A DNA stretch of 64,000 nucleotides from Asparagopsis taxiformis (lineage: Eukaryota; Rhodophyta; Florideophyceae; Bonnemaisoniales; Bonnemaisoniaceae), in contig JALQPE010002093.1 of assembly GCA_030407315.1 (NCBI GenBank), positions 36,052 to 100,051 of the forward strand. The letters are read 5' to 3'. A program made the position numbers and the translations under genes. The notes under the pieces are model-generated. The model ran no database searches. It was not told where the DNA came from and saw nothing but the letters and a program-made list of their open reading frames with translations. Below, piece after piece: positions 1 to 64,000 of the stretch (positions are counted from its first letter, which is position 1; each line of letters begins with the position of its first letter).

Positions 1-888
1 CGGGAGTACTTCTTCGGAGCAGAAGACATCCCGGCCAAGCCGAGTCGGTGGGAGGAGAAAGTCGACTGGAATAGTTCCAAAGCGACGGTAGATGTCAGAC
101 TTGACAAACTCCTCCCACTCTGGACTGTCCTTCGCAGGAGCAGGTCCAGCCGACTCGAGAATGGCCTTCAACGCGGTCACTCGGTGAGATCCATCGACAT
201 ATTGCAGTCGTACTTTTGCATTGGAATCAATCACCTCGCAGACGGACACGCGTGAAGCAATCACGGAAAATCCCTGAGTGAGAAACGTTTTCTTCAACTC
301 ATCAACGCGATGCGGCCTGACCACCCTGGACACGACTGCCGGAGGAGAAACATCCAGGGGGGAAATGAAGACTGGAATGTTTCGGCAGCTCTCCGGACTT
401 ATGTCGTAGTCCACATCCACCGGGATGGGCACTGTGCCAGGGTAGGCCAGCCTGGTGCTGCGGAGAGGCTTGTTCGGTACGATGTCACGAGCGTTGTGAT
501 CATCGACCTTCTCCGCATCCTCTGCCAAGTCGCTGCCGGACGCGATGATCATGTCCGGAGCAGGCGAGCTGGGCAGAGGAGCACCAGATCCCTCGACGGC
601 TGGCGCCGCTTCGGCAGATTGAGCCGGAAGCGGAGTTGCGGGAACGCCAGCGTCGATTGTCGGGACAACCGCGGGATCGGAAGCGGAAGGGGGGGAGGGG
701 ACGGGCTTAGGTGCTGGGCTGAGCTGGGTCAGCGCTGCAGCAGCTTCGCAAACGTCCATGGGGACAGGGGGGGCCAGAGAAGGAGAAGGAGAGGGAGAAG
801 GAGAGGGAGAAGGAGTGGGAGAATCGTTGTCACGGCGGCTGGCAGAGCGCACCTGGCGGTCGAAAGCGTTGGGGGATTGTTGAGCCAT
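1..888 (-). CDS. ParB-like domain protein, partial (runs off left edge)
   Basis: An open frame starts at the ATG at 888 and is still open at base 1, giving 296 codons. The first ~150 residues are low complexity, with a run of Ser-Pro pairs near residues 25-40 and further Ala/Pro-rich stretches. They lead into a ParB/sulfiredoxin-fold N-terminal domain at about residues 195-260. That domain contains 'VRPHRVDELKKTF', a glycine-phenylalanine turn, and the signature VDGSHRVTAL (compare GxHR in ParB-type domains). The same pattern recurs in the genes at 3340-5724 and 38869-42825, so this is a third paralogue. In those two the ParB part is followed by an acidic linker and a 2OG-Fe(II) dioxygenase, so I expect a dioxygenase beyond the left edge; that is inference. 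DNA binding is likely for the fold, but the function of this eukaryotic form is unknown to me. Confidence 0.7.
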   Translation of the reverse strand, partial: MAQQSPNAFDRQVRSASRRDNDSPTPSPSPSPSPSPSLAPPVPMDVCEAAAALTQLSPAPKPVPSPPSASDPAVVPTIDAGVPATPLPAQSAEAAPAVEGSGAPLPSSPAPDMIIASGSDLAEDAEKVDDHNARDIVPNKPLRSTRLAYPGTVPIPVDVDYDISPESCRNIPVFISPLDVSPPAVVSRVVRPHRVDELKKTFLTQGFSVIASRVSVCEVIDSNAKVRLQYVDGSHRVTALKAILESAGPAPAKDSPEWEEFVKSDIYRRFGTIPVDFLLPPTRLGRDVFCSEEVLP

Positions 889-1093
889 TGCTTTGGTGAG
901 TGATTGACAAACGAAGAGTGAAAGATTGAGAAAGAGAGAAGAAGATCTGAACGACAAGCTGTTTTGCTGCGTAAGCTGAGTAAGATAGGCGAAACTTAGA
1001 GATCTGACATATTCCTATTAGTATACACCCTGGTAATGATATTCAGCGGTTGACCAATCCGAACCTTCCACATCACTTTTCGTTGTACGACAA

Positions 1094-1415
1094 TTACAGC
1101 TCAGGCAGTTTACCAAGGATCCTTACAGCAAAGCCATCGTTACGATGACTTTGCTGTAAGGAAACGTTTCATTACAGAGGCCAGGAATTTTTTTACCGGG
1201 TAAAGAAATCATGGCCACTGTAATGTTTTGTTTCCTGACAGCAAAGTCATCGTTACGATGACTTTGCTGTAAGAAAACGTTTTCATTACAGCGGCCAGGA
1301 ATTTTTTTACCGGGTAAAGAAATCATGGCCACTGTAATGAAACCTTTCCTTACAGCAAAGTCATCGTAACGATGACTTTGCTGTAAGCATCCCTGGTAAA
1401 CTGCTCCATCTGTAA
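1094..1415. mobile_element. MITE-like foldback element, copy 1
   Basis: The ends are imperfect inverted repeats of about 25 bp (TTACAG... / ...CTGTAA, each with AGTTTACC inside). The interior alternates two perfect palindromes. P1 is a 39-bp hairpin with 18-bp arms starting CTTACAGCAAAGTCATCG and a TTA or TAA centre, in three copies. P2 is a longer palindrome centred on TTTACCGGGTAAA and bounded by ATTACAG/CTGTAAT, in two copies. No coding potential. I cannot fix a target-site duplication. Confidence 0.7.
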
Positions 1416-1958
1416 GCCGTTGGTCTCAACCCTCGCTCTCGTTTCTGTTGTCCTCCTTCATCATCTCCACCTACCTTCCCCCTACACACCACCTCTCTAA
1501 TGTCACTCTACCCACCCTTTGGTGCATGAAATATTTTCTTACCACTGCCATAGTCTACACATACTGCTGCCTTCATACCTCTGCATGCCTACCCTTCAAT
1601 CTTTCTTCCATCTTTCTCTACCGTGCTAGGCTTAGACCATGCTCTGTGCACATCTGACTTACTTAATATCATTGTATAGCTAGAAACTAGAATAATAATT
1701 ACATCACTAGAGTACACTGCAAATGTTAGTAACTATGGTTGGTGTGGTACACAACACCCTAACTCCTTCATGAGTAAACTTTGCGCACAGAACCGTTCAA
1801 TACCAGGTAGTGCAGCCAGCGCAAACCAGGCTTGCACGACGCAGAGTGCTCCCCAGAGCCGTCAACAGTCGTCCAAACCATCGTTGTACGATGTTCCCGG
1901 CTCCACACTTCCCTTCTCACCCTTCCCAGGGTGGGAGACGGACGAAACTCCCAACCGC

Positions 1959-2242
1959 TTACAGCCGAAGCCGTTTACCCGGGATGCTTACAGCAAAGTC
2001 ATCGTTACGATGACTTTGCTGTAAGGAAAGGTTTGATTACAGTGGTGAGAAAATTTTACCGGGTAAAAAAATCAGCAAGAATTTTTTACCCGGTAAAAAA
2101 TTGTGGCCGCTGTAATGATTTGATTTCTTACAGCAAAGTCATCGTTACGATGACTTTGCTGTAAGAAATCAAATCATTACAGCAAAGTCATCGTAACGAT
2201 GACTTTGCTGTCAGCACCCCAGCGAAACTGCATCATCTGTAA
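1959..2242. mobile_element. MITE-like foldback element, copy 2
   Basis: Same architecture as the element at 1094-1415: terminal TTACAG/CTGTAA inverted repeats, three copies of the P1 hairpin and intervening P2-type palindromes centred on TTTTACCCGGTAAAA. The bases between the two copies (1416-1958) are AT-rich and hold no convincing gene; the short ORFs there are chance frames. Confidence 0.7.
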
Positions 2243-2464
2243 GCCTTCCTCACCTCAATGTTGTAACCAAAGACGACTGCGATATTACCTTGTTCTATTC
2301 TAGTAGTGCCCACCATAGTTTCCTCCCCTTCTCATATTAAATTGAGTATTGTATATCTCTCGACCCGTCTACATACGCAAACGTCATGTACTAGCCTAAC
2401 TTTCATCGTTTACTTGAAGGCGGCCTTGATGCCTGCCATAGAATGCTATTAAGAACTAATTTCA

Positions 2465-3343
2465 TCAGATATCTAAACGCTCCCAGTAGTTGACATTGAA
2501 GGGAGGCTGTAGCAACTTCTCCCTGGAAGTTCGCAGTGATAGATGGGACCGGATAGGATGCTGGTACCTCACCGAAGAACGACCCTCCGCGAATCCCATT
2601 CCTCCGTGATACACGTCCGTTCGGCATACAAGCAGGGAATACGGTGGGATGCGCACGTTCGTCACTGGCACGCGGTACTTTTCTTTCGCTGGATGACTTA
2701 GGCACACATGGCTGAACTTGGCGATACGAATGATGAACCCATCCGCACCAGCAGCCATCATGAAATATGATGGCGAGTTGAGAGGACCAGTTCCAGTTCC
2801 CTCACGGACGGGAACATCGGTATGCATAAGTTGCTCCTGACTACCTTCTGCGGTCAAAATCAGACGAAGACCCGTTTCTGGAAAGACCACCGCTTCTTCT
2901 CTTCCAAACCCGAGCTTCAGGTTCTCCGCACAAATCGCCTTACCTAGCTCCAGAATCAGCTTGTTCCTGTACTGCCGCGCGCTTTCTTGCTCAAGGTCAT
3001 CGCAGATGCTTTTCCGGTCCGTCTTGAATACACCAGTGCTGTCTTTCGGTCGAAGTGGTTTCCACGGGTTCTTCTGACTTGCACTTGAGCCACTTGTAGT
3101 ACCTTGGAATGTGCTGGCCATCTGTGTGAATAACTCGTGCGTAGCTGCTCCCACTGTAGTAGAAGAGAAAATGTCTTGCAACACCACGTAACCAAGCTCG
3201 TCGATCATTCTTCTCTGGTAGCTGAAGTATTGTTGGCTTTCACAAGAACCGAGGGGACATACCAAAGTAGAGTAGCCTGCAGCTGCTTCCATTATCTCCG
3301 TCCGGATTGTATCAATGTCTTCTTCTGTGATATAATACTTCAT
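2465..3343 (-). CDS. 2OG-Fe(II) dioxygenase-like protein (probably the C-terminal part of a ParB-dioxygenase fusion)
   Basis: 292 codons from the ATG at 3343. The double-stranded beta-helix pattern of 2-oxoglutarate/Fe(II) dioxygenases is visible: an HxD pair at His174-Thr-Asp176, a distal His246 in DVYHGG, and a candidate 2OG-binding Arg259 in SSVRYQ. The same H-x-D / H / R arrangement is found in the C-terminal third of the fusion protein at 38869-42825, where spacing and flanks match (PP-S followed by the distal His). The ATG overlaps the upstream ParB gene's TGA (ATGA), which looks like a coupled pair. However, the reading frame is open upstream of this ATG to about 3470 and encodes an acidic, linker-like sequence resembling the linker of the intact fusion. 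I therefore read this as one ancestral gene split by a frameshift. The substrate is unknown; oxidation of a DNA base is a plausible inference only. Confidence 0.6.
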   Translation of the reverse strand: MKYYITEEDIDTIRTEIMEAAAGYSTLVCPLGSCESQQYFSYQRRMIDELGYVVLQDIFSSTTVGAATHELFTQMASTFQGTTSGSSASQKNPWKPLRPKDSTGVFKTDRKSICDDLEQESARQYRNKLILELGKAICAENLKLGFGREEAVVFPETGLRLILTAEGSQEQLMHTDVPVREGTGTGPLNSPSYFMMAAGADGFIIRIAKFSHVCLSHPAKEKYRVPVTNVRIPPYSLLVCRTDVYHGGMGFAEGRSSVRYQHPIRSHLSLRTSREKLLQPPFNVNYWERLDI

Positions 3344-5724
3344 TCTCGAGTTGGAAGGAACGCATAAAGGCAGCTTCTCAGGTATGTCCTCTGCGAATGT
3401 GCGGTCTGGAAGGGAGTTTTCTTGCTCGTCAGTGAAGAGTGGTGCTTCTTCTCCAGTCGTTCGTTTCTTGCATTGACTCTACTCTTCTTTTCCCGGGGAG
3501 GCCCAATCTCAATGTTGTCATCCGGCGTATTGGGCTCAGAAAACTTCGCGCTAGTATCTTCCCTTCTTCGCTTCTTATCCAACCTGGACTCGTTTTCATC
3601 GCCGCTTCCACCAGAACTCCTGCTTCTTCCCGAATTCTCCTTGTCCACTTCGGCCGGGCTAGTGCTGTAAGTTTCTGGTGTCCTGATTCGAAGTTTCAAT
3701 ATCACAGAGCGGTTCTGCGCATCTCCAGCTTGTTGTCCAGGCGTGTCTATGTCCATGCGACCACTATTGTCCAAGTTGATATCCAGACTTTGCGTATCGC
3801 CGCTTTGTTTCCTTCCCTGAGGAAGATCTTCTCTGACAATCCTTCCCGGCGAATTATCCCTGGCACGACTTTCCCGCTCTGCCCTTGAAGCTGAAAGACG
3901 TTCCTGTTCTTTTTGGAGAACAGCAAGACGTTCTGCTTCCCTCTTCTCAGCTGCTGCAAGACGCGTGGCAGGACGTTCCTGTCCTCCCTCTTTTGCTGCG
4001 GCAGGACGGTCTTCTGCTTCTTTCGGGGTGCTCAGAGGTGCCTCTTCTATTGCTTTCGTCGCGACAGCAGGAATCACTTCTTCAGCCACCACATTTGGAG
4101 TAATTTCCTGTTCTTCCTCCACAACAGCAGAAACTTCCTGCTCTGCTTGGGCTTCGGCAGATACTCCTTCTTCTGCTTGAACAGGACCAGAAGTTTCCAC
4201 AGTTTCCTTCTCTGTAGAATTATTTCCCTGTTCTGCGGCAGTAGGTGCTTCTTCGTCTTCTGCTTTGGCGCCATCAACAAGTGCTTTTTCTATTTCTCCG
4301 GGGGTCATGCGATTCCGTTCCCTCTCCTCCTCCGCTTTCGTCTCCTGCATTGCCTTTGTCCCGGTAGCATATTCCAGTTTGTCGTAAAAACTGTTTGTAA
4401 ACATCCCGTTCTTGGTTCTCAGACTGCTACTGTCTACCACGTCGTCATGAAAGTCGACAAGGACGAATACAATGCGCTCTCCAATGCGATGATCATTATC
4501 CCCGACCTCCTTCGCGTTTTCTGCTGCCAAATCCGTTCGCACGAATTCCTCCATCGTTGCAGAGTTCAACCACTTGCGGACGACCTCTGCCATATCATAG
4601 ATGGCCAACAGAGCCAGTAGCCAAGTGCGCATCGTGAACGGACTTCCGCTTCCGATATTTCTGACAAGTCCTCTCTTCCTCCTCATCCTTGTCCACGACG
4701 CTGTCATCTCGAGCACAAACCACTGGAACCACTCCTTATCGCGCGTCCCGCGTCCGTCCGTGCCATTGCGGAATATTGCGTTATTGACAAGATCGAGCAC
4801 GCACCCGTACATATCGGCAGAGTCAATTCGAGAAAAGTCCGGATCTCTTCCCTCGGTTCTTGCATCCTCGATTTCTCTGTTCCTATCCAAAGCATTGTAA
4901 ACGCTAGGGATAGAGCTCCAGTACACGAAAGCAACGCTGTCTGTGCGATTGAACCCCTTCGCAATGTTGATGTACTGCCTATACGAGTTCTCCGAACGGT
5001 TCCTGTCGGACGGCAGAATATAGCTCACTTCTTTCAGAATAGGAATAAGCCGGACAACAGGAAGATCCATCTGGTTGGAAAACCTGAGAAACTCTATGAC
5101 CGCACACACATTGTCGGCAATGCTCACAGAAGCGACATCGTGAGTTTGTATATTGGCTTCGAGAGACAGTTTCAGAACCTCCAGCGCATCGAAAATTAGA
5201 CGCCCGTTCGGCGCAATCAACTGTTGTACCCAAACCAATTCCAAGGAATCCCTGTTCTTTCCTGAGTACTTCTCCAGGCATAGTTGCAGAGCAGCTATGC
5301 GATGAGAGCCATCGATGCAGTAAAACTCGTCTCCTTCGTTATCTTCCATTTTGCAGACTGTAATCATAGTTCCAGTGGTAGAGAAACCTCTATCCATGAA
5401 AATGCTGGCCAGTTCGTTTACACGACCCGGTCGCACCAAACGGGAGGTCACTGTCGGAAATTTCACTTTGCGAGGATCAACTTGCACTTTAGAAGAGCTG
5501 TACTGAGCAATAGTGATGCTTTTCTCTTCAGCAGAAGGAGAATTGCTCTTCTCCGCTGTAGTATTCATGATACTATTGTCTCCCATTGTAATCCCTGCAA
5601 TCTCAGTTCGTTCAATCGGTTCTCTGTTCAAATGTTGTGTAGACGATGAAATCCACAATTGTGGTACCTCCGAGTGCGCTTCCCGTCTCTCAGCTTCCTC
5701 TCTTATACTGTCCGGACAAGACAT
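3340..5724 (-). CDS. ParB-like domain protein with long acidic coiled-coil tail
   Basis: 794 codons from the ATG at 5724. Residues ~90-230 form a ParB/sulfiredoxin-like domain: VRPGRVNEL, a Gly-Phe turn, then the signature CIDGSHRIAAL at about 136-146. A helical middle region follows (~240-430), then a Glu/Ala-rich and Lys/Arg/Glu-rich tail (~450-790) that is low complexity and probably coiled coil, with a nuclear-localisation-like KKRRRE cluster. The last ~45 residues are in a different frame from the dioxygenase at 2465-3343. The alternative frame over the same bases gives a better match to the linker of the fusion gene at 38869-42825, so a frameshift around 3400-3480 is likely. The pair lies between palindrome arrays at 1094-2242 and 6403-6939. 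It resembles no bacterial operon partner of ParB (no parA nearby). Confidence 0.6.
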   Translation of the reverse strand: MSCPDSIREEAERREAHSEVPQLWISSSTQHLNREPIERTEIAGITMGDNSIMNTTAEKSNSPSAEEKSITIAQYSSSKVQVDPRKVKFPTVTSRLVRPGRVNELASIFMDRGFSTTGTMITVCKMEDNEGDEFYCIDGSHRIAALQLCLEKYSGKNRDSLELVWVQQLIAPNGRLIFDALEVLKLSLEANIQTHDVASVSIADNVCAVIEFLRFSNQMDLPVVRLIPILKEVSYILPSDRNRSENSYRQYINIAKGFNRTDSVAFVYWSSIPSVYNALDRNREIEDARTEGRDPDFSRIDSADMYGCVLDLVNNAIFRNGTDGRGTRDKEWFQWFVLEMTASWTRMRRKRGLVRNIGSGSPFTMRTWLLALLAIYDMAEVVRKWLNSATMEEFVRTDLAAENAKEVGDNDHRIGERIVFVLVDFHDDVVDSSSLRTKNGMFTNSFYDKLEYATGTKAMQETKAEEERERNRMTPGEIEKALVDGAKAEDEEAPTAAEQGNNSTEKETVETSGPVQAEEGVSAEAQAEQEVSAVVEEEQEITPNVVAEEVIPAVATKAIEEAPLSTPKEAEDRPAAAKEGGQERPATRLAAAEKREAERLAVLQKEQERLSASRAERESRARDNSPGRIVREDLPQGRKQSGDTQSLDINLDNSGRMDIDTPGQQAGDAQNRSVILKLRIRTPETYSTSPAEVDKENSGRSRSSGGSGDENESRLDKKRRREDTSAKFSEPNTPDDNIEIGPPREKKSRVNARNERLEKKHHSSLTSKKTPFQTAHSQRTYLRSCLYAFLPTRE

Positions 5725-6402
5725 TCCCTACCTACGTTCAGTCCTGATGAACCTTACGCTGCACCCGCTCAGCACCTCTGACTCTACCTGATCCTGATAC
5801 CTCCACAAAGCGTTTAGCCCTTTCCATCAATCTACACCTAATAGTATGTACCTCTAGCGCATATAATGCAATCGAACCCGTTTACCTCACCACGTCAATT
5901 ATCATTCATATTCCAACAACCTATTTCATCCACACTCTCCACCTCGCTTCTTCTTCCGTACCATTGATTCCTATCAATCGATTCTACGTGAGTTTTATAC
6001 ATTTACTACGATCCACCTCTCCTACAAGTCTGAAAAATTCATTTCTACACTAACTTTTGCTACTCACAAATGAACGGTTCCCGTGCAGGCCACTGCTTGA
6101 ATTTCTTCCTATTGGCGTACTCGGCTGCAAAGGATTCATAGACTATTTAAACGGTGATCATATAAATGGTTTTCAATGTGCTCCAATGGACAATACACCA
6201 AAGAACATCAATATGAATTCATTTCAACTACCTATTCACTACTGCGATTCAGTTTTCTTGCATACCAAATCTCATTGCGTTCCTACCCTAGTCGATTCAA
6301 AATGCTTCCTCTTCGTCAGTTGATCAATATTCCTTATTCCTTACAACGAGCAGGTCCTCTGGACATCCTAAAGTTGGTTACTTAACCTTAACTATCGATG
6401 AA
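5725..6402. other. Intergenic, AT-rich, no gene seen
   Basis: Upstream region of the ParB-like gene. Only short chance ORFs, no recognisable RNA gene and no strong repeat. It presumably holds the promoter of the minus-strand gene at 5724, but no motif can be assigned. Confidence 0.4.
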
Positions 6403-6939
6403 TTTGCTGTAATGAAACGTTTTCTTACAGCAAAGTCATCGTTACGATGACTTTGCTGTAAGAAAAGAAAACATTACAGCAGCCATGATTTCTTTACCGG
6501 GTAAAAAAATTGTGGCCGCTGTAATGAAACGTTTTCTTACAGCAAAGTCATCGTTACGATGACTTTGCTGTAAGAAAAGAAAACATTACAGTAGCCATGA
6601 TTTCTTTACCGGGTAAAAAATTGTGGCCGCTGTAATGAAACGTTTTCTTACAGCAAAGTCATCGTAACGATGACTTTGCTGTAAGAAAGCAAATCATTAC
6701 AGCGGCCACAATTTTTTTACCCGGTAAAATTTCTTGCTGATTTTTTACCCGGTAAAAAATTCTTCGGCCACTGCAAGGAAACGGTTCCTTACAGCAAAGT
6801 CATCGTTACGATGACTTTGCTGTAAGAAAGCAAATCATTACAGCTGCCACGATTTTTTTACCCGGTAAAACATTCTTGGCCACTGTAATGGAAACGTTTT
6901 CTTACAGCAAAGTCATCGTAACGATGACTTTGCTGTAAG
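6403..6939. repeat. Palindrome array (five P1 hairpins alternating with P2)
   Basis: Five copies of the 39-bp P1 hairpin (arms CTTACAGCAAAGTCATCG, centre TTA or TAA) alternate with P2-type palindromes centred on TTTACC(C/G)GGTAAA and bounded by ATTACAG / CTGTAAT. The units are the same as in the foldback elements at 1094-1415 and 1959-2242, but the outer AGTTTACC ends are missing. With those two elements it brackets the ParB/dioxygenase genes. Confidence 0.75.
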
Positions 6940-7059
6940 CATACCTCCCTCCATCCTCTCAGATCCTCTCCCCACTACTTTGCACCAATCCACCACCGCC
7001 CTAGAGTGTACAATTCATATGTGATGCATCTGGTTATTCATTTTATTCTTCCCTAAAAA

Positions 7060-10000
7060 TCATGCAGCCCTCGGTGGAAATCCGTCTCGCCTACATAGTG
7101 CATATATCTCTCCACCCTCCAGCAGTCCGGGTCCGTGCCTTACCTCCCTCATGTTCTCATCATATTCGCATACACTCCCATTGCAATAGTGCATACCAAA
7201 CACCTCAGTGACTCCCTCACTCATCTCCACAATTACTGTTCGTCGCCTCTCTTCGACCTTGAACACTCCTTCATCAGTTTTTTGCAAACCCAGGCAAACT
7301 CCATAAGCTGTACCTTGCTCATCTCTCGCACTCTCGTTCCTCAGGATAAAGAACGCTAGAACAATAAAAAACCGCGGTTCATAATTAATTCTTCCCCGCA
7401 TTATCTCTGATGTGAGACGAGACGCCGGGTACAGAATCGCTTGTGAAGTTGCACCATCCTCACATTTCATCTGTTCAGGGCAAACAGCATGGATGATAGC
7501 TCCTGATTCTAGAGAGCCAGACCTCTGCACTGTTTTCCTTCCCCACTCTGTCGTAGTGCTTCTAGAAACTCTTCTCACCCATTCGGCATACTTTCCACAC
7601 CCGCTTGTTCCGCTTCCGTACCTTTCGGTAAAGAACCGTTTGAAAACACCTACAGCACCCTCTGCCATATCACATTTTCCATTCATGTACTCCTTGACCT
7701 CGTCAATAGATATACCTCCATGCCCTCTCCACGTCACAATTTCACCATCCGCCGACAATATCTTTCCTCGACGCTGGGAGAGAAGCTGGAGAACCGGTTC
7801 CTGGAAGCAGTTTTTCACTACCTCGTCTTCCACATCTATTTCTCTCCCTAGCTCCTGTGAAAGAACGTTGACCATTTGAGAGCATTCGGACGAGGACCAA
7901 TGTTGTGGCTCCATGCCGATTTCGCGCAAAACAATGGCCACTCTCGTCTGCCAGTCATCCGCAAGAACTAATTCCAGCGCTGAAAGCTGTTCGCTTTGGT
8001 GATTGGACATTCTCACACCTTTCTTCAGCGGCTGATGCATCCGTTCGAATATAAGCTCCTGCACGTGCTTCACAGAGCCGTAGGCAGGAAGCGTATGAAC
8101 ACAAAACTCGACAAGACGATGAACATTAGGCTTGTCCAAATGTGCTCCTGCTCCCTTCACTTTCCGACAATACTCATTCAACGTCTCCACGTAGTCTACA
8201 GTTCTTCCCAGAATGTATTCATTCCTGCCACCTTCTCCGTCAGCCGTCTCTACTTCATGGGGACCGTCTTTCCACCATACGGGCATGAAACTAATACACG
8301 AAACCAGCTTCTGAAACATCACTACTAGTTTGACGGCCCCATCAAATTTTTCACGATGACCTTCCCCTTTCCCATCCATCATTCGAGCTGCGTTTTCGAA
8401 TGCCATAGGTGCTATCAGAAGCACACTGAATATGTCACTCATGTTCATGGAAAGCAGATTGTTGGTTCCAAATAAACGGTTCTGCCTTCCCATCCTGAAC
8501 TTCTTCAGAGCGCCCAGAATTTGCAATTCAGCTACCTCTCGAATTCGTGGGCTGGCAGCTGAAATACAAGCGTTCAGTACATCTTGTGCCAGTCCAGACA
8601 ATAGATGGTCAGGTGCTATCACTGCGGAACGGTACGGGTCAAAAATTGCTGGGACAACTGAAACTCCGTTTTCCGTCTTCGGTACTTCTTCCTGCACTGC
8701 TTCCAAGGAAGTGCTCAGGACATGAAATGGTAAATCTTCCCCTTCTTCTGCAGCCAGTCCGAGAGTGCGAAGCTGGGTTTCTGTGGCATCCTTACGTGTC
8801 GATGCATTCCGATACTTGCTCCTGGCATGCGTCGATGTTTGCCCGTTCACTACCGAAGTGTATGCATTCTTCGTGCCACCAGTACTGCTCAGGTCATATT
8901 TGCGGAAACTGCAGATGTGGCACGGAGAGTTTGATGTGTGTCCAAGAACATCCAGGGTATGTGAAACTGCAGGATAGTCTCCAATGCTCCCCACTGGGTC
9001 TAGAAATACCACAATATCTTCTCCCTCTGCATTTTTCGTTGGGAAACCCTCTGTGCTTCCTCGCACTATATCTTGAACGATATATCGCAATACACAATTT
9101 GTGGACACTCCCGGAGGTGGCAAACCAATCACTCGAACCGCTTGGTAGCTTCCCCTTTTCCGAGGCGGTAGATTGAGAGGTAACATATAGCATCCACCAA
9201 AACTTCCCTTCCTGCTTGTGAATGGTTCAAAGTCATCCGTGTAAAGGAGAAATCGGTAAACAAAGTAGTTTCGACCATCCTCCAGCTTTCCCCAACATGG
9301 TGCATCTTCTCGCGGAGACGCTGGGTGCCATTGCGACCTGTGGTCTCCGAAACCATCCGAGAACACCCCTGAAACACGAATTTCTTCATAGTTGGGGCTT
9401 CCTAGTCTATCGGGCGGGTTTCTGGCTTCAGCAAAGCTCGCGCCCGGTGAAAAGCAAAGTAACATGGTGGATGCTTCTCCGACCTGCTCTTTCAAATACC
9501 TGTTCACCAATACGACGTGTGGAACAATATCACCCTCTTCCATTCCAATTGGTAATAGAACGGTTATCACGTCCCCAGCTCGTGTTCCTTTTCCCTTGGC
9601 TCCTGCTCCGATTACACATTGCGATATCGCTCGCAGAGCATGCTGCCTCTCCCATTCCAATAGATGTGACATTCGCGGCTGCAGATATTTTTCGACATGC
9701 ACATCATGCTCACCGTCGTGTCGAGCCTCATAGGTAACTATGGTCCTAGCATGAAGTTCCCACAACGACGTAACCGCCACTCTTCTCCTCTTCGGTTTCC
9801 CACCATCTCTGTCATTCTTCCTGAACCCTTTTGCTCTTTCGATGACGGCAACCTGACGAGCTCCTGGATGACATCGGATTCGAATTGCTGTTCCATCAGG
9901 TACATAAATGTGCTTCAAACCCTTTTTCCCATCGCTGTCAATGGGAACAACTGCTGTGCGAACGAATGGGTCGCTCAAAACACCCCTCCTGCACTTTGCA

Positions 10001-10863
10001 ATGAACGAATCTTCAATGCTGCACTCTGCGGTTGATTTTTCTCCTTCCGAGCTTCGATTGTTCGCATCACTGCGGAATGCTTCAAAGATTGGTCGAGTCT
10101 GGACATCTTTCAGAGCCCATGTGCTTGGGAGTACAATACGAACTTTCGCCATTCCTCCACAATTGTCTCTGTCATCTGTTGTTCCACGGGTTCCTACTGC
10201 ACCTCGATGCTGTGCAGCTCTTGCTCCGCTCTTTCGAAGGTCTATCGGAAACTCGATGTCACAGCTCTTTGCATAGCAGTGTTTCCTCAAGAATGGTAGT
10301 ATCTTCTGTCGCATCACAGAGTCCGACGGGACGTGCTCACTTGGATCTCTGCGGAAATTCATTCCGAACAGGGTACCTTCATAGTGGGCTCTTGTCATTC
10401 TTTGAGTTCCACTCAGCTGAAGAGCCCCATACATCGCAGGCCATTGTAGTAATGCCTTGAAATCACCACATGCTTCATCCCCAGCATTTCGGTCTATCGG
10501 GCCTCCAGTTGAAATGGAATCAGAACCTCGTCCGGTTGCTTCTTCCGATTCCATTAGCGTGCTCGATGCTACGTAGATGTCACTTCCAGCTTCATCGTTG
10601 TTGCTGTACACATCAATACAACCTTCTATTGTGTCACCCATAGGGATTGGGGACTCCAATAGGTCATCTGTGGTACACTCACGTCGTAGCTCATTACCTC
10701 TCGGGATTTCTTTGTTCATGCAGGCTGCATCACTGCTGCGGATTTCTCCCTGCAGTTTCCCAGGAAGCTGTTTACTGGGACTGGCCACATTGAGTGAATC
10801 GAATCTCGCCTTTGTCCTACGACTTGTGGTTTTCTTTCGAATAGGAGTCCGTCTCGGAGCCAT
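7060..10863 (-). CDS. CACTA/Plavaka-type transposase-like protein
   Basis: 1267 codons, uninterrupted, from the ATG at 10863. The centre has the layout of the Tnp2/Plavaka (EnSpm supergroup) DDE transposases. A first acidic motif LLYTDDFEPF lies at ~539-548. A second, GDYPAVSHTLDVLG at ~628-641, runs straight into a CxxC (Cys648, Cys651), as in Tnp2. An IFERMHQPLK motif carries the candidate third acidic residue Glu940. The basic N-terminus (residues 1-20) could be a nuclear signal. A long C-terminal extension (~960-1267) is unrecognised. The protein is longer than most single-domain transposases but in range for this supergroup. It lies just beyond the palindrome array at 6403-6939, so it may mobilise the palindrome-ended elements; that is inference. 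No CACTA-type ends were found. The family call rests on motif pattern only. Confidence 0.55.
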   Translation of the reverse strand: MAPRRTPIRKKTTSRRTKARFDSLNVASPSKQLPGKLQGEIRSSDAACMNKEIPRGNELRRECTTDDLLESPIPMGDTIEGCIDVYSNNDEAGSDIYVASSTLMESEEATGRGSDSISTGGPIDRNAGDEACGDFKALLQWPAMYGALQLSGTQRMTRAHYEGTLFGMNFRRDPSEHVPSDSVMRQKILPFLRKHCYAKSCDIEFPIDLRKSGARAAQHRGAVGTRGTTDDRDNCGGMAKVRIVLPSTWALKDVQTRPIFEAFRSDANNRSSEGEKSTAECSIEDSFIAKCRRGVLSDPFVRTAVVPIDSDGKKGLKHIYVPDGTAIRIRCHPGARQVAVIERAKGFRKNDRDGGKPKRRRVAVTSLWELHARTIVTYEARHDGEHDVHVEKYLQPRMSHLLEWERQHALRAISQCVIGAGAKGKGTRAGDVITVLLPIGMEEGDIVPHVVLVNRYLKEQVGEASTMLLCFSPGASFAEARNPPDRLGSPNYEEIRVSGVFSDGFGDHRSQWHPASPREDAPCWGKLEDGRNYFVYRFLLYTDDFEPFTSRKGSFGGCYMLPLNLPPRKRGSYQAVRVIGLPPPGVSTNCVLRYIVQDIVRGSTEGFPTKNAEGEDIVVFLDPVGSIGDYPAVSHTLDVLGHTSNSPCHICSFRKYDLSSTGGTKNAYTSVVNGQTSTHARSKYRNASTRKDATETQLRTLGLAAEEGEDLPFHVLSTSLEAVQEEVPKTENGVSVVPAIFDPYRSAVIAPDHLLSGLAQDVLNACISAASPRIREVAELQILGALKKFRMGRQNRLFGTNNLLSMNMSDIFSVLLIAPMAFENAARMMDGKGEGHREKFDGAVKLVVMFQKLVSCISFMPVWWKDGPHEVETADGEGGRNEYILGRTVDYVETLNEYCRKVKGAGAHLDKPNVHRLVEFCVHTLPAYGSVKHVQELIFERMHQPLKKGVRMSNHQSEQLSALELVLADDWQTRVAIVLREIGMEPQHWSSSECSQMVNVLSQELGREIDVEDEVVKNCFQEPVLQLLSQRRGKILSADGEIVTWRGHGGISIDEVKEYMNGKCDMAEGAVGVFKRFFTERYGSGTSGCGKYAEWVRRVSRSTTTEWGRKTVQRSGSLESGAIIHAVCPEQMKCEDGATSQAILYPASRLTSEIMRGRINYEPRFFIVLAFFILRNESARDEQGTAYGVCLGLQKTDEGVFKVEERRRTVIVEMSEGVTEVFGMHYCNGSVCEYDENMREVRHGPGLLEGGEIYALCRRDGFPPRAA

Positions 10864-12665
10864 CTTGATGTTTTTGTTCTTTTCTTCTTCGCTCAGTTTT
10901 GTTGCATAGAATACAACTCTAAACTTCTATGACATGACTACTATCTCAATACAGTACTACTACTTTTAACCGTTACGAAACCTTTCCAGGCTTTCATTCG
11001 ATCCAATGAACTGGTTCACCACAATGCTTTGCCCTATGCTCATTGCTTTATGCACATTGATTGCTATTTCATCCGGACTCAACATCGTTTTGCTATCTTG
11101 TATCGCATCCCCTAACCACAAACCCAGCCAAGATGTATCCATTTCCGGAAAACGGCCGTTTATTTCGCAGTGATGCTCTAGGCACTAATACTGAATCTGA
11201 TTTTCTCATACACGTACTTCCTACTCGTATACTCTACCATTTTCGGCCCTATTTACAAGTTGAAAGCACAATCTCTCGTTGAATCGTACTCGGTGTGATA
11301 TCTTAAATTAGCATAAATTTATATATTGCAATGCAGATTCACTGCTCGCTTGCAACATGAAAATTATAAAATTTCTCCCACACTGCTGTTTCCTAGCCGC
11401 CCACATCCACGTGGCCCGCTTTGACTGCCTGCCAAGTGTGCTCAGAGCATGCAATGACGTCATCGATATATACCGTCCAAATCATCACTGGAAGCGCGGA
11501 CTCCTCGTCCAGGAAAGTGCGCCATTTTTCCTACTCCTCGCCTCCCCCTTTCCAGTAGGCCCGATATGCTAGTGTTTTTCCTATATTTCTGTAGTGATGA
11601 CGTCATTATAGACTAGAGAAGGCGGTAGAAGATACAATAATTTTGCGCCTGTTCTGCCAGGTCATGTGCTTCAAAGCGTAATTCGCACCCTAGGTATCGT
11701 TTTTCTGGGCCTCCCATCGCACCGCTCCGTTTCAAATTCATCCCTCTATTGTTAGAGTACACGTCATTTCCGCCCGCAGAGTGCTACTTAAACAACAGAT
11801 TCTGGAGATCCCTGTTTCCATCTTCATATCCGTCGGAAGCAAAGCAACAACCCTGGCCGTGGAAGCCGTATAGATCATCTAAACTGCTTCCAAAGCGTAA
11901 GTTTTAGATCATCAATACGGCTCCCAAGGCCAAAGTTGTTGCTTTGTCTCCGACGGATATGAACCATGATGGTACGTTTCCACAACTCACGCCACTAACC
12001 CAGTTTTCTATTCGTTTTCTCTTTCTCAGGTTTCCAGTCGGTGAGTGTTCCAATTCTACTTTCATTTATCTTTCTCTCTTACCACTTCTCCACTAATTTT
12101 CTTTTCTGCCTGTGAGTACATATCTCAATTTGGGATGCAATGGTATTTGTTAAGGTACGTTAGTCTCCTAATCACCATCAATTTCCCTCTCCAATTCAAC
12201 GTCACTAACTTGTTTCCTTTCTCTACATCATTTTTTCTTCTTCTCTTCATTTCCTAGCTTATTCATGCAGCTCAATCAGTTGATAGATTTCTAGACTTTT
12301 CTAGTAGTTTTAGTTTTACTCGTCGGAATAGTGTTAGTTGTAGTAGCATTTTTAACATAGGGATTGTTTATTCTCAATGTAGCCTGCGCAAATAAACAAA
12401 TCCAGAGTGAAGCTTCCCATATCGCACCCTCTTAGATTGCTACCTATCCTACCGCGTATACCTCTCGCTAGCTCATAGTCACTACGAAATAAAAATTCCT
12501 AGCCGTACTATTCTGTCCATTCCCATATGAATACCGTCCATGCCCCATCCTCATAGCGCTAGAACTGCCTTCCTCTACCCCAGAAAGATGCCCACGACAG
12601 CGTGACGCTCCATCTCATCCACCACTCCCAGACACCGAATTTTACTATATCAGGACACTACTTTT
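10864..12665. other. Intergenic, with a long hairpin and CRE-like palindromes
   Basis: No gene recognised. Two TGACGTCA palindromes occur (about 11455 and 11597), and there is a long inverted repeat at 11825-11961, listed separately. The rest is AT-rich with pyrimidine tracts (about 12000-12250). The TGACGTCA sites could belong to a promoter, but no downstream gene is evident. Confidence 0.4.
11825..11961. repeat. Long imperfect hairpin (about 55-bp arms)
   Basis: The left arm begins CATATCCGTCGGA and the right arm ends TCCGACGGATATG. Both arms contain GCAAAGCAACAA (or its complement), GGCC, GCCGTAT and GATCAT in mirrored order, with a loop of roughly 20 nt. Mismatches are few and spread along the stem, as in foldback MITEs or small-RNA precursors. 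No protein frame explains it. Confidence 0.6.
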
Positions 12666-13254
12666 ACTGTCTCCAGGTGCTGCCCAGGGCAGCACGAAAT
12701 ACTGTCTCCAGGTGCTGCCCAGGGCAGCACGAAATACTGTCTCCAGGTGCTGCCCAGGGCAGCACGAAATACTGTCTCCAGGTGCTGCCCAGGGCAGCAC
12801 GAAATACTGTCTACAGGTGCTGCCCAGGGCAGCACAAAGTACTGTCTACAGGTGCTGCCCAGGGCAGCACGAAATACTGTCTACAGGTGCTGCCCAGGGC
12901 AGCACAAAGTACTGTCTACAGGTGCTGCCCAGGGCAGCACAAAGTACTGTCTACAGGTGCTGCCCAGGGCAGCACAAAGTACTGTCTACAGGTACTGCCC
13001 AGGGCAGCACAAAGTACTGTCTACAGGTACTGCCCAGGACAGTGAAAATCACTGTCTCCAGGTACTGCCCAGGACAGTGAAAATCACTGTCTCCAGGTAC
13101 TGCCCAGGACAGTGAAAATCACTGTCTCCAGGTACTGCCCAGGACAGTGAAAATCACTGTCTCCAGGTACTGCCCAGGACAGTGAAAATCACTGTCTCCA
13201 GGTACTGCCCAGGACAGTGAAAATCACTGTCTCCAGGTACTGCCCAGGACAGTG
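12666..13254. repeat. 35-bp tandem repeat, about 17 units
   Basis: The period is exactly 35 bp. Each unit contains a palindrome (GTGCTGCCCAGGGCAGCAC in the first units, ACTGCCCAGGACAGT in the last). Units change stepwise along the array: CTCCAGG...CACGAAAT (units 1-4), CTACAGG...CACAAAGT (about 5-10), then TACTGCCCAGGACAGTG (11-17). This gradient suggests expansion by local duplication. Protein frames through it are artefacts of the period. Confidence 0.9.
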
Positions 13255-14260
13255 CACCGTGTTGGTTCCATCTATTGTCCCAGGCAGCGTATTTCACTAT
13301 CCGGCCATGTTGCCTTGGCCAATACAAAACACTATCCGCCAACACTGCCCAGTACAGTAAATTACATCATATCCAACTATTGAATAAATCATTAATTTTT
13401 ACTGTCTCCATTCACTGCCTCAGACAGTACTGTGAGACAGTGTTTTTTACTGTCTGCAGACAGTGTTCCGTACTGTCTGCCAGACAGTGCAAATCACTGT
13501 CTCCAAGTGTGGCATTAATTTTCATTTGCCGCATAGTGATTTTTACTGTCTCAGACAGTAAAAATCACTGTCTCGCAGTACTGTCTGAGGCCCCCTTTTC
13601 AACACCGTAGTGGTGACAAGTCTATGTTCTGGCAGTAGAGTAATGTAGTGGAATATGATGACAGCAGACATGCTTCGAGGCTGTGTATTCTACTGCCTGT
13701 GGAAGCGAGTGGGGACAGTAAATTATGATGTCTGACGAAATGTGTGAAAGCAATGAAATGAGGTGCTGATAGTCTCTGGGAAAAGCTGCCTGATAGTACT
13801 GCTTTATGATACGAAAAGAGCTACCGTACCGTGCTACTTGCCGTGGTGGAAAGTGCTGCCGTGCTCTACTACTTGCGTATGTGTAAATCACTGCCACGCT
13901 GTACTGCTCCAGGATATGTGAATTGCTGCCCCACATCACTACAAAAAGTAGTATATTTTGATGTATTATAGAGCTGTCCAGATCAGCGTAAAGTACTGTC
14001 TGAGAGTGTTGTACTCGACAGGGGCATAGGACAGTACCAGTTACTGCCTGTAGCAGTGCAGTGTACTACCTGGAAGTGCTACCTGTGGCAGTACATTTCA
14101 CTACCTGGAACTAGTGCTTGAGACAGTACAATTTACTGTCGGGAAGTCTATACTAAACCAGTAAATTGTAGTGCCCTGCGGTACTAACTCGGACAGAACA
14201 GGAAAGTAGTATAATATGATGCCTGCGGTAATACTTTCTAGTGCCTACAATTGACGTTTA
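13255..14260. repeat. Degenerate ACTGYC/GRCAGT mini-palindrome field
   Basis: Beyond the regular array the hexamers ACTGTC, GACAGT, ACTGCC and GGCAGT continue in both orientations for about 1 kb, often as direct palindromes such as CTGTCTCAGACAG. Spacing is irregular. The same motif field recurs at 29560-29930. Dense two-orientation short repeats of this kind resemble the subterminal repeats of CACTA-type transposons. Confidence 0.6.
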
Positions 14261-16180
14261 GGACGATAAAATCAGGTGCAAATGCCATTCCAGCCGCATG
14301 TTCAGGAATCCAGCTACGAAATTTCTGGCAGAATGGAGTATCTCTCTCGGTAGTCTTCATAGAAACGTATAGGGATAATCAAGTGTGATCTGAAAGGACG
14401 TCAAAACTTTTATATTGCATGGAAAACGATGCCTAACGGACTGTTTCAGTTCTATCATTAGACTAGACTACTCATCAAATCGAACTATCGTACCTAGAAT
14501 CTTACTATCTCTACAACTAGGAGTAATGTTCAAGCAGCTCTAGTTTCTTGCTATTTGAACATGACATGCTATTTCTGTTCCACCCTATCGGGTGGACAAG
14601 GAATAGCATGTGATGTTCAGACAGGAAACAAATAAACACAACTATAAATGATCTGAAACCAGTTAGCAATCGGATATAGAAAAGTATCGAAAGCATGGGA
14701 ACAAAATGAGTATGAATGGAATGAACAAACTTATCATCATTGAACTATTTTTGCAAGCTTCCATCAAGCCAACTTACAATCAATACCCCTGTGCCAGAAT
14801 CATTTCGAATCAATAGACTAGAAAGAGGATCAGTGCAGAATGATATTCATGGATAGTGCACTATCTTTCCTGGAGAGCATGTGGTAAGAAAGGAAAAAGG
14901 GGAAAGATACCTCTACGACAACGTACCAGTCTTACCTGCCATCTTCATGATACCCAGATGATGAAATGGTCCTATACGTCGCGCATCAACTGCCTTAAAT
15001 AGACAGCTCATACACCCATAATGACCTCGTCGTAACCAGAAGGCAGATGATTTGGCAGACGATGATGTGGCAGATGATTTGGCAGCGAATGATCTGTCAA
15101 ATTTTCTGGACGTGAGAAATTAGCAGAAATTGAAATCATGTCCCTACGCAAAGTCAAAACAACCTAAAATTATTGGTAGTGATATCACTAGGACATATGT
15201 CCAGCTGCATACTGAAGGAGAAACAGCTAATAAATGCTTTAGATTAGAGAAGTAGAAAATTTCATTGAGAATTACAACTGTTTCCTCAAGAATATAAATT
15301 TGATTACCATACTAAGACTATTACTGCGACGCACTGTGCAATATGCTGAAACGTGTTCATAAGTTTTTTTACTGGGGAATTTCTAGTAAATAATGGAAGC
15401 ATAGCCATTTCATTCATGAAGAGCAATCAGGAATCTATGTAGTCCTGAAAGCTCACTGAAGAACCCAGAATGGGATAACTAGTCAGATTATAATTGGGTA
15501 AATAGGGAACTATTCTGTATTTTGTTTTCGATATGATGCAACAGTAAGAAAATATAAACAGCATGAGTTACTAAAGTTTATCAGCTATATAAAGACGTAT
15601 ATCACTATTTCATCCTACTCTTTATGTAGGGAATGATACTAATCAACGATTTTTGTGATGTTCTCTCGATTCTAAAGAGAAGAAATTAAAATTATGTATG
15701 CTAGAAGTAGGGGAAATTGCTAAGCGGCAGGCGATATATCGCACACATATTTTTGTAAGCTGATTACTTCCAGACATTCATCAAAAGCCTTTGTACTGGC
15801 TGCAATTGCGAACAGTTGCGAATTGCGAACAGTTGCGAATTTCGAAGAAAAAATATCTATCTATGTTGAACGGTGCTGCTCATACTCCCTGAATAGTGAA
15901 TTTCAAGGCTATTGTAGCGCAAAAAACTGCTCTCTTCTTCACTTTCGTGCTCTGACGGAATAGTGACACTACTGCGAGGCTGTGCTGTTTCGAAATCACC
16001 ATTGCGCGAGAGGGAGATGAAATAAAACGAAATACACAGTTGATATCTTTGTAGAAAGTGAGAAGGATGAATATCGTTGCATTCAAGACATATATTCCTG
16101 GTCGGAAGAAATGGGATTCTGGCTTTGGCACTTTCTGATTCTATCGTGCATTTTTACTCATTGCCTCATAGTTTTCTGCT
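14261..16180. other. AT-rich noncoding stretch
   Basis: No gene, RNA or clear repeat seen. A short local duplication of TTGCGAACAG-type units occurs near 15810-15840. All ORFs here are short. Confidence 0.4.
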
Positions 16181-16253
16181 GCCTGTGACTATGGAGACGG
16201 AACTCGGCGCAAGCGCAATACCCGCAGAACTTGTTTTGCCCTAAGCGCTGTTT

Positions 16254-16332
16254 GGCAAGAAAGGGATCCCTTTCTTGCCAGCGCAGGTCATTTTCAGAAA
16301 ACCGGTCAATCGGTTTTCTGAAAATGACCTGC
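16254..16332. repeat. Two adjacent perfect palindromes
   Basis: 16254-16279 is a 26-bp perfect palindrome (GGCAAGAAAGGGATCCC and its mirror). 16283-16332 is an inverted repeat with 22-bp arms (GCAGGTCATTTTCAGAAAAC...) and a 6-nt loop. Downstream to about 16460 are CCAGGTGCA and CCATTGGCC motifs that also build the arrays at 23.8 and 25.5 kb, so this is a relative of those arrays. Confidence 0.75.
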
Positions 16333-16931
16333 TGTATGCAGTTGGCCATGGCCACGGGTGTAGTTTCACATCTCCAAACCAGGTGCAGCGCACCCATTGG
16401 CCGCACAGCAGCCAGCTCTGCCAGCCAATGAGCGCATTGCATCTGGCCATTGGGACACTGAAACTATACCTGCGATGGTGGCAGTTTGGGATTTATGGGC
16501 ACATAATTTATCAACTTTTTACTACTGTACAGCCAGTTGTTGTCCAGTTTTCATCCATTCACACGTGCCGAAGTCTGCTTTCCGCCAAGTCTGTCACACC
16601 TACCTATCACAAGGTTCATAGGAGACAATCTGACACCACGTGCAACTTTGACGCCACGTTCCGCTTTTGGGATGTCGTGATCAATGCCCGACTTTACTGC
16701 GACACCCGGTCAGAGACAGTAGCCGCAACGATTTAATCAACTCACTAGTATATCGTGCATCATTGCAGACGTTCAACCAGTAATTCTTCTTCTACGAAAT
16801 CATCTCACACCACTTCCGCTCTGCCATCGTTCCAAGTCGCCAGCCACCGTTCCATCTTTCCTACTCTCTTCAGAACTCGTCGTCCATCTCTACACCGCCA
16901 ACAGTCGTCATGACCTTCTATTGCCAGCATC

Positions 16932-17973
16932 ATGCTCCGCCAGTCGCAACATCGTCCAACCATATCTCCATTAGCTACTGTCATAGACTATGACTCCACG
17001 ACCGTTGAACATTTTCACTGTCACGACCTATCTACTCTGTCGACCGTGCTGCATACACCATACACAACGCGCTATATCCATGTCCGCCAAATTGAATCGC
17101 GCATCTCTCATCTCCTCGAAAAACACCATCAACTGCATCCTGATGCTCTTCGCGTCGTAGTAACTCCCTCAGCACGCCCATATGTACGACTATACGAGAA
17201 CAATCTCCTTGTCGTTGCCCATCTCCCCGTCCGGAGCAATTTACTCCAAAAAGCACTTCTCTGCACGGACAAAGTGGTCGTTTGGGTGCAGTCAGGTCCA
17301 AATTCGCGGACGCACTCACCTGATCTATTGCTGCACGTCCTCCGCAATAATGTGCACGGTGTCCGAAACAAACAAGTTTCAGACTTGATGTTCGTTCTCA
17401 TGCATGCCTTACTGGAAAGCTTCTTCCCAGCGTTGGAGCTTGCAGGCGAGGAACTGGACACACTCGAACAGATCATTTTGTCAGACAGTCCGAGTCTAGC
17501 GTTTCAAGGTAGATGCAACGTTACGTTGCGTATCAAACAGTCCAAGCGATATATTGCTGCCCTCAGAACGAGCATCTGGCCATTGCGCCACTGCCTCATG
17601 ACGCTCTCCATGCTGTCGGAACAATGGCTTTCAGAACATTCAAGTAGACATTTGCGGGATGCGCAAGAAATTTTGTTGTTCATTCTAGACGTTTTGGAGA
17701 GTTACCGGCTGTGCGCTCATTGCCTACTGGAACTACAACTGGCGAGACAAAACAATCGAATGCAGGAAGTTATGCAGACGCTAACAATTGTCACCACAAT
17801 ATTTGTGCCATTGACCTTTCTTGCTGGCATTGAAGGGATGAATTTCAAATACATGCCCGAACTGCTCGGCAAGTGGAGTTACAGCATTTTCTGGGTCACT
17901 GACCCACAATGGCATTGTGGCTGTTTTGGTGTTGCTTCAGATTGTAGTTTTTCGGAAGAAGGGCTGGATGTGA
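16932..17973 (+). pseudogene. CorA-like Mg2+ transporter, frameshifted near its end
   Basis: The open frame begins at the ATG at 16932. It shows the CorA layout: a cytosolic N-terminal domain, long helices (residues ~130-290), then the first transmembrane segment ending in the ion-selectivity motif GMNF within FLAGIEGMNF (the usual YGMNF has Glu in place of Tyr). Just after the periplasmic loop MPELLGKWSYSIFW the frame is lost around 17893-17900. In the +1 frame a textbook second transmembrane helix follows, ending FRKKGWM with a stop at 17971-17973. The main frame instead reads on to 18167 without meaning. CorA proteins are membrane channels for Mg2+. One indel in an otherwise complete ~346-residue gene could be a young pseudogene or a sequence error. 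Confidence 0.7.
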
Positions 17974-18485
17974 GCGCTCAACTATACACCTCATCCCCAA
18001 TTCGTTGCTCGTCGACGAGCGGGGATCCCTCAAACTCCTTTTTTTTGAACGAAGCTTCGCTCATCTACCAAATGGAACCGATTTCTAGCGGTCGGTGCAG
18101 ACAAGAGCACAAAAACTTGATTGCGTGCGTGTCAGGTTCTCTCCGTGCGTCGGCATGCACTCACTAGAAAACGACTTGGATAGGTTTGCCTCCAGTAGCA
18201 AGAGAAGCTTACGGCAGAACATTTTTCGAAGCAACACATGAGAATAGGCAAATCATGCTTGTGTACATTCCAACATTTGGATTATTGTATGTCCAGCCTA
18301 CATCAAACGTAAACCGCTATCAGTATCCTCGCTACTCCGGCACTTCAAAATCCCTCTTACACAGTCAAGACGTTGCCTTCACTTGTTCGTCTTCGTATGG
18401 CTCCTCGATGGCCGGCTCACCGTCCGCCGGCGCCGTTATCGTTACCATCTGTTCTTTAGCAGTTATGCTGACGTCTTCCATCGCA
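17974..18485. other. Intergenic between convergent CorA and PFK copies
   Basis: No gene recognised; a 106-codon plus-strand ORF has no recognisable features. Confidence 0.3.
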
Positions 18486-21400
18486 CTAGTTACAGTCGAA
18501 TCCTAGGATTCGGAGAAGCTTCTTGTAGGGAGAGACGGCCGAGAGACGTGGTTGATGGGTTGTTGAAATCACACGTTGCCACATTCGGCTTTTCACATCC
18601 ACTTTCGTTCGTCCGCGATGGTAAATTTCCTCCATGGGGATGAGAACGAAAAGTGTGTTGATCAATCCAACGGAAACCCTGAAAAGCCGTACGTGGCACC
18701 GTGAACAGCGCTTTGTGCAAGGAGTGAGCAGTGCAAATTGTCGCTGGCATTAGCAGGGACGGAGCGAATTTCGTAGGTAGGATCGATGAGCTTCAAATTG
18801 ATCTCCCTTCCACGCTTCTTAAAATCCCCGTTAATCTTATCCTTGAACCACAGACCGACGTCGGGCAAGTGCTTATTCCCTGACGCGTCAAAGCCAGTGG
18901 TGACCTGTTCTTTCTCTACAAGTTCTAGCCCGGCACCTTCGGCAATCCCAATGACCATGTGCCCCTTCGATCGTATCATATCCTCAATGTACTGGAAAAG
19001 ACCACACTTACCTTCCAGTTCGAATTTGACCTCAGGAATGAGGCAGCAATCTACATCCCTAGATGCGAGCGTAGAAAACATTACAATCTGACCCGAGTGT
19101 CTACCCATAAGTTTCACGAGTCCTATTCCGTTAAGTGCACTCCTTGCCTCTGTTTTTGCACACTTGATGCTTCGTTGCGCTTCTTCCACAGCTGTGTCAA
19201 ATCCAAAGGACTTGTCTATCAACGCAATGTCATTATCAATCGTTTTCGGGATACCTACTACTGCAGCCAAATAGCGGCGGGCCCTGAGTTCTTCAAAAAT
19301 CTTCACAGCACCACGATGGGTACCCCGAAATCAACTTTTCTTCGCCTGAGCTCGGATCCGTTGTCTCAAAGTAACTTTCCACTTTCAACATATGACCGGT
19401 TGGGTTGAAGAGAAGGAATCGAAGCGGAATAACAGATGTGGGTATGATCCCATTGTTCATGAATGTGGAGACGTTGATCTCTACAACAAATACTCGCAGA
19501 CTGCAGCATCGATTCGCATATCGTTGGAACATTCGACGGCAAAGGGCCTCAATGTCATCAATCTCTACCTTGACAGGCGGAATCACATTGAGGAAAATAT
19601 GGTTGAAATCGGTTCTCCGGAATCGACAATCGCAACTTGCCATTTCTACTGCATCTAGAGCCTCGACAAAAGTTCTTTCCGCGTCGGGGATCGATACAAT
19701 GGCACCAGCATTTGAAGAGGCAAAGATATTAGCCAGTCTGATAACAGCTCGGACAAAAACTCTTGCATCGATATCCCGATCAGATCTAGTTGGTTTCTTC
19801 GCATCTGGCATCCCTGGGGCTGGTTTCCCGCTTTGCAAACTATCTGTAGACTCTGCCCTGGATGACCCAGGATACAGATGTTGTCCGGTTCGCTTCGTAC
19901 GGGAGCCATCAGAGACACTTTCATTGAGAGGGGGGCGTTTTGCAGATTTCGAAGAATCTTCACTTCTCTTCTTCCGAGTAGTAGACTTGTCCTGAGCGAA
20001 GAACACATGCACAGAACGCGTAGGATAGTCAAAGCGAGTAATCGAAAAGTTGGATAAGCGAGACAACTCAAGCTGGAACGCCATAGGAGGATCAATATGT
20101 CGGAATATAGGGTCCTCATTAAAATTATCCTGTACCCGGAACGTGTAGAATCCAGGATAAGTCACAGATTCACTTGATGGGGTAGGAGCGACAATAAAGG
20201 ATATCGTCTTGAGCCCGGCTCTTGACGACAATTCCATTCGACTGGCCTTTGCGCGACAAAAGGCTGACAAGCTTTGGCTCATCAATACTTCGGACGCTAA
20301 TGGATCACGTAGGGTATCATTACGGCCTGTCTGTTTCCCCTCTTTCGAAGATTCTTTGTACTTTGCTGTATCGGTTGTATTACCCGGCGCACTTTCATCC
20401 CATCGTAACAAGACTGTCATCACATTGACATTCCTGGGCTGAACTGCTTTTGCAGAATTTGCGTACGCACGCAGCACGTGCTGCTCAAGAATCATGTCAA
20501 ATTCTGCTTCCATAGATGACCAGTTATCAAATGCTGCCATTAATCCTCTCCTATACGGCTCACTTTCCGACTTATCAGAAGTGCCTCCATTTGCATAAGA
20601 GAGATTGTCTGCAGAATCGAAAGACGAGATTCCCTTTGGAACTTGCAGTTGGCCATTACCCGTTCCTTTCATTGATCGTACTACAGACACAGGAGCAGTG
20701 TGTTCGGCTTTCACAAAACGGAACTGCCACTCTGCTGTTAATGCAGAACAGTTGAGCAATCCACTCCCAACTGACATGGTGAGATTGGATACTTCATACG
20801 CTCGGTAGGACCTTAGCAATTGAACTTGAATAGCAGCACGCCTAACTTCAACAGACACAGACTTGGCATCAGGAGGGAGGGCAAAAGCAACCAGGACATC
20901 CAAAATAGACTCACTCAGGCCGACAATAATGTACATCTGATTGAAGCCCGTGATCTGGATTGAATCGCAAACCATCTTTGTATTATGGCCGCCACGCGAA
21001 TACCCCAATATACTGCCACCATCATGATGAATGGACTGAACCTTATCCTCCGTAAGTGGAATAAGTTTGAGATGGGTCGAATAGAATCCACGATAGCCAT
21101 ATGGAATTCCAGAAATATTCTGACCGCCATACAACAGCGAAAGCGTAATCACCAGCTCACGAATAACAGAATTGAGGCCAGGACACAAACCGCCGCAGGT
21201 GACGATACATGCACGGACCATATTGCGCGGATGAAAAGCGAGCAGCCCTCTGGGACCTGCACGGTAGAATTCGCGACACATGGTAGTGTTCTCCGCATCT
21301 GAAATAATGTCGACAAGAATGGTATCATTGGCGCCGACAAAGCTCATGCAGCTCATGCCGAGGTTGCTCTGACCGGAGGGGTCGGATCCTAGCGGGCTGG

Positions 21401-21659
21401 GGAAGGAGCCGACGGTGGCCCAGGAGGAAATGTGCTGCGGTTCGAGACATTGTCTCGGACGTGGGAAGAAGATCTTGGAGAATTTAGCAAAGCGAGGGGC
21501 AGTTATCTTGGACGCGTTGTCGTCGTACGTTACCTGTGCATCACGGATAATTTTTGGCAGATCATGAGTCGACTATACATCGTCTTCTGGGGCGAGGTTA
21601 ACAGTGTCAAGCGTCTTGGTGCGGACAATGGGCGTGGCTGCTGTCGGAGGACGGGACAT
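18486..21659 (-). pseudogene. Phosphofructokinase (plant/PPi-type clade), broken and split by an insert
   Basis: Two halves of a 6-phosphofructokinase flank a foreign segment. The 5' half (21659 or 21356 down to ~20919) contains CGGLCPGLNSVIREL, GYRGFY and LGYSRGG, and breaks off inside the YIIxGGDGT loop. The 3' half (19324 down to 18486) resumes at GTHRGA and has [10 protein letters not shown] (catalytic Asp loop), [35 protein letters not shown] and, after a one-base shift near 18675, a normal C-terminus. A minus-strand frame from the ATG at 21659 contains an in-frame TAG at 21573-21575; the ORF picked up after it has its first ATG at 21356. Defects: one nonsense codon, a ~1.6-kb insert (19325-20918) that replaces the GGD of the substrate loop, and a frameshift. 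It cannot make a normal enzyme. Confidence 0.85.
19325..20918 (-). pseudogene. Acetyl-CoA carboxylase central-region fragment inside PFK
   Basis: The insert is a ~530-codon uninterrupted frame that matches the central (linker) region of eukaryotic multidomain acetyl-CoA carboxylase. Recognisable pieces in order are SYRAYEV, RRGLMAAFDNW, a TFxVA-type IVAPTPSSE stretch, FRVQDNFNEDPIFRHIDPP, MAFQLELSRLSNF, VFVRAVIR, FVEALDAVE and RTDFNHIFLNVIPP, followed by RCCSLRVFVVEINV and IPLRFLLFNPTG. No biotin-carboxylase, biotinyl or carboxyltransferase domain is present. It is on the same strand as the PFK and in frame with its 5' half, so a chimeric 687-residue ORF runs 21356-19293. The open frame suggests a recent or constrained event. 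Confidence 0.85.
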
Positions 21660-21792
21660 TTTGACAAACGAACTGGCTTTGGGAACTGCAAGGCTGGCGA
21701 TGGTGATCGACTGAGTCTTCTACCGGCATTTCCCAACTGGCGCAATTCATTCAACCACCTTTAATGTCCAGCAAACTTATCGTTTTTTCGCC

Positions 21793-22612
21793 TTATGCAA
21801 TATGTCGTCGTGGAGCAGCCAACTTCAAAATCTTATCCCCGATAGTGTAGCTGACTATAACATGATGTAAGTAAGTTGGATGCACCTTCCCAATTCGATG
21901 AACACAACCGACAGCCTGCGCTTCCAGAAATATATTCATACTCGGCTCCACCAACACCACATGATGTGCGTCAGTAAGATTGAGACCAATACCTGCACAA
22001 CGCAGTGGTATTAATAGAACGTTGAAATCTATAAAGATATAGATAAGCATATGCTTGATTTGAACTTGTCCACAATCTTAAGTTTGTGCGAATTTGCAAA
22101 CACCATGGTGTTTGCGAAGATTGTGGTTCTATTCATAGAACCTTTCTCTAGCACTCCGTTCAAATGCGTAATACCGTTCATTTCGAGTGCTGTCGAGATC
22201 ATTTTCAGCACGTGCTGCAAAGCGTACGCTTTGCCACTCGGAGAATACCATAACTTTCCGCGTAGCGTCCACTTGCCATATGCCGCGCAGCAATCGGATA
22301 ATAGCTCTTGCTTTAGCTCCAACAAATCAGCGCACTGCATCTGTACTGTCTTAGAAAATTGACCTTCGTTCACTGCTAGTCGCCTCCACCTTTTGTCCTT
22401 TTCCACTTGGCGAGATCAAAGCGTCTAATTCTTCCTCTTCTTAAGAAGAGCAATCGCAATTGCGAGCCGGGTGACGGCGGCAGCCCACTACCATCACCTT
22501 TTGTTTTTCCAAGTCCACCAAGAACAGTAAAACTAACTTCATCTGCAGAGCAACATAAACGACACCTTGGACAAGCAATGCTTTGTACGTATGAGAGTAC
22601 TCTCGTTCGCAA
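21793..22612 (-). pseudogene. SNF2/SHPRH-type helicase C-terminal fragment
   Basis: Three overlapping minus-strand frames together resemble the RING plus C-terminal helicase lobe of SHPRH-like SNF2 proteins. There is a cysteine cluster ACPRCRLCC near 22560, a GKW...S...LQHVLKMIS stretch, and then motif V GIGLNLTDAHHVVLVEP and motif VI EAQAVGCVHRIGK. In motif VI the usual Arg (GRxHRIGQ) is Cys and the final Gln is Lys. The frame changes at least twice, and a small palindrome (TTTGCAAACACCATGGTG, ~22090-22115) interrupts the lobe. The N-terminal ATPase lobe is absent. This is a dead fragment. Confidence 0.65.
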
Positions 22613-22633
22613 CTCCTTTTTCTTAATCGATTA

Positions 22634-22707
22634 ATTCCTCATCAGTTCCAACTCTGCGATACCCGCTCACGTGAGCGGGTATCGCAGAGTTGGAACTGAT
22701 GAGGAAT
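22634..22707. repeat. 74-bp perfect palindrome
   Basis: The 37-bp arms starting ATTCCTCATCAGTTCC meet at CTCACGTGAG with no loop and, by eye, no mismatch. A CACGTG (E-box type) sits at the dyad. No gene overlaps it. Confidence 0.9.
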
Positions 22708-22712
22708 AGCGG

Positions 22713-23814
22713 GCGCATAAGCGTCGGGTTTTGAAATAGCCTGAGTGCAGTTCATTTTTCGTGCTGGTTGGAATGCGTCTGTAACTCGTTTCAAATTGAC
22801 AAGATACTGACATTCACGCTAGTGGGGGATTGGTGAACCAAGATCTTGCGTGTTTCATGACAATCTGGCTGATATCGCGGTGGTATCGACTTATTCGTGT
22901 TAAATTATGCTTTGATAGATATATCGTTGTCGCATTATATACATATCTATACGACGAGCTTGGCAACTACAGACACTGTTTCCGACTGTCTGAAACAGTG
23001 TCTGTAGACATCAACGAGCGGTCAGAAAGGGAAGACGGATCTGTATGTGCTGCAGACATTGGCGAAATATAGATATGGACATTTTACAATGGGGAGGATA
23101 TAAGTGCAGCTGATCGACGAATAGGTACAATAGGCATGTTGACTGTGATTCATATTGGAGTTCAATGGAGCAAAAACAATATTGAAGTATGTCATGCTCA
23201 TCCATTGAGATGGCTACCAATGCTGCAGCAATCTCATGACATTGGAGATCTGGAGGTGGTAGGTGGAAGCGCGGTATTAGGGATGGGGAATATTGGTTTC
23301 CTTCTCAATGGGCGAAGAGTAATAACTGGTGATAGCTGTGCCGATGCTACGGGGTGAATCTAGTCGACGTATTGGCTTCACGGTGTATTACCGACGCCTA
23401 TCGAATACCGCAACCGCTGTCCGGCTGATGAACTGAAATCCAGGCACTGATTTCTCGCCTACCGACATTGCAATATTTTAATTACACTACCATCTTTGAG
23501 TCGATTCAAGTCAAGTCACAGCACGGCTGACGTGATAAAACTAGACCAATGGAACTGTCATCGACATAGAGTCTCAGACGGGTGTTAGTTTGGTGTAGGC
23601 AAGGCAACAAACCTCGATTATTTGGCATTCTAGAGACCTTATTCCCTCCAACTCCGCCATGTACTGGTTGCACGGGTTTGTGCTTCTAATCTATCTCCAT
23701 GATGCGTTCAATTTCGGCATTGAGTCGGTCAAGTCTAGCCAGGCCTCGGCAGGTTGCTACCATCCTTCACTGACGGTCACTCTATTCCAAATAAATTACC
23801 ATCCTCAGCCGCTC
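22713..23814. other. Noncoding stretch with one small hairpin
   Basis: No recognisable gene. At 22968-23007 a hairpin is formed by ACAGACACTGTTTC and GAAACAGTGTCTGT around a 9-nt loop (CGACTGTCT); it uses the ACTGTC/ACTGTT vocabulary of the 13-kb array. ORFs of 70-80 codons in this stretch lack features. Confidence 0.4.
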
Positions 23815-24235
23815 TGCCATTGGCTGCTGGTCGGCTGGCCGCTTCTGGCCAATGGCATTGCAGCACCTGGACTGGGTAGACCCAGAATAATACCGGGTAT
23901 AGTTTTGCCGTACCAAGAGCCAGGTGCAGCAGTGCCATTGGCCGCCGGTAGGCTGGCTGCCTCTGGCCAGTGACAATGCTGCACCTGGACTGGGTAGACC
24001 CAAAATAATACCGGGTATTATTTTGCCATAGCAGAAGCCAGGTGCAACACAGCCATTGGCTGGTGGTCGGCTGGCCGCTTCTGGCCAATGGCAGTAGTGC
24101 ACCTGGACCTGGTACACCCAAAATAATACCGGGTATAGTTTTGCCATGGCAAAAGCCAGGTGCAACACTACTATTGGCTGTCGTCGGCTGACCGATTTCT
24201 GCCAATGGCACTGCTGCACCTGGACCTGGTGCACA
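23815..24235. repeat. Palindrome array, about 140-bp units (CCGGGTATTATT type)
   Basis: Three to four units in which two palindromes alternate: AATAATACCGGGTATTATT, and a GCCATTGGC...GCCAATGGC inverted pair around CGGCTGGCCGC. The two are separated by GCCAGGTGCA / TGCACCTGG. Some units have ATAGTTTT in place of ATTATTTT. Long frames on both strands through it are artefacts. Related units lie at 25095-25260, 25470-25930 and 27235-27395. Confidence 0.8.
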
Positions 24236-24467
24236 TCTCGCACGTCCTCTCCACCGATGATAGTCTTTGGACTGGCCATTTGTGCGCGCTGCTGTGTAGG
24301 ACGTTGTTTGATTTACGCAGAATAGAAGATATGGATCACCAAGCAAGAAACGATAGTGACATGTTCTGCTTATGTTTTGTTGTGGTTGGGTTCAAGTGAA
24401 GGTAAATGCTATCATCTTTTTGAGGAATTTGGGTGTCATGCGACAAGATTTTTGTTATGTGAACGGT

Positions 24468-24567
24468 GATGTAGCTATCTTTGCGTCTCGATAGTGGGCT
24501 ATTGCAGTTGCATAGTGGGCTATTGCAGCTGCAATAGCCACTATCGAGACGCAAAGATAGCTACATC
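24468..24567. repeat. Large hairpin, about 40-bp arms
   Basis: GATGTAGCTATCTTTGCG at the left end is mirrored exactly at the right end; the arms continue through TCTCGATAGTGG and CTATTGCAGC. About 18 bases of partial duplication (ATAGTGGGCTATTGCAG twice) form the loop side. Confidence 0.85.
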
Positions 24568-24937
24568 ATCGCTAGCCTAGGCTATTTCGCTTTATGGGAG
24601 TTGATAGTGATAGGGGAGATTGTATGTTTGGTTGGGAATGTGCCTGTATGTGTCTGCGTGAGTGTGTGTCTGATGAGGAGGATAGGAATGCAGCCTCAGT
24701 TGTTTGTCCTGAAGAACCAAGGTGGTAAATGGACATGTAAAAGTTTGCGTTTGAGTTTGCAAACTGTACATGTTATACATGTATGGAAGAGAATGGAAAT
24801 GTGGCAGGCAGAATTGCATTATTAATGACAAGTCTAATTGATTTAAGGTTATGAAGGGATGGTAAAAGACATTGTGGAAACCGTCACCAAAAAGATCATT
24901 CGAATGGCTATAGCCGTGTCAGGTGTGGGGTGTGTGT

Positions 24938-25033
24938 TGTGTACGTCGGGACTTGAACCCGAGATGGTGTAATATAGTGCGAGTAGTGAGACTGGGCCTG
25001 CAATCTCTGAAAACCATTGTACCACATGTCCCG
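24938..25033 (-). tRNA. tRNA-like sequence / tRNA-derived element (degenerate)
   Basis: On the minus strand an A-box-like TGGTACAATGG (around 25014-25024) is followed ~55 nt later by a perfect B-box GGTTCAAGTCC (24949-24959) with a 5-bp T-stem (TCGGG/CCCGA). A GAGATT/AGTCTC stem lies where the anticodon arm would be, but its loop has 8 nt. The acceptor arm pairs poorly (about 4 of 7). It may be a tRNA pseudogene or the head of a SINE rather than a working tRNA, and no anticodon can be assigned. Confidence 0.35.
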
Positions 25034-25094
25034 TGTGACTTGGTGGCAGTTCGAGGATTAGAAAATTTCTCCCACACTCCTTGGTCGAACAGGA

Positions 25095-25260
25095 GCCAGC
25101 TGATTACGCCTATGAGTGCACTGCACTTGGCCGGTGAAGCCCAAAATCTATACCCGGTATTATTTTCACTTCACCAAAACAGGTGCAATGCACTCATTGG
25201 CCACATTGAAGCCAGCTCATCCAGCCTATGAGTGCACTGCACCTGGCCGATGAAACCTAG
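25095..25260. repeat. Palindrome array, variant with ATACCCGGTATTATTTT
   Basis: Two ~120-bp units with CTATACCCGGTATTATTTT, GCACTCATTGGCC and CACTGCACCTGGCC. They are related to the arrays at 23.8 and 25.5 kb but with shifted spacer sequence. Confidence 0.65.
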
Positions 25261-25469
25261 AATCTATACCCGGTATTATTTTCTACTCGCGAAACCAGGC
25301 CTGGTTTGGCGAGTTTGTACTTGGTTTCGTCTGTACCGGTACAATGCACTCAATAACCAGACGAGATGGGACTCCCATTGCACATATTGGCCACGCTCTA
25401 GGGGGGCCAGTATGCGCAGTGCTAGGGATAATCATAGTTCCGAGTCCATCGTTTTCAGGACCAAGCCTG

Positions 25470-25930
25470 GACTAACCAGACCCAAAATAATACCGGGTAT
25501 AGTTTTGCCATGGCAAAAGCCAGGTGCAGCACTGCTATTGGCTACCGGTCGGCTTACCGATTTCTGCCAATGGAACTGCTGCACCTGGACTTTGCAGACC
25601 CAAAATAATACCGAGTATAGTTTTGCCATGGCAAAAGCCAGGTGCAGCTCTGCCATTGGCTCCCGGTCGGCTCGCCGCCTCTGGCCAATGGCAGTAGTGC
25701 ACCTGGGCTTTGCAAACCCAAAATAATACCGGGTATTATTTTGCCATACCAAAAGCCAGGTGCAGCACTGTCATTGGCTCCCGGTCGGCTCGCCGCCTCT
25801 GGCCAATGGCAGTAGTGCACCTGGGCTTTGCAAACCCAAAATAATACCGGGTATTATTTTGCCATACCAAAAGCCAGGTGCAGCACTGTCATTGACTCCC
25901 TGTCGGCTGGTTGTCCCTGGCCAATGGCCG
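25470..25930. repeat. Palindrome array, about 3.5 units
   Basis: Same unit as 23815-24235: AATAATACCGGGTAT(A/TT), CCAGGTGCAGCAC, GCCATTGGC or CCATTGGCT, CGGTCGGCT and CTGGCCAATGG. The last two units are almost identical over ~110 bp, so the array grew recently. Confidence 0.75.
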
Positions 25931-26029
25931 TGTTCCAGGTTATTTTAAGTGCAGTCTAGTATTCGAGAAATGTTGAAACTATCCAGCTTGGTTGCATGAC
26001 GGTCATTGGTTGTAATATCCTGTTCATCT

Positions 26030-26428
26030 TCAAGTAAGATGCGGGTTCGAAGAGAGAGTCATGTTTTCTCGCTTGGATACTATTTCATTTGGGATTGAAA
26101 CTTTTACAGTATCCAGAAGGAAAGATGCATTTGTAGCTGGAGACATGCCGAACTCCAACTCAATCATAGGAACTGTATAGTCCTCCGGAAGCCCATCATC
26201 TACTATGAGTATGATTACAGTTCTGGGAGTATGTTCACTATTCATTATCTCTATCTCGCCCTCAATGATCCGACCCTTATTAGGGTTGATTTCGGAATAG
26301 CTGTAGGCTAGAATACTCCCGTTAATGACGTCGACGAGCCTGTACTCGATTTCGCGAATCTCAACATATCTTTCGATCCTGAATGGATCGATATGTAATG
26401 GGCCATTGCGTGCCCCTAATGACCTCAA
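26030..26428 (-). CDS. Unrecognised short ORF
   Basis: 133-codon frame without an upstream ATG (it opens on TTG; the only internal ATGs are late). The translation has a natural-looking composition with alternating hydrophobic strands (TVIILIVDDGLPED) but no family I recognise. It may be the remnant of a longer gene, as the flanks 26430-27230 hold nothing convincing. Confidence 0.2.
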   Translation of the reverse strand: MRSLGARNGPLHIDPFRIERYVEIREIEYRLVDVINGSILAYSYSEINPNKGRIIEGEIEIMNSEHTPRTVIILIVDDGLPEDYTVPMIELEFGMSPATNASFLLDTVKVSIPNEIVSKRENMTLSSNPHLT

Positions 26429-26429
26429 A

Positions 26430-27234
26430 ATCCTCTTAATATACTTTCAATCGGGAGAGGAAAGAGCTATCAATCCGCTTTGGAAAATACTACGACCTAT
26501 GCATTACTGAAGCCCCTCCCATGTCTACATTCACTAAATATACTATTTCCAAGTTGAAGAAAACACGACAAGATTCTGGGTCCTCTGTCATAATAATTTT
26601 GGGGACTCTACCAGACGGTGCTCACTAAGAGTCAGTTTCATCTGCAAAGGCTGTTCTCGTGGGGTCCTCTGTAAACAGGTAATCTGGAGAAATGAGTAAC
26701 AACATCGTTCTGATTCGAGAATCTGAAGAGTAAGACTATGTCAATTATAGATATTCTTACTCCTGGACGCTCGCGTACTTCAAAGTAGAACAATGATGGA
26801 GAACTTTGAGCTGCCGGACAAAAACAATTTCAACTATTCGGACTCGTTCACATTGACATGGAAACCTGTTCAGGGCCCTCTTTCATATAGAACTTTCGAG
26901 CGAGTTCCCAGGAACATTTTTTGGGAACCGCATACTTGAACCTCCCAGCCTGCATCTTCAGCGGACACACCATCTGCAGCGAGCTAGACAGAATTGGGCA
27001 TGATGTTATTGTTGGACAGAGTAGTTCTCCTGTAGACGTACCCCATCCTACCGTACACGATGTCGCCTCTGAGTAAAACGTTTTACTCAACGTACGTTGT
27101 TCTATCTTTTCTAAATGATTCTACACGACTGTTCAGAATTAGTCAACCTCGACTACGTCGATGGTATCGATCGATACATGCTCCATATCTTTCTTGCCTG
27201 TTTCTTCGTCCAGGGACTGTCGGCATTCTGTAAC
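26430..27234. other. Noncoding stretch, nothing recognised
   Basis: Only short ORFs without recognisable features; the 80-codon minus frame at 26848-27090 is unassigned. Confidence 0.3.
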
Positions 27235-27395
27235 AATGATTGCCCTCCACTTGGCAAAATATCCCTGAAAATAATACCGGGTATTATTCTTAGGTTTCGT
27301 CCAGGGATCGCCTGTAGTCGGTACCAATGATTGCCCGCCACTTGGCAAAATATCCCTCGAAATAATACCCGGTATTATTTTCCGCACTACTCTGC
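27235..27395. repeat. Two-unit palindrome repeat with AATAATACC core
   Basis: Two ~105-bp units, each with CACTTGGCAAAATATCCCT followed by AATAATACCGGGTATTATT or AATAATACCCGGTATTATT. The core palindrome is shared with the 23.8 and 25.5 kb arrays, while the spacer is different. Confidence 0.75.
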
Positions 27396-27700
27396 CAGGT
27401 GGAGCTACGGCATTGGATAGGACTGTACAGGCCCCGGAGCCACTAGAGGCGTGCTCAATGACAGGGTAAAACTCTTAACCGTTGTAGACATGACGCTTTC
27501 TAGTCGCAGAGTGAGTTGGAAAATTGGAACGATAGCTATTGTTTCCAATACACCATGTAGTACGTAGCATGCTAGGGTGCACATTTTCCACTCATATCCT
27601 AGACAGTTTCATATCTAAAGGTTTTTATTTCTCCCAAGTCTCTCTCGTAGTAATAGCTGTACTTCAAATGATGTGAAACTTTACATCTACGCTTCCATGA

Positions 27701-29239
27701 TCAATCTTCCTCATCAAGGAAAACTTCAACGTAGCTTTCACTCCCATCTTCTTCATTTCCATGTCCGCTATCCTCCTCAAACGCGGTACTACGTTGTTCC
27801 AAGTGTTGTTCATCGAATTTTTCGTTAGTAATTGTCAGTACATCTTCGCAGAGATGCCTCTTACAGATTCGCTCACTCGGCAACATCGCCTTTCCTAATT
27901 GTTTGAGCTCGTCTTGTACACTTTCTTCGAAGGTCTGACCTGATTGTACCTTGAAAATTCCTAGAATCCCGGAAGCGATTGAATAGACAAATCTGAGTGA
28001 ATTGCAGGAACGTCGCAGGAAAACCATTCTACTCGTGCATTGAAGGAAAGCAATTGCAGTGTTCAGGGCTACCTCCAGGATATTGATTCTCCTTCGAATC
28101 ATCCTTTTGGCCACACATCCCGATATCTCGACTTCGTACTGAATGATGACAACCATCTCTTTCCGCTCAGCGATGAATTGTATCAAGATCTCGGAATTCT
28201 TGTCATCCACAACTTTCCGTTCCTCAGGCCTTAGATTTCCGTTGGTCACACGGGTATCGGGGATAACATCCATATCTCGAATGAGATCGTGAGTTGGAAA
28301 CTCGAAAGTGATAGATGCGTCATTTTCCAACACTAGAGCGAACCCCAGTTCGACAAGGAATCGATGGCGCACCTGCTCTCTAGACTTGTTCAGGAAACCG
28401 AGCACCTTTTTCAGCGCAACTTTCGTAACAGCCAAAGATATTTCACGCTTGCTCAATTGTCCACCATCTGCATCTGTTTTCCTCCGCTTCCTAGCTCCTC
28501 CGTCAATGCTTCCTGCAGGCTGCAGCCCGAAACCATGGTTTCGGCCATCGCCAGTGGCACCATAAACAACTTCTTCGATTATTTTGTCCGGAATGTACTT
28601 GTTCTCCTTCCAGACGTTGAACGCATTCGAATCGCGTCCAGAGCTCGAGCCTTCCACTGTACGGCATGTCCCCGACTTTTCCTTCTGAATGTTCCGCAGG
28701 AGAGACATTACCACTTGGAAACGAAGCTCGATGTTGTTCTTCCCGGTGTTGGATTGGAACACATCTCTCTTGTCATTGCTCTGCTTTGCAAACATCATTG
28801 CAGAAAGCAGCCTGCACCCACGGAGGTCGTAGATTCCTTGGTTGGTGTAAATTGTCGCTCCAGCACCAATCTTGTCGACTAGCAAAGGTACAACAGTTCC
28901 AAATACTGCACACAGAAAATTGTAAGAAAACGATAGTTCTGCTGACTGCGAGATGCGCAACCGGTCCCTGTCCTTGTTGGTCATCCCCTTCTTCGAAGTG
29001 CCCTGACTCTGCTGTAATAAACCATCACAGATGTCTTTCACACCCTGCAGTTCCGTTACTATAAACTCGACGCGACTCATCAGCTTTTCGATTTTCTGGC
29101 GTTGGGACGTTCGATCATCGTCGATCCCATCCATCCTCTCCCCAATACGACGAACTTCCCCAGTCACTGTCCTGAATCCCTCTCGAATAATCCCTGCTAG
29201 GCAGTCATTTGGATTTTCCTCACGACGCTGAGATTCCAT
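27701..29239 (-). CDS. Unrecognised coiled-coil protein, transposon-accessory type
   Basis: 512 codons, intact, from the ATG at 29239. Residues ~15-75 are a coiled coil (GEVRRIGERMDGIDDDRTSQRQKIEKLMSR region). A helical domain follows, then a KRRKTD nuclear-signal-like patch (~240) and a segment with KKVLGFLNKSREQVRHRF...LGFALVL. That segment resembles the MSARKRNARDRLFGSLGYTKLM stretch of the ORF at 30652-32735, so the two may be distant relatives. The C-terminus is acidic. I do not recognise a catalytic domain. Given the neighbourhood, a DNA-binding accessory protein of a DNA transposon is a reasonable guess, no more. Confidence 0.45.
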   Translation of the reverse strand: MESQRREENPNDCLAGIIREGFRTVTGEVRRIGERMDGIDDDRTSQRQKIEKLMSRVEFIVTELQGVKDICDGLLQQSQGTSKKGMTNKDRDRLRISQSAELSFSYNFLCAVFGTVVPLLVDKIGAGATIYTNQGIYDLRGCRLLSAMMFAKQSNDKRDVFQSNTGKNNIELRFQVVMSLLRNIQKEKSGTCRTVEGSSSGRDSNAFNVWKENKYIPDKIIEEVVYGATGDGRNHGFGLQPAGSIDGGARKRRKTDADGGQLSKREISLAVTKVALKKVLGFLNKSREQVRHRFLVELGFALVLENDASITFEFPTHDLIRDMDVIPDTRVTNGNLRPEERKVVDDKNSEILIQFIAERKEMVVIIQYEVEISGCVAKRMIRRRINILEVALNTAIAFLQCTSRMVFLRRSCNSLRFVYSIASGILGIFKVQSGQTFEESVQDELKQLGKAMLPSERICKRHLCEDVLTITNEKFDEQHLEQRSTAFEEDSGHGNEEDGSESYVEVFLDEED

Positions 29240-29559
29240 CTTCTGTCAAACTTCGCCTCTCGTTCCAATCACAGTGTGTCCCCCTCAACGCTTTCCGTAC
29301 AACGAGAATGCTAATTGCTAACAATAGTAACAAATAATGTCACCTACTCTATTCATATCCTCGTAAAACGACCGATTTTCTCCTACCTTTTTTGTAACAG
29401 TCATTTCCATGTGACCATGTATCCTGTACACTTCTCACTACTAGTAGCTTCAGAATAGTTTCCTCTCTTCTCTACTTGAACTCACATGCGAACACATTGC
29501 ACAACGACCCTATCCTGGACAACTATTGCAATATTGAATCTCAGAAAATACCAATCACC
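29240..29559. promoter_or_regulatory. Upstream region of the 512-codon ORF
   Basis: AT-rich, with no motif that can be assigned. It is the presumed promoter region of the minus-strand gene starting at 29239. Confidence 0.2.
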
Positions 29560-29930
29560 AATTACTATCAAGGCAGTACTTGCAGGCAGTACAACTCACT
29601 GCCGGAGCCAGTATATTTTACTGCCTGATTCTAATGCCAGGTTATTTGCCATGGCAGTACTGTATGGCAGTACATTCCATTGCAAAAATCATCAAAAATC
29701 ACTGCATTGCACTACTGCCCAGTGGTACCAGCAAAAATTACTAGAATTTGCTATCCTACAGTACTGCATTCTGCTACATAGCGTACTGCCAGGAAATTTT
29801 GTATTTTACTGCCTGCGGCACTAGAACTGAAAAAATTAAAATAGTAATTTTACTGCCTCAGGCACTACATTGCTCAGGCAGTGATTTTTACTGCCTCAGG
29901 CAGTAAATTTACTACATTTTTTGATCTCAA
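29560..29930. repeat. ACTGCC/GGCAGT mini-palindrome field
   Basis: More than ten copies of ACTGCC or GGCAGT in both orientations within 370 bp, ending in the palindrome TTTTTACTGCCTCAGGCAGT. The vocabulary matches 12666-14260. It lies directly in front of the ORF at 29921-30574, in the position of a subterminal repeat of a DNA transposon. Confidence 0.65.
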
Positions 29931-30574
29931 ACTCAGTAGTGGTGTTAGAAGGCCCTCCAATACAGGACATGGACATTTCCGTCACCGTGGTAAAGTCCGC
30001 CTACGTCATGGGAGGGTACGTCCCAGATGCCGACGACTTTGACCCGCACAGTGGCATGCTTCGCCCCACAAACGTGTCGAGGCACAAGCAGCAGCGCGTC
30101 TTTGCAACTTCATCATTCGGCCCCGCAAAGAGATCGCAGTACTCCTTTGTCGTCATCTCCGGAACTGCCGATGACTACAGAACCATATGGGTAGGGCGCG
30201 TCCTGGCACTGGTACGCCTGCAGTCTCCAAACCTGTTTCAACCTGTAGAACTCGCTTTCGTTCAGTATATGACCTGCTTTGCCCCAAAAACCGCTGTGGA
30301 AAAATCACTTGGGTGCATTTGTTTAAAGTGGTCCACATGGGACCCGGACAACGGATCCGTTGACAGCAATGACACTGCATCCCACAGTGCAGGTGGCCCT
30401 TGGTTTGACCTCATTCCTGCATCTACTATATCTGGCACCGTGCACATCGTACGAAGTAACTTTCCAGTCAAGCCATTTACGAAACAAATGCACTGGTCGG
30501 ACCACCGTTTCTATCTCAACCGCTTCTACACCAACACTGATTACCAGTTCACAGATGATAATGAAGAAGAATAA
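29921..30574 (+). pseudogene. Plavaka/CACTA transposase C-terminal-like fragment
   Basis: 217-codon frame without a good start (it opens on TTG; the first ATG is at 29968). The pattern IWVGRVLALVRL...LAFVQYM...WF(D)LIPASTISGTVHIVRSNFP...HRFYLNRFYTN resembles the conserved C-terminal end of Plavaka-like transposases (a GRV...L..VxW block, a 'lIPlsxI...cHlip' block, then a 'FYvNpf' end). The catalytic region is missing, so this would be a 3' remnant or an internally deleted element. It ends 77 bp before the stop of the convergent ORF at 30652. Alternative: a free-standing unknown protein. Confidence 0.35.
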
Positions 30575-30651
30575 ATCTAAATCGCAGCACTCTATTGATA
30601 ATGTACTACATGATAAGCCTTCTAGTCAACGTCACATTTACTGCACTAATT

Positions 30652-32735
30652 TCAACCATCCTCCATTACGCCAAAACCGTTATCGGCAGTGGCTGGATGG
30701 CGCCGCCCCATGCCCCCATACGGTGGGGCATTGATTTCGACATTCAGGTTTGCACTCAGGTGTCCAGCATATGGGTCAACGACGAAAAGTTCTGCGCCAA
30801 TTAGTCCTTGCGCAATCACACAATCCATTACAGCACCGAGGTTTGACGTAATATGCGATTGAATCCAATCCTCGGACACTAGAACAAGTGATGAGCAGCG
30901 GTTTACATCATCAACGACATGAACAATTCCAGACCCCTCTCCGCTTTGCCACACTTCAACAGCCTCTCTCGTCACAGTACGGCTTGCAAACACATGCCGT
31001 GACTGTGCACTACTCCGCTGTTCGCTCTCGACAACGTCCGTTTCTTCCCTTGCTTGCGAGCCTTGGAGACAAGACATGCAGTACACCACCTTACCAACTA
31101 ATTGCTGAAAAGCTACCCCCACATATTGACTGTACCGCCTTGTAAACTCCTTCTGCCGTGCACCTCCTTTCCCCTTCGGTTCATCCAAACACTCCACAGT
31201 AGTCACTAGCCAAGCATCCAGGCGCGCCAGCGTTAGTATGCTCGTCTCTATGTCCATTACTTGTTCTGGTCGTATCGAATAACCCCTGAAGATGTCCAGC
31301 ACATTCACAGCTACTCGGTTGTTAAACCATGCATCACCATTCACTTCCATTTCGAAGCTGTCAGGAACCAAGCCTTTGCTGTATCGCAGCTCTGAGAACG
31401 GTGCCGTTCGCCACCTCCCCATATCCAAATCACCGTTGCTTTCCCGTTTCAAAAGCTTCTCAGGCGCTTCGCGCTTTTGATCCTCTCGCTCGTCCATCTC
31501 AGCTCGCGTCGTCAGCATCGTGCATCTAGACATTAATTTCGTGTACCCCAGCGAACCGAACAATCTGTCCCTCGCATTACGCTTCCGTGCACTCATCACG
31601 TCGGACAGTTTCTGCGTCACCTTCACTTTCAATTCCTTGCTCCCCGCCACAGCCTCTTGACAGCACACACGCTGCTCCTCATCGGAAAACACATCACACC
31701 ACGGACTTTGACGCAGTACGTGTCGCACCAAGTCATTCAGCAGATCACTCTCATCCCTGTACGAAGGTGTATACCACTGCAGATTCTTGATGATATAGCC
31801 CGGAGGGGTAGCAATATATCCTACACCGTTTTCGCTCCAAAGTGCCCCTTCTACCGGCTCTACCTCGATGGTACGTCCAGTCCAACGTCTCTGCGTTTGT
31901 TCCGCTATAGGGTCCAGCTCCATAGTCTCGTTCTTGCACCACTTTGTCAGGTTTTCCTCAACCGCCCTAAGAACTCCAAGGTATTTCACAGGAATGGCTT
32001 TCTGTATTTTCGACTTACCGCCACCGTGATCACTGATTCTACCTGTTCTCGCAATTGCAGTAAGGCTGGCATTTTCCGCCTGCAGAGTCTTCACCTTAGC
32101 CTCCAACGCAACTATCTCCGTGGTGAGCGCCTTGTTTGCTATGTCCTGGCTAAACACTTTTTTTCCAGCTCCGCGATCTTCTTCTTCTGCGCATTGATGC
32201 GACTCGCCATTAAATCGATGGATTCCGGCGGATGCAACCTCTCTGCCCTCACCGTCCCCCCATCTCGCACGCTATCGGGATTATGATGTCCTCCATCGGC
32301 AACTTGCCGCTATTGAATAGCCTGACGTCGCGGGGGCGTTACGCGCATATTTGGCACCAATGACAGTCTGTTGTGACGAGGCCCGCACTCCGGCTGCTCT
32401 CTCCCCTCAGTACCACCTGACCGCCGATGATAGTTGGCATCCTGTGAACGTTGCTCAGAAACAACACCCCTTGCCGCTATCCTCGGGTCCCTGACTGCAT
32501 TACCTGCTGGGGCTGATGTACTCGGCATAGTTGGCGCAGTGGGGGTCACAGTCTCCAGTGTCTCGCGAACCCCCGGCTGGGACTCCGTCTGCAGCACCTC
32601 CGCATCTGCCAACCCGGGAGGAACTACCTTTGCCATAGCACTCTGCCGCAATTCCAACATGTTTTGAGCCACTATCATGTCATCATCATGATGTTCACTG
32701 TCCCTGCGAGCACGCTTGCCTCGGTCAAGCCCCAT
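30652..32735 (-). pseudogene. Unrecognised coiled-coil accessory protein, interrupted by a stop and a frameshift
   Basis: The parts share one direction: 141 codons from 32735, an in-frame TAG at 32310-32312, about 50 further codons with a charged coiled coil (INAQKKKIAELEKK), a shift in a run of A at about 32160, then 501 codons to 30652. Residues just after the shift continue the coiled coil (IVALEAKVKTLQAENASL). Mid-protein is the MSARKRNARDRLFGSLGYTKLM segment shared in outline with the ORF at 27701-29239. There is no recognised enzyme domain. The N-terminal portion is Pro/Thr/Ser-rich. Probably a transposon accessory gene in early decay. Confidence 0.4.
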
Positions 32736-33128
32736 CTCTCTCCGCGCCGTTCCTCCTTCCTCACTTTCTCGCTGCGGATCCCCAGTTCTGCGCTGGTCCG
32801 TCTTGCGACTACCGGACCGCGGTTCAATGCTGCCGGTAGGCCCAGACCGCTTCTTCGCTCGGGATTGTCAGGCACTCGTTACAGCAGCTGCTGACCGGGT
32901 TTTCTGGAGGCCCGGAGGCTTTGGAGCTTTCTTCGCAATACACGGCGGCATAATGAAGCTTTCCCGAAGAGATGGTACAATCGGATTGCACGAGATACAA
33001 AAAAGATTGCTGTATAGTGTCGGTACTCACAACGGTCTGCAATGAACGTTCAGGTCAAGTACCGGAGAATACGCCAACAGTCCAGATTATATACGGTAGG
33101 CAGTCATCAACAGTATTTAATGAGGTAC
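32736..33128. other. Intergenic, nothing recognised
   Basis: Upstream of the minus-strand ORF at 32735; no motif assigned. Confidence 0.3.
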
Positions 33129-33375
33129 AATTACAGCTGTCGAGCTAGGCCGCGAGCACCCCTATGTCCGGAAGACGTCCTGATTTGAATTAAAATTTGG
33201 GCTATTCTCAAAAACATGCACATGTGAACATGTTTTTGAGATGGGGGTGTGCCGTACGGCACAATCGACCCGCTGAAATCGATGTTTTTTGCAATATTTT
33301 TTTCTGCCCTGAATTGTAGAATTTCTGGGCTGGACAGCAATGCAACTGAGCTGGACATCCACCGGGCGTCCATTT
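33129..33375 (-). repeat. Terminal-type repeat R1 (minus orientation)
   Basis: Read on the minus strand it contains GGACGCCCGGTGGATGTCC, TTGCATTGCTG, a perfect GTGCCGTACGGCAC palindrome, the hairpin CTCAAAAACATG...CATGTTTTTGAG around a CACATGTG core, then CAAATTTTAATTCAAATCAGG, GGGGTGCTCGC and GACAGCTGTAATT. Its outer ~60 bp match the outer part of R3 (38340-38586) in opposite orientation, so R1 and R3 are candidate terminal inverted repeats of a 5.46-kb element enclosing the methyltransferase-SET gene. Confidence 0.75.
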
Positions 33376-33605
33376 CAACCTGGTCGTGTATTTTGCATCT
33401 GCACGCATAACAGCATCCAAGCAGTCAGGTTCACTGCTCGGATGAAGTGCACCTGGAGTGTGAACGATTGGTTTTTGACAGGTGAGTACTGCCGAATAGG
33501 TTTCACCCTGGACTAATGGTGGCTGGACATGCTGCATTATATGATATACTTCAACTCTGGAACGTAGCTTTATTTGTAGTCGAAATGAGAACATCTTTCG
33601 TGACC

Positions 33606-35714
33606 CTAATTCCATGCTCTAAACGCTGTCCCATAATGAACGTAGAGCTCCTGCCCTAGACGGATATCGTAGATTGCACGTACTACGATGATCTTCGGAT
33701 TTTCTAGGTCCTTCGCCTTGAGCTTCTTCCCCGTCGAACCGCTGCTGTAGTTCTCGACAAACTCGACGTTGGCCATCCGCCTGGTGTCTTCCGCCGGAGT
33801 GTCCTCACCTCGCAAATACCGCGGGTCGTTGATGAACTGCGCCGAACAGAACGGAGCCGGAACAATCCAAATTGGATGCTCGATGTTTTCGTCGTCCTCC
33901 GCTGTTGCATACAGCTTGATGGCATACATCAAGAATGTTTCCTTCGTTATCGCCATGTGACCCTCTCCGTACGCGAACCTCATCGACTCCTTGCTCATAT
34001 CAGAGTACACAACAGTTCCGTAGTATGCACATACTTCGTCGCCAACATTAAATGTCTGTTCAGCGAAGAGCCCTCTTCCTGCATTTGGATGCTTAATCAG
34101 CGATGGTCGAACGCTCAATTTTTTCGCAACACAATCGTGTGCCCGCATCACGCGAGGGTTTTCACTTTGCAACCAGCGGCGCAGGGAAGGTGGCCAATAA
34201 TGTACCGGTTTTTCCATGTGCTCGTGCGACGCAATCGACTCTGGGCACAGCTGCCAGAGGTACTGCCGAATATATTTCGGGAACCTCTGGTACAGGGGAA
34301 GGCCAGGTGGGGGTTCGATGATCCTGCGTTCCCTCTGTGTACGCATCGTGACAGAGGGGGACGCCAAGAACTTCTCAGCACTCTGTTTCGCTTCTGTCGT
34401 GACCCTCATGTCAGTGTTGTTTGAAAGAATCACACGTGACATGACTGCACACAGCTTTGGAAGCGATCGTGCCACACACAATTTGTCCATGTCACTGCCG
34501 ACGAAAACACGGTGCTCAGGCAAGCTCATAGCTGCTTTTCCCGTTGCGAAAGTGCCAGAGAATGGATCGACAACAATATCACCAGGCTGTGAATGCTGGC
34601 TGATCAACTCCATCATGAGAGCGACGCTCTTCTGCTTTGCACGAACTCTGACCGTAGCACCGGTTGTGCTCCTTGTTCGCCACACCATCTCATTCGAATC
34701 GATGGCGGGCATATTGATGGTGACGTTGCACCACGCCGGGTACGTGCCGTCCATGTATCCGTGGTTCCTATAGGCCACCATCTCGCTTCCAGTCTTGAAC
34801 GGAACACCTCGCTTCCAGAAGTGGATAGCGACCTCTGCCATGTTTATGCGTTGGTACCTCTTCCGCCCCGGCATTTGATAGAGGTGCCCAGGTAATCGGA
34901 CAAACAACAGAGGTACCTCGTCAACGAAGAAAACTGAATTCCGAACGACGTCCTCCTCCTCCTCGTCCTCCTCCTCATCCTCATCCGCACTTTCTTCGCC
35001 ACTGTGCTGCGATGCTTCGGAGTCCGAATTCATGGACGTAACCTCTTCTTCATCCGACCCGTCATCACTGGCAGCAGCATCGGTTGGGCCTTCTGACTGC
35101 GGTCCTTTGTACGTTTCCAAGTAATGGAACCATTCGTAGAACTGCAAAACGGAGCAGAACACGATGCCGTGGCCACCGGGGCGCAACAGCTCGTCAAACA
35201 CTTCGATGCTAGCCTGCATATCTTCTGCAGTTAGCCTGTCGTACGAAGAGTTGGAATCGTTCCTCTTACGACGAACATTGTAGGGCGGATCAGTCAGAAT
35301 GAGCTGAACGTTGCCCGTGATGGGCACGTGTTCTCGGCTCTCGTCGGCACTGACCAAATCTTCGAAAGGGACGTCGTACACCCGGCAATACTGACTCATT
35401 TTCGAAAGAAAGTCCTTTGCGAGAGCCTGCCCTTCACTTTCCTGCTCTTCTGTCGCATGGGGTGACGGTGACGGGGGAGACGGCCCTTGGGCAGTAAGAC
35501 TGGTCCTCCCAGGTCCAAGTTGAAGCCTGGTTGTGTGTCTTGTCGACGGAACCAAACCTCTCCCTCCTGTGTTGCGACGAGTGGGAGTGTCATCAACCGG
35601 CTTGGGGACCTTTTCTGCGTCCGCGGCTTGTGGTGCCGGGCGGAGGACAGCCATAACGTCTTCGTCGAGGGTGTCAAAGTACGCTGGCAGCTTGTCCGGA
35701 TTTCCGCTTGACAA
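33606..35714 (-). CDS. DNA methyltransferase (beta-class, DPPY) fused to a SET domain
   Basis: 702 codons; the frame opens on TTG and the first ATG is codon 21. Motif IV DPPY is at 142-145, in LILTDPPYN. An acidic insert (~205-258, nearly all D/E/S) follows, then AEVAIHFWKRG (~293-303), motif I DPFSGTFATGKAA (~383-395) and a GSDMD acidic turn (~407-410). The order IV before I is the beta-class order of amino-methyltransferases, and DPPY rather than SPPY favours N6-adenine over N4-cytosine. Residues ~532-702 are a SET domain: GRGLFA (546-551), CAYYG (562-566), CSAQFIND (623-630, the NHS/C-type knot position) and LGQELYVHYG (686-695). No bacterial restriction partner is near. The frame continues upstream through a single TGA (35733-35735) into the 358-codon ORF, so both were probably one protein. 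Expected role: methylating DNA and a histone-like tail (inference). Confidence 0.75.
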   Translation of the reverse strand: MSSGNPDKLPAYFDTLDEDVMAVLRPAPQAADAEKVPKPVDDTPTRRNTGGRGLVPSTRHTTRLQLGPGRTSLTAQGPSPPSPSPHATEEQESEGQALAKDFLSKMSQYCRVYDVPFEDLVSADESREHVPITGNVQLILTDPPYNVRRKRNDSNSSYDRLTAEDMQASIEVFDELLRPGGHGIVFCSVLQFYEWFHYLETYKGPQSEGPTDAAASDDGSDEEEVTSMNSDSEASQHSGEESADEDEEEDEEEEDVVRNSVFFVDEVPLLFVRLPGHLYQMPGRKRYQRINMAEVAIHFWKRGVPFKTGSEMVAYRNHGYMDGTYPAWCNVTINMPAIDSNEMVWRTRSTTGATVRVRAKQKSVALMMELISQHSQPGDIVVDPFSGTFATGKAAMSLPEHRVFVGSDMDKLCVARSLPKLCAVMSRVILSNNTDMRVTTEAKQSAEKFLASPSVTMRTQRERRIIEPPPGLPLYQRFPKYIRQYLWQLCPESIASHEHMEKPVHYWPPSLRRWLQSENPRVMRAHDCVAKKLSVRPSLIKHPNAGRGLFAEQTFNVGDEVCAYYGTVVYSDMSKESMRFAYGEGHMAITKETFLMYAIKLYATAEDDENIEHPIWIVPAPFCSAQFINDPRYLRGEDTPAEDTRRMANVEFVENYSSGSTGKKLKAKDLENPKIIVVRAIYDIRLGQELYVHYGTAFRAWN

Positions 35715-35732
35715 GTATATTTCCAGCGCCCC

Positions 35733-36809
35733 TCAGCGGTCGGACTCCGGCCAGGTGTACAGGTCCGGGTTGACGATAAGAAACTGCAACCGGTCGAAGA
35801 ACTTCCTCACAAGGTCCCTAAATGCACTGTGCTGCGCACTGGTTCTTGTCTCTACTTTTCCACCATATCCATCAGGATGAGATAGGGGAGCTTTGTCGTG
35901 GTAGAGATCTAGCTTCTGCTCCATCGGTGCGAATAGACCTTCATCGAGCACGTCAAACCAATGCTCACTGCTGTCGAAAATGATGTACGGCGCCATCAAC
36001 TCTTCGAAGCTGGAAAACTTTGCGGCGAAGGCCACATCGGTCCAAGCATGGTATAAAACTTGAACCACGTAACAAGCTCGATTAGTGCTTTTCCGATGGG
36101 CTGGGACGCGTGCGGCTTCGTTCCCCTCTTCGGCCGCGTCGCCTATTCGGCGACGCGGCAGGTTCTTGTTGTGATTTCGGATGATAGACAACGCTTGGAA
36201 ATACATCAATACCTCGAACGTTTCCGGTGGAGCAAGAACGAAGGCGCTTGGTTCCCCGCGCTGCGGCGCCTGTAGTGGCGAAGGAAGCATGTTACATCCA
36301 ATAAGGAAGGTCTGCGGCACGATCCCAGAAAGGATGCAGTGCTCAACCCATTGCCCGATACGCTCATCCTGTCTTGAAAACTCGGCAATCGGTAATGCCA
36401 GACGAACAATCTGCTTGGCTCGCTCAACGTTCATCTCTGCCATGACGATTTCGGCAACATCCGCCTCGACTCCAGCATTCTTCGAACGACCGCTGAAGGC
36501 CATGCTGAGTCGACCTTGCAGCGCCGCAAATTGTTCTTCCGTGCCCTGCGCAACCCAAGCGCCAAGGTCCGCGTATGTGAAACCTCCCAGCTTGTCCGTC
36601 AAGTCTGCGAAACTTGAGTGGGCGAACAAATCCAGCAAGAGGCGGAGGAAGTCTTTGCCAGCGAGAGTAGTTTCGCGGGCGGCGCGACCTACGTTTCGAC
36701 GTGTACCCATGTCACTAGAATCCTCCCAAGGGCTAGCGGGTTCGCGCAGAATTGGCACGGTTGCGTCGTCAACGATCGGATTGCTGTTGCGCCTGCGCTT
36801 ATTCGTCAT
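35733..36809 (-). CDS. Unrecognised N-terminal part of the methyltransferase-SET gene
   Basis: 358 codons from the ATG at 36809, ending at a TGA (35733-35735). The MTase-SET frame that follows is the same reading frame, with 6 codons between this stop and the TTG that opens it. The N-terminus (TNKRRRNSN) is basic. The rest is mixed helical with aromatic-rich patches (CYVVQVLYHAWTDVAFAAKF; EHWFDVLDEGLF; FFDRLQFLIVNPDLYTWPE). No family recognised. If the TGA is a recent mutation or is read through, the full product is about 1067 residues. It could be a targeting or DNA-recognition domain of the enzyme. Confidence 0.55.
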   Translation of the reverse strand: MTNKRRRNSNPIVDDATVPILREPASPWEDSSDMGTRRNVGRAARETTLAGKDFLRLLLDLFAHSSFADLTDKLGGFTYADLGAWVAQGTEEQFAALQGRLSMAFSGRSKNAGVEADVAEIVMAEMNVERAKQIVRLALPIAEFSRQDERIGQWVEHCILSGIVPQTFLIGCNMLPSPLQAPQRGEPSAFVLAPPETFEVLMYFQALSIIRNHNKNLPRRRIGDAAEEGNEAARVPAHRKSTNRACYVVQVLYHAWTDVAFAAKFSSFEELMAPYIIFDSSEHWFDVLDEGLFAPMEQKLDLYHDKAPLSHPDGYGGKVETRTSAQHSAFRDLVRKFFDRLQFLIVNPDLYTWPESDR

Positions 36810-37112
36810 AATGGAATGAGTGGAAATTCGGTACAGGATGGCGACCGCTCGGCGAGACAGTCAAATTTGACGACGTATCTCGTGACGTTTGCACTCTTTC
36901 GTGAGGAACACTGGTTGATATCGAACGGAACAGAGTATACGGGTACACAGCACTGGAAAGGTCTTGAAACCCGTAACCGGTGTAGGTAATAAGTTGTGAC
37001 GGATACGTGGTAGAGAAAAATTTTAAAAAGATTGTGATTCCCTGTCTTTGAGGGTTGTACTGCACGGCCGCCATGGCGGCTGTGACTGCAGTCACATAGG
37101 TTGTCACAGGTG
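36810..37112. promoter_or_regulatory. Upstream region of the methyltransferase-SET gene
   Basis: No assignable promoter motif. It contains the palindromes GGCCGCCATGGCGGC and GTGACTGCAGTCAC side by side at about 37064-37093. Confidence 0.35.
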
Positions 37113-37343
37113 CATCACGCTTACCAGGTGAGCGACATCCGGACGGCCACTGGACATGGGGATGTCCAGCTCAGATGCATTGCTGGCCAGACCAGAAATT
37201 CTACAATTTCGGGCAGAAAAAATATTGCAAAAAACATCGATTTCGGCGGTCGATTGTGCCGTACGGCACATCCCCATCTCAAAAACATGTTCACATGTGC
37301 ATGTTTTTGAGAATAGCCCAAATTTTAATTCAAATCAGGATGC
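37113..37343 (+). repeat. Terminal-type repeat R2
   Basis: Plus-oriented copy of the R family (GTGCCGTACGGCAC palindrome, CTCAAAAACATG hairpin, end ATTCAAATCAGG). The R1/R3 outer extension is missing after CAGG. It lies inverted relative to R1 and just upstream of the methyltransferase gene, so it is an alternative right end for a smaller (~4.2-kb) unit. Confidence 0.7.
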
Positions 37344-38339
37344 AGATATTCGTCTTCTAGCATTGTCAGAACACATTCGTATAACCACATTTGGAGAACC
37401 TGAGCCCAGAGCTATCGGTTTTGGCGGGAGCTAAGCCATATCTCATATAATCAGTAACTACTTCCCGCCAGCTGAGTGGTGGAACCCCTGCTATTTCTAC
37501 CAACGAGACATACGGGGTGTCAACTCGGCAATCGTATATGATTCGGGTGCTAAATTTATTCAAGAGACGAATGGGCTTCGAAAAGGAGCCCAACAACGTT
37601 TTCTTGTGATGCATGGGTATAGGACTATTCTATTCTTCTCCAGGCTTCCACCATAGCCTCCTCCACCTCCGTTAATGGAAAGAATATCCGAACCGGACCT
37701 GAACATGTGTTTCTTCTCATCCATGGGTACTGACATCTCACATGTTCTCAACATGTGAGATGTCAGTACCGGAGAATTTCTCCAGGCTTCCTCCGTAGCC
37801 ACCTCCTCCACCTCCGTCTGTGGGAATCAACACAACATCACCACTGCGTCTTACCTCACATCCACATCTCTCCGGGATGAAAACGGACGGACGACATAGG
37901 GTTTGTAGACGTTTAGAATCTTGTTAGAAAAAAGTAAACGAAAGAGAACTTCTCTTTCATTGAATGATATCTCGTCCCTGTCGCAATATGTTCCATTTTC
38001 ATTTTCTCGGGTTGCACACCCATCATGGGTGATCAAGGCCTGGATCGAACCCTCCGAGGGTCTTCGATGGATAGGACAGATAGTGGAAGGCTTTTAAGCC
38101 TGTGACCAAGCGGCTATTGATTGGTTGGAGGAAGGAAATTACAGAGGAAATATAGCTGAGTACGGTGCTCGCGATAGCTGTTAGGTTAAAGTCAAATATG
38201 TTTTTCGATTATTTTTCGTACGGAAATGCCTTGGAAAAGACGATGCTTTGTCGTTCTCTTGGAGGGAGTCCGTTGCATTGCACTCAATTCGAGAGCATCG
38301 TCATGAAGGAGAGGATTCTTTCTGCTTGTTAGAATCGGT
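37344..38339. other. Noncoding stretch with a 43-bp palindrome
   Basis: 37727-37769 is an inverted repeat with 20-bp arms (GTACTGACATCTCACATGTT) and a 3-nt loop. It separates two copies of a CTCCAGGCTTCC...CACCTCCG segment (~37640-37672 and ~37781-37818), so it may be a small insertion with flanking duplication. No gene seen. Confidence 0.5.
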
Positions 38340-38586
38340 TTAGAGCAGATAGCTATTGCATTGCTGGCCAGCCCAGAAATTGTAGAATTTCGGGCAGCAA
38401 AAATATTGTAAAAAACCTTGATTTCAGCGGGTCGATTGTGCCGTACGGCACACCCCCATCTCAAAAACATGTTCACATGTGCATGTTTTTGAGAATAGCC
38501 CAAATTTTAACTCAAATCAGGGTGTTCCCCGGATAAAGGGGTGCTCGCAGCCGCCCCAAAAGCCGCCTAGCTTGACAGCTGTAATT
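38340..38586 (+). repeat. Terminal-type repeat R3
   Basis: Plus-oriented copy with the same palindromes as R1. After CAAATCAGG it continues GGGGTGCTCGC...CTAGCTTGACAGCTGTAATT, mirrored at the outer side of R1 (33129). It ends ~280 bp before the start of the ParB-dioxygenase fusion gene. Confidence 0.75.
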
Positions 38587-38868
38587 TTAACACATTACAC
38601 ATCAAGGACACTGCCTGCTTCACGCCACCTCGTCAGGTTTCGAGAGCCCGACTCGGGCCCGTTCCGAACGGACACTCACATCTCGATTGCCTGTCTTGCA
38701 TTCCAGCGGTCACGATAGGTGTGTACCTAACAAAATTTCGTTTGTATTGTGTTATTATTTCCAGCGATTGGCGTTCACGACCATTCTTCAAGCAACGTGA
38801 AACCTACCATCCACATCACTCGAATACGTCAACGTCAACCATCTCTTTTCCTTTCCAACTCAACAACC

Positions 38869-41800
38869 ATGGCGGATACGCATTTCAGCAGTTTGTTTTC
38901 AACGGTTTGCGGCGATCAAGTGAGCGCGTCAGCGGAGTCGCGCGGACTCAAGCGCGGCGTCGATGTCAATTTGTTTGCGGACGTGGACGGTGCGGCTGTG
39001 CATATTGGGACGGCTTCGGTGAGCACTGCTGGTGGCGATGTTGGCCTTCCGCGCACGCTGCACAACCACAAGCTGCCGGAAACCGACGAGGCGGACTATA
39101 TCGTCGTGCGCAACATTGCGACTAAGGACAAGTTCAAGGACCTCCCGTTCCCGTACATGTTTGATGGCGCCGAGGGACCGCCGGAGACGATGGGTGGAGC
39201 ATACGCCGCGGCGTTTTACCCTTGGGATACTCGGATGATGCGCCCCGCTGCGGAGGATGGCCCTAGCGACATTCGTACCCCTGCTGCAGCGTCAAACTTC
39301 AACGCAGCGACGAACCAGGCCAGCTCGGGACGGATGCCCAGTACCGGTCCAGCAGGCGAAATCACTGGTTCGGGGGGTACGAAGCATCCAGCACGCTCCG
39401 TCCCGGTTTCGGGAGGCACGAAGCGCCCTGCTCGCTCTGCAAGACCCTCCAGTGGAGGCACGAAGCACCCTGCTCGCTCAGTGTGAGGCACGAAGCACCC
39501 TGCTCGCTCCAACGTCACCGAAGCTACTACGCAGGACGTAACCGAGGTGGACGACGAACCGGAGGTGGCGGAAAGCATTCGTGAGCAGCAGGGGACGCAA
39601 ATTACGGTGCCCAAGTTTGTGACGTCGGATTACGTCGGAGAAGGAGCGACTGTGTTGGTGAGGCAGCTAGTGGAACCGGCCGTGACCCTTCGGGATGTGA
39701 AAGAAGACCACGTGGAGGACCTGCGCAACAATATGTTGGCTGTGGGGTATGTGAGCTCTTCGCGTATCACTGTGACGGTGCTGAGGTCGCAGAACACGCA
39801 TCTGCCCGCCGACACGCGTCTGTTCCAGAATGGCAAATTCCATGCCAATGCGAACGTGACCGTGATCGACGGACTGCATCGTCTCAATGCTATGCATAGC
39901 ATTGCCGATGACTTCACGCGCCTCACCCGTATGCACAGAACCAAGCTGCCACAGGACGCAAACCGCTTGCGCTGGGTTACTCAGCCTCTGGATGTGTACT
40001 ACCTTCGCCGCAAGGACGACAGTGATCTTCAGCCTCATGAGATCATCCACAAGAGTGCAGAGTCGAACCATACGACTGGGACGCAACTGACGGAGCGCTC
40101 CCTGGTTCGAATCTTGTCGTCCATCCAGCAGTTCATCCGTACGATTGCTGTTGCAAATAACGTGGAAAACGCTGGCGACTTGCGTGAGTCTGATGTCATC
40201 CGAACATTGTTCGAGGCGCAGTTCATGGGGATGATGAATTCAACGAACACGGCCCGGCGGTGGACGCGTTTGGCTATAGCAACGCTGAAGCATCCTGTTC
40301 TCGACGAAGTGTTGCGTGAGCTGAACAATTCCGAGCGCCGCAACGAGATTGGGATAACGCACCTGGACCACAAGATAGTGCGCGAGTTGCTGGAAGAAAA
40401 CTTTGTCTTCGTCTTGCGTGGTCTTTCGGAGTACTTGAACCCTGCTCATGGTGGACGTCCGGATGGACGCTTTGACGTGAACGACTTCTATACATACGTC
40501 CGTCGCGTGACTGCAATAGCAAATTCTCTGTACGCTGCGTATGGGCGCCCAAAGAGTATTATGCGCAAGTCATTTCTGAGCACAGAGATGGCAATTGGGT
40601 CGGTTAAGCAGCCGAAGGAGTTGCAATGGCATCTCACCAATGCCATTGCAATGTATAGAGGGGACGACCGGAGCAGTGAGGTTCGAATGCGACGGAGAAC
40701 CACGCGTTTACAGGATTTGGAAACGAACTTGAAAGAGTTTTTCAATCCGACATTGAAGAAGAAGACTAAGGCTCGACGCAAACGCCGCCCTTCTGCTGCC
40801 AATGTGAGACTCACTCACAAGAAGCAGCGGAATGTCGAACATGAGCCTGCTTCGCATGGCATCCGCCGCCGTTCACAGCGACTTCGCTCGACGGGGAGCA
40901 CACGCCTCGAGGAAGAAGAGCCGGTTGTGGTACAACAATCCGCCGGGGAAGAAGAGCAGGCCGTTGTTGATAAACCCACCGATCAACAACAAGCCACTGT
41001 TTCCGGTGATGAGGGTGACGAAGACTCCGCCCGTTCCCCCGATTCTGCCGTTGAGATTGTCCCCCAAGATAACCAACGTGCTGGTGCGACTCCCTCCAAC
41101 CAAGAATCTGTCCATACCGCTTCGGACGAGGAAGACAAAAAGGGTGCAGACGAGGGCCAAGTCGAAAGCAAGGGGGTCCGCGAAGTGACAATTACATTCA
41201 CTGTTCCGGAAGGAGTGGAAGTCGATGAAGACGGTTACATCGTTCGTGACTCTCCTTCTGAACACGACCTCCTGTTCGACGACCGTATGCCATCTCTTCC
41301 TGACGATTTCGAAGTCAAAGACCGAGCCGAAGGGCATCATCTGGCGCAGCGTCCCGCGGACGTCATCGCATCGGTGAGGGTTGGCTGTCTGCCCCCGATT
41401 GAGCTCAGGTTGTTATTGGAGAGTGTGGAAATCGATGAGGAGGGCAGAGAGGTGAGGTATTTGAAGCAAGTGGCGATGGACCCTGTGTTTGAGGGGCTGC
41501 ATATTCCGGAACAACATCGGGCTCGTCATCTTGTTTTCGAGATCGACACCATCTATCCGATGTTTTTCGCAGCGTGGAAGATGGCTGCCAAGGCGATGTG
41601 TGAGCCTACATCGACGTTTCTACCCTCGAGGCTGGACTTCGCCCAGGTTGCGCGAATGTCTACAAGCTGGAAGGATTCGTATGAGGCCGGCACTGGTATG
41701 GCGTACTTCCACAATTGCCGAACGGAAATCAACGAGCGAGGGTATACGGTGATGCACAATTTCGCGGATGTAAGCTACCTCGATGCGTCGGACAAGTTCC

Positions 41801-42825
41801 CATTTGACTTGGGTCTCATGGAAGAAATTCCTAACCAGGAATTGTTTCGGTACTTCTTGGGAACATGGGAGGGGGAGCAGGTGCACAAGGACCCTGGGAA
41901 CCGGCAGCTGTGGAGTCCCATTGTCAATACAGGGGACGATGAAACAGATGAGAAGAACCGGAATGAGGGGAGGGCTCGCTTCACGTCTACGCGCCACTGC
42001 CTGGTTGACTATGCCGAGAACGATGAGACGCATATCGACCGGTTCAAGTTTGTGACGCGGCGAGCCCTGCTGGATGTGTGGTTGGGAATCCTTGTCCGGC
42101 TGATAGGGCTGGAGGAGTGCGGTTTACCGGGAGAAAAACTTGTCATGCCGGCATCTGGGGGACGGTTTTTGATAACGGGAAAGGGGTGTCCTCGGCAGGT
42201 CCCACACAATGATTTCCCTGTTCCTCCTCGCGACCGCAAAGATCAACTTCCGGGTTACTTTGTTATTGCCAACGGAGATGACCCATTCCCTATCTGGGTG
42301 TGTCCAGGGTCCCACAAGTACGTCTTTTCCAAAGCGCTGGAATTAGATATGTACGCCAAGACGATGAAGCTGAAGAAGGTAATCGTTCCGCCACGTTCAG
42401 TCTTCATCGGTCACGGCCATGTACAACATGCCGGGGCAGGGCATGTCGACAGAGTTGTGTCACACACGACAACGAGGTATCACACGTATTTCAGGAATGC
42501 GTCGTATCCGATTCCCGACAATGTTTCGTTTGGTTTCATCAGGCGGTTGGGATTCGAAGAAGAAGTAATCGCCAATGCTCCGCGCCGGTCTGCCAGGCAA
42601 AGTCAACCGGCACCTGTCAATGTTCGCCACAAGACAGTTGTTCCCATCCCGGTCAAGAAAGATCGTAGGCCGAAGACAGGGCAGCTCGGAATGATGCGGA
42701 TGAAGACGACAGAACCTCGCAAGCCTATATCCTACACAATTAGTGGGGTCCCGGTGATGCCTATTCTGCCGGGAGATCCTGATTATAGTGAGGACGAAGA
42801 GGAAGAACAATTTTCCGACGGCTAG
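38869..42825 (+). CDS. ParB-like domain fused to 2OG-Fe(II) dioxygenase (one in-frame TGA)
   Basis: A single reading frame runs from the ATG at 38869 (context CAACCATGG) to the stop at 42823-42825: 1318 sense codons apart from one TGA at 39484-39486 (codon 206). The TGA lies in a four-fold GGTKHPARS repeat and changes one of its glycine codons. Layout after it: a ParB/sulfiredoxin-like domain ~250-420 with VIDGLHRLNAM (codons ~332-342), a helical region to ~610, basic patches (KKKTKARRKRR), a long acidic linker (~690-860), then the dioxygenase fold (~920-1255). In the latter, His1113-Asn-Asp1115 (HxD), distal His1187 (HVQHAG) and Arg1203 (TTRYH) give the Fe(II) and 2OG ligand set. ParB folds bind DNA and 2OG enzymes can oxidise methylated bases; that this protein does so is inference. 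If the TGA is lethal, translation could still begin downstream. Confidence 0.75.
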
Positions 42826-43089
42826 ATAGCTTAACAACTACTACTACTTTAGGAAACAATTATCGAGAATATAATCATCTCCTTTATCACTTTCAATCTA
42901 TGAACCTAGTATAATGTACTTCCGTTCCATGCTTTCAAACTAGATTGTCCATTCCCTCGTGGGTTGGAGCATGATTTCCAGGACGATTCCCTCACATCTC
43001 TAGACTCGATGGTCTATGCTAGAAATAGCAGAACAATTGGGTTTGTACGTGCTTCATCGCCTACTTGCTTCCGGTAATGGGTGGACGTG
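42826..43089. other. 3' flank of the fusion gene
   Basis: AT-rich; no clear terminator or poly(A) signal assigned. Confidence 0.3.
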
Positions 43090-43308
43090 CACGATACACG
43101 ATCAACCTGAAATGGACGTCCGGTGGATGTCCAGCTCAGATGCATTGCTGGCCAGCCCAGAAATTCTACAATTTCGGGCACAAAAAAATATTGCAAAAAA
43201 CATCGATTTGGGCGGTCGATTGTGCCGTACGGCACACCCCCATCTCAAAAACATGTTCACATGTGCATGTTTTTGAGAATAGCCCAAATTTTAATTCAAA
43301 TCAGGGTG
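43090..43308 (+). repeat. Terminal-type repeat R4
   Basis: Plus-oriented R-family copy, including the inner GACGTCCGGTGGATGTCCAG block, GTGCCGTACGGCAC and the CTCAAAAACATG hairpin, ending ATTCAAATCAGGG. It lies downstream of the fusion gene in direct orientation with R3. Confidence 0.75.
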
Positions 43309-43334
43309 TCTAATTTGGCCACAACGGCCCCAGG

Positions 43335-43458
43335 AACCGACCGCCGCCCCGATCGGGGGCTATCACTGGCGTCTGTAAGCACCAACTGTAAGCCGGAACG
43401 GCCGCCGCCCCGATCGGGGCTATCACTGGCTTCTATTAGCACCAACTGTAAGCCAAAA
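43335..43458. repeat. Two-copy GC-rich tandem repeat
   Basis: Two ~62-bp units with GCCGCCCCGATCGGGG, CTATCACTGGC and AGCACCAACTGTAAGCC. The CCCCGATCGGGG core is palindromic. Confidence 0.75.
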
Positions 43459-43544
43459 TGGCGTCTCACGAAGGGTCGATTTCAGGCTCAACACGTCAGG
43501 GACAGGTCTTGGTCCTTGTTCCATCATGGTCCCGCCCCACTCTC

Positions 43545-43675
43545 TCACGACCAACCTGAAATGGACGTCCGGTGGATGTCCAGCTCGATTGCATTGCTGG
43601 CCAGCCCAGAAATTCTAAAATTTCCGAAAAATCAATTTGGTGGCCCAGCATCTCCTGTGCCGAAAATTCCCGCAC
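43545..43675 (+). repeat. Truncated terminal-type repeat R5
   Basis: Shares AACCTGAAATGGACGTCCGG, GTGGATGTCCAGCTC and TTGCATTGCTGGCCAGCCC with R4, then diverges after the AAATTTCC position; the palindromic half is lost. Confidence 0.6.
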
Positions 43676-43849
43676 TCACTTCTGATATACGTCTAGACGT
43701 GTTTCGCACTTGTACGCATCAGGGAAGGCGTCACGGAAGGTTGAGACTACGCTACTTGTGTACCGCGTCGTCTGAAATAGCGAGTAGTGTTTGTTGTATA
43801 GTTGTGGAGTATGCGTCTAGTGGTTTGTAAAGCTTGCAGAACGGGATAG

Positions 43850-45035
43850 GGATGTGGGTGGCCCTATTTTATGAATACATGAGTACCAATATTCAAGGGT
43901 GACAAAGCGGAAAGGCATAGGCTCATACATGTTTGAGATTGCATAGTAGAGAAAATATTTACATCGAAATTTACATGGAGCTGATGGAGGTTTTAAGGAT
44001 GAGGTATGAGAGGAAGAAAATTCTTCTGTGGTATGAGGATGTGTTCTGTGGGGGATGGAATCTTGGGATGGTACAGGGGGAGGTGGAAATGTACGGAGTG
44101 CGGGTTTAGATTGGAGTGTGATTCGGAGAGGAGTGCCGACAAGCATATTATGGGGATTGGGGAGACGCTGCGGGGTGTTGGGGTAGTGAGGGCGGAGGAG
44201 GTGTTTAGGTGGGACCGTAGGAGGGTGCGGTTGAAGCCCCGAGAGGAGGGGTTTTTAGGAAAGTGAGGAGAAAGAGGGGGAGGGGGTGGCGTCTGTTCTG
44301 GCTGTGGTGAGTGGGGATGTGATGGAGAAGAAGGGGGTTATTGTATTTGGGGAGGGAGGGGAGTGGGAGGAAGGGTGCGAAGTGGGGGGTTGATATGTGT
44401 TTCAGAGCGGGGAGGTTTCTGGGGAGACGGCGGGGGAGCGGGAGCGTGGGCCGGTGGTGGTGGTGTATACGGTATCGAAGATGCGGATGGCGTGGGGGCA
44501 TGGAGCAGCTGAGGGAGGGAGGGGTGGAGCAGGTCGGGTACGGGATGGGGAGTGAGAGGTTTTGGAAGAGTAAGCTGCAGGGGAAGTTTGTGTAGAGGGC
44601 GAAGGAGAGGGGTTGAGGGTAGAGGAGAGAGGGTATTGAAGAACAATACGTTGCAAAGGTGATGGGGGAGAGCATGGTCGAGGAGATAGGGGGTGTTTTT
44701 CCCTATTCTGAGGTAGTATGAGGACTGGTTATACGAAATCTGTACGGTAGAGCAGAAAAGTAGGTATGGAATGGAGGTGTGCACCGTGGAAGCGGGGATA
44801 GGTAGCTGAAAATGCGTGCTAGAGTGGTATTGGGGGTGTTTGAGGTACAGTACGGGGGAGGTGAGCACCAACAGGAAGGGGGTGTGAGCGAGAGGATGAA
44901 AAAATTAAAGACGAAATTGGAGTCGACCGACAAGGAAAAATAGAGTGGTCGCCGTGATGGATGCGGACATCCATGTCGAGCACGGCGGCAGAAATTTCTG
45001 GGGTCGAAATTTTTGAATTTCTGAACCGGCGCCCG
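43850..45035. other. Purine-rich strand-asymmetric noncoding stretch
   Basis: From about 44000 to 44900 the plus strand is strikingly G+A rich (runs such as GGGGGAGGTGG and GGAGGGAGGGG). The minus-strand ORFs are therefore Pro/Ser/Leu/His-rich, with no domain, and are not credible genes. Confidence 0.5.
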
Positions 45036-45245
45036 TCCTAGGTGGACATAGACATGGCGGAAGTCCATCCCAAGGGGGACATCCGTGGTACTAGAAACAA
45101 TGAATGTCGTCCTAGTAATACTAGACGTACTAGACCGCATGGACGTCCGGTTCTAGGCGGACATCCAAAAATACTGGAGAACATGGACGTCCGCCTAGTA
45201 ATACTAGGTGTACTAGAGGTTGTGGACGTCCGCGTCCATTTCCGA
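45036..45245. repeat. Repeats with CTAGTAATACTAG palindromes
   Basis: ATGGACGTCCG and CCTAGTAATACTAG recur with variants (twice or more each). The block abuts the 3' end of the piggyBac remnant. Confidence 0.5.
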
Positions 45246-46629
45246 GAACACAGACGATCCCTTTGTAGCATTCTTGACGACACCAGTGAAACGTAGCCCA
45301 TGCTTGAAGAGTATTTCTGCCGTTTCAACAGAGGAAAAGTATGAATCGGCACACACACGAGGCGATGAGTATAAAACCATGGATCGACGAGCCTTAATGT
45401 GACGGCAGCACCATGCGTCGTTTCGGACTCGAATGCTTTTCCACGTGTCTCCTCAGCTGACATCACAACATCCATCCTGAGAATAATGCCACTATTGCCA
45501 CATGATGCAGTTTTCAGCTCACATCCATTCTCAGGCTTACGGTCCATCGCTACGTAATGTGGGAGTCCGATGTCGATCCAGTCACCTCCCAGACCATACC
45601 ACCTTTACATACTCTCATCCACACATATAGAATCTGACGGGAATACCTGAGAGCTTCTGTGGTAATTGATGGCGGTGATAAACTCAGATATGACACCCCA
45701 CCGGTCAGTTTCGTCACGAACCTTGGAGTATGTCACGTACTGCCTCAGCTCTTCAAACCTTTTGCGTGACATGATGTGCCCGAGCATTGGTGTGGGGATG
45801 TATTTAGTCCCGGATTGACTACTCCAGAGAGAGCGCCTACCACTGAACTCAAATCGTGACATGAGTACAATGACTCCAAAATACTTCAAAATCTCTCCCA
45901 GCGAGGTCGATTTGAGATTCCGCTTTTCTAGCTCGTAATTGGAGTATGACACGATAGTACTTAAAAATCCCATCGGAAACATCCACTGGAAATATTCATA
46001 TGGTGTCATATCTGATGGACCGTGCTCCTCGGATATTATCTCATCCAATGGCCCAATCACCCTCCACTACCGATTGGGGCGCCAACCATTCATTTGCATA
46101 GATACATCAGATACAATCTATTCCACGTCATTGCATATGACAACCGGCTCATCGGTTGACCCAGTGTCACATGGCTGAGTATTAACACTCGTACTCAAGT
46201 CACGCTCTTGCGGCGTGACTGCATCTGATTTTTCGGCCTCATTCCCGTCACCCCCGGTGTCTTGAGCTTGATCTCCTCCTTCGGTCACACGGTCTTCTTC
46301 ATCACCTGCAGGTGCCTTCACACTGCAGAGACGCAGGGATGTCACCTTGTTACCATCGGCCAGCTCCCACTCAGCCTCGATAGATGTCATCATTCGCTTG
46401 TTGCCTCTCTCCTTAATGACTCGAATGACAGTTCCGGATATCATCTTTGTCTTCCATCCGGCGCCATACATCCTGCGACATTTAGAGATATACGTCAGTT
46501 GTCTGGCAGGGGCGAGAACCCTGTTTCCGATAACTTGGCGACAATCAACTGGTTTCACCATTTTTTGTGATTTCAGGATCGAGATTGAGTTGACGTAGTT
46601 TGCTGATGGAAGGATTAAAATTTCAGCAT
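45235..46629 (-). pseudogene. piggyBac-type transposase remnant
   Basis: Minus-strand frame carrying the DDE_Tnp_1_7 pattern. It has a helical N-terminal part (FQWMFPMGFLSTIVSYSNYEL, LGEILKYFGVIVLM, RKRFEELRQYV). The first catalytic Asp is in CVDESM. KPENGCELKT follows, and then a third-Asp region CADSYFSSVETAEIL that lies in another frame after a 2-base GT expansion near 45380. In-frame stops occur at 46118-46120, near 46073 and at 45605-45607. The upstream part is cut by the Harbinger insertion at 46630. Long dead. piggyBac elements cut and paste at TTAA, but the ends are not visible here. Confidence 0.75.
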
Positions 46630-46632
46630 TCA

Positions 46633-46985
46633 GGGCCTTTCTCACGAGCAGAATATGCTCGAGCATGCTCGCGCATGCTGGGAATAGAGGGCTGTGATTG
46701 GCTCGTCCGCATAGAAGTACGGGACACCCTTTCTTGATTTATTAAACACGTAATCTCTGTGCTCGCTCCACTTGTACATTATTTGGTGGAGGCCAGTGAG
46801 GGTATCCTCGGCAACCGTTAGCCAGCTTGGGTATCCGCCAAGCACTTGCACTTCCCAACCAAAATCTACCCGCTTGTTTGACCGCTGCCGATACTGCGCA
46901 TTTTACTAGACCACACAGTGCATCAAAGTCTACAACACACCTTCCCTGAGAAAAGAGCGAATCGTGCTACCATGCAGAATCGAGC
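46633..46985 (+). repeat. Left terminal inverted repeat of the Harbinger element
   Basis: 353 bp, mirrored at 50698-51050. It contains the palindrome-rich GAGCATGCTCG cluster near the tip, and the ATG plus next three codons of the transposase at its inner end. Confidence 0.9.
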
Positions 46986-48174
46986 TTTGTCAACTTGCGA
47001 TCCTATTTCCTCGAGTGATGATGAAGATTTTGGGATTGTTCTTCTCCTTGGATACGTTTGCATGTTTCTGCAAGAGGAGGAAAGAAAGGCAAAGCGCAAG
47101 GTAGTATCCAGCACCCATTGTCCATGCCGAAACCGTTGCAAATCGTTTGCTTGTCTTACCGCCACAATGTCTCCATCAGACTTTCACCGGACGTTCAAGA
47201 TGACTCCGGATGCATTCTACAATTTAGTGAACATCTGCAATCCCATGAGACAAACACAGGTAACCAAAGAGTCTAAAAAAAAGAGACTTAGACTGGACAA
47301 CGACTTATGCATGGCTGTTACATTTCGAATGCTTTCTGGTGGAAGCTACCTGGACATACGCCTTTGTTATGGAATATCTGTAAGCGCTGTCTATCGGATA
47401 TTTCATAATGTATGCAGCAAAATGATGAGTGTCCTTGTTCTTCCTGGTATTCCTAATAGTGTTGAAGCACTTCTAAAAATGTCTTCAGATTTCAGATCCT
47501 CGAGGGCTAAAGAAAATCCGCTAAACGGATGTATAGGTGCTTTGGATGGAATTGCAATCAAGATAGCCAAACCAGGCAGGGATGAACGTCCAGCGGCATA
47601 CTTCTGTCGCAAAGGATACTACGCCCTCCCTGTCCAAGCGCTTGTAGATGCTAATTATAGATTCTTATGCTTTTCAGCACGATGTGTGGGGTCTACGCAC
47701 GACGCAATGGCACACGCAATATCCGGTTTGGGTTTATATTTGGGCGACGGGAGGCTTCCAAAAGAGTTTTGGATTTGCGGAGATGAAGGATATGTATGCA
47801 AAGACTCCTTAATCACTCCGTATCCCCGTACACAATGCACAGAAAAAGAGATGAATTTCAACTTCTATCTATCTTCACTTCGCGTTCATGTTGAACAAGC
47901 GTTTGGACAGCTTGTAGCATGCTGGAGAATACTGAGGGGTGGGCTAGAATACACGCTTGAGGGTAACGCTCGTATAATATGCTTGTGCATGAAAATTCAT
48001 AACTTTTGCATAGACAACGATGGAAAAGGAAGAGATATAATCGTGAGAGAAGATCGGAAAAAGAGAAATAACATGGAAGAGCAATATGCATATGAAATCG
48101 CGAAGGAGATGGCCATGGAATTACACACAATGCCCAGAAGTACGCAAAAGACAATCTCTCAGAAAAGAGTGTGA
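46972..48174 (+). CDS. PIF/Harbinger DDE transposase
   Basis: 400 codons from the ATG at 46972 (an earlier GTG at 46918 is in frame but not needed). It has a helix-turn-helix region (VTFRMLSGGSYLDIRLCYGISVSAVYRIF). The DDE_Tnp_4 core follows: first Asp in GALDGIAIKI, YYALPVQALVDANYRFL...GSTHDA, second Asp in CGDEGYVCKDSL, and Glu in RVHVEQAFGQLVACWRIL. C-terminal basic tail. No stop or frameshift is seen, so it may be functional. The start codon lies in the terminal repeat, so its promoter is the repeat itself. Confidence 0.9.
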   Translation: MQNRALSTCDPISSSDDEDFGIVLLLGYVCMFLQEEERKAKRKVVSSTHCPCRNRCKSFACLTATMSPSDFHRTFKMTPDAFYNLVNICNPMRQTQVTKESKKKRLRLDNDLCMAVTFRMLSGGSYLDIRLCYGISVSAVYRIFHNVCSKMMSVLVLPGIPNSVEALLKMSSDFRSSRAKENPLNGCIGALDGIAIKIAKPGRDERPAAYFCRKGYYALPVQALVDANYRFLCFSARCVGSTHDAMAHAISGLGLYLGDGRLPKEFWICGDEGYVCKDSLITPYPRTQCTEKEMNFNFYLSSLRVHVEQAFGQLVACWRILRGGLEYTLEGNARIICLCMKIHNFCIDNDGKGRDIIVREDRKKRNNMEEQYAYEIAKEMAMELHTMPRSTQKTISQKRV

Positions 48175-48189
48175 TGCAATTTATGTTGC

Positions 48190-49020
48190 AAGTGCGCGCG
48201 CGGGTCGGAGCGATGCGTCGCGTTGAGTCCGCGTGCATCCGCGTTTAGTTAGTTAGTAAGCGAGCGTACGCGTGGCGATACAATTACGTGTCACGGCGCG
48301 CTTGCGCGAACGCGTCCGATTGCGTGCTTGGCGCCACGTGTAGCGCCTTTTGCGAAATTCCCTTTATTTCCCCTTTTTGGGTTTTTTATGACGAAAGTCT
48401 TTCTCCCAAATATTTCCCTTTTTGCGTGCGAGCGAGCGGCCGCCGGCCGGCCGCGCAAGGACAACCTGTCCTTAGTAGTTAGCTATTAATGGTCGTTCTG
48501 CTTCGCACCTTACCAATAAACAGTCAGCATCTTCGCAGCTACGAGTTAAGCGTTTAGCGAATCGCGAGGACCGATTGCGTTGAAACGTTGCGTGCGGGTT
48601 TGCTCACGATCGCCGACGTTCGCGTGCGCGCTGCGCATAAACCGATCGTCGAACCGCGTCGCACCGCGATAGCGCGCGTTGCGTCGCACGCCACTAGGCC
48701 AGGGATTTACGACCCCTGTGTGGATCGCGTTGGGCTCGAGTTTACTCGGTGATCTCACCCTGAGATCACGGCTTGCGCCGGCCCGCGAATCCCGTGTTGC
48801 GATCGTTCCCTACGCGTTCCGCCGTTGTACCACCCGTTCGCCAGCGCGACCGAGCGACGCGCGAACGCAAGTTCAACCAGCGCGTTACGGTTCACCTCGC
48901 CCTGACACGGCTGCAATTCTAGAACTCCCTTAGCGATCGCCACCCCGGCTGGTCCTACAAAGAGATCTATTGCGAGATATGGCATGGGACGCAAAGCGGA
49001 ACAGGAAGTCACAGTAACAT
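48190..49020. other. GC/CpG-rich insert between the two Harbinger genes, possible solo LTR
   Basis: Base use changes sharply from AT-rich to CpG-rich (CGCGCGCGGG, GCGATGCGTCGCG). It starts near TGTTGCAAGTG and ends near CAGTAACA, has an AATAAA near 48515, and resembles the composition of the chromovirus LTRs without being a copy of them. I could not find an exact target-site duplication. No ORF of note. Confidence 0.35.
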
Positions 49021-49118
49021 TTTTCCCCACTTAGGCAGCATTTGTAAGCTCAGAGTGCACGAAACTTGCAGATAGAACCGTCTGCAAAATATATTAAAAC
49101 AAGTACTTTACCATAGAC

Positions 49119-50711
49119 CTATAGTAACTCCTTATACTTTCTCTCCATCTCCTCGTAGTGCCTTTGAGCAATATTTTGGAAGCTGCTGTTATTTGTTAGA
49201 TTGGCGCTCTCAAGTGTTTTTGCAGCTCTTTCTAGCAGAGACATCACTCTATCCTGCTCGATCGCTCTTGAAAACACAACAGAACCTTCGTTGCGTTCAT
49301 CGGAAGAAATTGTTTTAGCATCATCGTCATGGAGTTTTCTACTGGATTCCATTCCGGGATTATCATACCAGTTTCCCAGCTTAATCTTCTGGATCCGACC
49401 ATAGTCTCTGAGGACATCATCAAATACCTCCAATCTCGATGCTGAACTTCTAGTATCGTCAATACCCCTTTTTCGTCTGACAAAGTCAGAAATAGGTGGT
49501 GAGGAGGACGGTGTTATTTCTAGTGACGGAGTACATGAAACACCTTCTTCATAACTAGTTTGGTCTCTACCGGTGATATCGATTGTTCTTGAAATCAGTC
49601 GAAGGAAAGATTCATTTGGTGTTTTTGTGTCCAGTTGTGCAACAGAGAACATAATATAGACACGTTTAGAATCTTGAGAAAGATCTCCACTACCAATATA
49701 GTCCAGAAACTTCGGGAATCTCTGCGGATCATTCTGACCTGAGCGAGCCCAGCGCTCTTTCACCTTTGCAAATGAGGTCTTTGTATCTAAGAATACATTC
49801 TTAAGCTTCGATGCCGATCTTGGTACCAGAGGTAAACGTGTTGCATCAATACCGTCGACTCGGCCACTCATGTCAATTCCGTTCGACAACCTTGCGTTAT
49901 TAAACCTTCTCTGTATTATTTTCCAGAAAGAATCACGAGTACGCCCGTTGTCCATATCCAATTTAGACATCTCTTCTTCAGTGGCTTGTATGGCTGCAGA
50001 TTTTGCTATCTGATCATTTCGCAATATTATCATCAGCCTAGCGAACTCAGAAAGAGAGAAAAATGGTTCCATTATTGTTTCCTCTTGGATTCTATCTGAA
50101 TCAATATCTATTATGCGTTTAGGCGTCTTTCGAGAACCTCTAGAGCCATCAGAGACAGGATATTCAATTGTGCGTCGTTCGGACGATGATTGAAACATGT
50201 TCTCTATTTCAGATCTTTCTTTGGCATCAACTGCTTGCAGTAGCACTTCACGCCCCGGATAAACCTTGTACCAACCCTTGCGCTTCTCTTTTGTCTCCCT
50301 AAACTCGTCTAAACTAGGAATAAAACGGTTCCGTTGTATGACATCACTGATTTTGTCTCCCTTTCGTGCTTGCAATACAACCCAAAGCATCGCTCTTGCC
50401 ACCATGACATCTTTCACGCCTGAAACAGTCAATCCCCAAGCTTTGTTAATGTTTCGGAGCTGCACCTGCTTACAGCTATAGAACAAGGAGAAAACCTCAT
50501 CAAGAAGTATTGTGCTATGTTTAGTGACGTCTGCACCGATTTCATCTTGGTTGGATCGATGACGAGTTGGCGATTTTCCTTCTTCGCTGTTGGTTGATCT
50601 TGTGCCTAGTGGTTGCCGGGTTTCGGGACTTGGAACTGTTGGATCAACTACTGCAGACATTGGATGGGAAGAGCTTCCATTGCCTGGAGGTTGCGGTGCT
50701 CGATTCTGCAT
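49119..50711 (-). CDS. Harbinger accessory Myb/SANT-like protein
   Basis: 530 codons from the ATG at 50711; the first codons (MQNRA) are identical to those of the transposase because both lie in the terminal repeat. The mid/C-terminal region has the Myb-like pattern of Harbinger partner proteins: DSFWKIIQRRFNNAR, then LKNVFLDTKTSFAKVKERWARSGQNDPQRFPKFLDY. A nuclear-signal-like RKRG and acidic stretches follow. The C-terminal end is helical and Glu/Lys-rich. Such partner proteins bring the transposase to the element ends and to the nucleus. The two genes converge, separated by the GC-rich insert. No disabling mutation is seen. Confidence 0.7.
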   Translation of the reverse strand: MQNRAPQPPGNGSSSHPMSAVVDPTVPSPETRQPLGTRSTNSEEGKSPTRHRSNQDEIGADVTKHSTILLDEVFSLFYSCKQVQLRNINKAWGLTVSGVKDVMVARAMLWVVLQARKGDKISDVIQRNRFIPSLDEFRETKEKRKGWYKVYPGREVLLQAVDAKERSEIENMFQSSSERRTIEYPVSDGSRGSRKTPKRIIDIDSDRIQEETIMEPFFSLSEFARLMIILRNDQIAKSAAIQATEEEMSKLDMDNGRTRDSFWKIIQRRFNNARLSNGIDMSGRVDGIDATRLPLVPRSASKLKNVFLDTKTSFAKVKERWARSGQNDPQRFPKFLDYIGSGDLSQDSKRVYIMFSVAQLDTKTPNESFLRLISRTIDITGRDQTSYEEGVSCTPSLEITPSSSPPISDFVRRKRGIDDTRSSASRLEVFDDVLRDYGRIQKIKLGNWYDNPGMESSRKLHDDDAKTISSDERNEGSVVFSRAIEQDRVMSLLERAAKTLESANLTNNSSFQNIAQRHYEEMERKYKELL

Positions 50712-51050
50712 GGTAGCACGATTCGCTCTTTTCTCAGGGAAGGTGTGTTGTAGACTTTGATGCACTGTGTGGTCTAGTAAAATGCGCAGTATCGGCAGCG
50801 GTCAAACAAGCGGGTAGATTTTGGTTGGGAAGTGCAAGTGCTTGGCGGATACCCAAGCTGGCTAACGGTTGCCGAGGATACCCTCACTGGCCTCCACCAA
50901 ATAATGTACAAGTGGAGCGAGCACAGAGATTACGTGTTTAATAAATCAAGAAAGGGTGTCCCGTACTTCTATGCGGACGAGCCAATCACAGCCCTCTATT
51001 CCCAGCATGCGCGAGCATGCTCGAGCATATTCTGCTCGTGAGAAAGGCCC
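50698..51050 (-). repeat. Right terminal inverted repeat of the Harbinger element
   Basis: 353 bp, mirror of 46633-46985; it holds the ATG of the Myb-like gene at its inner end. Confidence 0.9.
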
Positions 51051-51053
51051 TCA

Positions 51054-51740
51054 CTCTGCCCTGGGAGGTGCGGTAACCAATCCCAAAACATGATATCCAC
51101 CTATGTTCTTTCCTTGCTTTACGAAAGCTAAAATTTTAAAACATTTTCCAAAATTCATTCAGAACACAATGGATTCGTTCCTGAACGATTCGATCTCAGA
51201 CTAGTGTAACCAGCGGATTAATTTGTCCAGTGTAGAGCCGACTATATCTTTCCTATATCTCTAAAGGTCTGAAGACCTGCAAAAGAACAGGAATAGTTTC
51301 AGTCCGCTACAGGAGCGGAATGAAACTATTCCCGCGCTTTTGTTCAAGCCTTCTTCATTTTTCTTTTCCTCTTTTGTGATCCCTCTCAGAAGTATGTGTT
51401 TTTCGATAAGAAAAGGTAAATATATTTCTATCTTGACAATTATAAATAATCTCATTTCAACTAGGAACAGCTTTCCGAGACGTTGGGTGCGCTAAGCGAC
51501 CGATTAGTGAACTTTCTTCTAGAGCGAAACCAAAGGAGATTACGGATTTTTACACAGATGACATCTGTTCCAATCATGAACTTGCCAGTTTAAAATGCTC
51601 ATTTACTCTAAAACAACAACTGCTATCCTAGGATGCATGTCTCTTTGGGAAAAATGGTCGCGAATACATTTGGAAAGGGGAAAAGAACTTAAGAAAGAAA
51701 ATTAAACAATGCGATAAGATTTATTCATCAGGTGCAACTT
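51054..51740. other. Interelement spacer with a hairpin
   Basis: AT-rich. A hairpin GGAATAGTTTCAGTCCGCT / AGCGGAATGAAACTATTCC (one mismatch, short loop) lies at about 51289-51330. No gene. Confidence 0.5.
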
Positions 51741-52663
51741 CTAGACTACATTAACAGAGAAAAGTTCATTTCCATTCATGATTGATAGTTGACATAGTTT
51801 CGCAACAGCATGAAAAACAACAGAGTGCTTCGATTTCGAGTGCCTGAACACATCGCTGGTTGCCTTGAAGGATTTTATCCTACCGTTAAGAGTTTCATGG
51901 CGAGCGCGTAACAAACTAGAAGTACGCAAGTCCTTCCCAGGAGCAATTGAAACGCATCTTTCGTCACTATAACCCCTATCAGCCAGGACAACTTCTCCTG
52001 GTAGAAGATGACTTTTCAAACAATCTCGGAAAATTTTCACATCAGGATGAGATCCGCATGGATAAGGGCCATTGACCCACACAATATGGCCCTTGGCAAT
52101 GCTTATTGCGATTTCATACCGCAGTCCTGGACCTTTGAACTTATGGCTATACCAAATTGGATTGAAAGTTGTAGGTTCTTGAATCCGACAATCTGTTCCA
52201 TCAACTGTCATGACGCAAGATGTATCACTTGGTGACACATCAGCAAACCTTTCTCCAATGTGAATCTTACAGAAATAACGAAGCTATGTTAGTTTGATTA
52301 AAAATAACGAGAACTATCAATCATGAAAGATGAACTTACCACATTCAAACTGGAGAGTGCTTCAATGCATATCCATGACCATTTCCGAAATGATTTCTCT
52401 GACACTCCAGCTACAGAACAACAAACAGTTTCTGTTCCATATGTCTTCAACAGTAGAAGACCGAAAAGCAGATGCTTAGGGAGAAATCCTTCAGGACAAT
52501 TAGACAAAATCATTCTCCATGCTTTTTCGCAGACAGTTGCACTTACACCGAAAAATGAAATAAACTGGCGATGTTGCAATATGCGAGATCCATGAGCAAT
52601 GGCTGACATTTCAGCTGCAATGGATTCAAAGTCCACAGTTTCAGCTCTGGATCGATGAGACAT
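51741..52663 (-). CDS. IS5/Harbinger-like DDE transposase with one intron
   Basis: Exon 1 is 52663-52340 (108 codons from the ATG), exon 2 is 52265-51741 (174 codons plus stop). The intron 52339-52266 (74 bp, phase 0) begins GTAAGTT, has a CTAAC branch-like motif and ends CTGTAAG. Splicing joins SSLNV to IHIGERFADV in the usual place of the family. Exon 1 has a helix-turn-helix (LLFGLLLLKTYGTE, GVSEKSFRKWSW). Exon 2 has VDGTDCRIQEPTTF (first Asp), YSHKFKGPGLRYEIAISI, NGPYPCGSHPDV, LADRGYSDE (second Asp) and RHETLNGRIKSFK (Glu). The ~282-residue product looks intact. Terminal repeats were not found. Confidence 0.8.
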
Positions 52664-52890
52664 CCTGGCAGTAGAGAGGAGATGAAGTATACTTTTCAGG
52701 AAGAATACGTTTTGGAAGAACAATGTTCTCTCCGATCGTGGCTATTAGTATTTATAGCAATCGATAAACAATACCGGATATAGATGCTATGAATCAGTCA
52801 ATTATCTCTGCGGACGAGAATAACAAACAGCTCATAGAAAGTTAGCAATGGAATAAAACAGAGGAGCGTTTGCACTGAAACGTTTCGGGG

Positions 52891-53552
52891 TGTAGTATAC
52901 GTGGCAATTCCGAAATTGCAAATATTTACGTTTTCCGCGGAATTCGAATTTCGCCGGATACGACCGGCGACAGCAATGAACGAACATTGCTGGCGCATGC
53001 GCGCGCGCAACCTGCACACGTGTGCAACGAACGTATTGGCAACGGCCAACGGACCAACGGGTCCCTACGTGTGACCCACAAGGTCCCTTCCCATTCGGGG
53101 ACGTTACGAGCAGTGTTTACACTGTAAAGCGATGCCATCGTGGCCATATAGGTATTGGCATCGTGCCGGGAGGGAAAGGGGACAAGACAACGATCGGGCA
53201 ACGGCTCTAGTCTACGACTGACTTCTACGTTTACGTTTACGTTTAGCCTAACGAGGCTTCGTCTCCGTCGAGCTGCGTACTCCCTACCCATCGCCGCACG
53301 TAAGGCTGATTGCGTGTAGTGCCTCCGGGCTTGGTCGAGAGCGCCTCCGGTGACGTACCACCTCGTGTGCTAACGTAATCCTCGCGTGGATTGTTGCGTC
53401 GTGACGCTCGTGTCTACTCGCTAACCACTCTACCTTCTACCGTTCTAACAATACAGTCAAACACCAGCGGGTGGACTGCTCGTTTCGTTTCGTAAGGACA
53501 GCGTGTCCACTGGCTCGTACCAGCTACTAGTCTAACGAACTATCGTTCCACA
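52891..53552 (+). repeat. 5' LTR
   Basis: 662 bp, TGTAGTATACG...TTCCACA. It is about 95% like the 3' LTR by eye. TGGTCTCTCG immediately after it (53554 on) is the candidate primer-binding site, since it starts TGG. Confidence 0.85.
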
Positions 53553-53651
53553 CTGGTCTCTCGACCTAGAAGTTGCTACGAGCATAACGACAACCAACGA
53601 GGTTGAGCTCTTTTACGTTAACGAAAAGCTACGTGCTACAGACGACGGTCT

Positions 53652-55620
53652 ATGAATTACGCTGTGTCGAATTCCAGCGCGTCGCCCAGGCAACCGTTGC
53701 CAACGTCAGCGGACGCCGAAGCCGACGTGGCCTTGTCAGCAGAAGCGATCTTCGCGACTGATCGATCTATCCCGCCGGATATCGAGGCGATCGGCCAGCT
53801 ACCACGTACGGTAAGCCCGTTTGAGTCCGTGAGCATGGACCCCGCAACGCGCGGTCAGCTCAACGAAGGGAACGTGACTCCCACGGCACTACGCGTAGTG
53901 TACGAAGACCTTCGAGGTCACATCGAAAGGGCGAGCGACGCGGCCGTCGACGAAGCCGTAAGGCAGAGACTCGGAGTCTCGGAGCGCGAAGCTCGTGCGT
54001 TACGTGAACGCTCAGCGACCCTCGAACGGGAAAACGAAGATTTACGAAACCGCCTCTCCGCCGTGGAGGGAAGACTCGATTCGTTTGTCGTAGTATTCAA
54101 CGAAATCGTCGCCGGACGTTCCGCTCCGCCGAGCGGAAGCGATCCGAATTACGAAGAAGGCTCGCGCGCCTATAACTCGCAATCCTCCCCGGCCGTTCCG
54201 GGAGGATACCCACGAACACCCGGTCCGACGACCCCGACCACGTACGGAAGGGGGGCGACAGTGCAACGAGCCATCGCCAACCCAACGAGACGCCACGAAG
54301 GCAATTACGTTTTAACGATACGCCAGACCACGCGCGGTCGGCGGACGCAGCACGAGCTGCGCAATTCGATACGAGAGCTCCCCCGCCACGTGAGACGTAC
54401 ATTCCGTGGCTGGGTACGTTCGGCACGACGGACACGCGAGTCCACGAAAACGAACGTGCCGACGCGGTACGCTTACCAGGGAACGCCCTCGGACCCGTTT
54501 GCCACGCGTTGGCAGAGCACACGACAATGCTCGACGCATTTGCGAACGTGGTATCGTACCGCATGTACCGACTTAACGATGTACGTGAACATCTCTACGT
54601 GAACGAGAGTCAAAGCGTACATAAGCTCAAACGTGAGCTGGAGGGGCTTTTCCCTACGTTAAAGCCGTTCTCCGGCCGGAATCCGATTACGTTACTCGGA
54701 TTCCTCGCCCAAATACGTGATGGGTTCAGCACACTCGGAGTGTGCGAGGGAGTGGCAGTACGTGCGCTGCACTTCTTCCTCGACGGGACGCCGACGGTTC
54801 TACGATTCCCAGTGTACGACTGGCGTGATCACGACTGATCCGACGAAGAGGTTCTCGTGGCCTCACGTAATCAACGCGTTGATCAAACGATACCTGCAAG
54901 ACGACGTGCTGCAGGAGGCCTACGAAAAGGTCACGATGATCACGCAGAGTCCTAACGAGGACGAGAATCAGTACGCTGATAGACTCGACACCGCCACGCG
55001 GGCGTGTAACTACGTGTTTACGGATCGACTCCTCGTTCACCACTACGTGCGTGGTTTGCTGCCCTCGACGCGGGCAGCCGTGACGGAACGACTCCGGTCA
55101 CTCCCCGAACGAGAGAGGAACGACCTCACCGTTGTGAGACGATTGGCGACGGCCGAAGGAACGACCTTCCGTGCACGTACGGCAGCTGTCGCGTCAGCCG
55201 CGAAACCGAAAGTGCGGTTTCCGGTGAAGCCTACGTTGGCTATTTCCGACCACGAGTCGAGGAAGTTCGCGGACTACGATGAGTCCGCGTACTTACGTAA
55301 CGAACGGGCTAGCGAGCCCAGTTACCACGATGGTAACCCGAACATCCCCGCGAGGGACGACGACGACGTGTCGCTCGCTGCGGTTCACGTTGCCGAGAAT
55401 TTGGAGGCGATCCTCTTCACGAACGGGCCGCCGCCCAACGATACGAAAACGGCAAACGAAAAGCCGGACGAGCTCGAAGCTCGATTGAACCGTCCATGCG
55501 AGGACGTGCCGAAGCTCACGAGCGAGCAGACGCAATTGGCGCACTCCGTAATCCCGAATGATTACTGGACGCTGTCGTGTTGGTCATGCCGCGAAGATGG
55601 CCACTCGACGTTTACGTGTC
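53652..55620 (+). pseudogene. gag of the chromovirus (frameshifted)
   Basis: It starts at the ATG at 53652. Residues ~75-150 form a coiled coil (SEREARALRERSATLERENEDLRNRL...). The capsid-like part continues in other frames at 54509-54838 and from 54830 on (HVINALIKRYLQDDVLQEAYEKV; ENQYADRLDTATRA; VHHYVRGLLPSTR, the retrotransposon-gag pattern). The nucleocapsid zinc knuckle CWSCREDGHSTFTC is at 55578-55619. Frame breaks near 54450 and 54830. Confidence 0.8.
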
Positions 55621-56449
55621 CGCGTCTGACGCCAGATCAACGGATCTTTTTCGCGTACAAGTACTACCTCTTCCACGTGAAGAGCAACCCACGTCAGGCT
55701 GAGTACTTCCGCCAACGAATGGCCAAGCGTCACCAGGAACGACCTGATGAGCGAGGGAACGGGACCCCGCGGAGGTACGGCACGCCGCCTACGATACTCC
55801 GAAACCCCAATCGTGACGGGGGAAGGCCCTTCGACAGGCGCCGCGGCGACTTTCGTAATGACCGACGTGACCCCCGCCCGTGGGCGAACGAACGAAATGG
55901 CCAGCGTAATGGCCGCAGCGGAGTCTACGTGACGACCTCCGCTGACGAAACACCACTCGAGGTGGAAACGAGTCACGATGACGAACGAGCTTCGTGGGCT
56001 CACGACGACGACGTGTCGAACGGCCCCGCGCCGGGAAAACGACCAGGCGATGTAGGTCACGAGCCACCCACATCGCCTGAACCCTTACGTAAAAGGGGGA
56101 CGACCGACGTCGATGATTGGTCCTCCGCAGGCTCACCGATGAACGAGAGTTACGTAAAGCTCACGGCCGCGAAGGCCAACTCGAGTCACACGACACCCGA
56201 CGTGGGGGAAGAAACGAAGTCCGACGGGACGAACGAACCTCACACGAAGAGGAAGCCTCGCAGACGAGCGAGACGCGCTACCCGGAAGCACGACGCTTCC
56301 GAGCGCGAGAAAGCCAAACACGCGGCTTATACGAAGCGTGTCGACGCAAAAGAAGCCATACGGGCTCACACGATGAAGCGACGAACCGCTAGCGAAGACG
56401 TAGACCGCGCGCCGGTCAGGACCGAACCGTTGGTCCTCGACGGGCATAC

Positions 56450-56900
56450 GTGCCTACTTGCGTCGAAGCATTATATCGTGTCCGGAACGATCGGACTAGA
56501 CCTCAACGTGATGAGGGCGATTACCATCGCGATGGATACGTGCAGCGGCTACAACTTGATACGAACAAGTTTACTACCCTACGACTGGGTCGACCGCTGT
56601 CTACGTGACGAAGAGCTACCGAAGCTCGGAGACGCCAACGGGCGACGTTTGCCTATCGAAGGCGCCATCCTGCTTCGTGTCAGGTTGGGGAACTCGCTGT
56701 TCCGCGTAAAATTCTTCGTAGCCAACACGCTGGCTGTTCCGTTATAATGGGCACGTCGTTCATGTCGAAGCATGTCGATGCTATACGCTGTCGAGCGCAG
56801 ACAATCGACCTCCATCGGGGGGATACGATACCCATTATCGCGGAGGGCGATACGACGACTCCGTACGAGGAGGGGGAAGAGACGAATCCAAACGTGGAAC
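56450..56900 (+). pseudogene. Retropepsin-like protease region with altered active site
   Basis: The Asp-protease motif reads MDTCSGYNLI (56531-56560) where D(T/S)G(A/S) is expected, so the catalytic-loop glycine is cysteine. The flap and second half follow (NGRRLPIEGAILLRV; FFVANTLAVPL), then a frame break at 56747 and a GTSFMSKHVDAI continuation. Between the zinc knuckle and here is a long Arg/Asp-rich low-complexity spacer. Confidence 0.65.
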
Positions 56901-57499
56901 ACCCGAAACGCCGCGAGCGTAACGCGGCCTCGAATAGGCCGAGCCGAACGTTCTCGGTTCGCCTGACGAAGTACACGCGTGTACCGGCGATGTCGCAACG
57001 GACCGTCAACGTGACGACGGATGCGACCGGACTCGTGTTCCTCGAACCGAAAGCGTCGGTGCAATTCCGGCATGGGCTGCGCATAGCCAACGGAGTGGTC
57101 GACGTAGGACCGAGAGAGACGTTCTCTATTATCGTGTCGAACTTCACGAAGAAGGACCGCGAATTGCCGAAAGGCGCGACGATTGCGTACGCGGTACGCT
57201 CCCCGTTGGGAATCGTCCCACTCAAGCGTGAGGGCGGCGAAGCCCTCGCGAAGGTTTTGAACCTACCGCTAGTCGACGCGACGACGCGGACAATACGAAC
57301 GGGTTGGGCGACGCAAACGCCAGACCCGTTGGTCAACGAAAAGGGGAACGACCCCGCCACGGATTGGCAGTCGACAATCGATTTGTCGCACCTCGACGAC
57401 GAGGATTTACGAAAGCGCATCAACGAGATGCTAGCTACACATTCGTCAATGTGGACGAGCGGACGCCTCGGCGAAATCAATGCTACGGAGCATCGAATC

Positions 57500-58790
57500 G
57501 AACTCGAACCGGGCACGCGGCCCATACGTTCAATGCCCTATCGTCAGGGTCCGGCTCTACGTACGATAGCCGAGGAGCAGATCACGAAGATGCTCAACGA
57601 AGGGGTTATCGAACCCGCGTCCAGCGAATGGGCGTCACCAATCGTGTTGGTGCCGAAGAAGGACGGATCCTTACGTTTCTGTGTCGACTACAGGCGTTTG
57701 AACGCGAAAACGATCGCTGATTCGTACCCGCTTCCTCGTATGGAAGACTGCCTCGATTCGTTGGGCGACGCCGCCATCTTCACGACACTCGATTGTAACG
57801 CCGGTTACTGGCAAGTGCCCGTCTCCGCCGAGGACCGTGATAAGACAACGTTTACGTCTTTCATGGGAACGTATCGCTACGTGCGAATGCCATTCGGGCT
57901 ACGAAATGCCCCCGCTACGTTTCAGCGGACGTTGGACATCATCCTCTCCGGAGTACGTTGGCAATCGTGCCTGGTTACTTAGACGACGTAATCGTCTTTT
58001 CGAAAGACCTCGAGTCTCACCTGGGTCACGTTGACCAGGTGCTTTCCCTGCTACGCGCAGCGGGAGTAACGTTAAAGCTCACGAAGTGCTCGTTCTTTCA
58101 ACCACGAGTTGACTACCTGGGGCACGTGATTACCCCAGGGAAGCTGCACGTCGCAGCACGGAACAAGGAAGCCTTTCGTACGGCTACGTTCCCACGCGAC
58201 AAGACGCAATGTCGATCGTTTTTGGGCGCGGCCAACGTTTACCGCCGTTTCGTAAAGGCGTATGCCGAGATCGCTCGGCCACTCAACACGATGTTGAAGA
58301 AGGACGCTTCCCCCGATTGGACGAATCCAACTAACGCGCAAACGAATGCGTTCGAAACGTTGAAGACAATACTGGTGTCGCCACCAGTATTGCACCTTCC
58401 GAAGGCGGGACGTCCGTTCATGATCGATACCGACGCGTCGGCGTATCAGCTGGGAGCTACGTTGCTCCAGCAGCAGAACGAAGACAAGCCCAACGAATGG
58501 GTGCCGATTGGGTACTGGTCGAAGACCCTCTAACGAAACCGAACGTGGTTACTCGGCGACGGAGCGCGAGTGTTACTCCGTCGTCTGGGCGATAACGTCG
58601 CTCCGACCCTACGTAGAGGGTCAGCGATTTACCGTACGTACGGATCACGAAGCCTTACGTTGGCTGATGACGTTGACGGACGCGTCCGGACGACTACTAC
58701 GATGGAGGCTACGCGTTGCCGAATTCGATTTCGAAGTTACGTACAGGCCTGGGCGCGTGCACCAGGTACCTGACGCTTTATCACGTGTGA
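57500..58790 (+). pseudogene. Reverse transcriptase and RNase H
   Basis: The RT runs from GTRPIRSMPYRQGP through WASPIVLVPKKDGSLRFCVDYR, FTTLDCNAGYWQVPV, and YVRMPFGLRNAPATFQR to the catalytic YLDDVIVFS (57976 on), which sits one frame away from the upstream part. The thumb follows (LTKCSFF, VDYLGHVI, FLGAANVYRRF). The RNase H part begins PFMIDTDASAYQLGATLLQQ and, after a break near 58533, continues ERGYSATERECYSVVWAI, RTDHEALRWL and RLLRWRLRVAEF. Two frame breaks. Confidence 0.85.
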
Positions 58791-59099
58791 TATCTACGTA
58801 TGACGACGGTCGACCCGTCGACGATGACGTACCATCGTACGGGGACGCGGTCCTCGTGACGACTCGCAGTCGGCGACAACCCACACGAAATGGGCAAGGA
58901 CGAACGACGTCCGTACGTAAAAAGGCAACGAATGCCAGGGGTCACGACGACCCGTCGAACGAGACTCGTGATGAACGAACATCAGCCACGACGGCTGGCC
59001 ACGGAGGCTTCGAGTTCAACCGCGACGCGACGCTCGATGACGTTCTCGACGAGGAACCGGATTTCCTCGACGAACAGCGCGCTGCTGAAGACGATTCGG

Positions 59100-60590
59100 C
59101 ACGCGTGCCACCAGCTGACGTTCAGCTTCCCATTACGAGGGACGAGCTTATCGAAGCTCAACGCGAGGACGCGTTCTGTCAAACGATACTGACACGACAG
59201 TCCGAGACGCAGGACGCTGCATTCTTCGAAGGCCACGATGGCCTACTCCGACGCCGGAACCCTCACGACGAGGAACGTACACAAATCGTTGTGCCGGCTT
59301 CGTTACGGCCGCGGCTGCTGGAGTTAACGCACCACCACGTCCTCGCTGGACATCCCGGACAAACGCGTATGTACTATACCCTACGGAGGACGTACTACTG
59401 GCCCGCGATGGCCGCCGACATCCACGCAACGGTACGAAACTGCGTTGGATGTGCGAAGAACCGCGTGAAGCTTCGCAAACGGACGAACCCGTTACGTTTT
59501 ATTTCCGGCTACGGAGCCGCTTGCGAGACCTATGTATCGACATACTAGGTCCGCTTACGAAGACCACGCGTGGTAACCGATTTATCCTCGTGATAACGGA
59601 CCGCTTCACGAAGCTGACTAGAGTCGTACCTCTACGTAATATCGATTCCGCCAACGTGGCGAGCGCGTTCGTCAACGCGTGGGTCTTCTCGTATGGACCC
59701 CCACGGACGCTCATAAGCGATAACGGAAAGCAGTTCGCTGCTAAGTTCTTCCAGCGCGTCTGCAACGAGAATTGGCGTAACGAACGTCTTTACGTCGACG
59801 TACCACCCCCAAACGAACGGGCAGGTGGAGCGCTACAACAGGACGATCCTGGCGATGCTGCGCAATTACGTGAACGAAAACCAGAACGACTGGGATCGAT
59901 ACGCATCGGCGTTAACGTTTGCGTACAACACGCATGTGCATTCGAGCACGGGCACGACGCCCTTCGATTTGATTCTCACGAATCCACCGCCACCGCTTGG
60001 CGCTACACACGTCGGTAACGAACCGCGAACTACCCGACGGGGGAGGGCGAGCCACTTACGTGCGTGAGCTCGCCACAACGATGGATAACGCGTATCGAAC
60101 GCTGAAGGCCGCGCAGGCACGTTATAAACGAAATTTCGACAAACGAGTCCGTGTCTCGAATCGAAACATCCGCGCGGGAGAATACGTATTCATCGACCCG
60201 ACGGACGGGACCACGAAGGGCACGAAGCTCGGCAACCACGCGTTGGGACCGTTCCGCGTACTACGTAACGACGTACGAACGTTCGTCATCCAACGAGGAG
60301 ACGTAGTTGAACGTGTCAACTCGGACCGCGTTGCGTACGCGCCAACGCCGGCGAACGCGCCCCCGCCGGAGCCATACGATGCCACCGAGGCAGACCTCGA
60401 CAAGAACCGCGACGGTCCGGCGTATGTAGTAGACGACCTACTCAACCACCGCGTGAACGAGGACGGAACGTTAGACTTCCTCGTGAAGTGGGTCGGGTAT
60501 CGTAACCCTACGTGGGAGCCCCGCCGGAACGTATCTGAAGAGAGCGTCTCTCGATACTTCGCACGCGTGCGACGAGCAACAACGTGAAAG
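59100..60590 (+). pseudogene. Integrase with C-terminal chromodomain
   Basis: HHCC zinc domain: HHHVLAGHPGQTRMYYTLRRTYYW...CVGC (59330-59457). The core has its first catalytic Asp in LCIDILGPLTK, the second in LISDNGKQF, and a Glu in the GQVERYNRT position (another frame, near 59828). The C-terminal GPFRVL region follows. The last ~50 codons (60420-60575) are a chromodomain: AYVVDDLLNHRV...LDFLVKWVGYRNPTWEPRRNV, including the aromatic-cage Trp and Tyr positions. Chromodomains direct integration to marked chromatin. Four frame breaks in 600 bp. Confidence 0.85.
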
Positions 60591-63302
60591 GCCACGACGG
60601 CCCCCGAAAACGCACACGAGCGTCGGGTTAAGCGCACGCGTGCGCGACGTTGCACGATGCAACAAACGAAGGCGACGAGCCGCACGAACGAGAAGCGAAG
60701 GCACAACGAGTGGCCGGGACGTCCACCCTTGCGTTGGGGGGGGCGCGATGCGTGCTAGAGCCGTCGCTCTTTTCGTTTTCGACACCATACGTTGGTGGAG
60801 GCACGAGCGCCAACGAAAGATTGGACGACGAGTCCACGCGCGGACGATTCACACGATGTGAAGAGCCACGACTGGCTCGACAGTGTTGACCGTCCCACGG
60901 GCAAAGGTGACGACACCACGGGCCACGGACGGACAACACGTCAGATTTTTCGCGCGAAAAATATACTTGGGCCAGCGGGCCATGGGCGCACGGTACGAAA
61001 CATCGGGCCGATTACAGTGCGCTAATCCGGCCAAATCTCGGGACACGCGTGCCCCGAAAATTTCGTAATTTTGGCATGTCACGTGAGCCATCGTACGTCC
61101 CCGTGGACAGCCGCTGACAACGAGTCGCATCGACCAACAGGGTCAACGCCAAACAGCTCGCGAGCTAACGGCAACGTGACGCCGGAAGGCGGAGAAACGA
61201 CGTAGGACGGACGCGTCCCCAACGAAGATGGCAACGGCCTCATTACGAAACTTCCGCACGAAGCGGAACGAAGCTATACGTTAGCCGACGAATTAGACCA
61301 ACGGGTCTCAGCGCACGAAGCGCGCGAGTGAAGCGTGCGAACGACGAGCCAACGAGGCCGCGACGACGGACGGCGAACCGAATCGCCATCGTGAGGCACG
61401 ACGCCGAACACGGTAGCCACGTACGGCAACCACGGACGCGACACAACGGTGTCCTGCCACGCGGGCATAGCGAATGACGCGCGAAAGCGAAAAGCCCGCC
61501 GGCTAGTCGAGACGCACGAGCAAACCCGAAAGGGGTTGACCACGTACGGTCACGAAGGCTAAGACGCGCACGTCCGCATCGCAAAACGAGAAGCTAACGA
61601 GCTTAGACCCCGTTCGAATTCGAAGGCGCGCGCGGCACCGGCCACGTCGGCCAGGATACGAGCGCGTACGCGGACGTCGCTAACGATAACGACGCACGCC
61701 AACGGGCCGAACGTACGAAACGAAATACGAATACGCAACGGCGTACAAGCTGGTAGCCAACGTAAACGGCACAGCTGAAGGCAACGTCTGCCGACGAACC
61801 TGGCTCACGTAACAGCCTCAAACGCCCGCGGGCGTGCGAAACGACTTCGTCAATCGCGTCCCCGTCGGGTTCGCAAGTCGAATAAACTAAATTACGCAAC
61901 GGCGTAGAGGGCGAGCATTACGTATGCCCAAGTGCACGTCGCACCACATAACGGATGAGCTAACGAAACGCTCCTCGGACGCCGCGGCGAACGACGCCAC
62001 CACGCGAAGCGGACTAGCGCAACGGTTGCGCCACCGGCTAACGTGAAGCCGCGGGAACGTAAAGCGCGACGGCGCTAACGGTGTTAACGGCTATACGAAA
62101 AGCCAAGCCCGCCGGCAAAGACGTTGTGAACGGAACTGCGACGCACCACGACGCCCGCCGCGTACACGCAACGGCGTGAAACGTCAAGCCAACTCACGCG
62201 CGAGTCGGCCTGACGTTTGGCGAATTTTCCGTCCAGCTCATCGGAGCAAATTAAATTGGCACCGACGTGCTACGTGCCAAAGAGCTCGAATGCTCAACGG
62301 AATTCGACACCCGACGGGGTTATCCGCACGAGGAACGACGGCGGAAACGAATTCCGAGATAGTTACAAAATGATAACGCCACTGGCCAACGTGAAGCCGC
62401 GGAACGTGAAGCGCGACGGCGCTAATGACGTCAATGGCTATACGAAAAGCCAAGCCCGCCGGCCACCACGTCGTCAGCGAAACCGCAACGTACTGCGACG
62501 AATTGCTGCGTACACGCCACGGCGTAGAACGTCAAACCGACTCACGTGCGAGTCGGTCTGACGTTCGATGAAATTTTCACCTAGCTCATCGGAGCAAATT
62601 AAAATTGCACCGACGTGCTACGCGCTAAAGAGCTCGAATGCTCAACGGAATTTGACACCCGACGGGTTATCCGGACGAGAAACGACGGCGGAAACGATTT
62701 CTGTTTAGTTACTAAATGATACGCACGCCAACGGGCTCTACGGTCGAGGTTAACGTACCACTCGCAGTGAAAAGCCGCCGCTACGCGCCGCCGCTTTGCC
62801 GAATATCGCGTGTGTTAGAACCTGCCAACGGGCACGCGCCGCCGCGAACTCGAAGCACGGGCTACGTAAGCCTTACGACACCCGACGGGGTAGACGCCAC
62901 AACAAAAAAAATTGTGGGGAGGGGCTTAACACTAACCCCTCCCCCGCTGCAGACGACCTGCCAACACGTATTACGAAGCTCAACGGAGCCATGCGATTAC
63001 GCAAAGAAACAAACGAAGGTTTACGAAGCAGCTCGATGCTAAAAGCCTACGAGGCCTACGACTAACCACGGAACGATGCCAACGGGCGGGCCGCGATGAT
63101 TACGAAAGAGCCGGAGCGCACGCGCGCGCTCCGGCGCCGTGGCGATTCGATCAGCCAACCGGGCCGCGTACGTTTTAAACGAGATTTTTCGGGACAACTG
63201 CCACGTCCGCAGTTGTACCCGAAAAGGCGCCACGGCCCCGTGTCTCAGGCGCGTCCTGAGGGCCTCGCGTGGCCGGGACGTCCACGTGTGGGGGTGGGGC
63301 TG
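60588..63302. other. Long noncoding 3' region of the chromovirus
   Basis: About 2.7 kb between the chromodomain stop and the 3' LTR with no convincing gene on either strand; the ORFs are Arg/Ala-rich by-products of CpG content. It holds a two-copy repeat (62038-62715) and ends in a purine-rich tract GTGGGGGTGGGG (63288-63299) that is the likely polypurine primer. Confidence 0.6.
62038..62715. repeat. Direct duplication of about 350 bp
   Basis: AACGTGAAGCCGCGG, GCTATACGAAAAGCCAAGCC, CTCATCGGAGCAAATTAAA and GAGCTCGAATGCTCAACGG all recur at an offset of about 350 bp (62038-62385 and 62388-62715), with scattered substitutions and small indels. Confidence 0.8.
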
Positions 63303-63960
63303 TGTAGTATACGTGGCAATTCCGAAATTGCAAATATTTACGTTTTTCCGCGGAATTCGAATCTCGGCGGACACGACCGGCGACAGCAATGCACGAACAT
63401 TGCTGGCGCATGCGCGCGCGCAACCGGCACACGTGTGCAACGAACGTACTGGCAACGGCCAACGGACCAACGGGTCCCTACGTGTGACCCACAAGGTCCT
63501 TTCCCATTCGGGGACGTTACGACAGTGTTTACACTGTAAGCGATGCCATCGTGGCCATATAGGTATTGGCATCGTGCCGGGAGGGAAAGGGGACAAGACA
63601 ACGATCGAGCAACGGCTCTAGTCTACGACTGACTTCTACGTTTTACGTTTACGTTTCTGCCTAACGAGGCTTCGTCTCCGTCGAGCTGCGTACTCCCTAC
63701 CCATCGCCGCACGTAAGGCTGATTGCGTGTAGTGCCTCCGGGCTTGGTTAGAGCGCCTCCGGTGACGTACCACCTCGTTTGCTAACGTAATCCTCGCGTG
63801 GATTTGTTGCGTCGTGACGCTCGTGTCTACTCGCTAACCACTCTACCTTCTACCGTTCTAACAATACAGTCAAACACCAGCGGTGGACTGCTCGTTTCGT
63901 TTCGTAAGGACAGCGTGTCCGTAGCTCGTACCAGCTATCTAGAACTAACGTTGTTCCACA
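63303..63960 (+). repeat. 3' LTR
   Basis: 658 bp copy of 52891-53552. Differences are mostly single bases and 1-3 base indels. The element ends at TTCCACA; the last 40 bases of the window are flanking DNA. Confidence 0.85.
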
Positions 63961-64000
63961 ATAAGCTAGTTTTGTATGAATTGTGGCAACTAATGGACTG

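Follow-up and report, generated by a model that had tools for sequence, protein, structure and literature searches.

One reading frame in the red alga Asparagopsis taxiformis fuses a beta-class DNA amino-methyltransferase to a SET domain, and the gene that holds it belongs, as an accessory gene, to a DNA transposon of the Plavaka family that is 20-21 kb long and present in high copy. The transposon setting changes the meaning of this methyltransferase-SET (MTase-SET) gene, and with about even confidence we propose that its product methylates both DNA and histones in the chromatin of the element itself, preventing silencing. The copy under study lies in a 64,000-nucleotide stretch of contig JALQPE010002093.1, referred to here as the window, and its features are collected in Table 1.

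Table 1. Features of the transposon copy in the window (positions within the 64,000-nucleotide stretch)
Feature	Position	Strand	Remarks
Plavaka transposase, C-terminal remnant	29947-30574	+	homology to element copies starts at 29947
Coiled-coil-like accessory ORF	30652-32735	-	coiled coil judged by eye
Internal inverted repeat adjoining MTase-SET gene	33148-33424	-	
MTase-SET gene, window copy	33606-36809	-	interrupted by in-frame TGA at 35733-35735
SET domain	33630-34079	-	PF00856, 22.0 bits in window copy, 29.3 bits in P0001; Foldseek
Beta-class N6_N4 DNA methyltransferase domain	34482-35309	-	DPPY before DPFSGT
Internal repeat, partner of 33148-33424	37132-37343	+	33178-33270 and 37248-37340 are 99% complementary
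Internal repeat, left of ParB/oxygenase-like gene	38357-38552	+	
ParB-like (DGxHR) and HxD..H..R oxygenase-like gene	38749-42825	+	by motifs; interrupted between 39486 and 39547
Internal repeat, right of ParB/oxygenase-like gene	43097-43311	+	
Right terminal inverted repeat of element	45223-45256	+	

Three parts follow one another in the MTase-SET protein: a helical region at the N terminus, then a DNA methyltransferase of the beta class (N6_N4) and lastly a SET domain. Residues 136-411 of a 702-aa frame match PF01555 (E 4.7e-16), and the motifs DPPY (142-145) and DPFSGTFATG (383-392) are found exactly where a sequence-only reading of this DNA had located them, catalytic motif IV preceding motif I as in the beta class. 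An AlphaFold2 model searched with Foldseek likewise gives the MTase half a beta-class fold, with CcrM-like folds as its matches, and VIA-align places this half at 19% identity to 6pbd_A and 25% to 5hfj_C in the PDB. The SET domain that had been proposed to follow in the same frame is borne out by PF00856, which matches residues 546-695 (E 2.3e-4) with a score of 22.0 bits in the window copy, just below the Pfam cut-off of 22.4 bits, and with scores above it in the intact relative P0001 (29.3 bits) and in L097 of a second family (28.0 bits). Foldseek matches the SET half of the model to SUV4-20 (5cpr, 1.9e-5) and MLL1 (6u9n, 5.4e-5). As the VIA-align rows span the MTase half alone, the SET assignment rests on Pfam and Foldseek; NCBIfam and PHROGs supplied a useful name for the MTase half only. 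Canonical SET domains carry the catalytic motifs NHxCxPN and ELxxDY. Here IND...NV occupies the place of NHxCxPN and the domain ends mostly in an ELF/ELYxxYG-like motif; PRDM proteins likewise deviate from NHS. With this non-canonical motif, SET activity is therefore plausible, not assured.

The region 33606-36809 had been read as one gene, which holds for intact copies elsewhere in the genome, with 1067 codons from an ATG corresponding to window position 36809, but not for the window, where the TGA parts a 702-aa frame (33606-35714) from a 358-aa frame (35733-36809), both on the minus strand. The earlier residue numbers place the motifs correctly, although their count begins at an internal TTG and not at the ATG of the gene. 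As to interpretation, the single-frame fusion stands and is kept in distant relatives, whereas the role as a transposon accessory gene and the stop in the window copy had been overlooked.

The 141.5-Mb genome (1661 candidates) gave 150 scored SET matches, 140 of which fall into one tight score group, and all 20 loci fetched from this group proved to be the MTase-SET gene, which makes the fusion more than a chance arrangement; the 140 listed copies are a lower bound. Of these, 65 lie in open frames 1065 aa or longer and the other 75 in shorter ones. In a set of 20 copies picked by hand, often because the frame was long, 16 are intact over ∼1067 codons. Among the 17 loci listed, out of 19 others compared with locus L009, the longest shared piece is 98.1-99.3% identical and extends up to 9.7 kb, neighboring genes included. 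The mid-gene stop of the window copy could point to chance read-through, an assembly artefact or an ordinary host gene, an explanation we regard as barely credible; it is contradicted by the intact copies, both those hand-picked and the 65 in long frames, by distant relatives with the same architecture and by the second family in the genome.

The ends of the element, and the 34-bp inverted terminal repeat that they share, were delimited by contig-to-contig comparison. Allowing up to three mismatches, the 34-bp pattern occurs at 2756 ends (1364 + 1392) in the 141-Mb genome, and the reversed pattern, used as a control in the same genome, does not occur at all. From the places listed we took nine facing pairs of left and right ends, 10-21 kb apart, and in six of these the flanking 2 bp are identical (TA, AA, TG, TT, GA and AT), against a chance expectation of 1 in 16 (p 4e-6). 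Inclusion of copy C215, which is 21,014 bp long with both ends present (contig positions 101419-122432) and TG on either flank, brings the 2-bp target duplications to seven of 10 pairs (p 4e-7). Two of the nine pairs enclose a listed MTase-SET copy, namely C52 (20.0 kb, flanks TA/TA) and C88 (20.8 kb, with unlike flanks TG/GT). Read from left to right, C215 carries a Plavaka transposase (+), a coiled-coil-like gene (-), MTase-SET (-) and a ParB/oxygenase-like gene (+), the last of which is interrupted in this copy, and its full transposase ORF matches PF18759 (Plavaka) with E 1.7e-24 and 87.1 bits (cut-off 26.3). The window element is a decayed copy, truncated on the left at ∼29947 and with interrupted frames; its coiled-coil-like ORF, a 794-aa frame in copy C434, is split into two frames. 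Fungal Plavaka elements are described with the termini TGT..ACA (PlavakaA) and CATCA..TGATG (PlavakaB) in PMC12730594, neither of which is matched by the CGTCTG..CAGACG termini found here, and the Plavaka-type transposase thus falls in neither described subgroup. Internal repeats of ∼170-280 bp flank the MTase-SET and ParB/oxygenase-like genes. The gene blocks of locus L022 have the opposite orientation to those of the window, L024 lacks the ParB/oxygenase-like block, and since the breaks in both fall at the internal repeats, the blocks have apparently been shuffled via these repeats.

The termini bear on a different function for the gene, that of a putative transposition regulator, in which methylated ends would couple excision to replication or limit copy number and the SET half would modify chromatin or transposase at the ends. 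Bacterial Dam regulates IS10 in such a manner, beta-class MTases are sequence-specific and EnSpm elements encode terminal-binding regulators, the latter two of which count in its favor together with the GC-rich subterminal repeats present at the element ends. It also gains from the resemblance of Plavaka transposases to those of EnSpm noted in PMC12730594. However, the 2756 ends set against at least 140 listed gene copies suggest that MTase-SET is missing from many copies that have termini, and we consider this role possible but doubtful.

Constraint among the copies was assessed on 17 sequences, the 16 intact copies and the window copy (14 distinct sequences, mean divergence 0.64%), which differ by 36 synonymous and 52 non-synonymous changes and one stop, giving a pN/pS of 0.55 (p 0.004) that rises to 0.63 once four broken copies are added. 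Divided by part, the ratio of synonymous to non-synonymous changes is 8:4 in the SET domain, where constraint is strongest, 15:15 in the N-terminal region and 6:15 in the MTase domain, where synonymous changes are not in excess among these young copies.

Beyond this genome, a search that covered 5.8 billion proteins and scored the best 7986 candidates by shared words returned 38 protein database matches, and 37 of these are relatives, the exception being P0038, an ordinary MTase. P0001 is 98% identical to the window protein over the queried region; the other 36 show 21-37% identity, 23 of them are 950-1190 aa long, and two of the relatives are named Pyropia yezoensis. In the Pfam list supplied by the database itself, SET is recorded for 17 of the 38. 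Once P0014, P0028, P0035, P0036 and P0038 are left out, 33 relatives could be aligned, and a Pfam scan at E 0.01 finds PF01555 in all 33 and SET in 26, leaving seven in which SET was not found at this threshold. Motif IV reads DPPY in 27 of the 33 and DPPF in two, while four are without DPP[YF] (DPPQ, DPPL, EPPR and one gap); on the SET side the N-D pair is present in 28/33 and the later N in 32/33. Distances among the aligned relatives are correlated between the MTase and SET parts (Mantel r 0.565; 32 sequences), between the MTase and N-terminal parts (0.713; 29 sequences) and between the N-terminal and SET parts (0.642; 28 sequences), with none of 9999 permutations as high as the observed value in any of the three comparisons. 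The covariation of MTase and SET distances is therefore as expected if the fusion is inherited as a unit. No viral relatives were found by a single-protein scan; an alignment scan of viruses gave at least 43 loci, with an MTase match in all 43 listed and SET, sought with profiles built from our own alignment, in none of them. Prokaryote genomes contain the whole fusion at one locus, L099 on a 3475-bp contig of a Moorena MAG, which is probably misbinned eukaryotic DNA.

Beside MTase-SET lies a gene whose product carries a ParB-like DGxHRxxA motif, and four relatives of ∼1200 aa keep this motif plus an HxD..H..R motif, the iron/2OG signature, with H1025, D1027, H1099 and R1115 (numbering of P0041) invariant in 5/5 sequences. 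These four relatives came from a domain-restricted search; the full-length protein had none among the candidates scored. Pfam gives no match for the oxygenase-like domain at E up to 10 and no oxygenase in the four relatives, of which P0044 alone had matches (two, weak and unrelated). PDB sequence searches with the domain returned matches at chance level only, and its AF2 model has a pLDDT of 29.5, too poor for use. Because no Pfam oxygenase model matches, we keep the label at the level of motifs and refer to the protein as putatively Fe(II)/2OG oxygenase-like.

A homologous oxygenase-like frame is present in the window at 2465-3343 (E 7e-13), and by our own count 84 of 134 scored copies of this homologue lie in frames 1069-1095 aa long, a size that would be expected were it joined to its ParB-like part, which in the window is a separate frame (3340-5724). 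On four contigs (C132, C337, C454 and C502) the oxygenase-like frame lies ∼8 kb from a different, 1186-aa MTase frame. The one of these that was read, L097 on C132, is again MTase-SET, 23% identical to P0001 over 947 columns. By sequence comparison, then, one genome contains two or more families in which an MTase-SET fusion lies near a ParB/oxygenase-like gene. A third family, L098, combines an MTase with a cysteine-rich tail in which Pfam finds no SET match.

Given this variation among relatives and families, a single catalytic half has to be weighed, in which either SET or MTase would serve as a binding or structural module. The non-canonical SET motif, the four relatives without DPP[YF], the L098 MTase without a Pfam SET match and the lack of a synonymous excess in the MTase all speak for it. 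On the other side, 29 of the 33 aligned relatives retain DPP[YF] and 28 retain the N-D pair of SET, and SET is the most constrained part among the copies, so that we judge this reading unlikely.

Thirteen phycobilisome matches in the genome, eleven of them on a single contig longer than 210 kb, agree with a red-algal host, as do the Pyropia relatives. The methylation background of the host was considered through PF00145, the C5 DNA methyltransferase family, which has no match in the genome, where introns or gaps could conceal a host gene (the same search was positive in 10/14 controls, all prokaryotes), or among the element proteins scanned. The element shows no CpG depletion (observed/expected 0.99), and with no C5 methyltransferase detected, a 5mC system is not evident. 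It is a tentative suggestion that several diverged red-algal transposon families might each carry a self-contained kit, in which a dual writer would set an amino-methylated base and a histone mark and a ParB-guided oxygenase would edit or erase the base; the sole evident DNA-methylation system of the genome would then belong to the elements and not to the host.

Under the self-marking reading, the helical region at the N terminus, together with the target-recognition part, would bring the enzyme to element DNA, where the MTase, with its DPPY motif and CcrM-like fold, is predicted to make N6-methyladenine and the SET domain to methylate lysine on neighboring nucleosomes. The DNA and histone marks may then strengthen one another in cis, while the ParB/oxygenase-like protein could read, remove or further oxidise the modified base. 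In this manner a self-marking dual writer, aided by its ParB/oxygenase-like partner, would keep the chromatin of the element open. The anti-silencing direction is suggested by analogy with PMC12730594 and PMC5890265, and the marks might equally well hold transposition back or set its timing. Counted against self-marking are the 6:15 ratio in the MTase, the IND...NV motif, the seven of 33 relatives without a SET match at E 0.01, the database's listing of SET for no more than 17 of its 38 matches, the broken window copy and the 75 of 140 copies in short frames. The opposite direction, in which the element would mark its own copies for silencing and so protect the host, has a parallel in bdelloid N4CMT, which assists in the silencing of transposons and which the account of PMC8885841 presents as an amino-MTase of the PF01555 family linked with silent chromatin. 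We hold such self-restraint to be improbable, as N4CMT is a host gene and more than 2700 termini are unlike strong restraint.

Coupling of DNA and histone methylation normally proceeds via separate reader and writer proteins; here a single polypeptide with both writer domains is encoded by a parasite. Were it active, this protein would amount to a compact dual writer of natural origin and would give evidence that transposons can introduce a base mark of bacterial type into the chromatin of eukaryotes; methylation by the element could then be distinguished from that of the host, as no host C5 enzyme was found. The sequence-only reading had called a fusion of this order unfamiliar, and in the literature searched (titles and abstract starts of the papers listed) we likewise found no report of a DNA-methyltransferase/SET fusion in a transposon. 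The novelty thus lies in the dual-writer protein, since transposons with DNMT, SET or TET/JBP genes singly are already described (PMC5890265, PMC12730594).

Closest are the fungal elements of Kojima 2025 (PMC12730594), in which TET/JBP genes occur in many DNA transposons, Plavaka included. As described there, the TET/JBP Plavaka elements share with ours a transposase, terminal inverted repeats, a 2-bp duplication and an accessory gene for an epigenetic enzyme; ours differs in its CGTCTG..CAGACG termini, its red-algal host, MTase-SET in place of TET/JBP and an oxygenase-like partner without a Pfam match. The HarbingerS and MuDR elements of Phytophthora (Kojima and Jurka 2014, as cited in PMC12730594) are also DNA transposons that encode a SET methyltransferase, but belong to other superfamilies, and the citing text names no DNA methyltransferase in them. 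High-copy mobile elements with a DNA methyltransferase are known from the retrotransposons of Symbiodinium and charophytes (De Mendoza 2018, PMC5890265), whose C5 enzymes are reported there to be of host origin, whereas here a bacterial-type amino-MTase is joined to SET in a DNA transposon. Bdelloid N4CMT, as presented in PMC8885841, is a host gene with a chromodomain reader in place of a SET writer and N4-methylcytosine as its product. Finally, CcrM (6pbd) and M1.HpyAVI (5hfj) have the fold of the MTase half in common with our protein, but are bacterial and without SET.

The source genome holds two further methyltransferase (MTase) families besides that of the element. One is a second, diverged MTase-SET family (L097:945-3695, contig C132), in which the motif is DPPF and the SET domain matches with 28.0 bits. 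The other, a third MTase family (L098:787-2901, contig C197), gave no SET match; its C-terminal tail is cysteine-rich and, by eye, PHD-like, and a different chromatin-type module may here take the place of SET. A full MTase-SET relative with the catalytic motif DSPW lies on contig WTKN01000331.1 of a Moorena MAG (L099), and its place in a cyanobacterial bin probably reflects misbinned eukaryotic DNA. No C5 DNA methyltransferase (PF00145) was detected in the source genome itself (G000), and CpG is not depleted in the element.

The repeats at the gene borders of the element contain a hairpin-like palindrome, CTCAAAAACATG..CATGTTTTTGAG, and could be a terminator, a promoter or an inserted MITE; block inversion and loss apparently occur at them.

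The window also carries a second element family (2465-5724). Its oxygenase-like frame falls within an ∼1080-aa frame in 84 of 134 scored copies, so that this and the ParB-like frame look as if they were a single gene. Parts of the 1267-aa frame, for which Pfam gave no match, recur in the loci L018 and L028, and it is perhaps an additional transposase-type protein. In another single frame, a match to phosphofructokinase at residues 49-146 is followed by one to the acetyl-CoA carboxylase central region (144-464); this frame is either a chimera or an unspliced junction.

The Harbinger-type transposase and a second frame on the other strand share their first 20-odd residues, as though both began inside a common terminal repeat. 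G+C is 57-59% at the Gypsy-type retrotransposon, and CpG observed/expected is 1.62 across 53600-64000.

Repeats, frames and mobile elements in the window
Feature	Position	Strand	Remark
Oxygenase-like frame	2465-3343		second element family
ParB-like frame	3340-5724		second element family
1267-aa frame	7060-10863		
Phosphofructokinase/acetyl-CoA carboxylase frame	19293-21356		
Border repeats	33148-33424, 37132-37343, 38357-38552, 43097-43311		at gene borders
Harbinger-type DDE transposase plus second frame	46918-50765	+ (transposase), - (second frame)	
Gypsy-type retrotransposon	53652-59548		by eye
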